41,227 nt of DNA, taken from assembly GCA_020441855.1 (NCBI GenBank), contig JAGRLL010000154.1, positions 1-41,227 of the forward strand, in the 5' to 3' direction. The position numbers were made by a program, and so were the translations under genes. The notes beneath the pieces were generated by a model. The model had not been told where the DNA came from and did not search any database. It saw only the letters and a list, made by a program, of their open reading frames with translations. This DNA is from Nitratireductor sp. (GTDB lineage: Bacteria; Pseudomonadota; Alphaproteobacteria; Rhizobiales; Rhizobiaceae). Shown piece by piece: positions 1 through 41,227 of the stretch; the stretch's first letter is position 1, and each line of letters opens with the position of its first letter.

Positions 1-473
1 TCCTGCTCACCAGCGACAGCCCGGTGGCGCGCTCGGCGCTGGAGCGTTATCTGGCGACCAGCGATCCCGCTGTCATCCGCGTTTCCAAAGCCGTCGACGG
101 TCTTCCGCAACGCTTTATCGAGAATGGCGAGCTTCGCCGTCTGGAGGGCATGTCGTTGCCCGCCCGTCTGGCGATGAGCGTGAAATACGCAAGGCAATGG
201 GGCAAGGGTGCCGGTCTGGGCTTGATCGGGATGGCGAAACTTGGCCTGAAGGTTTTGTCCAGCGGAGACAACAGTTTCGCGCAGACCGTGATGGCGCCCA
301 ACCTGCCGACACTGATCCAGCGGGGGATCGTCGCCGGCGATCCCGATCACGGCCTGTTGCCGAGCGGTCAGGCGGCAGCCGTGATCGACCATCTGGAGAG
401 CTGCGCGGAGCTTGTCGAGCGTATCGTGCAAGAAGCCAACGAACGGATATCGGCCCTGCCGGGAAGAAGCTGA
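1..473 (+). CDS. ipdC: IpdC-like nitronate monooxygenase-family flavin oxidoreductase, C-terminal part (5' truncated by window)
   Basis: The reading frame is open from the left edge (codons begin at base 3) to TGA at 471-473, so this is the last ~156 residues of a longer gene. The fragment reads LLTSDSPVARSALERYL at its start and then VDGLPQR, VMAPNLPTL and PSGQAAAVIDHL. This matches, from memory, the C-terminal third of actinobacterial IpdC (Rv3553), a 2-nitropropane-dioxygenase-fold FMN enzyme that acts on a CoA thioester in steroid ring C/D catabolism. The FMN-binding N-terminal barrel lies outside the window. The stop codon overlaps the ribosome-binding site of the EchA20-like gene, so the two are co-transcribed. 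A generic nitronate monooxygenase is the alternative, but the neighbours favour IpdC. Confidence 0.85.
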   Translation, partial: LLTSDSPVARSALERYLATSDPAVIRVSKAVDGLPQRFIENGELRRLEGMSLPARLAMSVKYARQWGKGAGLGLIGMAKLGLKVLSSGDNSFAQTVMAPNLPTLIQRGIVAGDPDHGLLPSGQAAAVIDHLESCAELVERIVQEANERISALPGRS

Positions 474-486
474 AGGAGCATCCATA

Positions 487-1257
487 ATGAGCAAGCCTTA
501 CCGGACACGATTGGAAGACGGCATCGCCGAACTCGTGATCGACAATCCGCCGGTCAATGCCATGGGCAGTGTCGGCATGCAGCAATTCGCCGATGAAATC
601 GACGCGCTTAACACCGATCCCCAGGTCAGCGTCATCGTCATTCGTGCCGAGGGGCGGGGTTTTCATGCCGGCGTCGACGTCAAGGAATTGCAGCAGCATC
701 CCGAACGCATCACGCTCGTCAATTCCGCCAATTACGAAGTCTTCCGAGCCATCCACCGCGGTCTGAAGCCGGTCATCGTCGCAGCCCACGGCTACGTGCT
801 CGGAGGTGGCATCGGCATTTGCGGTTCCGCCGACATCATTCTGTGCTCACCCGATGCGACCTTCGGTGTGCCCGAAGTCGATCGCGGCGCGCTGGGTGCT
901 GGCGCGCATCTGCAACGCATGTTCCCGGTCCAGAAAGTGCGGCAGATGTACTTCACCGGCGAGCCCATCGATGCCGCGGAAGCCCATCGCCTTGGCGCGG
1001 TCGAGCAGGTCGTGCCACGCGAGCAATTGCGTGACGCAGCCATGGCGCTCGCCGCAAAAATCGCCGCCAAGTCCACCATCATGATCCGCCTTGCCAAGGA
1101 AGCGTTGAACGGCGTCGAGGACGGCGATCTGGAGCACAAATATCGCTGGGAGCAGGGCTTCACCGCCCAGGCCTACATGTCGGCGGAATCGCAGGAGGCG
1201 CGCGACGCCTTCGTCGACAAGCGCTCGGCTGATTTTTCCAAGACGAAATCCGAGTAG
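487..1257 (+). CDS. echA20: EchA20-like crotonase, probable ring-D hydrolase of steroid (HIP) degradation
   Basis: This is a 256-residue crotonase-fold protein. The start is ATG at 487, preceded by AAGGAG at 473-478; an upstream in-frame ATG overlaps the previous gene and has no such site. Signature stretches are RAEGRGFHAGVDVKE (about 53-67, oxyanion-hole region), LGGGIGICGSAD (105-116), ATFGVPEVDRGALGAGAHL (124-142) and EQGFT (222-226). These match Mycobacterium EchA20 (Rv3550), which hydrolyses the ring-D ketone of HIEC-CoA. The first classical hydratase glutamate is Gly110, while the second is kept as Glu130. As I recall the sequence, EchA20 has the same pattern, so it is a hydrolase rather than an enoyl-CoA hydratase. 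It sits between ipdC and ipdF, a strongly diagnostic order. Confidence 0.88.
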   Translation: MSKPYRTRLEDGIAELVIDNPPVNAMGSVGMQQFADEIDALNTDPQVSVIVIRAEGRGFHAGVDVKELQQHPERITLVNSANYEVFRAIHRGLKPVIVAAHGYVLGGGIGICGSADIILCSPDATFGVPEVDRGALGAGAHLQRMFPVQKVRQMYFTGEPIDAAEAHRLGAVEQVVPREQLRDAAMALAAKIAAKSTIMIRLAKEALNGVEDGDLEHKYRWEQGFTAQAYMSAESQEARDAFVDKRSADFSKTKSE

Positions 1258-1269
1258 CGGGACAACAAA

Positions 1270-2070
1270 ATGGTCGATGGTCACACAATTCAGGCACCGC
1301 CTTATGTCGAGGGCCACGAACTCCTCAAGAACCGTTCGGTTCTGATCACGGCCGCGGCGGGTGTGGGCATCGGCTTTGCCGCCGCGAGGCGGGCGATCGA
1401 GGAGGGCTGCCGCTCGATCATGATCTCCGACATCCACGAGCGCCGCCTCAACGAAGCCGCCGACAAGCTGCGCGAGCTGGCGGGCGATGTGCCTGTGTTT
1501 GCGCAATTGTGCAACGTGACCAGCGAGGACGAAGTCCAGGCGCTGGTGGATGCTGCCGAGGAGCAACTCGGCGGTATCGACATTCTCATCAACAATGCCG
1601 GCATGGGCGGGTTCAAGCGTGTCGTCGAGATGAGCGACGCGGAGTGGAACCTGGTGCTCGACGTGACGCTCAATGGCACCATGCGCATGACGCGCGCCGT
1701 CTTGAAGAAAATGATGCCGCGCCGCAGCGGGGCCATCGTCAACAACGCATCCGTCCTGGGATGGCGTGCCCAGAAAGGCCAGTCCCACTATGCGGCGGCC
1801 AAGGCGGCGGTCATGGCGTTCACGCGTTGCAGCGCCGTCGAGGCGGCCGAGCACGGCATCCGCATCAATGCGGTCTCTCCCTCCATCGCGATGCACGAAT
1901 TCCTCAAGAAGGCTGCCGGCCCCGGCGAACTCGAAGCCCTCGCCGCCCAGGAGGCGTTTGGCCGGGCTGCCGAAGTCTGGGAAGTCGCCAATGTCATGAT
2001 GTTCCTTGCCAGCGACTATGCCGGTTACATGGTCGGGGAGATCGTTTCCGTTTCCAGCCAGAGGGCCTGA
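1270..2070 (+). CDS. ipdF: IpdF-like short-chain dehydrogenase/reductase of steroid ring C/D degradation
   Basis: A 266-residue SDR. It has the nucleotide-binding motif TAAAGVGIG (about 27-35), NNAG at 108-111, and catalytic Ser161, Tyr174 and Lys178 in the block NNASVLGWRAQKGQSHYAAAK. That block, the unusual TAAAG glycine motif, the segment INAVSPSIA and the C-terminal FLASDYAGYMVGEIVSVSSQ correspond closely to IpdF (Rv3559c), which acts on the 5-hydroxyl/5-oxo position of indane-carboxyl-CoA intermediates. It starts 12 bases after the echA20 stop with GGGA upstream, and the next gene begins 3 bases after its stop, so it lies inside one operon. Substrate assignment is by family resemblance and context. 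Confidence 0.87.
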   Translation: MVDGHTIQAPPYVEGHELLKNRSVLITAAAGVGIGFAAARRAIEEGCRSIMISDIHERRLNEAADKLRELAGDVPVFAQLCNVTSEDEVQALVDAAEEQLGGIDILINNAGMGGFKRVVEMSDAEWNLVLDVTLNGTMRMTRAVLKKMMPRRSGAIVNNASVLGWRAQKGQSHYAAAKAAVMAFTRCSAVEAAEHGIRINAVSPSIAMHEFLKKAAGPGELEALAAQEAFGRAAEVWEVANVMMFLASDYAGYMVGEIVSVSSQRA

Positions 2071-2073
2071 GCG

Positions 2074-2532
2074 ATGGGGCTTGTTTTCACTTCGCCGCAG
2101 GAAGCCGTTGATGCGGTTGGCACAAAGCTCGGCGAGAGCGAATGGCTGACCGTCGACCAGGCGCGCATTGACGGATTTGCCGAGGCAACCGGCGACCATC
2201 AATGGATCCATGTCGATCCTGAAAGGGCCAGGGACGGGCCGTTCGGCAAAACGGTTGCCCATGGTTATCTGACATTTTCGCTGATCAACATGTTCCTGCC
2301 GGAGCTTTTCCGGGCCGAGGGCATGAAGATGGGCATCAATTACGGTGCCGACCGCCTGCGCTTTCCCGCACCCGTGCCGGTCGGTTCGCGCGTGCGCGCC
2401 GTTGGCGAATTGATCAAGGCGGACCGTCTCGAAGGCAATGCGGTCCAAACGACGGTGCGGATCACCATGGAAATCGAGGGTTCCGACAAGCCCGGCTGCG
2501 TGGCGGATATCCTCGGCCGCTATTATTTCTAG
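2074..2532 (+). CDS. MaoC-like (R)-specific enoyl-CoA hydratase
   Basis: A 152-residue single-hotdog protein of the MaoC/Rv0130 (HtdZ) type. The hydratase motif is clear: ATGDHQWIHVDPERA (about 38-52) supplies Asp41 and His46, followed by GPFGKTVAHGYLTFSL (55-70). Such enzymes hydrate trans-2-enoyl-CoAs to (R)-3-hydroxyacyl-CoAs. Here it probably serves beta-oxidation of the propionate side chain or of a ring-opened intermediate. It begins 3 bases after the ipdF stop and is followed after 19 bases by the SnoaL-like gene. The exact substrate cannot be read from sequence. Length is normal for the family and no residues appear to be missing. Confidence 0.85.
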   Translation: MGLVFTSPQEAVDAVGTKLGESEWLTVDQARIDGFAEATGDHQWIHVDPERARDGPFGKTVAHGYLTFSLINMFLPELFRAEGMKMGINYGADRLRFPAPVPVGSRVRAVGELIKADRLEGNAVQTTVRITMEIEGSDKPGCVADILGRYYF

Positions 2533-2551
2533 GCTGTGACGGAGCAAAGTC

Positions 2552-3184
2552 ATGGATAGCGATGCCCAGGCCGAAATCCTCCGCAGGCTCGATCGCCTCG
2601 AATCCCGAGAACAGATCCGGCAGCTCGCCTCGAAATACGCACTCGCTCTCGACATGCGAGACATGGATGCCATGGCGGGGCTGTTTGTTCCCGATGTCAG
2701 GGTAGGCGGGGGACAGAGCGGGCGCAGGGCATTGCGCGGCTGGCTGGACGATACGATGCGCCATCAGTTCACCGGCACTTCGCATCATGTCGGCACCACA
2801 ATCATCGAGTTCCGGGGCGAGGACGAGGCCGTCGGCGTGGTCTATTCGAAGAACGAGCATGAGACAGGTGACGAATGGGTCATCATGCAGATGATGTATT
2901 ACGACCGCTATCGCCGGGTCGACGGAGGCTGGTATTTCGCGCGTCGCCAGCCGCTCTATTGGTATGCCACCGATCTCAACAAGCCGCCTGTCGGTGCCGG
3001 CAAGATGCGCTGGCCGGACCGCGAGCCCTATGAAGGCTCCTTCCACGAGCTGTTTCCCTCATGGCAGGCTTTCTGGGATCGCGGCGGTCCCGATGACGGC
3101 CCGCTGGCCGAGCCGGCCCCGCTGGAAGAATTCATCGAAACCATGCGCCGGGGCAACGAAGTGCACGGCAACCGCGTTCGCTAG
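2552..3184 (+). CDS. SnoaL-like/NTF2-fold protein, candidate steroid dehydratase or isomerase
   Basis: A 210-residue protein whose first ~130 residues look like a SnoaL_4 (NTF2-like) domain. It has Tyr29 in ASKYALALD, Asp34, an LFVPDVRV strand, and a His-His pair at 78-79 in GTSHHVGT. A Tyr/Asp/His set in this arrangement forms the active site of BaiE-type bile-acid 7alpha-dehydratases, and related SnoaL-like proteins dehydrate or isomerise polycyclic substrates. The C-terminal ~70 residues are an acidic, tryptophan-rich extension (WPDREPYEGSFHELFPSWQAF). Start ATG 2552 has GGAG upstream. It is the last gene of the + strand ipdC operon and converges on the LuxR gene. Function is inferred from fold and neighbours only. 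Confidence 0.7.
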   Translation: MDSDAQAEILRRLDRLESREQIRQLASKYALALDMRDMDAMAGLFVPDVRVGGGQSGRRALRGWLDDTMRHQFTGTSHHVGTTIIEFRGEDEAVGVVYSKNEHETGDEWVIMQMMYYDRYRRVDGGWYFARRQPLYWYATDLNKPPVGAGKMRWPDREPYEGSFHELFPSWQAFWDRGGPDDGPLAEPAPLEEFIETMRRGNEVHGNRVR

Positions 3185-3237
3185 AGCGCGCTGCGCTTCT
3201 GTCGGCCGCAAACAGGTGCCCGGCCTGGTCGCAGAAA

Positions 3238-4287
3238 TCAGGCTGCCTGTTGCGGGCTGTGCCCCAGGATCACGGCACTGTTCAGGACAAGACGCACCAG
3301 CTCTGTCTGGCGGCTGATGCCGCTCTTGGAGAAGATCGAACGCAGATGCGCGCGCGCGGTGTTCCTGCTGATATCAAGAGAAGCGGCCGCGTCTTCCAGC
3401 GAGAGTCCCGTTGTCAGACGGTGGGTTACGGCCGCCTCTGCCGGCGTGAGGTCAAAAATCTGCCTCACGAACTCGCTTTCCACATCCTGCACCGCATCGC
3501 AGTCGCGCAGGTAGATGGCGACCGCGGACGGGCCGCTGGCGCGTGTATTGACCGGCCTGACGACAATGCCGAGCGAGCGTGCGCCGCACGGTTTGGTGAG
3601 TGACAGGCCGCGGGAGATGCCCGGTCCCGCGTCGCCGACATTCCTCATCGCCGTTTCGCGAATGGCTGCCTGCAGATTGCGGTCTTCGCTCGTGTTGATG
3701 GCGCGCAGTTTGCCGGCCTGGATCTGCAATCCGTCCCGCGCCTGCAAAAGCCGCTCCGCAACGGCGGAACTGCTCGATACCTTGCCGTGCTCGTCGACGA
3801 TGATGACGCCGACATTGAGCCGGTCCAGCGCGTCCGAATACAGGGTCATTTCCGCCGAACCGTTCTCGATGCGCGAAACGAGGTCCAGTGCTCGCGCGAT
3901 CTGCGCAACGAGAATGCCCGCAAGGGCGGTTTCCTCGTTGTCGAAGCGTGATGCCTCGCGGTCGCGGAAGATCCACAGTGAATACTCGACCGAATTGTCG
4001 CGGCCATGCTCGTTCGCCGCCACGTGCTGAAACTGCTTCAGCATCGCGGCGAGCGCTGCCGACTGCTCGCAGGAATCCCTGGTCGCGGCGAAGGCGTCGC
4101 ATCGCTCGTTGGCGAAGAGCAGGCAATTGCCGCCGCGACTTGTAATGCCGAGGACGACGGCTTCGGCGGCAAACTGCTCCTGGATGACATCAAGCGCGGT
4201 GGAAACCGGCAGGCCGTCCGTAAGGCCCTTGGTCAGGGTGTTGAGCAATTGCCCGAAGCCGACGATGGATCTCGAATGATAGGTCAC
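3238..4287 (-). CDS. LuxR-type transcriptional regulator with GAF/PAS-like sensory region
   Basis: A 349-residue regulator. The start is GTG at 4287-4285, directly preceded (5'->3' on the - strand) by GGGAGGAAAAGCT, a near-perfect ribosome-binding site. The C-terminal ~65 residues form a LuxR/GerE helix-turn-helix: LTPAEAAV (280-287), then LSLEDAAASLDISRNTARAH (295-314) and SKSGISRQTELVRLVL. Residues ~10-140 resemble a GAF domain and ~148-190 a PAS-like segment (DRLNVGVIIVDEHGKV). There is no receiver domain, so a bound small molecule is the likely signal. LuxR-type activators are known in proteobacterial steroid degraders (TeiR of Comamonas). It is transcribed away from the SDR upstream and converges on the ipd operon, so it is a good candidate local regulator. 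Its target is not proven. Confidence 0.8.
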   Translation of the reverse strand: MTYHSRSIVGFGQLLNTLTKGLTDGLPVSTALDVIQEQFAAEAVVLGITSRGGNCLLFANERCDAFAATRDSCEQSAALAAMLKQFQHVAANEHGRDNSVEYSLWIFRDREASRFDNEETALAGILVAQIARALDLVSRIENGSAEMTLYSDALDRLNVGVIIVDEHGKVSSSSAVAERLLQARDGLQIQAGKLRAINTSEDRNLQAAIRETAMRNVGDAGPGISRGLSLTKPCGARSLGIVVRPVNTRASGPSAVAIYLRDCDAVQDVESEFVRQIFDLTPAEAAVTHRLTTGLSLEDAAASLDISRNTARAHLRSIFSKSGISRQTELVRLVLNSAVILGHSPQQAA

Positions 4288-4674
4288 AGCTTTTCCTCCC
4301 GGAGCACCGACATCGTGCCCAAACTCGTTGTCATGTTCTTATTGAGTTGTTGGGTGTGGCCGTGGATAGGCGCCGGACTGTTTGTACCGGCTCGTCGCGC
4401 CGACGGTCGCCCTGCACGGCAGACAAAGTTGCCAAACCTCCCGTATTGCCCCCTCATCGTCAGACTGTCATTAATTTGACGGACTGTCAATTTATTAAAT
4501 GAGCGTCGAAAATTCCTCGTCCTGTGGAATTGCGATTATCAACAGAAAACCCGCTCCCCGGCGGAACGGGGAGGGTGAAGCGACAGCTCCGGAAAAGGGG
4601 GGCGAGTGCCATCCGCCCCTGCGGCAAGGGCGTGCGGGCCGGCTGTGGAACCGGCGTGATTGTGTTTTGCCGAA
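4288..4674. other. Intergenic region between the SDR stop and the LuxR start
   Basis: This stretch holds the presumed promoter of the LuxR gene and an AT-rich repeat cluster at 4463-4500 (described separately). The part next to the SDR is GC-rich and shows no convincing gene: the short open frames crossing it have no ribosome-binding site and no recognisable protein. Confidence 0.6.
4463..4490. promoter_or_regulatory. Cluster of alternating TGTCA/TTGAC half-sites upstream of the LuxR gene
   Basis: GACTGTCA occurs at 4463-4470 and again at 4482-4489, a direct repeat with a 19-base period. Between them lies TTGAC (4476-4480), which forms an exact inverted repeat TTGAC-N5-GTCAA with the second copy (4476-4490). 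The cluster is AT-rich against a GC-rich background and lies about 175 bases upstream of the LuxR GTG. It could be an operator, possibly autoregulatory. Which protein binds it is unknown. Confidence 0.45.
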
Positions 4675-5490
4675 TTAGGCCGTGTCGTCCGAGTGCCGGC
4701 GCACAATGTCGAGAAAGAGCGGCATCTCGCCGCCGCCATGCACTTCAAGTGTCGCCCCGCTGACGAAGCCTGCCATTGGCGAGGACAGATAGAGGGCTGC
4801 TGCGGCTATATCCGCCCCGTTGCCCATCCGCTTCATCGGCACGGAGGCTGCGATTTCCTCCTGCGCCGCTTTCGAGCCGTAGCTGAGTTCGACCTGCTCG
4901 GTCTGCATCAGTCCCGCGACGATGGCATTGACGCGGATGGTCGGTCCCCATTCCTGCGCAAGGCTTCGGGTCAGGTTGAGCAGTCCTGCCTTGGCGGCTC
5001 CGTAGGCCACGGTTCCCGGTGCCGGCCGCACCCCGGCCACGCTGGCGATATTGACGATGGAACCGCCATCGGGCTGTGCGCTCATCCAGCGATGGACTGC
5101 CTGGGAAAGATGCAGGGGACCGGTGAGGTTGAGCGCAATGATGGCCTCGGAGAAACGGGGCGACACCGTCGCGGCCTCGACGGGGGGCGATCCGCCGGCA
5201 TTGTTCACCAGAACGTCGATACGCCCATGTGCCTCGCCAACTGCGTCGACGAATGCTCGGCAGGAGGCGGCGTCGCGTACATCGCAGGCGTGAAAAGTCG
5301 CGCTTCGACCACCGCTTTCGGGCAGGGAATCGGGCTGCGAACGCGCGCAGACGGCCACGTTGGCGCCGGCATCCAGGAATGCCTGCGCAATGGACCTGCC
5401 GATGCCCTTCGTTCCACCGGTCACGAGGACGACACGGCCATCCATGCCGTCATGAAATGCGTCGCTGCCTTGCTTCAAGTTCTGCTCCAT
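4675..5490 (-). CDS. Short-chain dehydrogenase/reductase
   Basis: A 271-residue classical SDR. Motifs are TGGTKGIG (about 24-31), NNAGG, an Asn-rich IALNLTG segment, and catalytic Tyr and Lys in VAYGAAKAGL. The C-terminus carries VSGATLEVHGGGEMPLF, typical of 3-ketoacyl or hydroxysteroid-type SDRs. The ATG at 5490 has no obvious ribosome-binding site, and an internal ATG 15 codons later (5445, MDGRVVLV) would give a protein starting right at the Rossmann fold, so the start is uncertain. It diverges from the FadD3-like ligase across 186 bases. It probably oxidises or reduces a hydroxyl or ketone on a steroid-derived CoA ester. Actinobacterial KstR2 regulons also contain extra SDRs (Rv3548c/Rv3549c). 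The substrate is unknown. Confidence 0.8.
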   Translation of the reverse strand: MEQNLKQGSDAFHDGMDGRVVLVTGGTKGIGRSIAQAFLDAGANVAVCARSQPDSLPESGGRSATFHACDVRDAASCRAFVDAVGEAHGRIDVLVNNAGGSPPVEAATVSPRFSEAIIALNLTGPLHLSQAVHRWMSAQPDGGSIVNIASVAGVRPAPGTVAYGAAKAGLLNLTRSLAQEWGPTIRVNAIVAGLMQTEQVELSYGSKAAQEEIAASVPMKRMGNGADIAAAALYLSSPMAGFVSGATLEVHGGGEMPLFLDIVRRHSDDTA

Positions 5491-5578
5491 TGCGGCCGGA
5501 CCGAACCCGTGCGTTCATCACGGCTGAATCACGCACACCCGGTGCATAATTGCCTAGTATAAAGGTTGTTCGCAAAAT

Positions 5579-5594
5579 TCGTCCCTTCGGACGA
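5579..5594. promoter_or_regulatory. Perfect inverted repeat upstream of the FadD3-like gene
   Basis: TCGTCC (5579-5584), a 4-base CTTC spacer and GGACGA (5589-5594) form an exact 6-bp inverted repeat 83 bases upstream of the ligase ATG. It lies in the divergent promoter region shared with the SDR. It could be an operator or a 5'-leader hairpin. A related GGACG-TTT-CGTCC repeat lies at 13991-14003. Confidence 0.35.
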
Positions 5595-5676
5595 TGCAGC
5601 AGCACCGGCCAAGACCTATCGCGTCTGGAACCTTCTCAATGATCGCCCGCAACGGCGATGAACAGGAATTTGCGCC

Positions 5677-7263
5677 ATGACAGCCGACAATTCGAGCTGG
5701 ACCTTCACCACAATTCCGGCCCTTTGCGCACTGGCAGCCCAGACCTATGGCGACGATGTTGCCATCGAGGACACAGGGTTAACAATCACCTTCGTCGAAC
5801 TGGACGCCCTGCGCAGGCGTGTCGCCAAGGCTTTCATGGCTCGCGGTATCGAAAAAGGCGACCGCGTCATGATCTGGGGACCCAATTCGTGGAAATGGTT
5901 CGCCGCCGCCCTCGGCCTGGTCAGCGCCGGCGGTGTTCTGATCCCGTGCTCCACCCGTTTCCAGGGGGGCGAGGTTGGCGAACTGGTCAGCCGAAGCGGC
6001 ACGACGATGATGCTCTCGACCGGCGAATTCCTCGGCAAGTACTACCCGGACCTGCTTCGCCCCGAAACGCGCAAGGAACTGCGCGACCTGGTGGTTTTCG
6101 ACGGCGCGCGTGAGGGAGAAACACCCTGGGATGACTTTCTCGCCGGTGGTGATGCGATCTCCGATGCGCAGCTCGACGCGCGCACTGCCACGGTCGGCCC
6201 CGACGATCTGTGCGACATGCTTTTTACCTCAGGCACGACCGGTTATCCCAAGGGCGTGATGTACGGGCATCGTCAGTGCCTGCGCGTGCTTGACGCCTGG
6301 GCTACGCGCGTGGGGATAAGGCGCGGCGACCGCGTGCTGGTAATTCCGCCCTTCTTCCATGCCTTCGGCTACCGCTCCGGCGCCATTGTTTCCCTGATGC
6401 GCGGCGCGGTCTTGTTGCCGCACCTGACCTACGACCCCGATGAGATCCTTCATCGCGTGGAGCGCGACAGGGTCAGCGTCATTCCCGGACCGCCGGCCAT
6501 CTTCCACGGTATGCTCCAGCATCCGGAACTGAAGAAATTCGATACATCCAGCCTGCGCCTCGGCATAACCGGCGGCGCGGTCGTGCCTTCGACACTCATC
6601 CGGCGCATGCGCTCCGATCTGGGCTTCGCCGGAGTCGTCAACGGCTATGGTCTGACGGAATGCGGCGGCTATGGCGCCATGTGCCAGTCCGACGATCCCG
6701 ACGAGGTGATTGCCAATACGTGCGGCAAACCCCTGCCGGATACCGAAATGCGCATTGTCGACGAGGATGGCAGGGCGCTGCCGGACGGAGAGGCCGGGGA
6801 GGTGGTGATCCGGGGCTACCTGACCATGCGCGGTTATTTCAACGACCCCGAGGCGACGGCCAGGACGATCGACAAGGACGGCTGGCTGCATACTGGCGAC
6901 ATCGGCTATTTCGATCCGGACGGAAATCTTCGTATCGAGGACCGCATCAAGGACATGTACATAAGCGGGGGATTCAACTGCTATCCGGCGGAAATCGAAC
7001 GCCTGCTGAGCGCCCATCCCGCCGTCGGGCAGATCGCGGTGATCGGCGTTCCCGACGAGCGGCTGGGCGAGGTCGGCAAGGCATTTGTGGTTCTGCGGCC
7101 CGGCACCTCGGCCAGCGAAGCGGAACTGACCGGATGGGCACGCGCCAACATCGCCAATTACAAGGTGCCCCGCAGCATCGAGTTTCGCGAGGCGCTGCCA
7201 ACCAGCCCGCAGGGCAAGGTGGTCAAGGATCAGTTGCGCAAGGAGGCGGGCGCCGGGGCGTAG
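5677..7263 (+). CDS. fadD3: FadD3-like acyl-CoA ligase (candidate HIP-CoA ligase)
   Basis: A 528-residue ANL-superfamily ligase. The ATP/AMP P-loop LFTSGTTGYPKG is at 182-193, FFHAFGYRSG at 226-235, the A5 motif YGLTE at 324-328, HTGDIG at 405-410, the hinge region DRIKDMYISGGFNCYP at 422-437, and the adenylation lysine is Lys514 in SPQGKVVK. The long similarity with FadD3 (Rv3561), including the central FFH-FGY and GVPDERLGEVG stretches, plus the adjacent ipdC-echA20-ipdF genes, argues that it activates HIP or a close indane propionate to its CoA ester. AGGAA precedes the ATG. It is transcribed alone, divergent from the SDR and convergent with the thiolase operon. Medium-chain or other carboxylate ligase activity cannot be excluded. 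Confidence 0.82.
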   Translation: MTADNSSWTFTTIPALCALAAQTYGDDVAIEDTGLTITFVELDALRRRVAKAFMARGIEKGDRVMIWGPNSWKWFAAALGLVSAGGVLIPCSTRFQGGEVGELVSRSGTTMMLSTGEFLGKYYPDLLRPETRKELRDLVVFDGAREGETPWDDFLAGGDAISDAQLDARTATVGPDDLCDMLFTSGTTGYPKGVMYGHRQCLRVLDAWATRVGIRRGDRVLVIPPFFHAFGYRSGAIVSLMRGAVLLPHLTYDPDEILHRVERDRVSVIPGPPAIFHGMLQHPELKKFDTSSLRLGITGGAVVPSTLIRRMRSDLGFAGVVNGYGLTECGGYGAMCQSDDPDEVIANTCGKPLPDTEMRIVDEDGRALPDGEAGEVVIRGYLTMRGYFNDPEATARTIDKDGWLHTGDIGYFDPDGNLRIEDRIKDMYISGGFNCYPAEIERLLSAHPAVGQIAVIGVPDERLGEVGKAFVVLRPGTSASEAELTGWARANIANYKVPRSIEFREALPTSPQGKVVKDQLRKEAGAGA

Positions 7264-7274
7264 CCGCCGGCGCC
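7249..7274. terminator. Hairpin spanning the FadD3-like stop codon, between convergent genes
   Basis: GGCGCCGG (7249-7256) pairs exactly with CCGGCGCC (7267-7274), and the loop adds GGC/GCC pairs around GTA. The structure covers the TAG stop (7261-7263) and lies between the ligase and the end of the opposing SDR (7283). There is no T-run, so it may act as a bidirectional barrier rather than a canonical intrinsic terminator. Confidence 0.45.
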
Positions 7275-7282
7275 TCGTCGTC

Positions 7283-8191
7283 TCAACTTGTGCCGTAGAC
7301 CGGTTTTGCCGCCGGACGGTGGGCGAGCAATTCCTCGATCTTCGATCCGACGCCTTCGGCATCCCATCGCGAACCCTTGTCGAATTCCGGCCCGTCGTTC
7401 CAGCCCAGGCAGATTCGGATGATGCCGCCGACGAGCTCGAATACCTGTCCGCTCACTCCCGCCGAGCGCTCGCTGCACAGCCAGGCCACCAGCGGTGCGG
7501 TGTTTTCCGGCGCGAAGATGTCGAAGACGCCTTCCTTGGGTTTCATCGCCTCGGCAAAGGCCGTTTCCGTCATGCGCGTTCGCGCGACCGGGGCCAGTGC
7601 GTTGGCGGTGATTCCGTAACGCGCGAGTTCGGCCGCCTGCACGAGCGTGAGCGTGGCAATGCCCGCCTTCGCCGCCGAATAGGCGCTCTGGCCGATACTG
7701 CCCTGCAACCCGGCACCCGACGAGGTGTTGATGATGCGCGCATCGACCTTTTCGCCGGCCTTCTGGCGTCCACGCCAATATTCGGCTGCGTGGCGGCTGA
7801 TGCAGAAATGCCCCCTCAGGTGCACCTGCATCACCGCGTCCCATTCATCCGGCGTGCAGGATACGAACATGCGGTCGCGCACGAAGCCGGCATTGTTTAC
7901 CACGGCATGCAATTCCCCGAAGGCGTCGAGCGCGGCCTGGACGATGCGTCCGCCTGCCTCGAAGTCCGTGACATCGTCGGTATTGGCGATCGCTTCGCCG
8001 CCCATTGCCCTGATCTCGTCGACGACCTGTTGTGCGGGGTTTTCCGCCGTGGCGTCGCCGTGCGTGCCAACCCCCAGGTCGTTGACGATCACCTTGGCGC
8101 CTTCGCCGGCAAGGCCCAGCGCGTAGGCCCGGCCAAGGCCGCGGCCGGCGCCGGTGACGATGACAACACGATTCTGGCAGATGCCAGCCAT
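7283..8191 (-). CDS. Hsd4A/Rv3548c-like SDR, (3R)-hydroxyacyl-CoA or hydroxysteroid dehydrogenase
   Basis: A 302-residue SDR. I place the start at the ATG at 8191-8189 because GAAGGAGAAT directly precedes it; a longer frame upstream runs into the previous gene. The N-terminus VVIVTGAGRGLGRAYALGLA followed by VIVNDLG is the hallmark of the SDR domain of peroxisomal multifunctional enzyme 2 and of Hsd4A (Rv3502c), which oxidises (R)-hydroxyacyl-CoAs of steroid side chains. The length also fits Rv3548c of the KstR2 regulon. NNAGFVRDRM and catalytic Tyr/Lys in GQSAYSAAKAGIA are intact, and a ~45-residue C-terminal tail follows the fold. It is the last gene of the seven-gene - strand operon, 13 bases after the PaaY-like gene. 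Confidence 0.82.
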   Translation of the reverse strand: MAGICQNRVVIVTGAGRGLGRAYALGLAGEGAKVIVNDLGVGTHGDATAENPAQQVVDEIRAMGGEAIANTDDVTDFEAGGRIVQAALDAFGELHAVVNNAGFVRDRMFVSCTPDEWDAVMQVHLRGHFCISRHAAEYWRGRQKAGEKVDARIINTSSGAGLQGSIGQSAYSAAKAGIATLTLVQAAELARYGITANALAPVARTRMTETAFAEAMKPKEGVFDIFAPENTAPLVAWLCSERSAGVSGQVFELVGGIIRICLGWNDGPEFDKGSRWDAEGVGSKIEELLAHRPAAKPVYGTS

Positions 8192-8204
8192 GGTATTCTC
8201 CTTC

Positions 8205-8807
8205 TCAATCCGGTCTGGTGGACAAGCGCACGGCGCGTGCGTCGCCCGCATTGCGCCGGCGGTTGGGTTCGGGTTCACGCAAGGGTTCGCATTCCCGCAG
8301 GTCCGCGAGCGAGCGGTCGGCAAGGCGCTGGTACTCGCCGTTGCCGTCATTGCGCCAAAGGATGGCCTTCTCCGGCAATTCCCTGACCGGTTTCGCCGGG
8401 TTGCCGGCGATCAGATGGCGTGCAGGCATGATTGCGTCGTTCCTGACGAGGCTGAGCGCAGCAACCAGGGATTCCTCGCCGATCTCGGCACCGTCCAGCA
8501 CGACACTGTTCATGCCGACGAGTGCGTTCACCCCGACCGCGCAGCCGTGCAGCACGACGCCATGGCCGATGGTCGCGCCGCGCTTCACGATACAGTCCGA
8601 ACCCGCCCCGGTATGCAAGGTGCAGCAATCCTGGATGCTCGAATCTCCCTCGATGAGAATGCGTCCGAAATCGCCGCGAAGCGAGGCGTGCGGGCCGATA
8701 TAGCAGCGCGGCCCGATCGTGACATCGCCGATCAGCACCGCACTGGGATGCAGGTAGGTGGTCGGATCGACAACCGGCACGATGCCCTCGAAGGAATAGA
8801 CCGGCAT
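8205..8807 (-). CDS. PaaY/CaiE-type gamma-carbonic-anhydrase-like hexapeptide-repeat protein
   Basis: A 200-residue left-handed beta-helix protein. It opens MPVYSFEGIVPVVDPTTYLHPSAVLIGDV and continues with hexapeptide repeats (IGPHASLRGDFG, IGHGVVLHGC, VGMNSVVLDGAEIGEES). Metal-type histidines are visible in CTLHTG and GHGVVLHGC. The sequence pattern and the EYQRLADR C-terminal helix match PaaY and CaiE. PaaY is a thioesterase that clears dead-end CoA esters in phenylacetate breakdown, while CaiE supports the carnitine CoA cycle. Here it sits between the FadA6-like thiolase (4-base gap) and an SDR, so a role in freeing CoA from stalled steroid-acyl-CoAs is plausible. The C-terminal ~30 residues are Arg/Asp/Pro-rich and unlike the family core. 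Confidence 0.82.
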   Translation of the reverse strand: MPVYSFEGIVPVVDPTTYLHPSAVLIGDVTIGPRCYIGPHASLRGDFGRILIEGDSSIQDCCTLHTGAGSDCIVKRGATIGHGVVLHGCAVGVNALVGMNSVVLDGAEIGEESLVAALSLVRNDAIMPARHLIAGNPAKPVRELPEKAILWRNDGNGEYQRLADRSLADLRECEPLREPEPNRRRNAGDARAVRLSTRPD

Positions 8808-8811
8808 GGGG

Positions 8812-9963
8812 CTACAATCTTTCGATGATCGTTACGTTGGCCTGCCCGCCGCCCTCGCACATGGTCTGCAGGCCGTAACGGCCCTGGCGACGTTCGAGTT
8901 CGCAAAGCAGCGTCGTCATGACGCGCGCGCCGGTCGCGCCGATCGGATGGCCGAGCGCAATGGCGCCGCCGTTGACGTTCACCTTCTCGTGCGGAATGCC
9001 GATCTCCTTCATCCAGGCAAGCGGAATGGAGGCGAAGGCCTCGTTGCATTCGAAAAGGTCGATGTCGTCGACGGAAAGGCCGCTTTTCTTCAACGCATGC
9101 TGCGTGGCGGGAATGGGCGCGGTCAGCATCCACACGGGATCGGCGGCGCGCACCGTCATGGTGTGGATACGCGCCCGCGGTTTCAGGCCGTGATCCTTCA
9201 CCGCGCGTTCAGATGCGATCAGCAATGCCGATGAAGCATCGGCGTTCTGGCTCGAAACGCCGGCGGTTACGCTTCCGCCCTCGACCAGGGGTTTGAGTTC
9301 CGCCATCTTCTCGATGCTGGTTTCGCGGCGCGGCGTTTCGTCGGTGTCGAATTCGCCAACCGGTACGATCTCGCGCTTGAAGCGCCCGGAATCGATGGCA
9401 TCGATGGCGCGACGATGGCTTTCGAATGCGAAGCGCTCCATTTCCTCGCGCGAACTTTTCCACTTCTCCGCGATCATCTCTGCAGAGCGGAACTGGCCGA
9501 CTTCCTGGTCTCCGTAACGCGCTTGCCAGCCCTGCGAGGTGGCGAAGGGCGTGGGAAAGCCGAATTGCTGGCCGACGATCATCGCTGCCGAGATGGGGAT
9601 CGCGTTCATGTTCTGCACGCCGCCGGCAACCACCAGATCCTGCTGGCCGCTCATCACGCCAAGGGCCGCGAAGTGAACCGCCTGCTGCGCCGAACCGCAT
9701 TGGCGGTCGACTGTCACGCCCGGCACATGTTCGGGCAGGCCGGCCACCAGCCAGCAGGTTCTCGCGATATCGCCAGACTGGCTTCCGATGGTGTCGGTGC
9801 AGCCATAGATCACGTCATCCACGGCGCCGGGATCGATGTCGGTGCGCTGCATCAGCGCCGAGATCGGCACCGCGCCCAGGTCGGCCGAATGCATGGCCGC
9901 GAGCGACCCTTTCTTGCGCCCGACGGGGGTGCGCACCGCGTCGACAATGTAAGCCTCAGGCAT
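8812..9963 (-). CDS. fadA6: FadA6-like thiolase
   Basis: A 383-residue thiolase II-type enzyme. The start is the ATG at 9963, with AAGGAAAG upstream. All catalytic elements are present: nucleophile Cys89 in VDRQCGSAQQAVHFAA, NEAF at 307-310, His339 in GGAIALGHPIGATGAR, and Cys369 in MCEGGGQ. In the HIP pathway FadA6 (Rv3556c, about the same length) cleaves the beta-keto CoA ester produced after rings C and D are opened. Its presence in one operon with two acyl-CoA dehydrogenases and a crotonase, next to the ipdC-echA20-ipdF genes, supports that role. The start overlaps the end of the upstream dehydrogenase gene by 8 bases, which implies translational coupling. A general acetyl-CoA acetyltransferase is the alternative. 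Confidence 0.85.
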   Translation of the reverse strand: MPEAYIVDAVRTPVGRKKGSLAAMHSADLGAVPISALMQRTDIDPGAVDDVIYGCTDTIGSQSGDIARTCWLVAGLPEHVPGVTVDRQCGSAQQAVHFAALGVMSGQQDLVVAGGVQNMNAIPISAAMIVGQQFGFPTPFATSQGWQARYGDQEVGQFRSAEMIAEKWKSSREEMERFAFESHRRAIDAIDSGRFKREIVPVGEFDTDETPRRETSIEKMAELKPLVEGGSVTAGVSSQNADASSALLIASERAVKDHGLKPRARIHTMTVRAADPVWMLTAPIPATQHALKKSGLSVDDIDLFECNEAFASIPLAWMKEIGIPHEKVNVNGGAIALGHPIGATGARVMTTLLCELERRQGRYGLQTMCEGGGQANVTIIERL

Positions 9964-11011
9964 TCTGACTTTCCTTTGCGAATGTGTGTTCCGGCCCGAG
10001 CCGGCCGGTGAAGACACGTTGACCGACGCGCGCGCGGTGGAAGGCTTTTGTGCCCCACCAGCTGTCGAGTGCGATGGCGCGCTTGAGGTAGAAGTGGACG
10101 TCGACCTCCCAGGAATAACCCATCGCGCCATGGACCTGGATCGCCGCGCGCACGGCATCGTCCGCTGCCTGCCCGGCGGCAAGCTTTGCATGCGAGACAC
10201 GCGCCGCCGAATAGAGATCGGATTGGGGTAGCGATGCCGCCGCGGCATGGACGACGGGCTTTGCGAATTCGATCTTCACCTGTGCGCTCGCCAGACGGTG
10301 CTTGACCGCCTGATAGCTGCCGATCGGCTTGCCGAATTGCCGGCGTTCGCCGGCATAGGCGACGGCAAGGTCGACGCTGCGTTGCGCGATGCCGATGAGT
10401 TGGGCGGCCGCGAACAATGCGCCGCGATCGAACGCGGCGCGAAGCATCGGCGCTGCATCGGCGGCGCTGGCGATCCGGGTTGACGATCCGGGTTCGAAAG
10501 CGACGGTGAACAACCGGCGGAACGGGTCGACGCTTTCCTGTCTTTCCAGCCTTGCCTGCGCCGGGTTGACCAGATGCAGTTCGCCCTCGCGTTCGAGAAG
10601 GAGCGCGCCCGCGCTGTCTGCGTCTGCGATGAAGGCATTCGACGGATGCGAGACGGCTATCGTGGCCGCGCCTTCAAGGGCTGCTGCGAGCAATTCGTTA
10701 CCCGGCGCTGCTTCGGCCAGAAGCGGCAGCGCGACACCGGCATTCTCGACAAGCGGCTCGGGCAGGCAGGCATGGCCGGCGGCTTCCGCGATGCGCACGA
10801 AATCGACTGGTTTCAGACCGAGCCCGCCATAGCTCTCCGGCACCAGAGCGCCGGCAAGGCCCATGTCGACGATGCCGGACCAGCGACGTTCGTCGCGCGC
10901 CTGGCCCGATTCCATCAGCCTGCGCAAATCGGACGACTGGCAAAGGTCGCCGAGCAGCTCGCGCAGGACGTTCGCCATCATTTCCTGTTCTTCGGTGAAG
11001 CGAAAATCCAT
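9956..11011 (-). CDS. Acyl-CoA dehydrogenase, partner subunit of a probable hetero-oligomer
   Basis: A 351-residue acyl-CoA dehydrogenase. It has the N-terminal helical domain (MDFRFTEEQEMM), a shortened middle domain, and the C-terminal FAD/tetramer helices (RRQFGKPIGSYQAVKHRLA, IQVHGAMGYSWE). At the helix-G position where isovaleryl-type enzymes carry the catalytic glutamate, this protein has Asp195 in RAAFDRGALF. The companion gene has FERG there. Steroid-degrading bacteria commonly use alpha2beta2 dehydrogenases built from two different FadE chains with one active-site type. The 3-base spacing to the larger dehydrogenase gene fits such a pair. The exact substrate is not readable, but a ring C/D or side-chain CoA ester is likely. 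Confidence 0.83.
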   Translation of the reverse strand: MDFRFTEEQEMMANVLRELLGDLCQSSDLRRLMESGQARDERRWSGIVDMGLAGALVPESYGGLGLKPVDFVRIAEAAGHACLPEPLVENAGVALPLLAEAAPGNELLAAALEGAATIAVSHPSNAFIADADSAGALLLEREGELHLVNPAQARLERQESVDPFRRLFTVAFEPGSSTRIASAADAAPMLRAAFDRGALFAAAQLIGIAQRSVDLAVAYAGERRQFGKPIGSYQAVKHRLASAQVKIEFAKPVVHAAAASLPQSDLYSAARVSHAKLAAGQAADDAVRAAIQVHGAMGYSWEVDVHFYLKRAIALDSWWGTKAFHRARVGQRVFTGRLGPEHTFAKESQNA

Positions 11012-11014
11012 CGC

Positions 11015-12178
11015 TCAGGCTCTCGGCAGGCTAAGCATGCGCTCGGCGATGATGTTGCGTTGTATCTCGTTGGAACCGGCATAGATGGGGCCGGCGAGGG
11101 AGAAGAAGTAGCCGTCAAGCCATCTGCCCACATCGCCGGCTGCCGGTGCCGAATGCAGGAGTTCAGCCCGGGCGCCCAGGATCGAAAGCGCGCTCCTGTG
11201 CATGGCGATGTCCATTTCAGACCAGAAGATCTTGTTGGTGCTCGCTTCTGCGCCGATACGTTCGCCTGCTTCCAGCCGGGAGGCCGTGGCATACACCGAG
11301 AGCGCATAGGCTTCCGCGTCCATCCAGCTTTGCAGTACAGCGGCTTGCACGCACGGCTCGACCTCGTTCTCGTGCGCCTTGTATAGGTCGACCAGCTTTC
11401 TGGCTGCCACTTGAAAGCGGGCCGGCGAACGCAGCATCAGGCCGCGCTCGAAACCGGCGGTGGCCATGCAGATGCTCCAGCCTTCGCCTTCGCCGCCCAG
11501 CCGGTTGAATGCCGGCACGCGCACGTCTTCGAGAAAGATTTCGGCAAAGCCGGTCTCTCCGTCGATCTGCGGTATCGGTTGCACGCGAACACCGGGTGCA
11601 TCGAGCGGGAAGAAGATCAGCGACAGGCCCTTGTGGCGTTCCGATTGCGGGTCGGTGCGGAACAGGCCGAAAGCCCAGTCTGCATAGACCGCGCGCGAGG
11701 ACCAGATCTTGTGCCCTTTAAGAAGATAGTCGTCGCCATCGCGTGTCGCGGACGAGGATACCGCCGCGAGGTCGCTGCCGGCCTGCGGTTCCGACCATGC
11801 CTGCGCCCATATCTCGTCGCCGCAGGCCATTGCCGTGAGGAACCGCGCCTTCTGCTCGTCCGTGCCGTATTCCATGAGGGTGGGTCCGAGAAGAAAAATG
11901 CCGTTCTGGTTGACTCGCAACGGCGCTTGCGCACGGTAATATTCTTCCTCGAAGATCAGCCATTGGATCAGGTCGAGGCCGCGCCCGCCATAGCGCTTGG
12001 GCCAGGTGACCATGCCCCATTGCCCCTCGCTCAGCGTGCGTTCCCAGGCCCTGTGTGCCTCGAATCCCTCTCGGGACAGATCGAATGACGGCAGCGGGGC
12101 GGAGGGCACGTTCGCCTCCATCCATGTGCGGACTTCCTGACGGAAGGCTTCCTGCTCGTCGGTGTAATGCAAGTCCAC
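11015..12178 (-). CDS. Acyl-CoA dehydrogenase, FadE30-like catalytic subunit
   Basis: A 387-residue acyl-CoA dehydrogenase with normal domain order. FAD- and substrate-contact motifs are visible: WAQAWSEPQAGSDLAAV (124-140), IWSSRAVYADW (158-168), and the C-terminal YAGSNEIQRNIIAERMLSLPR. The catalytic base is probably Glu244 in AGFERG, because the other possible site in the YAGSNEIQR loop carries Ala. The general layout and the NIIAERxLxLPR end resemble FadE30 (Rv3560c) and related KstR2-regulon dehydrogenases. The gene follows the crotonase after 52 bases and precedes the smaller dehydrogenase by 3 bases, so they probably form one heteromeric enzyme. It likely introduces the alpha-beta double bond in an indane carboxyl-CoA or a ring-opened product. 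Confidence 0.84.
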   Translation of the reverse strand: MDLHYTDEQEAFRQEVRTWMEANVPSAPLPSFDLSREGFEAHRAWERTLSEGQWGMVTWPKRYGGRGLDLIQWLIFEEEYYRAQAPLRVNQNGIFLLGPTLMEYGTDEQKARFLTAMACGDEIWAQAWSEPQAGSDLAAVSSSATRDGDDYLLKGHKIWSSRAVYADWAFGLFRTDPQSERHKGLSLIFFPLDAPGVRVQPIPQIDGETGFAEIFLEDVRVPAFNRLGGEGEGWSICMATAGFERGLMLRSPARFQVAARKLVDLYKAHENEVEPCVQAAVLQSWMDAEAYALSVYATASRLEAGERIGAEASTNKIFWSEMDIAMHRSALSILGARAELLHSAPAAGDVGRWLDGYFFSLAGPIYAGSNEIQRNIIAERMLSLPRA

Positions 12179-12230
12179 GATCGCGGATCCCGTTATTGGC
12201 CGGCAATGCCTGGTTCAGTTTCTGGCCGGT

Positions 12231-13127
12231 TCAGTCCTTGCCGGCCTGCTTCTTGTTGGCGGCGGCCATGCTCTTGCCGTCGAGTCCGCCAAGGCGGTCG
12301 CCGGTGACAAGATCGTTCTGGGCGTGCGCGAAATGGTGCATGTGGTAGACGGCATCCATGGCTACGCGCTTGCCCGCCAGTTCTTCGACGTGGTTGATCG
12401 CCTGTTTGCCGAGCCACAATCCGAGCCGGGGGAAGCCGGCGAGCTTGGTCGCCATTTCACGGCCGGCCTCGTCCAGTTCCTCGCGCGTGACGATCTTGTT
12501 GACCATGCCGAACTGGTGCGCGCGCGCCGCGGGCATGCGTTCGCCGAGCAGCAGGAATTCCTTGGCCACGCGCGGCGGCAATTCATAGGCGTGAGCAAAA
12601 TATTCCACGCCCGGAATGCCCATCCGCATCACGGGATCCTGAAAGAAGGCATCTTCCGTGGCGATGATGAAATCGCATATCCAGGCGAGCATCAGGCCGC
12701 CCGCGACACAGGCGCCCTGGACGAGCGCGATCGTGGGTTTCTGCATCTCGCGCCAGCGCCTGCACATGCCCAGATAGACCTCGTGCTCGCGCGTATAGAG
12801 AAACTCGGCGCCGGGCTTGTTGAAGTGATCCGCCCACAAGAGGCGGCGCTCGAAGCTCTTGTCGACATCGCGTCCCGGCGTGCCGATGTCGTGGCCGGCG
12901 GAGAAATGCTTGCCCGCGCCTTTCAGGATGATCGCCCGCACAGCGTCGTCATCGATCGCCCGCTTGAAGGCGTCGTCCAGCGCGTAGGTCATCTGGGAGT
13001 TCTGGACATTGTTGTAGGTCGGGCGATTCATGGTCACCCACGCGATCGGCCCCTCGGTCTCATACAGGACCGGCTCGTCCGTCTCGTAGACAATGTCCGC
13101 TTTTCGCGGCTCGACGAAGTCGTTCAT
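12231..13127 (-). CDS. Crotonase-family protein (EchA13-like) lacking both classical hydratase glutamates
   Basis: A 298-residue crotonase-fold protein with a ~15-residue N-terminal extension and a Lys/Ala-rich C-terminus. The oxyanion-hole region is AGKHFSAGHDIG (71-82), followed by a long lid (FNKPGAEFLYTREHEVYLGM). The second block is GACVAGGLMLAWICDFIIATEDAF. The two glutamates that add water in enoyl-CoA hydratases align with Met146 and Val166, so it is unlikely to be a simple hydratase. The FFQDPVMRMGIPGVEYFAHAYE segment resembles EchA13 (Rv1935c)-type proteins of unproven function. It is the second gene of the - strand operon, between the thioesterase and the dehydrogenase pair. Isomerase, hydrolase or C-C lyase activity is possible. 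Confidence 0.8.
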   Translation of the reverse strand: MNDFVEPRKADIVYETDEPVLYETEGPIAWVTMNRPTYNNVQNSQMTYALDDAFKRAIDDDAVRAIILKGAGKHFSAGHDIGTPGRDVDKSFERRLLWADHFNKPGAEFLYTREHEVYLGMCRRWREMQKPTIALVQGACVAGGLMLAWICDFIIATEDAFFQDPVMRMGIPGVEYFAHAYELPPRVAKEFLLLGERMPAARAHQFGMVNKIVTREELDEAGREMATKLAGFPRLGLWLGKQAINHVEELAGKRVAMDAVYHMHHFAHAQNDLVTGDRLGGLDGKSMAAANKKQAGKD

Positions 13128-13268
13128 CTCATGCCCTTTCGTATCTGGCGGAACTTATGGTCAGGTCGTATGCGGGCAATCGTCCAAAGAGACTAAAGCC
13201 ACTGCCGGCCTCTCCCATCATCGGCCCGTGCCGGCGGTTCGTCGAGAGGCGCGGAGCGGCCGGCCGGA

Positions 13269-13781
13269 TCAGCGCACGGGCCGACGGCCTTCGATCCGGT
13301 GCAATATGCCTGCAACCGGCGGTTCGCCGGCATGCGCCGCGACGCAACGTGCGATGACGGCGCGCGCCTGCGGCGACGTCATTTCGACGCTCTTTCGGGT
13401 GCGCAGATCGACGTGGATCGACACCGCATCGACATGGGCGGCCCTGTACTGGCGGGTGAGGTTCCACATTTCGTGGAAATGATGAACTCGGCGGAAGTCC
13501 GTCCAGATCACACGGCTGCGGACCTCGATCGCGTCTCCCGACATGTTCTCCCGTTCGTAGCCGACGAGTTTCTCGAGCCGGAAGAAGGTCAGGCCGGTCT
13601 CGCGGATGGAGTTCTCCTCGATGCCGAATTCCACGAAGAACCGCATTTCGGCCTCGTCGAACACCCGGTCGTACCAGGATACGTTCATGTGCTCGTTGGC
13701 ATCCAGCCAATCGGGTCCCACTTCGCCACGGAAGCTGACATGGGGATGGGGGAAATCTTCTGGCGGAGTGAATGTGCTCAT
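13269..13781 (-). CDS. Hotdog-fold acyl-CoA thioesterase (4HBT-like)
   Basis: A 170-residue protein starting at ATG 13781 (AGGAC about 10 bases upstream); an in-frame ATG 12 codons earlier lacks a ribosome-binding site. The segment DWLDANEHMNVSWYDRVFDEA (positions about 24-44) is the 4-hydroxybenzoyl-CoA thioesterase-type motif, with the acidic residue, HMN, and the following helix. The rest continues as a single hotdog domain (SVIWTDFRRVHHFHEMWN region). It would release CoA from steroid-derived or branched acyl-CoAs. It is the first gene of the - strand operon, 141 bases upstream of the crotonase, and diverges from the SDR at 14112. Actual substrate unknown. Confidence 0.78.
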   Translation of the reverse strand: MSTFTPPEDFPHPHVSFRGEVGPDWLDANEHMNVSWYDRVFDEAEMRFFVEFGIEENSIRETGLTFFRLEKLVGYERENMSGDAIEVRSRVIWTDFRRVHHFHEMWNLTRQYRAAHVDAVSIHVDLRTRKSVEMTSPQARAVIARCVAAHAGEPPVAGILHRIEGRRPVR

Positions 13782-14111
13782 CGTCCAGTCCTGGATATGC
13801 GGGCATCGCCCACGCATCGGCCAAACGGACTATCAGGCCGTTACGGGGGCTAACTTCACCTGCGCGCGCCATTCCCTGTCCTGACCTGGGCACCGATCCG
13901 GCTTCGGCCGTGCTCCAGGAAGCTCTGACCGCCGGTAAGCGTGATGTAAGCATGACGATTGAGCGCACTTTGCATTCGCATGATCCATTTGGACGTTTCG
14001 TCCGGGCAGGGGCCGGCTTACGGATCGCTTGCGATGATCTGGCCAATCGATTCTTGACCAAGCGACGACTGGGCCGAACCGCGCCGCCAACCGAAGAAAA
14101 GGGATTCCCGC
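13782..14111. other. Divergent promoter region between thioesterase operon and SDR
   Basis: This 330-base stretch should hold the promoters of the seven-gene - strand operon and of the + strand SDR. I see no gene in it. A 5-bp inverted repeat GGACG-TTT-CGTCC lies at 13991-14003. It shares its half-site with the repeat at 5579-5594 in front of the FadD3-like gene, so a common regulator is possible but unproven. Confidence 0.5.
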
Positions 14112-14984
14112 ATGAGCGAGACAAACGCCGCCAGACCCGTTGCCGTCGTAACCGGAGCCAGTCGCGGCCTCGGGCGAGGGATCGCCATTTCATTGGGCGC
14201 GGCGGGATACACCGTCTATTGCACGGGGCGGAGCGGTTCCAGGCCGACCGGCACATGGTCGGGCACGGTTCATGACACGGCCAGGGCCGTGGACGAGGCG
14301 GGCGGCGAGGGCGTCGCGATCGTTTGCGACCACCTCGATGACAAGCAGACCGCCGGCCTTTTCGAGCAGGTGAAAGCCGACAGAGGCAGGCTTGATGTCC
14401 TCGTCAACAATGCGTTTGGCATGCCCGACTGGTCCGTGAAGGATAGCCCCTTCTGGGAAAGACCGCTCTCGCTGTGGACGGACATGATCGATATCGGCTT
14501 GCGAAGCTCCTATGCCGCGAGCACCCTTGCCGCGCCGCTCATGATCGCCTCGGGACCGGGCGGACTGATCGTCAACACGTCGGGCCCAGGCGCCAGGGTA
14601 TTTCGCCATAGCCTGCCCTACGGGGTTGGCAAGGCCGGGCAGGACAAATTGGCCTTCGACATGGCGCACGATCTCGCCGGGCATTCGATCGCTGCCGTTT
14701 CGATCTGGCCCGGCCTGATCGGCACGGAACGAACGCTCAGCCATCTGGGCCGTGGCGAAGTCGACAGCATCAAGGGGCTGAAAGACTACATGGAGTCGGA
14801 ATTCTTCTGCGGGCGGGTAATCGCCGCCCTGCACGCCGCGCCGGATCTCATGTCGTTTTCCGGTGGCACCTTCTATGCCACCGAACTGGCGGAACGCTTT
14901 GGTGTCGAAGATGTGGACGGCGGCCGTCCGCTGTCGCGGCGCCCGCTATACGGCGCACCGCTCTACCAGCCAATCAAGCCCTGA
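14112..14984 (+). CDS. DHRS1-like short-chain dehydrogenase/reductase
   Basis: A 290-residue SDR with AAGGGA before the ATG. The Rossmann motif is VVTGASRGLGRGIAISLG (about 12-29). NNAFG replaces the usual NNAG, and catalytic Tyr/Lys are in LPYGVGKAGQDKL. The layout (an insertion with GRSGSRPTGTWSGTVHDTA after strand 2, and a C-terminal ~40-residue tail after the core) resembles the DHRS1 family, whose members reduce various ketones including steroids. It is a single + strand gene between the catabolic operon and the first LIV transporter, ending in convergent orientation to livF. Its role in the pathway is inferred from location only. Confidence 0.75.
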   Translation: MSETNAARPVAVVTGASRGLGRGIAISLGAAGYTVYCTGRSGSRPTGTWSGTVHDTARAVDEAGGEGVAIVCDHLDDKQTAGLFEQVKADRGRLDVLVNNAFGMPDWSVKDSPFWERPLSLWTDMIDIGLRSSYAASTLAAPLMIASGPGGLIVNTSGPGARVFRHSLPYGVGKAGQDKLAFDMAHDLAGHSIAAVSIWPGLIGTERTLSHLGRGEVDSIKGLKDYMESEFFCGRVIAALHAAPDLMSFSGGTFYATELAERFGVEDVDGGRPLSRRPLYGAPLYQPIKP

Positions 14985-15021
14985 AGCATTCTTTGGCCCT
15001 GAAGCATATTGGCAATTGCCG

Positions 15022-15055
15022 GCCTGCGTTCAGGCATTTGCGCAGGAACGCAGGC
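15022..15055. terminator. Perfect 10-bp hairpin between convergent SDR and livF
   Basis: GCCTGCGTTC (15022-15031) and GAACGCAGGC (15046-15055) are exact inverted copies around a 14-base loop. The element lies 38 bases after the SDR stop and 67 bases beyond the livF stop on the other strand, so it probably limits read-through in both directions. No long T-run follows on either side. Confidence 0.55.
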
Positions 15056-15121
15056 TGATCCGCCAATCCTCGCGTCGCAAACGCGCTCGTCTCACGAATG
15101 CGTTGGTCACCCGGCGTCGCG

Positions 15122-15862
15122 TCACGAGGTCGGGTGCCCCATATAGGCTTCCTTCACGGCATCCAGCATGTCGTCGCGTTCCTCCGTGCGAGCCGAGAAA
15201 ACGGTATGGCCGACATCGAGGACCGTCACGCTGTCGGCGATTTCTAGCGATGCCTCGACCGCCTGCTCGACCAGCAATACCGCCAGCCCTTCGTCTTTCA
15301 ATTGATCGACGGTGCGGAAGACCTCGTTGACGATGACCGGGGCAAGACCGCCCGAGGGTTCGTCCAGCAGCAGCACTTTCGGCTGGGCCATCAGCGCCTG
15401 ACCGATGGCGAGCATCTGCTGTTGTCCGCCCGACATGCTTCCCGCCTTGTCGTGCCGTTTCTGTTTCAGGATCGGGAACAGGCCATAGATGCGCTCGATC
15501 TCGCCTTCGATCTGGCGCCGCCCGACGGGCAGCGAATAGCCGCCCAGCAGCAGGTTCTGCTCGACCGACAGCTTGTGGAAGACACGCTTGCCCTCCTGCA
15601 CGTAGGACAATCCCATGCGCACCCTGGCTGCAGCGGGAACGCGGCCCAGGTCGACGTCGCCAAGGCGTATCGAGCCGGACAGCAATGGATTGAGACCGCC
15701 CAGCGCGCGCAGCGAACTGGTCTTGCCGGCGCCGTTGCGTCCCAGCAGCACGGTGATCTCGCCGGGATAGACTTCGAACGACAGGTCGCGCACGACCACC
15801 AGATCGCCATATCCCGTCGTGAGGTTCTTGACCTCGAGAATGGGTTTGCGGTGCTTGGTCAT
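15122..15862 (-). CDS. livF: LIV-type ABC transporter ATP-binding protein LivF
   Basis: A 246-residue ABC ATPase. Walker A is GRNGAGKTS (about 38-46), the Q-loop region is MGLSYVQEGKRVF, the signature is MSGGQQQMLAIGQALM, and Walker B is VLLLDEPSGGLAPV. The length and the SYVQEGKRVF segment identify the LivF branch of the branched-chain amino-acid (HAAT) transporter family. The start overlaps the stop of the fused LivM-G gene by 4 bases, so they are translationally coupled. It closes a four-gene transporter operon. LIV-type importers also carry aromatic, amide and other carboxylate substrates. Next to steroid-catabolic genes, a steroid-derived carboxylate is a reasonable guess. Confidence 0.9.
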   Translation of the reverse strand: MTKHRKPILEVKNLTTGYGDLVVVRDLSFEVYPGEITVLLGRNGAGKTSSLRALGGLNPLLSGSIRLGDVDLGRVPAAARVRMGLSYVQEGKRVFHKLSVEQNLLLGGYSLPVGRRQIEGEIERIYGLFPILKQKRHDKAGSMSGGQQQMLAIGQALMAQPKVLLLDEPSGGLAPVIVNEVFRTVDQLKDEGLAVLLVEQAVEASLEIADSVTVLDVGHTVFSARTEERDDMLDAVKEAYMGHPTS

Positions 15863-17664
15863 TCCTGGTCTCCGTTCCCCGTATCCACGCCGAGATATTC
15901 GCGTTTGACCTTCGGATCGGCGCGAACATGCTCGGGGGTGCCCGAGGACATGACGCGCCCCTGCGCCAGCACGAAGATCTGGTCGGCAAGCGAAGTCACG
16001 AGCTGGAAATTGTGCTCCACGAGCACGATGGTGCTCCCTTTGTCCCGCAATTCCCGCAATATGCGCGAAAGAACCTTGATCTCGTTTTCGTCGAGTCCGG
16101 AGGCCACTTCATCGAGGAGAATGGCGCCCGGATTGGAGATCAGGCAGCGCGCCAGTTCCAGAAGGCGACGCTGGCCGAGCGGAAGCGATGTGGCGACGAC
16201 CGACTCCAGATGCGCAAGCCCGACCAGTTCCAGCACACGCTTCGCGTCCCGCTCGTCGTTGCGTACGATGCGCCTGTAACGCGGCGAACGGAACAACACC
16301 CCGAGGATCGATGCCTGCTCATGCGTGTAGCGGCCCGTGATGACCACTTCCTTGACGGTCAGCTGATCCGGGATGTGCGGCGTCTGGAAGGTGCGCGATA
16401 CGCCGAGCCTTGCAACCCGGTCGGGCGCAAGCCCGTGCATTTCCTTGCCGCCGAGGCTGATCTCGCCCGACTGGCCGCGATAGAACCCGCAGATGATGTT
16501 CAGCAGCGTGGTCTTGCCCGATCCGTTGGGGCCGATCAGCGCCGTGATGGCGCCCGGCATTGCCTGCAGCGACACGCCGTCGAGCGCCTGATTGCCGCCG
16601 AAAGACTTGGAAACGTCATTGGCGATGAGGGGCTGCCCGTCGATATGATCCAGCGTGCCGGCCGAAGCGCCGGCCGAGGCGCGCGCATTGTCATTCCCCG
16701 CACCTGCCAGGCGGGCGCCCAGCCAGCGCACGGTCGTTTCTCCCATGCCTGCCAGGCCCCCGGTAAGCGCAACGCCTCCCACGATCAGGATCACGCCCGC
16801 GATCAGGGGGGAGAATTGCTGCAGGTCACTGGAATAGTTGAGCGCGAACTGAAGCACGCCCGCCCCTGCGATCGCACCGTAAACACTCATCGACCCGCCA
16901 AGAACCGAAGCCGCCAGAACGGTCACCGCGAAACCGAACCCGATTGATTCCGGCGAGACGTAAAGGTCGAGATTGGCAAACAGCGCACCGGCAAGGCCCG
17001 CCGGAATTGCCGCCAGCGCGTAGGCCATCAGCTTCATGCGGTAGACCGAGATGCCCATCGCCGAAGCGAGTACCGGACTTTTCTTGAGCACCCGCAAGGC
17101 CAGCCCCATGCGCGAGGCGACAATGTTCCGCATCGCTGCGAACCAGGCCATCGTCACGAGCACCATTGCGACGTAATAGCCGGTCGAACCCAGGTCGTAT
17201 CCGAAAACCGTCGGCGGATTGATGCCCGCGAGGCCATTGCGGCCGCCGGTATATTCCTTGAACACCGAAATGATGTCGGGGACGAGGAGGACCAGGAAGA
17301 ACGACGTCATCGCCAGGGTCCAGCTGCCCATGCGCAGTCCCGGCACGCCGGTCAGAACGCCCACCACCAGGCCGCTGAGGCCGGCGGCGGCAAGCTGGAT
17401 CAGCAGGTCGGTCTGGCCATGGATCGACAACAGACCGGCCGCATAGGCGCCGGCTGCGTACATGGCGACCTGACCGAGCGCCAGTTCGCCGGCATAGCCG
17501 AGGCTGAGGTTCATGCCGCTGACGACCAGGGCGAGGATGATGCTGAGTTGCACCTGGCGCGACGTGCCGTAATCCAGACCCAGAAGGGGAAGGAAGAGGA
17601 ACAGTACCCCCACCGCGAGAGGGATCAGCCAAAGCGGGCGGTTTGCGGAAGAATTATTGAACAT
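15859..17664 (-). CDS. Fused LIV-type ABC permease/ATPase (LivM-LivG)
   Basis: A 601-residue fusion. Residues ~10-315 are a LivM-type permease with about eight hydrophobic segments (for example LWLIPLAVGVLFLFLPLLGL and VILIVGGVALTGGLAGMG). A low-complexity linker rich in Ala/Ser (about 320-345) joins it to a LivG-type ATPase with Walker A GPNGSGKTT (378-386), RTFQTPHI, the atypical signature LPLGQRRLLELARCL (494-508) and Walker B ILLDEVASGLD (515-525). The Val in place of the usual Pro after DE is slightly unusual. Fusions of this kind are frequent in alphaproteobacteria. It lies 3 bases after livH and overlaps livF, so all parts of one inner-membrane importer are made together. Confidence 0.9.
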   Translation of the reverse strand: MFNNSSANRPLWLIPLAVGVLFLFLPLLGLDYGTSRQVQLSIILALVVSGMNLSLGYAGELALGQVAMYAAGAYAAGLLSIHGQTDLLIQLAAAGLSGLVVGVLTGVPGLRMGSWTLAMTSFFLVLLVPDIISVFKEYTGGRNGLAGINPPTVFGYDLGSTGYYVAMVLVTMAWFAAMRNIVASRMGLALRVLKKSPVLASAMGISVYRMKLMAYALAAIPAGLAGALFANLDLYVSPESIGFGFAVTVLAASVLGGSMSVYGAIAGAGVLQFALNYSSDLQQFSPLIAGVILIVGGVALTGGLAGMGETTVRWLGARLAGAGNDNARASAGASAGTLDHIDGQPLIANDVSKSFGGNQALDGVSLQAMPGAITALIGPNGSGKTTLLNIICGFYRGQSGEISLGGKEMHGLAPDRVARLGVSRTFQTPHIPDQLTVKEVVITGRYTHEQASILGVLFRSPRYRRIVRNDERDAKRVLELVGLAHLESVVATSLPLGQRRLLELARCLISNPGAILLDEVASGLDENEIKVLSRILRELRDKGSTIVLVEHNFQLVTSLADQIFVLAQGRVMSSGTPEHVRADPKVKREYLGVDTGNGDQE

Positions 17665-17667
17665 GAT

Positions 17668-18525
17668 CTAGACCGTTCGCTCGGACGAGTGGACGAAGAG
17701 ACCCGCAGGTCGAATGATGAAAACGGTGAGGAGCATCACGAAGATCATGGGATTGCTGTACTCGCCGCCCAGATATCGCGCCGCAAGGATTTCCACCAAA
17801 CCGACGGCGGCACCCCCGACGAGTGCGCCCGGCATCGAGCCGAAACCGCCGATGGCCAGCGCCACGAAACCCTTGAGCGCGAGCGAATCTCCAAGTGTCG
17901 AAACCGCGAAAGTCTTCGGCCCGACGAACACGGCTGCCGCCCCGGCCAGCGCTCCGGCCGCCACGAAGGCGCCGAACGCCATGGCGCGGATATTCACCCC
18001 GCGCAATTGGGCAGCCTCCGGGTCTTCCGACATGGCCCGAAGCGCCAGTCCGACAAGAAACCGGCGGCTGATCCAGAAATCGGCCAGGACGATGACGATG
18101 ACCAGAAGAATGAGAATGGGCTCGATGGGATAGACCCGGCCACCGAGCAGATCGATGGCGTTTCCGCCCAGTGGGAACGAGACCGCGAGCGGCTGGTTGC
18201 CCCAGATAAGCGACACCGTTCCGTCCAGAAAGGTGGATGCCCCAAGTGTGGTGACAAGGATGTTGTGCACGTCCTTGACCGGCCGTACGGCAACGAGGTT
18301 TTCGATCGCCGCGACCACTGCCACTGCCGCGGCCGCCAGTACGATCACCAGAAGCCAGGGAAGCCGCCACTCCATCAAACAGGTGTAAGTGACGAAGACT
18401 CCCAGCATGAGGAGCTGTGCGTGGGCGAAGTTGAAGGTCTTGGCCGAAAGGTAGACGATGTTGTAACCGATCGCCACGAGCGCATAGATCGCTCCCAGGG
18501 CCAGGCCACCCCAAACCAGGGTCAT
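17668..18525 (-). CDS. livH: LIV-type ABC transporter permease LivH
   Basis: A 285-residue integral membrane protein with about eight hydrophobic helices. It starts MTLVWGGLALGAIYALVAIG and contains the LivH-type loop AMSEDPEAAQLRGVNIRAMAFGAF that contacts the ATPase. GGFGSMPGALVGGAAVGLVE is the usual conserved glycine-rich segment near the C-terminus. It is the first membrane gene after the binding protein, separated from it by a 259-base region with hairpins. It pairs with the fused LivM-G protein to form the translocation channel. Confidence 0.9.
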   Translation of the reverse strand: MTLVWGGLALGAIYALVAIGYNIVYLSAKTFNFAHAQLLMLGVFVTYTCLMEWRLPWLLVIVLAAAAVAVVAAIENLVAVRPVKDVHNILVTTLGASTFLDGTVSLIWGNQPLAVSFPLGGNAIDLLGGRVYPIEPILILLVIVIVLADFWISRRFLVGLALRAMSEDPEAAQLRGVNIRAMAFGAFVAAGALAGAAAVFVGPKTFAVSTLGDSLALKGFVALAIGGFGSMPGALVGGAAVGLVEILAARYLGGEYSNPMIFVMLLTVFIIRPAGLFVHSSERTV

Positions 18526-18635
18526 GTTCCGATCCTCTTGCTTGCTGAATTCGACGGTCCCGAGGCGTCGCCGGGTTCGGGAGTTCAGGGATCAGGCCTC
18601 AAGGCATCTCGTTCAGTCGCACCCCCGGGCGCGCC

Positions 18636-18660
18636 TGACCGGCCTTGCCCGGCCCGGTCA
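18636..18660. repeat. Inverted repeat in the binding-protein/livH intergenic region
   Basis: TGACCGG (18636-18642) and CCGGTCA (18654-18660) are exact inverted copies, with further GGCC/GGCC pairing possible inside. Together with the hairpin at 18726-18756 it lies in the mRNA between the binding-protein gene and livH. It may reduce downstream expression or stabilise the upstream message. Confidence 0.45.
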
Positions 18661-18725
18661 TGGCGGCCGGCAACTTGTTCCCTGGGGATTTTGGTCGCCG
18701 GCCTGCTCTTGTCGGTCGCGGCAGT

Positions 18726-18756
18726 CGGGTGATGCGGCGTACTCGCAGATCACCCG
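18726..18756 (-). terminator. Hairpin immediately downstream of the LIV binding-protein gene
   Basis: CGGGTGAT (18726-18733) and ATCACCCG (18749-18756) are exact 8-bp inverted copies around a 15-base loop, 28 bases past the stop of the binding-protein gene. Without a T-run it is more likely an mRNA-stabilising or partial-attenuation element. This would give more binding protein than permease, as in many ABC operons. Confidence 0.5.
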
Positions 18757-18784
18757 TCCGCCACGATGCGCAGCTTGAATGCGC

Positions 18785-19981
18785 TTACTGGTACTGGCCG
18801 TCCTTCAGTTCCGAAGGCGCGATGAAGGCGAACGAATCGTTGGACGGATTGGCCGCGTGGCTTTCCTTGCTGAAATTGTACTTCTTCAGGATCTCCGTTT
18901 TCGCGGCAGTCGTCACGGCATCGGTCTCCAACGCGGCGGCCATTGCCTTGGCGTCGGTCGATCCGGCTGCCTCTGCGGCCGCCGCCATCAGCGCGAGCGC
19001 GTCGTAATTGTAGGCCAGGATCAGCGATGCCTTGATCGGGCCGAGCGATTTCATGGTCGCGACCGCTTCGTTCACGCCGGTTGCGTCAGGGTCGTACTTG
19101 GTGCTCGAAAAGACCTGCATCACCAGATTCTTGACCGCATCGGTTCCAAGGACGCCATCGGGCGGGGTCTTGGAGATCAGGCCGGTCGCGGCGATGGAAT
19201 TGTCGCCGAGCAGGGGAATGTCCCAACCCAGCTTCTGGATGCCCTGAAGGACATAGCCGACGACCGAACCGTAACCGTCGACGATGAGCGCTTCCGGATT
19301 GGTCGACTTGATCTTGTCGAGCTGCGGGGTCATGTCCAGCGCCGAGTAGTCATAGCCTTCCTTGGCCGTGACGGTGACGCCGCCCTCGCTGACCGTCTTT
19401 TCCATCAGTGTGCCAAGCGCTTCGCCATAGGCGCTGTTGCCGTGAATGATGCCGACCGACTTGTAACCCTTGACCTTGATGTAATCGAGGAAACCCGAGG
19501 CGTAATTGGCCGGTGCGGGCGACAGATCGAAGTTCAGCGGAAATTTCGCCGCGTCCCACGATGTCTTGGTCGGGCCGATATTGAACGACAGGATGCCGGC
19601 CTGGTTGATGATCGGAAGCGTTGCCTCCGCGATTGTCGAGGGGCCCGAGTTCAGAACGGCGTCGGGTTTGGACGAGGAATTGATCGCCTCGCGCAATTTG
19701 GTGACGGCTACCGTCGGGTTGGCCTGGTCGTCGAGAACCTCGACAACGACCTTCTTGCCGCCGATGCCGCCGTTCTTGTTGACGATTTCGGCACCTGCCT
19801 GGGCTGCCAGGACCGACGTGCTGGAATTGTCGGCCAGAATGCCCTTGGCGCTCAACCCGCCAAGCACGACAACGCGGAACACATCGTCGGCTGCAAAGCC
19901 CGTTGAAATCAATGCTGTCGTGGACAGGGTTGCCGCTGTTGCAAACGTCGCGGCCGCCTTGATCAATTGCCTTCTCTTCAT
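18785..19981 (-). CDS. LIV-type ABC transporter substrate-binding protein
   Basis: A 398-residue periplasmic binding protein of the HAAT/LivJ type. The start is the ATG at 19981 with GGGAGGAAG upstream; an in-frame ATG 20 codons earlier has no such site. The N-terminus KRRQLIKAAATFATAA is a signal peptide with a twin-arginine-like RRQLIK motif, with cleavage likely near GFAADD. The mature part shows the type I fold landmarks: ILADNSSTSVLAAQAGAEIV, KKVVVEVLDDQANP, SVGIIHGNSAYGEALG and a hinge around VDGYGSVVGYV. It is the first gene of the transporter operon. The ligand cannot be read from the sequence. Amino-acid contact residues of LivJ are not obvious to me, so a non-amino-acid ligand is possible. 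Confidence 0.87.
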   Translation of the reverse strand: MKRRQLIKAAATFATAATLSTTALISTGFAADDVFRVVVLGGLSAKGILADNSSTSVLAAQAGAEIVNKNGGIGGKKVVVEVLDDQANPTVAVTKLREAINSSSKPDAVLNSGPSTIAEATLPIINQAGILSFNIGPTKTSWDAAKFPLNFDLSPAPANYASGFLDYIKVKGYKSVGIIHGNSAYGEALGTLMEKTVSEGGVTVTAKEGYDYSALDMTPQLDKIKSTNPEALIVDGYGSVVGYVLQGIQKLGWDIPLLGDNSIAATGLISKTPPDGVLGTDAVKNLVMQVFSSTKYDPDATGVNEAVATMKSLGPIKASLILAYNYDALALMAAAAEAAGSTDAKAMAAALETDAVTTAAKTEILKKYNFSKESHAANPSNDSFAFIAPSELKDGQYQ

Positions 19982-20465
19982 TCTCTTCCTCCCGTTTGCT
20001 CTGGCGGCTGCAACAAGAAGCCGGCTACCTACGAGCATCACGTTCGCGCCTATCGCGAAGTTGTAGTTTCACCGATGTGGCGAACGGTATGCCGGGACTG
20101 CGGCATTTGCACCACTCGACCACGCGTATCGACACTTTCGGCCCTTTCCTGGAACCGGTCGCCGGTACAATCGGAACAAACACGACACAAAGCAATCTTT
20201 GCATCGTCCATACGAACTACTCGGCGTCCACGCGTCGGCGCCCGATGGCTTTGCGATGGAAACGGGTTCCAGATGAAAAATGCTGAGCGGTGCGCGGCCT
20301 TGCCGGGCGCGAGTTGTCGGATCCTTGCGATGTCAGCGCTGATCTTGAAGGACGGCGCGAGGGTCGGTGCACAGCACTCGACCTGGTTGATCGCGCCGCT
20401 TGGCTGGCATCTCTCTTCGAAGCGTCGGTTATCCGGATTTGCCGATCGGGTGCGGGCGCAACGGA
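19982..20465. other. Intergenic region upstream of the first LIV operon
   Basis: This 484-base region separates the LysR stop from the binding-protein start and should contain the promoter of the LIV operon. The open frames in it have no family resemblance and no ribosome-binding site, so I call no gene. The clearest structured element is the inverted repeat at 20043-20059. Confidence 0.55.
20043..20059. promoter_or_regulatory. TTCGCG-N5-CGCGAA inverted repeat upstream of the LIV binding-protein gene
   Basis: TTCGCG (20043-20048), a CCTAT spacer and CGCGAA (20054-20059) form an exact 6-bp inverted repeat 61 bases upstream of the binding-protein ATG. The position suits an operator or promoter-proximal hairpin. 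The binding regulator is unknown. Confidence 0.35.
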
Positions 20466-21380
20466 TCACTGATTGGCAAACCGCTCCGCTTCTTCGCGGA
20501 TCAGCGCTTCCACGACCTTGACGACGGGAGAGTAGGGGCGAACCCTGCAGTTCAGGTAGAACGGCATTGGGTCAAAACGGCGCTCTGTCCGAACGACGAT
20601 CAACCGGCCGTCACCCAGATGCTGGGGGATCGCCTGGGGCGGGATCGCGGCAATGCCCAGCCCGTTTTCCGCAAGCCAGATCATCGTGGACATGGAATTG
20701 GTCGTGTTGCGCACGGCCGGCATTTGCATTGCATCGCCGAAATAGCGCTGCATGAGAAGCGCCGGCGGGCTGTTGGCCAGGTAACCGATCAGCGGGAATG
20801 CTGTCAGCTCCTGGCTCGTGTAAACCCGGTCCTTCTCGATGAGTTCGCCGCTTGCGACCCACTCGATCGGGTATTGCCCGATCCCGGTATTGGCGATGTC
20901 GACTTCGTCGCACGGGCTGATCGTGATGCTCATCGACAACGTGCCAGAACGCAGCATGGCATGCAGTTCCATGGTGCTTTCGTTGGTGATCTCGAGCACG
21001 ATGTTGGGAAATTCCTTGCGCACCCGGTTGAGGACCGCAGGAAGCCATGTTCGCGCCACCGTGTCGACGATGCCGATTCGCACGACGCCGGCATGGTCGG
21101 CCGTGCCCGAATAGCGCATGAGAATGTCGTCGACCCGCTCCAGCACACCCTCGCAAAGCCGAAGCGCGTCCTGCCCTTCCGGTGTCAGGGTCACCAATTG
21201 CCGGTCGCGTGAAAACAGCCTGATGCCCAGTTCGTCCTCCAGGCTCGCGATGCGGGAGGTGACCGCCGGCTGGGTGATCCCGAGTTGCCTGGCGACCGCA
21301 TGGTAGTTGCACAGCCGCGCCAGCCAGAAGAAGGTTCGCAAATTCTTGATGGTGAGCCCGCCGGCTTCCACGGTGCGCAC
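20466..21380 (-). CDS. LysR-type transcriptional regulator
   Basis: A 304-residue LysR regulator. The winged HTH is at about 11-70: LRTFFWLARLCNYHAVARQLGITQPAVTSRIASLEDELGIRLFSR in the translation, with the recognition helix around TQPAVTSRIASLE. The C-terminal effector domain starts near GVVRIGIVDTVARTWLPAVL and contains the usual two subdomains. It is transcribed divergently from the DUF3830/polyamine-type ABC operon, with 128 bases between the two starts. By the usual LysR layout it should control that operon and itself. The effector is unknown. Confidence 0.88.
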   Translation of the reverse strand: MRTVEAGGLTIKNLRTFFWLARLCNYHAVARQLGITQPAVTSRIASLEDELGIRLFSRDRQLVTLTPEGQDALRLCEGVLERVDDILMRYSGTADHAGVVRIGIVDTVARTWLPAVLNRVRKEFPNIVLEITNESTMELHAMLRSGTLSMSITISPCDEVDIANTGIGQYPIEWVASGELIEKDRVYTSQELTAFPLIGYLANSPPALLMQRYFGDAMQMPAVRNTTNSMSTMIWLAENGLGIAAIPPQAIPQHLGDGRLIVVRTERRFDPMPFYLNCRVRPYSPVVKVVEALIREEAERFANQ

Positions 21381-21404
21381 AGGGGGGGTCGCTTCCGACA
21401 GCTG

Positions 21405-21452
21405 ATAAATTCCATCTATTATGCAAATCGATTTTTTGATTAGACAATTTAT
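21405..21452. promoter_or_regulatory. AT-rich LysR/DUF3830 divergent promoter with distant inverted repeat
   Basis: ATAAATT (21405-21411) and AATTTAT (21446-21452) are exact inverted copies flanking an AT-rich core that includes ATTTTTTGATTAGA. The region lies between the LysR start (21380) and the DUF3830 start (21509). It stands out from the GC-rich surroundings and is the likely LysR operator/promoter area. Confidence 0.4.
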
Positions 21453-21508
21453 TGGTGCGGTGCAACGTTCTTTGCCGGAACAAGTTTTTTGTGTCGGAAA
21501 GGAATGGA

Positions 21509-21982
21509 ATGCCCAAGCAGCTTTATGCCGAGTTCGTCGAACTGGGCACGCGTGCCGTGATCACCCTTTACGAGGAAGGCGCGCCGGAAACCTCGCGTGC
21601 GATCTGGGACGCGCTGGCGAAACCTGTCCGCATGCCGGCGATCCACGCAATGTTCGCGGGGCCCGAAATCATGATGGGCCTGCCCGAGGAAGGGCAGAAT
21701 TTCGACCCCACCTCCATCCCCGCCGAAAACCAGACCTGCTATCCCGAGGCAGGCGAATGTCTGTGGTTCTACCAGGGCAAGAACGCGATGAAGGGTCTGC
21801 CGGAAGAACTCTGGGAGATCGGAATCTTCTACGCACCCGGCGCGCGCATCAATGGCCCGCTCGGCTGGACGCCCTGCAACATGTTCGGGAAGATCACCGA
21901 GGGGCTGGAAGAATTCGCCAAAGCCTGCGCGCTGACGCGGGTCGAGGGCATCAAGACGGTAGAAATCGGTCGTTTGACGTAA
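21509..21982 (+). CDS. DUF3830 family protein (cyclophilin-like fold)
   Basis: A 157-residue protein. The start is the ATG at 21509 with GGAAAGGA just upstream; a longer frame begins in the promoter region. It begins MPKQLYAEFVELGTRAVITL and has the family-typical segments EEGAPETSRAIWDALAKPV, IHAMFAGPEIM, ENQTCYPEAGECLWFYQG and INGPLGWTPCNMFGKI. DUF3830 proteins are small, uncharacterised, and often encoded with ABC importers and amino-acid or amide-hydrolysing enzymes. Here it is the first gene of the polyamine-type ABC operon, 39 bases before the binding protein. Biochemical function is unknown; binding or processing of the imported solute is an inference. Confidence 0.82.
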   Translation: MPKQLYAEFVELGTRAVITLYEEGAPETSRAIWDALAKPVRMPAIHAMFAGPEIMMGLPEEGQNFDPTSIPAENQTCYPEAGECLWFYQGKNAMKGLPEELWEIGIFYAPGARINGPLGWTPCNMFGKITEGLEEFAKACALTRVEGIKTVEIGRLT

Positions 21983-22021
21983 CTGGCCGGTGGCCGAAAT
22001 CCAGAAAAAGGATGACAGGAA

Positions 22022-23062
22022 ATGAAAAGATCCAGCATTTTGGCGACAGCCTTCGGAGCGATCATCGCGGCCTCCCTTGCCGCCAATGCGTCCGCCCAGG
22101 AAACCCTGACCATCAACTCCTTCGGCGGCTCCTATGAGGAAACGCACCGCGCACTGGTGATCACGCCCTTCGAGAAAATGTATAATGTGAAGGTCGAGGT
22201 GGTCACCGCCTATTCGGCCGACACGCTGGCGCAGTTGCGCGCCCAGAAGGACAATCCGAAGTTCGACGTGGTGCATTTCTCCGGCGGTCTCGAACACGCC
22301 GCCGCAGCCGAAGACCTTCTCGCCCCGATCGAGCCGGCGGAACTGTCCAACTACGACAAGATGTACGACTTCGCCGTTGCGGGCCTCGACAGGGGCATCG
22401 GGCCGACCTATTCGACCGCGGTCATCGGGCTTCTCTACAATACCGACCAGATCGCCGAAGCGCCGGCTTCTTGGAAGGACCTCGCCAACCCCGACTATCA
22501 AAACCATGTCCTGTTCACGGATGCCGCGAGCAACACCTACGGCATGCTTGGCCTTTTGATGATCAACAAGGTGGCTGGCGGCACGCTCGACGACATCGAG
22601 CCGGGTCTTGAATTCGTGAAGGGCATTCTGCCCACCTCGACCGTCGTTTCCAAGTCGCCCGAAATCCAGCAGAACTTCGCGCAGGGTAATGCCTGGATCG
22701 CGCCTTACGCACAGGACTATGCCTTCACGCTGACCAAGGCCGGCCTGCCGGTCAAGTTCATCCAGCCCGAGGAGGGCGGCGTCCTCGCACCGATCACGGT
22801 CAACCTCGTCAAGGGTACGAAGAAGCGCGATCTCGCCCTCAAGTTTATCGACTTTTCCATCCGTGCGGAGGCATCCCAGGGATGGGCCGAGGCGCTGCGC
22901 TATACGCCGACCAACAAGGAAGCCAAGCTTTCCGACGAGGTGGCCGCGCAAGTGGTCTACGGCGAAGATGCGGTCGCCAAGCTCGTGACCTTCGACGCCA
23001 ACGAGATCGCGGAAAAGCGCTCGTCCTGGAACGAGGCCTGGTCGCGCGCGATTGCGAAGTGA
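22022..23062 (+). CDS. Polyamine-type (PotD/PotF-like) ABC substrate-binding protein
   Basis: A 346-residue periplasmic binding protein with a clear signal peptide (MKRSSILATAFGAIIAASLAANASAQ, cleavage near ASAQE). The mature N-terminus ETLTINSFGGSYEETHRALVITPFEK and the segments FDVVHFSGG, NTDQIAEAPASWKDL and the C-terminal WAEALRYTPTNKEAKL are typical of family 1 extracellular solute-binding proteins (PotD/PotF group). AGGATGACAGGAA precedes the ATG. The classic polyamine ligand acidic residues are not obvious to me, and many proteins of this group bind other amines or acids. It is followed by two permeases and an ATPase in order. Confidence 0.87.
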   Translation: MKRSSILATAFGAIIAASLAANASAQETLTINSFGGSYEETHRALVITPFEKMYNVKVEVVTAYSADTLAQLRAQKDNPKFDVVHFSGGLEHAAAAEDLLAPIEPAELSNYDKMYDFAVAGLDRGIGPTYSTAVIGLLYNTDQIAEAPASWKDLANPDYQNHVLFTDAASNTYGMLGLLMINKVAGGTLDDIEPGLEFVKGILPTSTVVSKSPEIQQNFAQGNAWIAPYAQDYAFTLTKAGLPVKFIQPEEGGVLAPITVNLVKGTKKRDLALKFIDFSIRAEASQGWAEALRYTPTNKEAKLSDEVAAQVVYGEDAVAKLVTFDANEIAEKRSSWNEAWSRAIAK

Positions 23063-23088
23063 TCGCCAGCCGGCGCTTGCAAGAATCG

Positions 23089-23111
23089 GGGAAGCCGCTC
23101 GGCGGCTTCCC
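23089..23111 (+). terminator. Perfect 10-bp hairpin after the polyamine-type binding-protein gene
   Basis: GGGAAGCCGC (23089-23098) and GCGGCTTCCC (23102-23111) are exact inverted copies with a 3-base TCG loop, 26 bases past the binding-protein stop. It lies inside the operon, before the permease, and has no T-run. This fits a stabilising or partial terminator that sets a high ratio of binding protein to permease. Confidence 0.6.
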
Positions 23112-23173
23112 TGAAACCATCCCGGAAACGAAAACGCTTCTGGAAGAGACGTTGCAGCGGGAAGGATCGATCA

Positions 23174-24028
23174 ATGTCGGGTGATGCGAGGCGAATGGGT
23201 CGCGAGCCCGCGATTTTGCTCGCCCCGGGCCTGTTCTTCCTCCTGCTGGCCTTCTTCTTTCCCGCCATCCAGCTCCTCATCCAGAGCTTCCTGACGGTCG
23301 GCGCGGAAGCGGGCCGGCTCACGATGGAGCACTACGCCAAGATCGTCGTCGACGATTTCTATGCCGGCGTGGCGCTGCGCACCTTCCGTCTCGCGCTCGT
23401 CATCACCGTGCTTTGCCTGGTGATCGGCTTTCCCCTGGCCGTGGTCATCTCCCGCGCCGGCAAGCTGCTGCGCACAACGCTGATCGTGCTGCTCATTCTT
23501 CCCCTCATGACAAGCGTCGTCATCCGCACCTTCGGCTGGCTGGTCATTCTCGGGCCCGGCGGCGTGCTGAGCTGGTCGCTCCAGCAATTGGGGCTGATCG
23601 ACCGGAGCATTTCGCTGATGCACACGGAAACCGGCATCGTTATCGCCATGGTGCAGGTTCTGCTGCCTTTTCTCGTCCTGACGACGCTCGGCAGCCTCGG
23701 CCAGATCCCCGTCTCGCTCGAGGAGGCGTCGAGGGTGATGGGTGCAGGGTTCTTCCGTTCCATCCGCCACGTGACCTTGCCGCTTTCGGTGCCGGGCCTG
23801 GCCTCCGGCTCCTTGCTGGTCTTCGCGCTTTCGATCAGTTCGTTCATCACGCCATCGCTGGTCGGCGGCGTGCGCCTGCAGGTCATGGCCGGTAGCATCT
23901 ACCAGCAGATGACCGGCTCTTTCGACTGGGGCTTCGGCGCCGCGCTGTCGGTGGTCCTGCTCATCGCCACGCTGGCGCTGATCATCCCCTACATGGTCGT
24001 GACCTCGCGCGCGGGAGGCAAGGCATGA
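23174..24028 (+). CDS. Polyamine-type ABC permease (PotB-like)
   Basis: A 284-residue inner-membrane permease with about six hydrophobic segments (LLAPGLFFLLLAFFFPAIQLLIQS near the N-terminus). The EAA-type loop SLEEASRVMGAGFFRSIRHVTLPLSVPG that docks on the ATPase is present. Start ATG 23174 has GGAAGGA upstream. The stop overlaps the next permease start by 4 bases (ATGA). Membrane topology and order match PotB, with PotC next. Confidence 0.9.
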   Translation: MSGDARRMGREPAILLAPGLFFLLLAFFFPAIQLLIQSFLTVGAEAGRLTMEHYAKIVVDDFYAGVALRTFRLALVITVLCLVIGFPLAVVISRAGKLLRTTLIVLLILPLMTSVVIRTFGWLVILGPGGVLSWSLQQLGLIDRSISLMHTETGIVIAMVQVLLPFLVLTTLGSLGQIPVSLEEASRVMGAGFFRSIRHVTLPLSVPGLASGSLLVFALSISSFITPSLVGGVRLQVMAGSIYQQMTGSFDWGFGAALSVVLLIATLALIIPYMVVTSRAGGKA

Positions 24029-24822
24029 TCGCTGCAACCCCACGCTGGGTAATCGCCGCCACGGCAATTTTCCTCGTGGCGGTGGGGCTTTACATGTTGG
24101 TGCCGCTGCTCGTCGTAATCGCCAGTTCCTTTTCGACCAGCGCCTTTCTCGTGTTCCCGCCGCCCGGTCTTTCATTGCGCTGGTATGGCGAGATCCTCGG
24201 TTCCGACGCCTATCTCAACGCCGGCTGGACCAGCCTCAAACTGGCGATGACCACCGTCGTCCTGTCACTTGCTCTCGGCACGCCCGCGGCCATCGCCTTG
24301 TCGCGGTTCCGTTTTCCGGGCAGGTCGGTCATTGGGTCGGTTTTCCTTTCGCCGCTGATCCTGCCTTCGCTGATCTTCGCCATAGGCCTGCTGATCGTGT
24401 TCAGCCGATACGCTTCCGGCCCCTCTTTCGCGGGGCTGGTCATCGGCCATACCGTGATCACCATGCCCTATGTCATCCGCACCGTTTCGGCCAACCTGGC
24501 CGACATCGATCCCCATCTCGACGAGGCCGCGCGCGTCATGGGCGCGCGATGGTGGCAGCGCTATCTGCTCGTCATCCTGCCCCAGTGCCGCACCGGCATG
24601 GCGGCGGGCGCCTTCTTTGCCTTCAACATTTCCTTCGACGATGCCGTGGTCGCACTCTTCATGCGCGCGCCGAATGTCGAAACCCTGCCGATGCGAATCT
24701 ATTCGACGCTGGAATTCAGTCCCGACCCGTCCGTGGCCGCGGTCTCGACGGTGATGATCGTCATGACCATGGTGCTGGTCGTGCTGCTGAACCGCGTATT
24801 CGGCCTTTCGAGAATCACCTGA
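24025..24822 (+). CDS. Polyamine-type ABC permease (PotC-like)
   Basis: A 265-residue inner-membrane permease with about six hydrophobic segments. It has the loop HLDEAARVMGARWWQRYLLVILPQCRTG as the ATPase contact, and the family-typical AFFAFNISFDDAVVALFM segment. The start lies within the preceding permease stop (ATGA overlap), showing translational coupling. It forms the second half of the heterodimeric channel. Confidence 0.9.
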   Translation: MIAATPRWVIAATAIFLVAVGLYMLVPLLVVIASSFSTSAFLVFPPPGLSLRWYGEILGSDAYLNAGWTSLKLAMTTVVLSLALGTPAAIALSRFRFPGRSVIGSVFLSPLILPSLIFAIGLLIVFSRYASGPSFAGLVIGHTVITMPYVIRTVSANLADIDPHLDEAARVMGARWWQRYLLVILPQCRTGMAAGAFFAFNISFDDAVVALFMRAPNVETLPMRIYSTLEFSPDPSVAAVSTVMIVMTMVLVVLLNRVFGLSRIT

Positions 24823-24830
24823 GGCAAGTC

Positions 24831-25883
24831 ATGCATCAACTGTCCGTACGATCGGTAATCAAGCGCTTCGGTGACGTCACCGTCCTCGAAGATTTCGACC
24901 TCGACGTTGCGAAGGGCGAATTCATCGCGCTGCTCGGCCCGAGCGGCTGCGGCAAGTCAACGCTCCTGCGCATCATGGCAGGGCTGGAGAGCCTTGATTC
25001 CGGCGCCATCGACATTGCGGGCAGGGGCGTAACCGACCTGGCGCCGGAAAACCGCAACATTGCCCTGATGTTCCAGAGCTATGCCTTGCTGCCGCACATG
25101 AGTGCGCTGGAGAACGTTCGTTTTCCACTACGCATGCGCTCGAAGCTGAGCCGTGAGGAACAGCGCGAAAAGGCGCACAAGGCGTTGGAACTGGTCAAGC
25201 TCGACCATCTTGCCGACCGCTATCCTCGCCAGATGTCGGGTGGCCAGCAGCAGCGCGTGGCGCTGGCTCGCTCCATTGTCGCCGAACCCGACCTCCTGTT
25301 GCTCGACGAGCCGCTCTCCAATCTCGACGCGAAGCTGCGCGAGGGCATGCAGGTCGAACTCAAGCGCCTGCACGAAAGTCTCGGTTTGACGACAATCTTC
25401 GTCACCCACGATCAGTCCGAGGCGCTGGGGCTTGCCGACCGCGTTATCCTGATGAACCGCGGCCGGATAGAGCAGCAGGGCACGCCCGAGGAGATTTATC
25501 GCCGGCCGCGCACCGTGTTCGCCGCCGACTTTCTGGGCGGTGCCAATATCGTCGAACTCGACGTTGCGAAGTCTAGCCGGTCCTGGCGGGGGCGTTTTGC
25601 CGACGGCACCGAAATCCCTGTCGCTTCCGCTCCTGGCCTCGAACCCGGCAAGCACAAGTTCATGTTGCGCAAGGAGGCGATCGCCTTCAATCCGGACAAG
25701 TCCATGACGGCAATTGTCGGTACGATCGAGACGCAGAATTATCTCGGCAGCCAGACCCGGTCGGCGATCCGCGCCGGAGGCGTCGAACTGGTTGCGGTCA
25801 CCGATTCCGAAAAGACGGTGACGAAGCAACGCGAAACAAGAATCGGATGGCGACCGGAAGAACTGGTGCCGTTGCAGATGTGA
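24831..25883 (+). CDS. Polyamine-type ABC ATP-binding protein (PotA-like)
   Basis: A 350-residue ATPase starting at ATG 24831, 8 bases after the permease stop; the longer open frame upstream lies antisense-free over the permease and is not coding. Walker A is LLGPSGCGKST (about 34-44), the Q-loop is IALMFQSYALLPHM, the signature is MSGGQQQRVALARSIV, and Walker B is LLLLDEPLSNLD. A C-terminal ~110-residue TOBE-like regulatory domain follows, starting near FLGGANIVELDV. It completes a full polyamine-type importer. No other gene of polyamine metabolism is nearby, so the transported compound is uncertain. Confidence 0.9.
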   Translation: MHQLSVRSVIKRFGDVTVLEDFDLDVAKGEFIALLGPSGCGKSTLLRIMAGLESLDSGAIDIAGRGVTDLAPENRNIALMFQSYALLPHMSALENVRFPLRMRSKLSREEQREKAHKALELVKLDHLADRYPRQMSGGQQQRVALARSIVAEPDLLLLDEPLSNLDAKLREGMQVELKRLHESLGLTTIFVTHDQSEALGLADRVILMNRGRIEQQGTPEEIYRRPRTVFAADFLGGANIVELDVAKSSRSWRGRFADGTEIPVASAPGLEPGKHKFMLRKEAIAFNPDKSMTAIVGTIETQNYLGSQTRSAIRAGGVELVAVTDSEKTVTKQRETRIGWRPEELVPLQM

Positions 25884-26081
25884 GCCTTGTCGGGCCAGCA
25901 CAGGGCATGCGGAATGTCCGGGTGCCGCGATCCTCAACATCCGGCCCTTCACGGGTACGAGCTGTTGCGGATTGTCCGGCGTTTGCCGGTGGCTGGTGAA
26001 GGCCGAGCCCCGTCCCGGCATCGTTCTGGCGACCCGGCGTGGAAGCCGGATCGGCATCAGCCGGCCGGGGGTTTTGTGCGC

Positions 26082-27704
26082 TCATCCTTCCAGGTTCCGG
26101 GAATTGCCCGTTGCAGAATACCGGTCGTCGGCAACAAATTCGGCAACGGTTTTCCACACCTCGTCGGCGTGACTGGCTGCAGCGAAATGGCCGGCGCCTG
26201 CAATTGTATGGAACGAAGCGCTCGAGGTCCTTCGAGCAAGTGCCTCGATTTCGCTGATGGATGTCAGTGGGTCTTCGCTCCCGTGGATGAAGAGGCTCCT
26301 CTTCGCCACAGACGAATCCAGCGGTCGATTACTCATCGTGAAATCGTAGTCTTCGGAAATGCCCGAGATCGAGCTTTGATAGAGCTCCGGAAACCATCCG
26401 AATACGTCGGCAGCGATGCCTTCGCCTGTCATCGCCGCGATGTCTGCGGGCGAATCGGCGAACATGCGATTGAGGATCTCCCGTGCCGCGTTCTCGTCCG
26501 GGTAATGACGGCTGAATTCGAAGGTGATGGCGCGCGACAGGGACATGGATTCGCCCAGGGTCTTGTACCCGTCATACAGCCTGTCCTTGTAATTCCCCCG
26601 TGACCTGTCCGATCCGGCGGTGTTGATCGAAAGCAGGATGAGGCGGTCGACCATGGTCGGGTTCTTCACGGCAAAGTGCCAGGCAAGCATCGCGCCCAGC
26701 GAGTGCCCGAGCAATATCGCCGGTTTCAGTCCGCGATTTTCGATGAATGCGGCAAGGTCTTTCAGGCTCTCGGCGATCAGCCGGTTGCTGGTTCGCAAAT
26801 CCAGCAATGGACGCGTGTCGAGATAGCCTTGGCGCAACGGCATGAGGAGCCTGAGCCTGGCTGTCTCCAGATATGGCCCAACGCCGGACAACAGCATGCC
26901 GAACATCATGCCGTGCAACACGACGATCGGCCTTCCATCCGCAGGGCCCGCTTCGATGCAACGTAACAATCTTCCATTTGGCAGCCGCTCGGCCGTCAGG
27001 CTCGCACCAAGGCCAAGCCGGCCCTTGACGAACGCTTCCGCATAGGCGGCATGCCTTGCCTCGTTGTCGGCGAGAGAGCGCACGATCGATAATTGCCCCA
27101 TCAGCAGCCGGACCAGGTCGGTCTGGCCGGCGCACTGCATCTTCGTCGTGACATTCTTCACTTGGGAGCGCTTGGTTTCGACGCTGACGCCGTCGATCGA
27201 AGCGGCTTCGCGAAGCGATATGCCCGCAAGTAGCTGGAACGCCACTCGGCGCTCCGCCTCGGTCAGGCGGCTCGCGGCCTGGAACGACAGATGAATGCGC
27301 GTGAACACCGCCATGTCGATGACGAAGCCGCGGACAATGGGTGTTGGAAGCGCTTCTGCTGTCGAGAGCATGTCGGGCAGGAAAAGCGTGAACCGTTCCC
27401 GGTCGGCGCTGCAGATCAGGCGACCCGGCTCCGCGACGCCATCCGCCGCTTCACGTGCCATCTCGGCCAGATCGGGATCATCCTGCGGCCGAGACACGAT
27501 ACGGACGATGTAATCGGTCAGATCCGAAACGCCACCGCGCAAAAAACGCCCCGACTGGTCGAAGTCGCACCATTTGAGCACTGCACGATTGGCGGCCTTG
27601 TCCGCCTTCAGGCGCTGCAGCGTGGCCGAGACGGCATCCGCCACCCGTGCCTCGGGCAGAATCGAAAATACCTGTGCGAGATTCCCTTTGACGTTCTCGC
27701 GCAT
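26082..27704 (-). CDS. LuxR-type HTH fused to an alpha/beta-hydrolase domain
   Basis: A 540-residue two-part protein starting at ATG 27704 (GTGGGG upstream, weak); a longer frame would run over the divergent promoter. Residues ~1-140 are an unrecognised N-terminal region. Residues ~147-205 look like a LuxR/GerE HTH (RLTEAERRVAFQLLAG, then SLREAASIDGVSVETKRSQV). Residues ~258-520 are an alpha/beta hydrolase: VVLHGMMFG oxyanion region, nucleophile Ser335 in GHSLGA, acid Asp478 in HGSEDPL and His506 in GAGHFA. The triad is complete, so it may hydrolyse its own signal. The C-terminal hydrolase could instead be a ligand-binding pocket. It diverges from an outer-membrane barrel gene, its likely target. 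Confidence 0.82.
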   Translation of the reverse strand: MRENVKGNLAQVFSILPEARVADAVSATLQRLKADKAANRAVLKWCDFDQSGRFLRGGVSDLTDYIVRIVSRPQDDPDLAEMAREAADGVAEPGRLICSADRERFTLFLPDMLSTAEALPTPIVRGFVIDMAVFTRIHLSFQAASRLTEAERRVAFQLLAGISLREAASIDGVSVETKRSQVKNVTTKMQCAGQTDLVRLLMGQLSIVRSLADNEARHAAYAEAFVKGRLGLGASLTAERLPNGRLLRCIEAGPADGRPIVVLHGMMFGMLLSGVGPYLETARLRLLMPLRQGYLDTRPLLDLRTSNRLIAESLKDLAAFIENRGLKPAILLGHSLGAMLAWHFAVKNPTMVDRLILLSINTAGSDRSRGNYKDRLYDGYKTLGESMSLSRAITFEFSRHYPDENAAREILNRMFADSPADIAAMTGEGIAADVFGWFPELYQSSISGISEDYDFTMSNRPLDSSVAKRSLFIHGSEDPLTSISEIEALARRTSSASFHTIAGAGHFAAASHADEVWKTVAEFVADDRYSATGNSRNLEG

Positions 27705-27810
27705 CGCGGCCCCACTACTCAAACAAGTCGTTGAAGCAATGTTGTTCGCCCGTCGACAAAGCGTCCATACAATAACAGGTGAATACCAGACGTTTTGTTG
27801 CCGGACATCA

Positions 27811-27830
27811 CCCAATTGGGGGCTGCCCCC
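27811..27830. promoter_or_regulatory. Overlapping palindromes in the hydrolase-regulator/outer-membrane-protein promoter region
   Basis: CCCAATTGGG (27811-27820) is an exact 10-bp palindrome. It overlaps GGGGGC-T-GCCCCC (27818-27830), an exact 6-bp inverted repeat. They sit between the divergent LuxR-hydrolase gene (start 27704) and the barrel gene (start 27908), 77 bases upstream of the latter. This is a good candidate binding site for the fusion regulator, by position only. Confidence 0.45.
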
Positions 27831-27907
27831 TTTGCCGGCATTTGCTTCCAATGATTCCCAACATTCAAACACGATCCGATTCGCCAAACCGGAGGTTGGG
27901 GACAGCA

Positions 27908-28759
27908 ATGAAATACCCAGCAATAAAATACATTGTCACAAGTGCCGTGTGTGTTCTTTTGCCCGCTGCAAGTTTTGCTGCTGACGATCTCGTGGAACCT
28001 GTTCCCTACGAACAGGCAATGACCGGTTCGCCGGTGATGGGCGAGATTCAGGGTTATTTCGGGACTGCTATTCTTTCTTCCGACGGTGAATCCGCCTATG
28101 CCCACAATTATGGTGCGAGCGCCAAGGTCAACTTTGCATTGACCCCTAACTGGAACCTTCAAGGTGATTTGTTCGCGCAAAATCTCGAAACATCGGACGA
28201 TATCTTCAAGACCACCGGCGGGGCCATGCACATGTACTGGCGCGACCCCAACTCGTACGCTCTGGGCGCATATGTGAGCCTGGCGAGGTACTCTATCGGC
28301 GGTGGGGCCAACGATCTGACTTCACTCCTGTATGGCCCCGAGTTCCAGATATATTCCGGCCAGTACACTTTTTACGGTCAGGGCTATTTCGGGGATTTCA
28401 GGTCCAATGACGCAGACGGCAAGGTCGACATGTGGGGCGCCCGCGGCGTGGTCAGTTACTATTTCAACGATAACCTCAAATGGGATAACGAGGTGATCTA
28501 TCGCCATCTTGGCGATTCAGACGACTCGGTGGAGAGCTGGACCGGCGCTACCCAGATCACCTACCGGATAGACGGTTCTCCTGTTTCATTCTTCGGCCGC
28601 TACGAATACGCCGCGTTCAGTGGAGAAGACGTTTCCGGCCGGTCACAGAAAGTGCTGGCGGGCATCCGCTTCAGCCTCGGTGGCACCACGTTGCGCGAGG
28701 ACGAGCGCTACGGCGCCGCCATGGATATCGGACAAGTCGGGAATCAGGCCCTCTTTTGA
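27908..28759 (+). CDS. Outer-membrane beta-barrel protein (porin-like)
   Basis: A 283-residue protein starting at ATG 27908. The signal peptide is about residues 1-24 (MKYPAIKYIVTSAVCVLLPA, then ASFAADD). The mature chain alternates polar/hydrophobic strands rich in Tyr, Gly, Asp and Asn (GYFGTAILSS, YALGAYVSLARYSIGGG, FYGQGYFGDF) and ends in Phe, the usual last residue of outer-membrane barrels. I cannot assign a specific substrate. Codon use is less GC-rich than that of the neighbours. It is transcribed alone, divergent from the LuxR-hydrolase gene, and followed by a strong terminator at 28894. A role in passage of hydrophobic compounds across the outer membrane is inferred from its neighbourhood. 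Confidence 0.8.
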   Translation: MKYPAIKYIVTSAVCVLLPAASFAADDLVEPVPYEQAMTGSPVMGEIQGYFGTAILSSDGESAYAHNYGASAKVNFALTPNWNLQGDLFAQNLETSDDIFKTTGGAMHMYWRDPNSYALGAYVSLARYSIGGGANDLTSLLYGPEFQIYSGQYTFYGQGYFGDFRSNDADGKVDMWGARGVVSYYFNDNLKWDNEVIYRHLGDSDDSVESWTGATQITYRIDGSPVSFFGRYEYAAFSGEDVSGRSQKVLAGIRFSLGGTTLREDERYGAAMDIGQVGNQALF

Positions 28760-29218
28760 TTGCCGGTCATCGCGGTGGCCACGTGACTTGAGCGTCCCGA
28801 AGAGACTGCATCCCGTCGGAACGCCTGGGGCTGATATCGAATTTGTTCATGGGACTTGTCTGCCCGGAGGCGCCGAACTGGCAGACACATTCAGGCGGCG
28901 AAACGATCGGGTTGGTCGTTTCGTCGCCTTTTTTCTCCGGCGCCTGGTGGGGGCGCTTGGCGGGATTGAAAACGGTGGCCCGGCTGGGCCCCTGGACTGT
29001 TTTCGATGTATTTGGTGGCCAGGACAGTTGAGATGGCTCAACGCTTTTTTCACTCATTTGCAGAGGGGAACGCGCACGACGTAAAAGCCATGTACGACCA
29101 ATCAAACTGAACCACTCAGGCAGGACTGCCCGGTGCAGCATGCCAGTACCTCCGATGCAATGACGCTCAAGCGCTCCGGAGAATTCCGATCTCCCGGCGT
29201 TGCTCCCTTGCGTGTCGG
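28760..29218. other. Intergenic region after the barrel gene
   Basis: This 459-base stretch lies between the convergent barrel gene and the crotonase at 29219. It contains the strong intrinsic terminator at 28894-28934. Open frames crossing it overlap the terminator hairpin and have no ribosome-binding site, so I call no gene. A weaker imperfect hairpin (CCGGAGA/TCTCCCGG, 29176-29197) lies near the end of the - strand operon and may terminate it. Confidence 0.6.
28894..28934 (+). terminator. Strong intrinsic (Rho-independent) terminator
   Basis: GGCGGCGAAACGA (28894-28906) pairs over 13 bases with TCGTTTCGTCGCC (28916-28928), allowing one G-U pair, around a 9-base loop. It is followed at once by six T (28929-28934). 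This is the textbook shape of a + strand terminator. It would end the barrel-protein transcript 135 bases beyond the stop codon. Confidence 0.85.
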
Positions 29219-30019
29219 CTAACGGTCTTTCGAATAGCCTTCGGCAGTGCTGCGCACGCCGCGCTTGAAGCCTTCGATCCCGTCGAGTACGCCGCCTTCG
29301 CGGCCATGCTCGAGACAGGTGCGAATCTCGACGTCGAGTCCGTCGGAAAGGGGTAGTTCCTCGGCGAGACGGGCCAGTTCCTTCATGCGACGCATCGCCG
29401 GCCATTTCCGCGAGGCAAGTTCGAGCGCCAGTGCAGTGACGTCCTGATCGAGTTCGTCGTCCTCGGCGACCCGGCTGACCAGCCCGAGGCCGTAGGCCTC
29501 GTCCGCCGACAGCCATCTGCCGGTCAGCAGAAGATCGCGGGCCTGCGGTCTGGACAGCCATCTGGGTATGCGCTGGCTGCTTCCTCCGCCGGGAACGAAA
29601 CCACGCTGCGTATGCTGGTCGCCAACCATCGCGCTCTTCGCCGCGATGATGATGTCGCAGCCGAGCATGAGTTCGAATCCGCCGGCGAGCGCCACGCCTC
29701 GCACGGAGGCGATCACCGGCTGCGGAAGCCGTTCGAAGCCCTCGATCACGTCGCGTAGCGCGTTGAGGAATCCGCGATAGGCGAAGGGGTCCGCCTTGAT
29801 CGCCTCGATGTGGTTGAGGTCCGCCCCGGCGCAAAACGCCTTGCCAGAACCGGAAAACACGACGACGTGCGGCGCGTCCGGATCGTCCATGAGCCTGAGC
29901 TGTTCGGCGTGGATCACGCGCAGCATGCTGGTGTCGACGGCATTCAGCCGCTTGGGACGATCGATCGTGATCCAGCAAACGCCGTCGCGGTGTTCGATCT
30001 TTATTCCGGTATCTTCCAT
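29219..30019 (-). CDS. Crotonase-family enoyl-CoA hydratase/isomerase-like protein
   Basis: A 266-residue crotonase starting at ATG 30019 (GAGAGAG upstream); a longer frame runs back through the SDR gene and is not used. It has the oxyanion region GKAFCAGADLNHIEAI (59-74) and LAGGFELMLGCDIIIA (111-126). The first catalytic glutamate is kept (Glu116), but the second aligns with His136 in GDQHTQRGF. It is a close paralogue of the crotonase at 30789-31589, which has the same Glu/His pair, with the SDR between them. Such a pair suggests two successive or alternative steps on related CoA esters, not plain enoyl-CoA hydration. Last gene of the - strand operon. Confidence 0.82.
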   Translation of the reverse strand: MEDTGIKIEHRDGVCWITIDRPKRLNAVDTSMLRVIHAEQLRLMDDPDAPHVVVFSGSGKAFCAGADLNHIEAIKADPFAYRGFLNALRDVIEGFERLPQPVIASVRGVALAGGFELMLGCDIIIAAKSAMVGDQHTQRGFVPGGGSSQRIPRWLSRPQARDLLLTGRWLSADEAYGLGLVSRVAEDDELDQDVTALALELASRKWPAMRRMKELARLAEELPLSDGLDVEIRTCLEHGREGGVLDGIEGFKRGVRSTAEGYSKDR

Positions 30020-30033
30020 GTGCTCTCTCGATG

Positions 30034-30792
30034 TTATCCGGCTGTGGAATATCCGCCGCTGACCGACAGGATCTGGCCGGTGACCCAGCCGCTGAGTTCC
30101 GATGCCATGTATAGAACGGCGTTTGCGATGTCGCCCGGCTCGCCGACCCGGCCCAGCGGATAGGCGCGCCTGATGTCCTCGACCCGCATCTGCTCGAGAA
30201 ACGCCTCGGAAGAGGGGGTTCGCGTCAATCCGGGGGCGATGCAGTTGACGCGCACACCGTTGCGGCCGACTTCCTTCGCGAGCGCCTTGGTGAAGCCGAT
30301 GACGCCTGCCTTCGCGGCGCTGTAGACGACCTGGCTGCGCTCGCCAATCCGCCCGGCATCCGAACTGATATTGACAATCGTACCCCCTCCCGAGGCGATG
30401 ATTACGGGGAGAAGCGCCCGGCTCGGAACGAGCGTGCCGACCAGCGTTACGCCAAGACCCGACATGATTTCGGCGTTGTCCGTTTCGATGAAGGGGCCGA
30501 TCTTCCAGGTTGCCGCGCAATTGACCAGTATGTGCAGTCCGCCTGCCTGCTCCTGCGCTTCGGCGGCGCGCCGGGCGTCGTCCCAATCGGTTACGTCCAG
30601 CCGAAGGGCGGTGGCCTTTCCGCCATCCTTTTCGATTGCCGAGGCCACCTCCCTGGCGGCTTCCTCCTGCATGTCGGCGATGATGACGGAGGCGCCGGCG
30701 GCGGCGAGTGTTTCCGCGCAGCCGCGCCCGATACCGGAGCCTGCGCCCGTTACCAGCGCGCGCTTGCCCGAAAGGTCTACGGAAATGTTCAT
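30034..30792 (-). CDS. Short-chain dehydrogenase/reductase
   Basis: A 252-residue classical SDR with TGAGSGIGRGCAETLA (about 15-30), a variant NCAAT in place of NNAGx, SSDAG, and catalytic Tyr/Lys in VVYSAAKAGVIGFTKALA. The C-terminus SGWVTGQILSVSGGYSTAG is typical of 3-oxoacyl-ACP reductase-like SDRs. It overlaps the upstream crotonase stop by 4 bases and lies 14 bases before the downstream crotonase, so all three are translated from one message. It probably oxidises the hydroxyl generated during beta-oxidation in this module. Confidence 0.83.
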   Translation of the reverse strand: MNISVDLSGKRALVTGAGSGIGRGCAETLAAAGASVIIADMQEEAAREVASAIEKDGGKATALRLDVTDWDDARRAAEAQEQAGGLHILVNCAATWKIGPFIETDNAEIMSGLGVTLVGTLVPSRALLPVIIASGGGTIVNISSDAGRIGERSQVVYSAAKAGVIGFTKALAKEVGRNGVRVNCIAPGLTRTPSSEAFLEQMRVEDIRRAYPLGRVGEPGDIANAVLYMASELSGWVTGQILSVSGGYSTAG

Positions 30793-31589
30793 TTGCGGAA
30801 ATCCTTGGCGGTGCGAGTCTTGAACCCGTTCATCGCCTCGGCGAATTCGGGCTGGGCGTAGTAGGACATGACGGTTTCGATCTCGATATCGAGCCCCTGT
30901 TCGAGCGGCATTTCCTGGGTGTGGCGAACGAGGGCCTTGGTGCGTGCCAGGGCATCCGGGCTGCGCATCGCCAGGTCCGTGGCGAATTCCAGGATCGCTT
31001 CGTCCAGCGTCCCGTCATCGACCACACGCGAAACGAGGCCCATGTCCCTTGCCTCGCGAGCGGTGACCCATCTGCCGGTATAAAGCAGATCGCGCGCGCA
31101 CATCGGGCCGATCCAGCGCGGCAGGCGCTGGGTGCTGCCGCCGCCGGCGATGAATCCCCAATTCATGTGCTGGTCGCCGATGCGCGTCGATTCCTCGGCC
31201 ACGACCAGGTCGCAGGCCAGCATCACTTCCAGACCGCCGGCCAGGACCATTCCGTGCACCGCCGCGATTACCGGCTGACGCAGGTGCTCGAAGCCCATGC
31301 AGGCGTCACGAAGAGTGTTGAGATAAAGGCGTGACTGCCGCGGATCCTTGTAGACAGAATCGATGTGATGCAAGTCCGCGCCGGCGCTGAAAACTCTTCC
31401 GGCACCGCGAAACACGACCACATGTATGTCACGGCGGTCAGTGATCCGGCGCTGAATGTCGACCAGTGCGCTGACCACGCGCAGATCGATGGCGTTGAGC
31501 TTGTCCGGACGGTTTAGCGTCACGGTCAAGACCGTATCCTTCAAATGGGCGGTGACGACGCCGTCGGCGTAGTCCGTTTCAAGGCTCAT
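30789..31589 (-). CDS. Crotonase-family enoyl-CoA hydratase/isomerase-like protein (paralogue)
   Basis: A 266-residue crotonase. Key blocks are AGRVFSAGADLHHID (64-77) and VLAGGLEVMLACDLVVA (115-131), with Glu121 as the first glutamate. The second hydratase glutamate aligns with His141 in GDQHMNWGF. It has the same length as the crotonase at 29219-30019 and shares long blocks with it (TGRWxxAxEAxxxGLVSRV), so the two arose by duplication. It sits 64 bases downstream of the FadD3-like ligase and overlaps the SDR start. Isomerase or ring-opening activity is as likely as hydration. Confidence 0.82.
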   Translation of the reverse strand: MSLETDYADGVVTAHLKDTVLTVTLNRPDKLNAIDLRVVSALVDIQRRITDRRDIHVVVFRGAGRVFSAGADLHHIDSVYKDPRQSRLYLNTLRDACMGFEHLRQPVIAAVHGMVLAGGLEVMLACDLVVAEESTRIGDQHMNWGFIAGGGSTQRLPRWIGPMCARDLLYTGRWVTAREARDMGLVSRVVDDGTLDEAILEFATDLAMRSPDALARTKALVRHTQEMPLEQGLDIEIETVMSYYAQPEFAEAMNGFKTRTAKDFRK

Positions 31590-31653
31590 GCAGATTCTCC
31601 TGTGCTCGCGCCCGTTGGTAGGTTCGGGTCGCCGCCGGTCTTTTACGTAAGTG

Positions 31654-33237
31654 TTATTCCCCGGACGCAGCGACAGCCGCGTCCGGCAGGTTTAATGCGA
31701 GTTCCTGCTTCTGAACTTTGCCAAGCGCGTTGCGCGGCAATTCGTCGACAAAGAAAACTTGGCTCGGGACTTTGTAATTGGCCATTTTCTGGCGGGCCCA
31801 ATCCAGCAGGTCGCGCTCTTCGAGTTCCGCGCCAGAGGCTCGCACGACAAACGCGATGCCCGTTTCGCCGAGGCGCGGATGCGGCGCGCCTATCACCGCC
31901 ACTTCACGCACCGCGGGATGCTTGGCGATCGCGAATTCGATTTCGGCGGGATAACAATTGAAGCCACCGACGATATACATTTCCTTCTTTCGGCCCGTAA
32001 TCTTCAAATAGCCTTCGTCGTCAAGCAGCCCGATATCTCCGGTCTTCAGCCATCCATCATCTGAAATCGTTTCTTTGGTGCTTTCTTCATCGTCCAGATA
32101 ACCAACCATGTTGTAGGGACTTTTCACCTGGACTTCGCCGTGGCTTCCCGTCGGCAATATCGATCCGTCCTTGTCGACAATCCTTACGCTGACACCTTCG
32201 ATTGGTTTCCCAACGCTGTTTGCCGCAACGGAGATATCGTCGTCGGAAGCCGTGATCGTCGTGATCCCGGCGGTCTCCGTCAGTCCGTAGGAGATGAAGA
32301 CGGTATCTATGTCGAGTTCTTCACGCATGCGGTGCAGAAGTTCCGAGGGAACAACTGCCGCGCCTGTCACGGAGATGCGGAGGGAACTTGTGTCCCTTCG
32401 AACCGAATCCGGTGCCTTCAACATGTCCTCGAATATCGTGGGCGGACCGGGGAAGACCGTAATTTTCTCCCGCTCGATGATCTCGAAAACGGTGCCCAAA
32501 TCATATTTCGGCAGGGGCAGCATGCATGAATGCTTCACGAGACAGGGCAGCCAACCGCCGCGATAGCCGAATGCATGAAAGAAGGGAGTCGCCACGAGAT
32601 ATTTGTCGCTGGAGCCCAGTCCGACACCGTTTCCCCAGGCCTCGGCATTGCCGATGGATTTCTCGTTCGTCATCACGATGCCCTTGGGTTCTCCCGTCGT
32701 GCCCGACGTGAAGGAAATATCCAGAACATCCGAAGGCCTGACCGCTGAAATGTCGCTTTCCAGCAAATGGGGCGAATAGTCGGCGCCTTGCCTGAGAAAC
32801 TCGTTCCAGCCCAGCTCGGACGGTTCCTTGCCGAACACGACAAGACGGCATTCATGCTCGATCGGCGCCTCCTGCAGCATCTTCAGATAGTCCGTGCCGA
32901 GGAAACTGTCGGCGACAAACACGGCCTTGACCTTGGCGCGGTTGATGATGTCTGCAATCTCGTCGCCCTTGAAACGTGTATTGAGCGCTACCAGTATGGC
33001 GCCGCGTATCTGGCCCCCCAACGCGGCAACAACCCACGAAATGGAGTTTGGCGCCCAAACCGCGAACCGGTCTCCATGATTGATGCCCGCCGCGCCGAAA
33101 GCGGCTGCCGTGCGAAAAACGTGTTCGCGCAATTCTTCAAATGTCAGTTCGCTGGTTTCGTCCTTGAGAGCGACATTGCGTGGGCAAACGCGAACAGCTT
33201 CATCCAGTACGGCACCAATCGTTCTTTGAAGAGACAT
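31654..33237 (-). CDS. FadD3-like acyl-CoA ligase (second copy)
   Basis: A 527-residue ANL ligase. P-loop is SFTSGTTGEPKG, A5 motif is YGLTETAG, WLKTGDIG is the A7 region, and the hinge GRKKEMYIVGGFNCYP and terminal LPRNALGKVQKQEL with the adenylation Lys are all present. Its layout follows the FadD3-like ligase at 5677 closely (FFHAFGYRGGWLPCL, FPGPPTIFEDML), so it may activate a related cyclic carboxylate. The ATG at 33237 has GAGGT upstream. It lies downstream of LivF in the second transporter operon, and upstream of two crotonases and an SDR. This links import to CoA activation in one message. Confidence 0.85.
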   Translation of the reverse strand: MSLQRTIGAVLDEAVRVCPRNVALKDETSELTFEELREHVFRTAAAFGAAGINHGDRFAVWAPNSISWVVAALGGQIRGAILVALNTRFKGDEIADIINRAKVKAVFVADSFLGTDYLKMLQEAPIEHECRLVVFGKEPSELGWNEFLRQGADYSPHLLESDISAVRPSDVLDISFTSGTTGEPKGIVMTNEKSIGNAEAWGNGVGLGSSDKYLVATPFFHAFGYRGGWLPCLVKHSCMLPLPKYDLGTVFEIIEREKITVFPGPPTIFEDMLKAPDSVRRDTSSLRISVTGAAVVPSELLHRMREELDIDTVFISYGLTETAGITTITASDDDISVAANSVGKPIEGVSVRIVDKDGSILPTGSHGEVQVKSPYNMVGYLDDEESTKETISDDGWLKTGDIGLLDDEGYLKITGRKKEMYIVGGFNCYPAEIEFAIAKHPAVREVAVIGAPHPRLGETGIAFVVRASGAELEERDLLDWARQKMANYKVPSQVFFVDELPRNALGKVQKQELALNLPDAAVAASGE

Positions 33238-33255
33238 GTCGGTAACCTCGTCCGG

Positions 33256-33492
33256 TTAACGCGTGACGCCGTCGGCAAGCGAATTGATCATTTTGGCGAT
33301 GCCGGCCCCGATAATCGCAAGTCCCGGACAACTCGCGCGACGCACGGCACAACCCCACGGTGCCCCGCGCAATGCGCCGGCCGCCAAAAACAAACTTCCT
33401 TCGAAACAATTCATTCCTGTGTTTCCCATCTTAGGATTGGCCGCTCCGGACTCGGGCTGAAACTTGATGCCGGCAGGATTCTGGAAATGCAT
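33256..33492 (-). CDS. Possible small protein in the livF-fadD gap
   Basis: A 78-residue open frame starts with ATG at 33492 behind GGAAGCGGAG, 19 bases after the livF stop, and ends 18 bases before the ligase start, so it fills the gap almost exactly. The second half contains a hydrophobic run (GLAIIGAGIAKMINSLADGV) and has codon use like the neighbours; the first half does not. I recognise no family. It could be a real small membrane-associated protein or chance. Confidence 0.35.
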   Translation of the reverse strand: MHFQNPAGIKFQPESGAANPKMGNTGMNCFEGSLFLAAGALRGAPWGCAVRRASCPGLAIIGAGIAKMINSLADGVTR

Positions 33493-33511
33493 CGGACTCC
33501 GCTTCCCAGGC

Positions 33512-34213
33512 TCATACGGCGAGATAGTGTTCGATCACCTCGCTATTTGAAGCAATTTCACGAGAGCGCCCGTGGTGCGCCACACGTCCTCTCTCGAGGA
33601 TGTAGGCGCGCTGCGAAACGGCGAGCGCGAGCCGCGCGTTCTGTTCGACCAGAAGAATGGTCATCCCGCTTTCGTTGAGACTGCGCAGGGCGTGGAAAAG
33701 ACCCTTCACGATCACAGGGGCGAGGCCAAGGCTTGGTTCATCGAGCAGCAGCATGCGAGGGCTTCCCATGAGGGCGCGTCCAATGGCGAGCATTTGCTGC
33801 TGACCGCCAGAAAGCGTTCCCGCCTGTTGGTTTCGCCGCTCTTCGAGGACCGGAAAGAGGCGGAAAATATCAGACAGGTCATAGGTTTCGTTGCGTCCGG
33901 AGAGAGCCAGACGACCCAGAACAAGGTTTTCGTAGACGCTCATCCCCGAAAGCATCTGCCTGCCTTCCGGCACCTGAAGCAGCCCGAGGCGCGAAATTCG
34001 ATGCGGTGCCATGCGTGCAAGCGGTCGACCGTCGAAGACGATCTCTCCGCGATGGGCGACCAGTCCGGAAAGGCAGTTGAGCAGGGTGGACTTCCCGGCG
34101 CCGTTCGGGCCAATCAGCGCAACCATTTCGCCCGCCCCAACTTCGAGATCGACTCCCCTCAGTGCCTGGACACCGTCGTAATGCGCCTCCAGCGAGCTTA
34201 CTTTCAGTATCAC
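33512..34213 (-). CDS. livF: LIV-type ABC transporter ATP-binding protein LivF (second system)
   Basis: A 233-residue ATPase. Walker A is GPNGAGKSTLLN (about 37-48), LLQVPEGRQMLSGMSVYENL is the LivF-type Q-loop area, the signature is LSGGQQQMLAIGRALM, and Walker B is MLLLDEPSLGLAP. The start overlaps the stop of livG by 4 bases. It is the last transporter gene before the ligase/crotonase part of the same - strand operon. Confidence 0.9.
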   Translation of the reverse strand: MILKVSSLEAHYDGVQALRGVDLEVGAGEMVALIGPNGAGKSTLLNCLSGLVAHRGEIVFDGRPLARMAPHRISRLGLLQVPEGRQMLSGMSVYENLVLGRLALSGRNETYDLSDIFRLFPVLEERRNQQAGTLSGGQQQMLAIGRALMGSPRMLLLDEPSLGLAPVIVKGLFHALRSLNESGMTILLVEQNARLALAVSQRAYILERGRVAHHGRSREIASNSEVIEHYLAV

Positions 34214-34986
34214 GCAACCCCCTCGAATTCATCCGTGCCCAGATAGGCCGCCACAACGTCGGGATGTTTCAGGACGTAGTCCGGTGTGCCTGACGCGATG
34301 ATCCGCCCGGAATCGAGCACATGCACCTGATGGCAGAGCTTCGAGACGAATTTCACGTCGTGTTCTATCAGCAGGATTCCGACGCCGCTGTCCGCGAGCT
34401 TGCGGAACAGATGGCCAAGGCTTTCGGATTCCGCCTCGTTCATGCCGGCCACCGGTTCGTCCAGCAGCAGGATCTGCGGATCGGTCGCAAATGCGCGCGC
34501 CATCTCGACCCGGCGCTGGTGGCCGTAGGACAAGGCGCCGGCAGTAGCATGGGCCAGATGCCCTATTTCAAACCGGCCCAGCATCTCCATGGCCGCGTCC
34601 TGCAATTGGGCAGTTTCGGCACGGGACGACGGCAGCGCCAGAAGCCCCGAGAGGATCGATGCCGTCTCGCGCCGGTGGTAGCCAATCATCACGTTTTCCA
34701 GAACTGTGCCGTCGGTCAGCAGTCGGATGTTCTGGAAGGTGCGCGCGACACCCAACCGCACGACGGCTTCCGGCGGGGCGGTGCCGATATCCTGCCCGTC
34801 AAGCGTGATCGTGCCGGATGAGAGTTTGAGAAGGCCGGTAATCAGGTTGACCAGCGTGCTCTTGCCGGCACCATTGGGGCCGATCAAGCCTGTTATTTCC
34901 CCGGACGCCATAGTGAACGAGACATCGCGAATTGCCTGCAATCCGCCAAAAGATTTGCCGACGTTTTTCAGATCGAGAGAGGTCAC
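34210..34986 (-). CDS. livG: LIV-type ABC transporter ATP-binding protein LivG (second system)
   Basis: A 258-residue ATPase. I choose GTG at 34986-34984, which overlaps the livM stop as GTGA; a longer frame would run back over livM. Walker A is GPNGAGKSTLVN, RTFQNIRLL is the LivG-type Q-loop, LSYGHQRRVEMARA is the signature (with His instead of the usual Gln), and Walker B is ILLLDEPVAGMNEAE. The C-terminal YVLKHPDVVAAYLG is typical of LivG. Together with livF it powers the LivH-LivM channel. Confidence 0.9.
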   Translation of the reverse strand: MTSLDLKNVGKSFGGLQAIRDVSFTMASGEITGLIGPNGAGKSTLVNLITGLLKLSSGTITLDGQDIGTAPPEAVVRLGVARTFQNIRLLTDGTVLENVMIGYHRRETASILSGLLALPSSRAETAQLQDAAMEMLGRFEIGHLAHATAGALSYGHQRRVEMARAFATDPQILLLDEPVAGMNEAESESLGHLFRKLADSGVGILLIEHDVKFVSKLCHQVHVLDSGRIIASGTPDYVLKHPDVVAAYLGTDEFEGVA

Positions 34987-35861
34987 GACGTTTCTCCCCC
35001 AATCATGTTCCGTCCGGTACCATTCCTTCTCTGGCGCAGTTTGTGGACCAGCAGATCGCCGACCCCGTCCGGAACGAAGATGATCACCGCCAGAAGGATT
35101 GCGCCGTGCAGAAAGAGACGGTTTTCCGCCAGCGGGCGCGCGATTTCGGGAAGGACCGCCAGGATCAGGGCTCCGGCGATGGGGCCCGCCAGCGTGGCGC
35201 GTCCGCCAAGCACGATCGTCGTGAGAACCGACACGACCATCGCAAAGCCGAACTGTTCTGGGGTGATCGTGTAGAAATAAAGCCCCTGCATCGCACCGAA
35301 GAGGCCGCCGATCGCGCCGCTCAGCACAAATGCCAGCGTATGGTACTTGCGGATTGAAACACCCAGGCACGCGGCCACGGTTTCGTCCTGGCGAATTGCA
35401 TCCCAGGCACGGCCAATGCCGGACCTGCCGATTGACCAGACGACGTAGATCACGATGGCAACGGCAATCAAAAGGTGCCAGCTCTCCACCAGCTTCGGGA
35501 TGCGGTTCATGCCCATCGCGCCACCGGTATACGGTTCGAGGTAGTAGAGCGCGTTCAGCACGATCTCCACGAAAGCCAGGGTCGCGATGGCCTGGAACAC
35601 TCCGCGCAGACGCGACAGGGGAACCGACAGGAGCAGGCCTCCAAGTCCGGCCACCAGGGTCGCGGCCAATATGGCGGGAAGACCACCGAATTCCGACTTG
35701 GTCACCAGGTAGCCCGCCAGGTAGGCGCCAATGGCAACGAAGCCAACCGTGGCGATCGAGAACACCCCCGCGCGCAACACAATCTGCTGAGAATAGGCAA
35801 AGCCAAGGCTCAGCAGGAAAAAGTCGAAAAGGGCCTGATTGGCGGTGAAGAATTGCATCAT
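34983..35861 (-). CDS. livM: LIV-type ABC transporter permease LivM (second system)
   Basis: A 292-residue membrane protein with about eight to nine hydrophobic segments. It contains the LivM-type IVLRAGVFSIATVGFVAIGAYLAG and the cytoplasmic coupling loop GRAWDAIRQDETVAACLGVSIRKYH. GGRATLAGPIAGALIL is the conserved glycine-rich stretch. Start ATG 35861 lies inside the livH stop (4-base overlap). It forms the channel with LivH. Confidence 0.9.
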   Translation of the reverse strand: MMQFFTANQALFDFFLLSLGFAYSQQIVLRAGVFSIATVGFVAIGAYLAGYLVTKSEFGGLPAILAATLVAGLGGLLLSVPLSRLRGVFQAIATLAFVEIVLNALYYLEPYTGGAMGMNRIPKLVESWHLLIAVAIVIYVVWSIGRSGIGRAWDAIRQDETVAACLGVSIRKYHTLAFVLSGAIGGLFGAMQGLYFYTITPEQFGFAMVVSVLTTIVLGGRATLAGPIAGALILAVLPEIARPLAENRLFLHGAILLAVIIFVPDGVGDLLVHKLRQRRNGTGRNMIGGETS

Positions 35862-36751
35862 TTCCGCCCCACTCGAGCGGCCATGCCCGCCGCGCCGAAC
35901 AGGCCGTTCGGCTGCACCAGCAAGACGAGGAAGAGGATCGCGAAGATCAGCATGTCAGGCACTCCGGTCGGCAGGTAGGCTACTGCAAGCGCCTGGAGCA
36001 CGCCCAACAGAAGGCTGGCGGCCACGGCTCCGGTCAGGCTGCCAAGCCCTCCGATTACCACCACGACGAAGGCCTTGAGCATGTAGGGCTCGCCCATGAG
36101 GAAGTGGATCGAGTTGAACGACAGACCGATAAGAACGCCGGTCAGCCCGGCCAGTGCGCCGGCAATGAAGAATGTCTGGAGATAGACGGCCGAAGGACTC
36201 ACCCCGAGAAGGGAAGCCGTGGAAGGGTTTTCGGCCACAGCTCGGATCTGGCGACCAAAGCTCGTTTTGTTGAGATACCAGCCGAGGCCGCCAGTCAGCA
36301 CGATCACGGCCGCGAATATGACCAGCTGGAGCAACGAGATGCGCAGCCCGAAGATCGTGAAAAACTGGATCGGGAACGTACCGAATGGAAACCGCAGGAC
36401 CTGTGTGTTCGAAACCTGCTGGGCGACCGAAATCAACATCATGTCGATCCCGAGAGTCGACACGATGGCGGCATATTCGATATCGTGACTGCGTCGGCGC
36501 AGGGGTTGGATTGCGATCAGGTCGATCAGAACCGACACCAGCCCGGCCACCACCATCGCCAGCAGGATGGCGAGTGGAAATGGAACGCCGGTATCGACAG
36601 CATAAAAGGAAACAAAGGCGCCGGCCATGAAGACGCCGCCATGTGCCAGATTGAGGATCCTCTGCACCCCGAAGATCAGAGAAAATCCCAGCGCAAAGAG
36701 CGCGTAGACTGCTCCTGATGCGATACCATTGAGGATCTGCTGCAGCATCAT
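35858..36751 (-). CDS. livH: LIV-type ABC transporter permease LivH (second system)
   Basis: A 297-residue membrane protein starting MMLQQILNGIASGAVYALFALGFSLIFGVQRILNLAHGG, the standard LivH N-terminus. The coupling loop GRQIRAVAENPSTASLLGVSPSAVY and the GGLGSLTGAVAASLLLGVLQ segment are intact. It is the first gene of the long - strand operon livH-M-G-F-(small)-fadD-crotonase-SDR-crotonase. Its promoter region, shared with the divergent TetR gene, contains a [T/C]ACC-N8-GGTAG site at 36823-36839. Confidence 0.9.
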   Translation of the reverse strand: MMLQQILNGIASGAVYALFALGFSLIFGVQRILNLAHGGVFMAGAFVSFYAVDTGVPFPLAILLAMVVAGLVSVLIDLIAIQPLRRRSHDIEYAAIVSTLGIDMMLISVAQQVSNTQVLRFPFGTFPIQFFTIFGLRISLLQLVIFAAVIVLTGGLGWYLNKTSFGRQIRAVAENPSTASLLGVSPSAVYLQTFFIAGALAGLTGVLIGLSFNSIHFLMGEPYMLKAFVVVVIGGLGSLTGAVAASLLLGVLQALAVAYLPTGVPDMLIFAILFLVLLVQPNGLFGAAGMAARVGRK

Positions 36752-36822
36752 GCGATTAGCCCCCCATTTTGCATCTCTGCTGAAACAGGCGATCTCTTCA
36801 CGGCGGATAATCTATTGATACC

Positions 36823-36839
36823 CACCGTCCGTTTGGTAG
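36823..36839. promoter_or_regulatory. Candidate TetR operator between livH and the TetR gene
   Basis: CACC (36823-36826), eight bases, then GGTAG (36835-36839); the right half reads GTTTGGTAG. It has the same spacing and half-site as the sites at 39040-39056 and 39125-39142. It lies 71 bases upstream of livH and 82 bases upstream of the TetR start, as expected for a shared, autoregulated operator. Confidence 0.55.
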
Positions 36840-36921
36840 ATAATGAGGGACTCGCCGGTTCTCCTGTTTCGACTTCGGTCGGGTTCAGGGCGGGAAGCCT
36901 GGCGCTGGAGAAAGGCCTGAC

Positions 36922-37548
36922 GTGAGTACGATACCCAACCGCAATCAGCCTGCCGCCACTCGCAAACCGCGCGAGGAACGCTGGTCTGAAATCCTTACGG
37001 TCGCCACCGAGCTTTTTTATCAGAAAGGCTACGAGGGGACGTCGCTCCAGGAAATCGCCGAACGGCTCGGCATCATGAAGGGCAGCCTCTACTATTACAT
37101 TCGCTCCAAGGAGGACATCCTGTTCGTGGTGCTGAACGAGGCGCACAAGGCCGGCCTCGAAAGGATGACGAGTGCTGCGCAGGTCGAGGGGACGGCGCTG
37201 GACCGACTCCGCGCCATGATCATTGCCCACATCCGCAGCATCGCCGACAATGTGATCAGCACGGCCGTATTCCTGAACGAAATGAAATCCCTTCCGCAGG
37301 AATCGCAGGACAAGATCCTCGGCGGCGCGGTGAACTATCCGAAAATGTTCGAGCAGGTTCTGCGAGAAGGCATGGAAGAGGGCACGATCAGGCAAGACCT
37401 CGACCCCAAACTGACTGCCACGATTGTGCTCGGCTCGCTGAACTCGACGCATCGCTGGCTCCACCCGGAACGACATGGCAACCTTCGCAAGGTCCAGGAC
37501 CACTTCACGCGCATCCTGATCTCGGGGCTGGCAAGCGATGGCAACTGA
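36922..37548 (+). CDS. TetR-family regulator (KstR2-like)
   Basis: A 208-residue TetR regulator starting at GTG 36922 (AAAGG upstream). The HTH is in LFYQKGYEGTSLQEIAERLGIMKGSLYYYIRSKEDIL, about residues 32-68 (shown as separate motifs GTSLQEIAERLG and GSLYYYIRSKED). The C-terminal ~130 residues, with VLREGMEEGTIRQDLDPKLTA and a late WLHPE, resemble KstR2, which senses HIP-CoA. In this group the ligand is generally a CoA ester, so a CoA thioester made by the nearby ligases is a likely inducer. It diverges from the LIV/ligase operon and converges on the binding-protein gene. Three matching sites (see operators) mark its probable regulon. Confidence 0.85.
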   Translation: MSTIPNRNQPAATRKPREERWSEILTVATELFYQKGYEGTSLQEIAERLGIMKGSLYYYIRSKEDILFVVLNEAHKAGLERMTSAAQVEGTALDRLRAMIIAHIRSIADNVISTAVFLNEMKSLPQESQDKILGGAVNYPKMFEQVLREGMEEGTIRQDLDPKLTATIVLGSLNSTHRWLHPERHGNLRKVQDHFTRILISGLASDGN

Positions 37549-37673
37549 AACGGCGGTCATGCGACGTGGCTTTCGCTCACTCGAGCCTGCGATTCGCCAA
37601 TCATGGGAGAAGCGACTTCGCCGGGGTCGGTGATCTGAAGGGGGGGAATCATGTCTGTCTGCTCTTCAAGGCG

Positions 37674-37700
37674 GGGACGGGCCGGTGGCCGACCCGTCCC
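37674..37700. terminator. Hairpin between convergent TetR and binding-protein genes
   Basis: GGGACGGGCCGG (37674-37685) and CCGACCCGTCCC (37689-37700) pair in 11 of 12 positions around a TGG loop. The hairpin lies 14 bases past the binding-protein stop and about 125 bases past the TetR stop. No T-run follows; it likely protects or ends transcripts from both sides. Confidence 0.55.
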
Positions 37701-37714
37701 GATCTTGACAAGGG

Positions 37715-38854
37715 TCACTTGACGGCGACGAACTTGCCGTCCTTGACCGTCACCACGTTAATTCCGAAGTGCGGAAAGCGGTCTGCGTCATAAGAAAAGC
37801 CGCCCTGGCCCACCGCGACCATGAGGGCGTCGGTGGTATTCATTGCGTCCCGCACCTTCTCGCGCGTGGGTTCTGGAGAAGAACGGCGGATGGCGTCGGC
37901 AATGACGAGACCGGCGCTGTAACCCATCGCCCCCCAATTGCTTGGTTCGCGGCCGTACTTTTTCTCGTAGGACCGGGCGAACTCCTCGCCGACCTCGTTG
38001 GTGCCGCCCGGCACCCAGTCGGCAATGAAAGTCACACCCTCGACCGCGCCGCCCCCAATGCGGATCAGGTCCGGTGAGGCCAAAGAGGTTATGCCGAAGA
38101 TCTTCGTGTCGGGGTTCAGACCGGCCTGCTTGAGCTGGATGACGATATTCGCCGCCATGGCCGCGGGCGCCGACACGAAAAGGCAATCTGCGTCGCTGGA
38201 CGCCAGGCGAACCGCAGCTGCCGAATAGTCGGTCTCGTTGCCCTTCAGGCCAATCTCGTCACCGGTCTCGGCGCCCGCCTTCTTGAGCAGGTCCAGGAAG
38301 ATGCGAGTTTGGGTGACATAACTTTCGTTGTCTGTGACGCTGATCGACTGACACTTCTTCACCCCGGCCTTCTCGGCCGCGTACTTGGCGAGCGTCGGAA
38401 CCACCTGTGGACCGGGCTGCGCAGTGATGAAGGAGTAGGGGCCGGTCTCCCGTGCCTCGACGGTATTCGTGACCGTCATCATCGGCAGTTTGGCTTCGTT
38501 GGCCACAGTGCCGGCCACGCCGGCAACGACACCGGAGGTCGGACCGGCGACGATCAGGATCTTCGGATCGTTCGCATAGCGGCGCATCAACGTGATCACC
38601 TGGGATTTGTCCGAGGCGTCGTCCGCGACGCTATACTCGATCGTGATGCCCTCGCCGAAGCCGCCTGTCTCGTTGGCGTGATCGAAGGCCATCTGGATGC
38701 CCTCCGCAAAGGGAGCCCCGAGAAAGCCGGCTGGACCGGTCAGAGCCTGAAGGATGGCGACCTTGTAGGTCTCGGCCTGGGCCGCAAAGGGCGCGAGAAC
38801 CGCCAGTCCCGTGAGAGCGGCTGAGCCGAGCAGCGTCTTTAATGTGAGTTTCAT
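37715..38854 (-). CDS. LIV-type ABC substrate-binding protein (second system)
   Basis: A 379-residue periplasmic binding protein with signal peptide MKLTLKTLLGSAALTGLAVLAPFAAQAE (cleavage after AQA). It starts at 38854 behind AAGGGAGG, a strong ribosome-binding site. Type I HAAT features are visible: KVAILQALTGPAGFLGAPFAEGIQMAFDHAN, ILIVAGPTSGVVAGVAGTVANEAKLPM and GVEGVTFIADW-like hinge segments. It is transcribed alone and apart from its likely partner operon livHMGF. The TetR-type site at 39040-39056 lies in its promoter region, so both would be controlled together. Ligand unknown. Confidence 0.87.
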   Translation of the reverse strand: MKLTLKTLLGSAALTGLAVLAPFAAQAETYKVAILQALTGPAGFLGAPFAEGIQMAFDHANETGGFGEGITIEYSVADDASDKSQVITLMRRYANDPKILIVAGPTSGVVAGVAGTVANEAKLPMMTVTNTVEARETGPYSFITAQPGPQVVPTLAKYAAEKAGVKKCQSISVTDNESYVTQTRIFLDLLKKAGAETGDEIGLKGNETDYSAAAVRLASSDADCLFVSAPAAMAANIVIQLKQAGLNPDTKIFGITSLASPDLIRIGGGAVEGVTFIADWVPGGTNEVGEEFARSYEKKYGREPSNWGAMGYSAGLVIADAIRRSSPEPTREKVRDAMNTTDALMVAVGQGGFSYDADRFPHFGINVVTVKDGKFVAVK

Positions 38855-39039
38855 CTTACCTCCCTTGGTGGAAACCCTTGCGCCTCCCCGAGGCGCCTGA
38901 TCGGGCCGAACTGCTCGCGGACATCTCTGCCGCCAGCCGCCCGGCCGTTCCCGATGCGGACAATTGCCGCAAGTTCACGACGGCAGGCCGTTCAGTCGCT
39001 CCCCGCTGGCTGACAACAACCTACCGTTTGTTAGTTTAA

Positions 39040-39056
39040 TACCTGACGACTGGTAG
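39040..39056. promoter_or_regulatory. Candidate TetR operator upstream of the binding-protein gene
   Basis: TACC (39040-39043), eight bases (TGACGACT), GGTAG (39052-39056): the same inverted-repeat spacing as the other two sites. It lies about 186 bases upstream of the binding-protein ATG on the - strand and close to the site at 39125, so the pair may act on both divergent genes. Confidence 0.5.
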
Positions 39057-39124
39057 GTAGGCAACAGATTTGTGAAAGCGGGCTGGACGCGGGCTTAGCC
39101 GGTTGCAAACCGGCGAGAATATAC

Positions 39125-39142
39125 CTACCAACGGTTTGGTAG
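39125..39142. promoter_or_regulatory. Best TetR operator candidate, upstream of the third acyl-CoA ligase
   Basis: CTACCAACGGTTTGGTAG is an 18-bp element whose outer seven bases on each side (CTACCAA/TTGGTAG) are exact inverted copies around CGGT. It is the most symmetric of the three sites. The 14-base core TACC-N8-GGTA is also met, in the form CACC or TACC with GGTAG, at 36823 and 39040. It lies about 165 bases before the ligase ATG. Confidence 0.65.
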
Positions 39143-39240
39143 AAAAATGTGTTGCGAGCGTTCCTGGGGATTTCTATGATCCGGCGCAGAGGCCGAAATG
39201 CGTCCCGCGCGGTGGGGCAGGACAGGAGGAGCCGAAGGAG

Positions 39241-39309
39241 ATGAAGTGCAGGGTGATGGTCGTGAAAGGTGCGGCGTCCTACCTGGATGCCGGGGTGAGG
39301 GCGCGATGA
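39241..39309 (+). CDS. Possible 22-residue leader peptide overlapping the ligase start
   Basis: An ATG at 39241 follows AGGAGGA (39224-39230) at a good distance and encodes 22 residues (MKCRVMVVKGAASYLDAGVRAR). It stops in the ATGA that also contains the ligase ATG at 39306. This is the best ribosome-binding site in the region, so the frame may be a translationally coupled leader. It could equally be accidental, with the ligase starting at a GTG (39246) instead. Confidence 0.3.
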   Translation: MKCRVMVVKGAASYLDAGVRAR

Positions 39310-40955
39310 TTCACGAGGTCAAGGCCCCGCGCCCGAAAGTCCGATTCGGCGACCTCCATCCATTGGCTGCTCTTTTGGACGCAAGGGCGGACGAGATGCC
39401 GGATGCCCCATTCGCGATCTTTCCGGAAGCAAGCCTGACCTACCGCGAAGTGCGCGAGCGTGCCCGTGTATTTGCGCGCGGTCTGGTCGCCGATGGAGTC
39501 CAGGCGGGTGACCATGTCGGCATCTTGATGCCGAACCACCAGGATTTCCTGATTGCGCATTTCGGCGTCCAGTATGCCGGAGCCGTTGGCGTGCTGCTGA
39601 ACGCCCGGTTCAAGTCGCACGAACTGGCGCATGCGGTGCCTCTTGCTGACGTGACGACCATCATCACGACGGATGCGATAGACCCCTTCGTCGATCTGGC
39701 CGGCGTCATCCAATCCGCCTTCCCGGACCTTGCAAAGGCGAACTCGCCCGAGCCTTTGAAGCTGTCCGAGGCACCCAAATTGCGGCGCCTGATTCGCTTC
39801 GGCTCGCCGTGGACCCCGGCGTTGACGCCAAATGAATTGCTCGCCCTGGCCTCGGGCCGCGAGTCGGAACTGGACGCCGAGATCGACGCCCGGCTTGCTG
39901 CCCAGGACCCCGAGGACGTCTCGGTGATGGTCTTCACCTCGGGCACGACGAGCAATCCCAAGGCTTGCATGTTGTCGCATGCCTCGCTGGAGCGAGCGTG
40001 GCGAACCTATCTGCGGCTGGTCCGCTTCCAGCCGGGCGAGAAGGCCTGGGTTCCGCTGCCGCTCTTTCACAGTGGCGGAATGGGACTGTTGACCGCAATG
40101 ACCGACATCGGCGGCACGTTCGTTTCGACCCCGCATTTCAAGCCGGAGGAGGTCGTCAGCCTCATTCTCGAACACCGGATCGAGCATCTTTATCCTGCCT
40201 TCCAGACGCTCGCCCTTCCGGTGTTGTCCTTGCCCGAATTCACGGCTGAAACATGTTCTTTTGTGCAAAGCATGGTCTGCGTTGGTCCTGCGGGCACGCA
40301 GCATAAGCTCCAGCGCGAGCTGCCGCCGCACGCGCCAATCATGAACGTTTTTGGCATGTCCGAAAGTTCGGGCGTGCTGGTCCTGGCCGACCCGGACGCG
40401 GACGAGGATCTGCGCCTGAATTCCGCCGGAATGGCACCTCCCGGCGTCGAGCTCCGGATCGTCGACCCCGACACCGGCGCGCAAGTCGGCCCCGGTCATC
40501 GAGGAGAGATTCAGTTCCGCGGCGGCGGCGCCTTCCTCGGTTATTACAATGATCCCGACAATACCGCGAAGACCATTCTGGACGGAAACTGGATCAGCTC
40601 GGGCGACCTAGGAACACTGGATGAAAACGGCTGGCTTCAGTTCCAGGGACGCCTCAAGGACATGTTGAAAGTCGGTGGCGAGAATGTCGCTGCGGCCGAA
40701 GTCGAGTCGTTCCTGTCAGGCCATCACGGCGTGAAGTTCGTGCAGATCGTCGGGCGGCCTGACGAGCGAATGGGCGAAGTTCCCGTTGCCTTTGTCGAGC
40801 GCAATGAGGGTTCGGAGGTGACCGAAGACGAGTTGTTCAAATTCTGCGAGGGCAAGATTGCGCGATACAAGATCCCGGTCGAGATCCGTTTCATCGCGGA
40901 ATGGCCGATGTCGACGACGAAGGTTCAAAAACACAGGCTGAAGGAACTCCTGTAG
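39306..40955 (+). CDS. Acyl-CoA ligase (ANL superfamily, third ligase of the window)
   Basis: A 549-residue ligase. I take ATG 39306 as the start, since the family homology begins at about MIHEVKAPRP; GTG 39246 in the same frame is an alternative. P-loop is VFTSGTTSNPKACM, the A5-type motif is VFGMSESSG, ISSGDLG is A7, the hinge GRLKDMLKVGGENVAAAEVE is of the carnitine/crotonobetaine-CoA ligase type, and the adenylation Lys is in STTKVQKHRLKEL. It is less like FadD3 than the other two ligases, so a different substrate is likely. A TetR-type operator candidate lies upstream and an NMO-like gene follows after 217 bases. Confidence 0.83.
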   Translation: MIHEVKAPRPKVRFGDLHPLAALLDARADEMPDAPFAIFPEASLTYREVRERARVFARGLVADGVQAGDHVGILMPNHQDFLIAHFGVQYAGAVGVLLNARFKSHELAHAVPLADVTTIITTDAIDPFVDLAGVIQSAFPDLAKANSPEPLKLSEAPKLRRLIRFGSPWTPALTPNELLALASGRESELDAEIDARLAAQDPEDVSVMVFTSGTTSNPKACMLSHASLERAWRTYLRLVRFQPGEKAWVPLPLFHSGGMGLLTAMTDIGGTFVSTPHFKPEEVVSLILEHRIEHLYPAFQTLALPVLSLPEFTAETCSFVQSMVCVGPAGTQHKLQRELPPHAPIMNVFGMSESSGVLVLADPDADEDLRLNSAGMAPPGVELRIVDPDTGAQVGPGHRGEIQFRGGGAFLGYYNDPDNTAKTILDGNWISSGDLGTLDENGWLQFQGRLKDMLKVGGENVAAAEVESFLSGHHGVKFVQIVGRPDERMGEVPVAFVERNEGSEVTEDELFKFCEGKIARYKIPVEIRFIAEWPMSTTKVQKHRLKELL

Positions 40956-41070
40956 GCGCGGCCCGGGAGCAGCACCATCCTTCCTTGCCCGCTGCGCGGA
41001 CCTGCGAAGGCAACCTCCCCACGGAACAGCTTATCCGTTTGTCGACCACGTGTTTCTCAAATGCCGAAGA

Positions 41071-41084
41071 GACACGGGCGTGTC
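41071..41084. repeat. GACACG-GG-CGTGTC inverted repeat between ligase and NMO-like gene
   Basis: GACACG (41071-41076) and CGTGTC (41079-41084) are exact inverted copies around GG, about 89 bases before the NMO-like ATG and 115 bases after the ligase stop. It may be an operator or hairpin; nothing else is identified in this 217-base gap. Confidence 0.35.
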
Positions 41085-41172
41085 CGCGCCGGCGGATCAA
41101 AACCGCAAGCCAAACCCGGCGCCGCTTTGCTTGGCGACGGCAATTCTTGGAGCCAGAAAAGGAAAAGACCAT

Positions 41173-41227
41173 ATGGCGAATACCCTCACGACGCCTCTCA
41201 CCGACAAGCTTGGCTGCCGCTTCCCGG
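41173..41227 (+). CDS. Start of a nitronate-monooxygenase/IpdC-like gene (3' truncated by window)
   Basis: The ATG at 41173 is preceded by GGAAAAG, and the frame stays open to the window end, giving 18 residues MANTLTTPLTDKLGCRFP. The TPLTxxLGCxFP start is the usual N-terminus of 2-nitropropane-dioxygenase-fold flavoenzymes, such as IpdC and related proteins. The rest is outside the window. Because the left edge of the window is the end of an IpdC-like gene, two copies of this enzyme type flank the region. The call rests on a short sequence. Confidence 0.6.
   Translation, partial: MANTLTTPLTDKLGCRFP

Follow-up and report, generated by a model that had tools for sequence, protein, structure and literature searches.

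The bicyclic ring C/D remnant of steroids, HIP, is degraded in Actinobacteria through the KstR2 regulon, whose HIP pathway comprises IpdABCF, EchA20, FadD3, FadE30-33 and FadA6, as set out in passages of PMC5380842. Among Proteobacteria, Comamonas testosteroni with its scd cluster and Pseudomonas with its ipdAB operon (locus L033) have the closest systems. Rhodococcus jostii RHA1 takes up perhydroindane cholate metabolites by a dedicated transporter; in the sections of PMC8399759 drawn on here, the MFS protein CamM imports perhydroindane metabolites and the ABC system CamABCD imports aromatised ring-A metabolites. HIP has also served as an extracellular marker metabolite, according to an excerpt of PMC12507874.

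The DNA analysed here, hereafter the window, is a contig of 41,227 nucleotides (JAGRLL010000154.1) from the draft genome of a Nitratireductor species. Each enzyme type of the actinobacterial pathway has a candidate in this genome, in the window or on its contigs C49 and C78. Unlike in Actinobacteria, there is no clear KstR2, and MaoC, SnoaL, LuxR, a LIV importer and an ACAD11-type pair accompany the HIP genes. Counterparts of ScdL1L2, N, K, Y, M1M2, F, E, G, D and J are present, together with the LuxR neighbour of the Pseudomonas operon (the Comamonas names were mapped from Table 1 of PMC8399759 and from parts of PMC13101464; the sequence comparison was with Pseudomonas, not Comamonas). However, the genes are split in blocks, TesB/HsaC and KshA were not found, and LIV importers adjoin. 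The likeness to CamABCD/CamM, namely the uptake of partly degraded cholate metabolites, is one of description rather than sequence, the candidates here being LIV-type ABC systems. Among the open-licence PMC matches listed, none described a HIP module lacking ring A/B genes or reported HIP use by Rhizobiaceae, which is weak evidence of novelty.

We propose, with a probability of about two in three, that the window holds most of a stand-alone HIP module, by which the bacterium would import and fully degrade bicyclic acids of HIP type that other steroid degraders set free.

Results

HIP genes of the window

An earlier note on this DNA had read its first 2,070 nucleotides as the C-terminus of ipdC followed by echA20 and ipdF. 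This is confirmed: the three genes are consecutive (Table 1), the NCBIfam profiles NF005925 and NF005880 are passed, and the order ipdC-echA20-ipdF, by alignment position, recurs in 22/22 loci of the Hyphomicrobiales group. These loci are all the alphaproteobacterial ipdF loci found, Oceanicola excepted, and include two (L017 and L029) named to phylum or class only; the ipdC of L048 was read as two pieces in the count, and the fetched loci vary in length from 5.7 to 20.8 kb. The genes share one direction and nearly abut, with gaps of 13 and 12 bases and then 3 bases to the MaoC gene, which follows ipdF in 21 of the 22 loci. Third-position GC is 0.75–0.81, and AGGAG lies a few bases 5' of echA20. 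EchA20 contains RAEGRGFHAGVDVKE, and IpdF contains NNASVLGWRAQKGQSHY.

Table 1. Features of the left part of the window and the grounds for their assignment
Feature	Position	Strand	Type and evidence
ipdC/scdK, C-terminal 156 residues only	3..473	+	5-OH HIC-CoA reductase-type flavoenzyme; truncated by contig start
echA20/scdY	487..1257	+	HIEC-CoA ring-D hydrolase; NF005925 356.6 bits vs cut-off 260
ipdF/scdG	1270..2070	+	5-oxo HIC-CoA oxidase-type SDR; NF005880 424.4 bits vs cut-off 336
scdD-type MaoC hydratase	2074..2532	+	PF01575 89.7 bits
SnoaL/NTF2-fold protein	2552..3184	+	PF13577; candidate hydroxysteroid (HIP-hydroxyl) dehydratase
LuxR-type regulator, TesR-like position	3238..4287	-	GerE domain
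SDR, PRK07856 type	4675..5490	-	NF005893 358.6 bits vs cut-off 255
fadD3/scdA-type HIP-CoA ligase	5677..7263	+	NF005801 'FadD3 family' 671.7 bits vs cut-off 657
scdE-type SDR, Rv3548c type	7283..8191	-	NF005861 458.3 bits vs cut-off 373
Hexapeptide-repeat protein, conserved in cluster	8205..8807	-	PF00132; syntenic in L009, L010, L029
fadA6/scdF thiolase	8812..9963	-	NF005865 674.9 bits vs cut-off 591
fadE32-type acyl-CoA dehydrogenase, small partner	9956..11011	-	42.1% and 44.3% to operon FadE32
fadE31-type acyl-CoA dehydrogenase	11015..12178	-	69.3% and 61.9% to operon FadE31
scdN-type crotonase	12231..13127	-	NF006140 416 bits vs cut-off 280
4HBT-type thioesterase, possible member	13269..13817	-	PF13279 71.3 bits
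SDR, conserved with LIV genes and scdN in L024	14112..14984	+	78% in L024
Branched-chain-type (LIV) ABC importer: livF, fused livM-livG, livH, livK-type binding protein	15122..20041	-	

The ipdC fragment passes the Pfam nitronate monooxygenase (NMO) profile (32.3 bits, cut-off 28) and is 74.7–79.5% identical to IpdC of L009, L010, L014 and L029; a second, nearly complete copy lies on contig C146 of the same draft genome. EchA20 is 62.4% identical to its Pseudomonas counterpart and 59.1% to that of the ipdAB operon of G288, a comparison alphaproteobacterium that also carries KshA, HsaA and HsaC. IpdF is 73.4% identical to IpdF of the Pseudomonas operon, and its top solved structure is 3o38 (E 3.8e-89). 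In phylogenetic trees, EchA20 falls among operon EchA20 sequences with moderate support (84/86) on long branches, which we take as supporting evidence only, and ScdN groups likewise with the ScdN of ipdAB operons (100/99). The earlier note had named as its refutation that the proteins would best match generic crotonases, SDRs and nitronate monooxygenases from non-steroid clusters; this did not occur, the partners being ipdAB-operon genes. The note's view of the DNA as alphaproteobacterial agrees with the nearest named relatives, which are Hyphomicrobiales.

By sequence, the left 13 kb is further predicted to encode FadD3, MaoC/ScdD, ScdE, FadA6, FadE31/32 and ScdN. The entire left third had been claimed as a HIP pathway; indeed, FadD3, a FadE pair and FadA6 are there, but ipdAB and the FadE30/33-type pair lie on C78 and C49. 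In a one-way BLAST comparison of the genome's own proteins with the ipdAB operons of Pseudomonas (L033) and G288, IpdC, EchA20, IpdF, FadE31/32, FadA6, ScdE and ScdN matched genes of both operons, and MaoC matched the one behind ipdF in Pseudomonas (59.9%). Identities to the two operons were 62.7% and 54.8% for ScdE, 69.7% and 63.3% for FadA6, and 66.9% and 64.5% for ScdN; FadE31, FadE32 and FadA6 were, among the own proteins compared, the best partners of the corresponding genes in both. Of the enzyme types for which profile searches had been proposed (IpdC, EchA20, IpdF, FadD3 and FadA6), the NCBIfam cut-offs were passed by the last four, and also by ScdE and ScdN. FadD3 was barely set apart from a second own ligase by BLAST against the G288 operon ligase (48.8% versus 45.4%), and the FadE32-type protein matched the IpdE2 equivalog weakly (147.9 bits, below the cut-off of 450). 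The PRK07856-type SDR, which is 58–59% identical to a relative encoded in ipdF loci L043, L044 and L056 of Pseudomonas, is a candidate C9-hydrogenase, equivalent to ScdB or Rv3549c. The 4HBT thioesterase has relatives (37–46%) that adjoin LIV genes at HIP loci. The window also holds a number of additional crotonase and ligase genes.

The SnoaL-fold protein and the LIV-type importers belong to the HIP neighbourhood, which corrects the earlier note. The SnoaL gene is present in 20/22 group ipdF loci, adjoining maoC in 18; the two loci counted without it (L026 and L027) are short. In a fold search, the bile-acid 7alpha-dehydratase BaiE took ranks 1–4 (E 3.0e-8 to 2.0e-7), with a model pLDDT of only 62.9, and by sequence BaiE matched weakly (E 0.014). 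Residues Y29, D34, H78 and H79 are invariant in 16 sequences. They may correspond to Y30, D35 and H83, the Tyr/Asp/His catalytic set of BaiE. As for regulation, the LuxR-type protein is 40.4% identical over 250 residues to that adjoining the Pseudomonas operon. KstR2 was considered and dropped for want of a clear match: a TetR protein in the counterpart region of L009 hits KstR2 at 1.6e-12 and other TetR proteins at up to 5.6e-27.

HIP genes on other contigs

IpdAB are encoded outside the window, on C78. The best structure match of IpdA is 6co6 (E 8e-76), compared with 8.8e-21 for glutaconate CoA-transferase, and IpdB has Gly at the position of the Glu in the classical CoA-transferase beta subunit; a non-conserved Glu at this site is used as an IpdB criterion in a passage of PMC5380842. 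C49 carries a second FadE pair, of FadE30/33 type, and ScdJ. As judged from gene content, these genes complete the HIP pathway within the draft genome (80.7% complete, 466 contigs), in which the HIP blocks are split over two strands and several contigs. IpdA was found in 23/23 genomes searched, own genome included, a count that leaves out L015. We conclude that the HIP module is real and that its host belongs to the Hyphomicrobiales. Cultured strains with such loci include Aminobacter ciceronei DSM 15910, Aquamicrobium sp. LC103 and Nitratireductor aestuarii CGMCC 1.15320.

LIV-type importers

The LIV block of the window matches PF00005, PF02653 and PF13458 over cut-off, and the same block follows luxR in L024 at 75–79%. 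A LIV permease lies near IpdA in 15/17 loci and near IpdF in 10/22; these counts are not independent, since within a genome the two kinds of locus overlap in part. The corresponding figures are 0/57 for gammaproteobacterial ipdF loci, 0/7 for steroid loci of other alphaproteobacteria (two with ipdA), and 1/20 for arbitrary stretches of the same genomes, which were hand-picked on known contigs, 19 of them on contigs holding HIP loci. The C78-type permease is 75–86% identical in 13 of the 17 ipdA loci. LIV transporters carry many substrates. The conserved block is a candidate HIP importer.

Search for ring A/B oxygenases

KshA, HsaA and HsaC were sought in 40 genomes, comprising 29 IpdA-positive targets (28 Hyphomicrobiales and one Oceanicola) and 11 controls (seven other IpdA-positive alphaproteobacteria and four gammaproteobacteria). 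The targets were picked by IpdA similarity or ipdF loci and are not a census. In ten cases, a named genome gave way to an identical family-drawn copy with the same contig coordinates (G001/G476, G002/G753, G004/G533, G005/G420, G008/G697, G009/G737, G010/G589, G011/G518, G012/G641 and G017/G459). Of the 20 IpdA-bearing genomes drawn from the family, 18 reach 90% completeness or more. The own genome is a draft, so that its own gene absences rest on relatives.

At E<=1e-25, KshA was found in 0/29 targets, own genome included, and in 11/11 controls; the best Rieske match of the own genome covers 104 residues at 38%. No target had HsaA above 150 bits (5/29 reached 131–149 bits), versus 313 bits or more in 10/11 controls and none in G074. 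The cut-off curated for HsaA, 450 bits, was passed by 0/40 genomes, controls included; the HsaA result therefore rests on the score gap. HsaC at 278 bits or more occurred in 0/29 targets versus 11/11 controls, and 24/29 targets (own genome and 23 of the 28 others) lacked any HsaC-like gene at E<=1e-10; the remaining five encode an extradiol dioxygenase (174–219 bits) in unrelated-looking clusters. A comparison of HsaC and biphenyl-dioxygenase profiles, applied at first to two of these five, was abandoned as discriminator in favour of score gap and neighbourhood, because the HsaC of the control G064, which adjoins HsaA and is a likely true one, scored 266.9 with the biphenyl model versus 238.4. 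Alignment A3 was built from G019, G020 and G022, and A4 additionally included G021; for the models made from them, these gammaproteobacteria are positive by construction. The seven alphaproteobacterial controls are independent of model building, and carry KshA in 7/7, HsaA in 6/7 and HsaC in 7/7; the four gammaproteobacteria have all three. This genome and its relatives seem to be without the 9,10-seco ring A/B oxygenases. Consequently, neither cholate nor testosterone, which the earlier note had named as test substrates, is predicted to support growth by that route when intact, whereas HIP is.

Discussion

Several explanations were weighed against a stand-alone HIP module. The window is almost certainly not a generic beta-oxidation cluster of crotonase, SDR and nitronate monooxygenase-like genes unlinked to steroids. 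The folds are common, and there are the further crotonase and ligase genes mentioned above; however, the profile cut-offs for equivalogs and the operon-wide matching to ipdAB operons led us to reject this reading, against which the IpdAB of this very genome and the IpdA found in 22/22 other genomes searched also speak. An ordinary, full 9,10-seco degrader, with ring A/B genes missed through draft assembly or divergence, is very improbable. The incomplete, fragmented draft speaks for it, as does the assignment of steroid-degradation hits to Rhizobiales by Holert et al. (in a passage of PMC5790920), but we reject it on the relatives and controls: drawn relatives are mostly near complete, and the searches that returned KshA and HsaA in 0/29 targets recovered them, and HsaC, in the other alphaproteobacteria, HsaA in one fewer.

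Two further possibilities accept the module and differ on its feed. The cell might itself make HIP along a different upstream route, either the anaerobic 2,3-seco pathway or the 4,5-seco pathway for estrogens, which converge at HIP according to an excerpt of PMC12507874. We consider this unlikely. A three-subunit molybdoenzyme, read as xanthine-dehydrogenase type, does lie near ipdAB on C78, and molybdoenzymes take part in the 2,3-seco route (sections of PMC8399759), but no relative of it was found near IpdA in the loci of 18 relatives among the matches listed (at least 33% identity), and it was dropped as a 2,3-seco marker. Also against such routes stand the 24/29 targets with no HsaC-like dioxygenase at E<=1e-10, with the proviso that an enzyme of estrogen type may lie beyond the reach of the model. 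It is unlikely, too, that the module serves another hydrindane or polycyclic acid, such as a plant or bacterial terpenoid fragment. Without ring A/B genes, the genome content forces no steroid origin, and some genes adjoining ipdAB were not found in the gammaproteobacterial loci (see below); yet the diagnostic HIP steps are 42–73% identical to operons of steroid-oxygenase carriers, and the SnoaL fold is nearest to bile-acid dehydratases.

We therefore favour a stand-alone HIP module, whose steps are described here with roles published for orthologues and transferred by orthology. HIP-type bicyclic acids shed by other steroid degraders would enter through the LIV-type ABC importers. HIP would be activated by FadD3, and its propionate chain shortened by a FadE pair, MaoC, ScdE and thiolase; for hydroxylated HIP stemming from bile acids, the SnoaL protein would act as dehydratase. 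IpdF and IpdC would then yield HIEC-CoA, whose ring D would be opened by EchA20 and ring C by IpdAB, leaving a remainder for FadA6, FadE31/32 and ScdN. Late in the pathway, an ACAD11/LvaAC-like kinase-dehydrogenase pair would handle a hydroxy-acid intermediate.

More tentatively, and at somewhat below even odds, these bacteria may form a guild of HIP specialists in Hyphomicrobiales and one Oceanicola, in which the C/D half of steroid degradation is uncoupled from the A/B half and joined by LIV-type importers of its own, a dehydratase resembling BaiE for hydroxylated HIP from bile acids, and an ACAD11/LvaAC-like branch for the last open-chain intermediate; steroid mineralisation would be split between species, with HIP as a traded public good. 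If the carriers do feed on HIP, species would share the work of mineralising steroids and bile acids, and HIP would have dedicated consumers; by the count of one paper, it fits the criteria of carboxyl-rich alicyclic molecules (a passage of PMC10100752). Surveys demanding KshA or HsaC, as a MAG survey of steroid degraders did (part of PMC5790920), would miss users of the bicyclic remnant only.

The ACAD11-like pair adjoining ipdAB suggests a testable idea about how the HIP pathway ends, a stage at which a passage of PMC5380842 calls the fate of delta2-MOODA-CoA unclear. The ipdAB operon often carries this kinase and acyl-CoA dehydrogenase pair; together with an SDR and a FadB fusion adjoining ipdAB, it was not found in the gammaproteobacterial loci. 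Such a pair is shared with the lva operon of Pseudomonas putida and with mammalian ACAD10/ACAD11; unlike in those, the C78 pair sits in an ipdAB operon, and the likeness rests on ACAD11, not on LvaA/LvaC sequences. The pair may act on a 4-oxo acid in reduced form, for instance one end of MOODA. Among solved structures, the C78 kinase matches 3dxp (E 4.3e-116) and then ACAD11 (1.7e-71), and the C78 dehydrogenase matches ACAD11 (2.6e-146) and 4hr3 (1.4e-145), the next ordinary acyl-CoA dehydrogenase following at 3.8e-42.

The steroid C/D-ring gene set

The earlier note had placed ipdC, echA20 and ipdF side by side at the left end of the window, and the three genes are indeed present as claimed, on the basis of gene reading and the NCBIfam cut-offs for EchA20 and IpdF. 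The window is the entire contig C237, one of 466 in a draft assembly that totals 4.73 Mb and is 80.7% complete. A MaoC gene lies 3 bases past IpdF and is followed by a SnoaL-type gene. When searched against solved structures, IpdF has as its top match 3o38 (E 3.8e-89; runner-up 1.4e-39), which we take to be the Mycobacterium smegmatis IpdF.

Features of the window, with the basis of each assignment
Feature	Position	Basis or remark
IpdC, C-terminal part	3-473	156 last residues only; truncated by contig start
EchA20	487-1257	above NCBIfam NF005925 cut-off
IpdF	1270-2070	above NCBIfam NF005880 cut-off
SnoaL protein	2552-3184	in 20/22 Hyphomicrobiales-type ipdF loci
FadD3	5677-7263	mainly profile-based
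ScdE-type SDR	7283-8191	expected best BLAST partner in operon comparison
FadA6	8812-9963	expected best BLAST partner in operon comparison
FadE32 + FadE31	9956-12178	expected best BLAST partners in operon comparison
ScdN	12231-13127	expected best BLAST partner in operon comparison
LIV (branched-chain-type ABC importer) block	15122-20041	separate from, and unlike, that of C78; Pfam permease, ATPase, periplasmic-binding domains

For the remaining genes, the Pseudomonas mandelii operon L033 (ipdA, ipdB, scdN, ipdC, echA20, fadE31, fadE32, fadA6, scdE, ipdF, maoC, thiolase, luxR) and the steroid-type operon L241 of the alphaproteobacterium G288 were compared by one-way BLAST with the proteins of the window and of contigs C78 and C49 of the same genome, gene names being mapped via Table 1 of PMC8399759, Table 1 of PMC5380842, and PMC13101464. 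Apart from FadD3, every listed window gene proved to be the best partner expected (identities 40-73%). The FadD3 call rests mainly on its profile, because L033 has no ligase gene and the L241 ligase matched window FadD3 (48.8%) only slightly better than a second ligase (45.4%). IpdA and IpdB are on C78 (56.8% and 61.7% identity to Pseudomonas in the same comparison), and a FadE30/33-type pair and the ScdJ thiolase on C49. IpdA matches 6co6, deposited as a probable CoA-transferase alpha subunit and presumably IpdAB of RHA1, at E 8e-76, as opposed to 8.8e-21 for glutaconate CoA-transferase. IpdB carries Gly at the position of the Glu found in a classical CoA-transferase from this genome, and Pseudomonas IpdB has Ser there; non-conservation of this Glu is a trait that PMC5380842 gives for IpdAB. 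Sequence evidence could hardly establish more firmly that ipdC-echA20-ipdF belongs to a HIP module, that is, to steroid C/D-ring catabolism.

The genome has two ipdC copies, that of the window (1-473) and one on contig C146 (L008:6217-7254), 79% identical over 152 residues; the latter adjoins genes reading as a LacI-type regulator and a sugar-ABC transporter. The ends of C49 (start of L242) and C146 have 25 bases in common, which would fit an assembly break at the duplicated ipdC. In Rhizobiales bacterium 65-9 (L048 8230-9194), ipdC is read as two pieces.

Distribution and ring A/B enzymes

Among the best 80 of 297 IpdF matches in a scan of named genomes, the carriers were Aquamicrobium, Oricola, Aminobacter, Nitratireductor, Devosia, Microvirga and other alphaproteobacteria, then Pseudomonas, Marinobacterium and others; Aquamicrobium, Devosia, Microvirga and Alsobacter are Hyphomicrobiales. 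The order ipdC, echA20, ipdF is constant in all 22 Hyphomicrobiales-type loci, with maoC next in 21 and snoaL after maoC in 18; fadD3-sdrB-hexapeptide-fadA6 is also common to loci L009, L010 and L029. IpdA was found in 23/23 genomes searched, this one among them (locus L015 left out). In even draws at E<=1e-60 it occurred in 8/385 genomes of the class and 21/394 of the family, this genome being counted in both.

We asked whether IpdA carriers also have the ring A/B enzymes of the 9,10-seco route, in 40 genomes: 29 targets (this genome, 20 drawn from its family, and eight named ones, namely Aminobacter, Nitratireductor, two Devosia, Microvirga, Alsobacter, a Rhizobiaceae MAG and Oceanicola) and 11 controls (the seven other IpdA-positive genomes of the class sample and four gammaproteobacteria). 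The KshA model (A3) was built from three Pseudomonas sequences and the TesB/HsaC model (A4) from three Pseudomonas and one Marinobacterium; HsaA was sought with the NCBIfam model. KshA was matched at E<=1e-25 in 0/29 targets versus 11/11 controls (weakest 9.2e-52). HsaC had no match at E<=1e-10 in 24/29 targets and scored 174-219 bits in the other five, with at least 278 bits in all controls. HsaA exceeded 150 bits in none of the targets (131-149 bits in five) and reached at least 313 bits in 10/11 controls, G074 being without match; its curated cut-off of 450 was reached by 0/40 genomes, controls and targets alike. The neighbours of these five weak extradiol (HsaC-like) genes read as genes for a TRAP transporter, a hydrolase and an aromatic monooxygenase.

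The gammaproteobacteria that supplied model sequences are positive by construction for KshA and HsaC; the seven alphaproteobacterial controls are independent, and since they match although A3 and A4 contain no alphaproteobacterial sequence, both models can recognise enzymes from this class. Gaps in the assemblies are unlikely to account for the absences, as 18 of the 20 drawn family genomes are at least 90% complete. Within the genomes tested, absence of the 9,10-seco oxygenases from the lineage is well supported by these searches.

Oceanicola sp. S124 has an ipdA/ipdF block (L032, L173) with LIV genes near, LIV-type permease genes lying in both stretches of this one genome, which gave no KshA match at E<=1e-25 and no HsaA match at E<=1e-30. 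Judged from it, the module on its own may have reached lineages outside Hyphomicrobiales.

Possible uptake and candidate substrates

Within the stretches retrieved for each locus, LIV-type permease genes occur around IpdA in 15/17 Hyphomicrobiales loci and around IpdF in 10/22, two counts that are not independent, as loci of one genome overlap in part. They occur in 1/20 arbitrary stretches of the same genomes, in 0/57 gammaproteobacterial ipdF loci and in 0/7 loci of four other alphaproteobacterial steroid degraders (two with ipdA). The C78 permease adjoining ipdAB is 75-86% identical in 13/17, and the window block has a counterpart at 75-79% after luxR in L024. A published precedent for uptake is found in RHA1, for which PMC8399759 describes dedicated cholate-metabolite transporters: perhydroindane metabolites enter by the MFS protein CamM, whereas CamABCD, an ABC system, takes those whose ring A is aromatised. 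The simplest consequence, albeit unproven, would be that the lineage lives on imported HIP.

The C78 ipdAB operon also encodes an acyl-CoA dehydrogenase (E 2.6e-146) and a kinase (E 1.7e-71), both related to ACAD11; ACAD11 and LvaA/LvaC convert 4-hydroxyacyl-CoA to enoyl-CoA via a phosphate ester (PMC12440821). A late hydroxy acid, for instance one formed by reduction of a 4-oxo end of MOODA, is a possible substrate of the pair. At >=50% identity, the dehydrogenase is encoded in 14 of the 17 Hyphomicrobiales ipdA loci and the kinase in 10; the SDR that accompanies them occurs in 16, a FadB-like fusion in 15. Each is found in 0/57 gammaproteobacterial and 0/7 other-alphaproteobacterial control loci, and in 0/25 other stretches (20 arbitrary, five extradiol loci). 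Three genes near ipdAB (C78, L092 5868-9469) read as a xanthine-dehydrogenase-type molybdoenzyme; no relatives beside IpdA were among the matches listed for 18 relatives' loci.

The predicted fold of the SnoaL protein (modest confidence, mean pLDDT 62.9) is closest to the bile-acid 7alpha-dehydratase BaiE (ranks 1-4); sequence similarity by itself ranks a putative scytalone dehydratase and LinA above BaiE. SteC, the 12beta-dehydratase of Comamonas, belongs to the SnoaL proteins and has a BaiE-like modelled structure (PMC13101464). This likeness suggests that the module's substrates include hydroxylated, bile-acid-derived HIP. In Vibrio sp. PID17_43 (L039 1657-2289), a 59% SnoaL relative lies ~8 kb from ipdF, the only gammaproteobacterial locus with one among the best 80 of 297 IpdF matches.

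Elsewhere in the window (20466-25883), a LysR regulator gene is followed on the opposite strand by genes for a transporter of another class, comprising a solute-binding protein, two permeases and an ABC ATPase. A second CoA-type degradation block (29219-38854) comprises two crotonases, an SDR and an AMP ligase, together with a further LIV permease set and binding protein.
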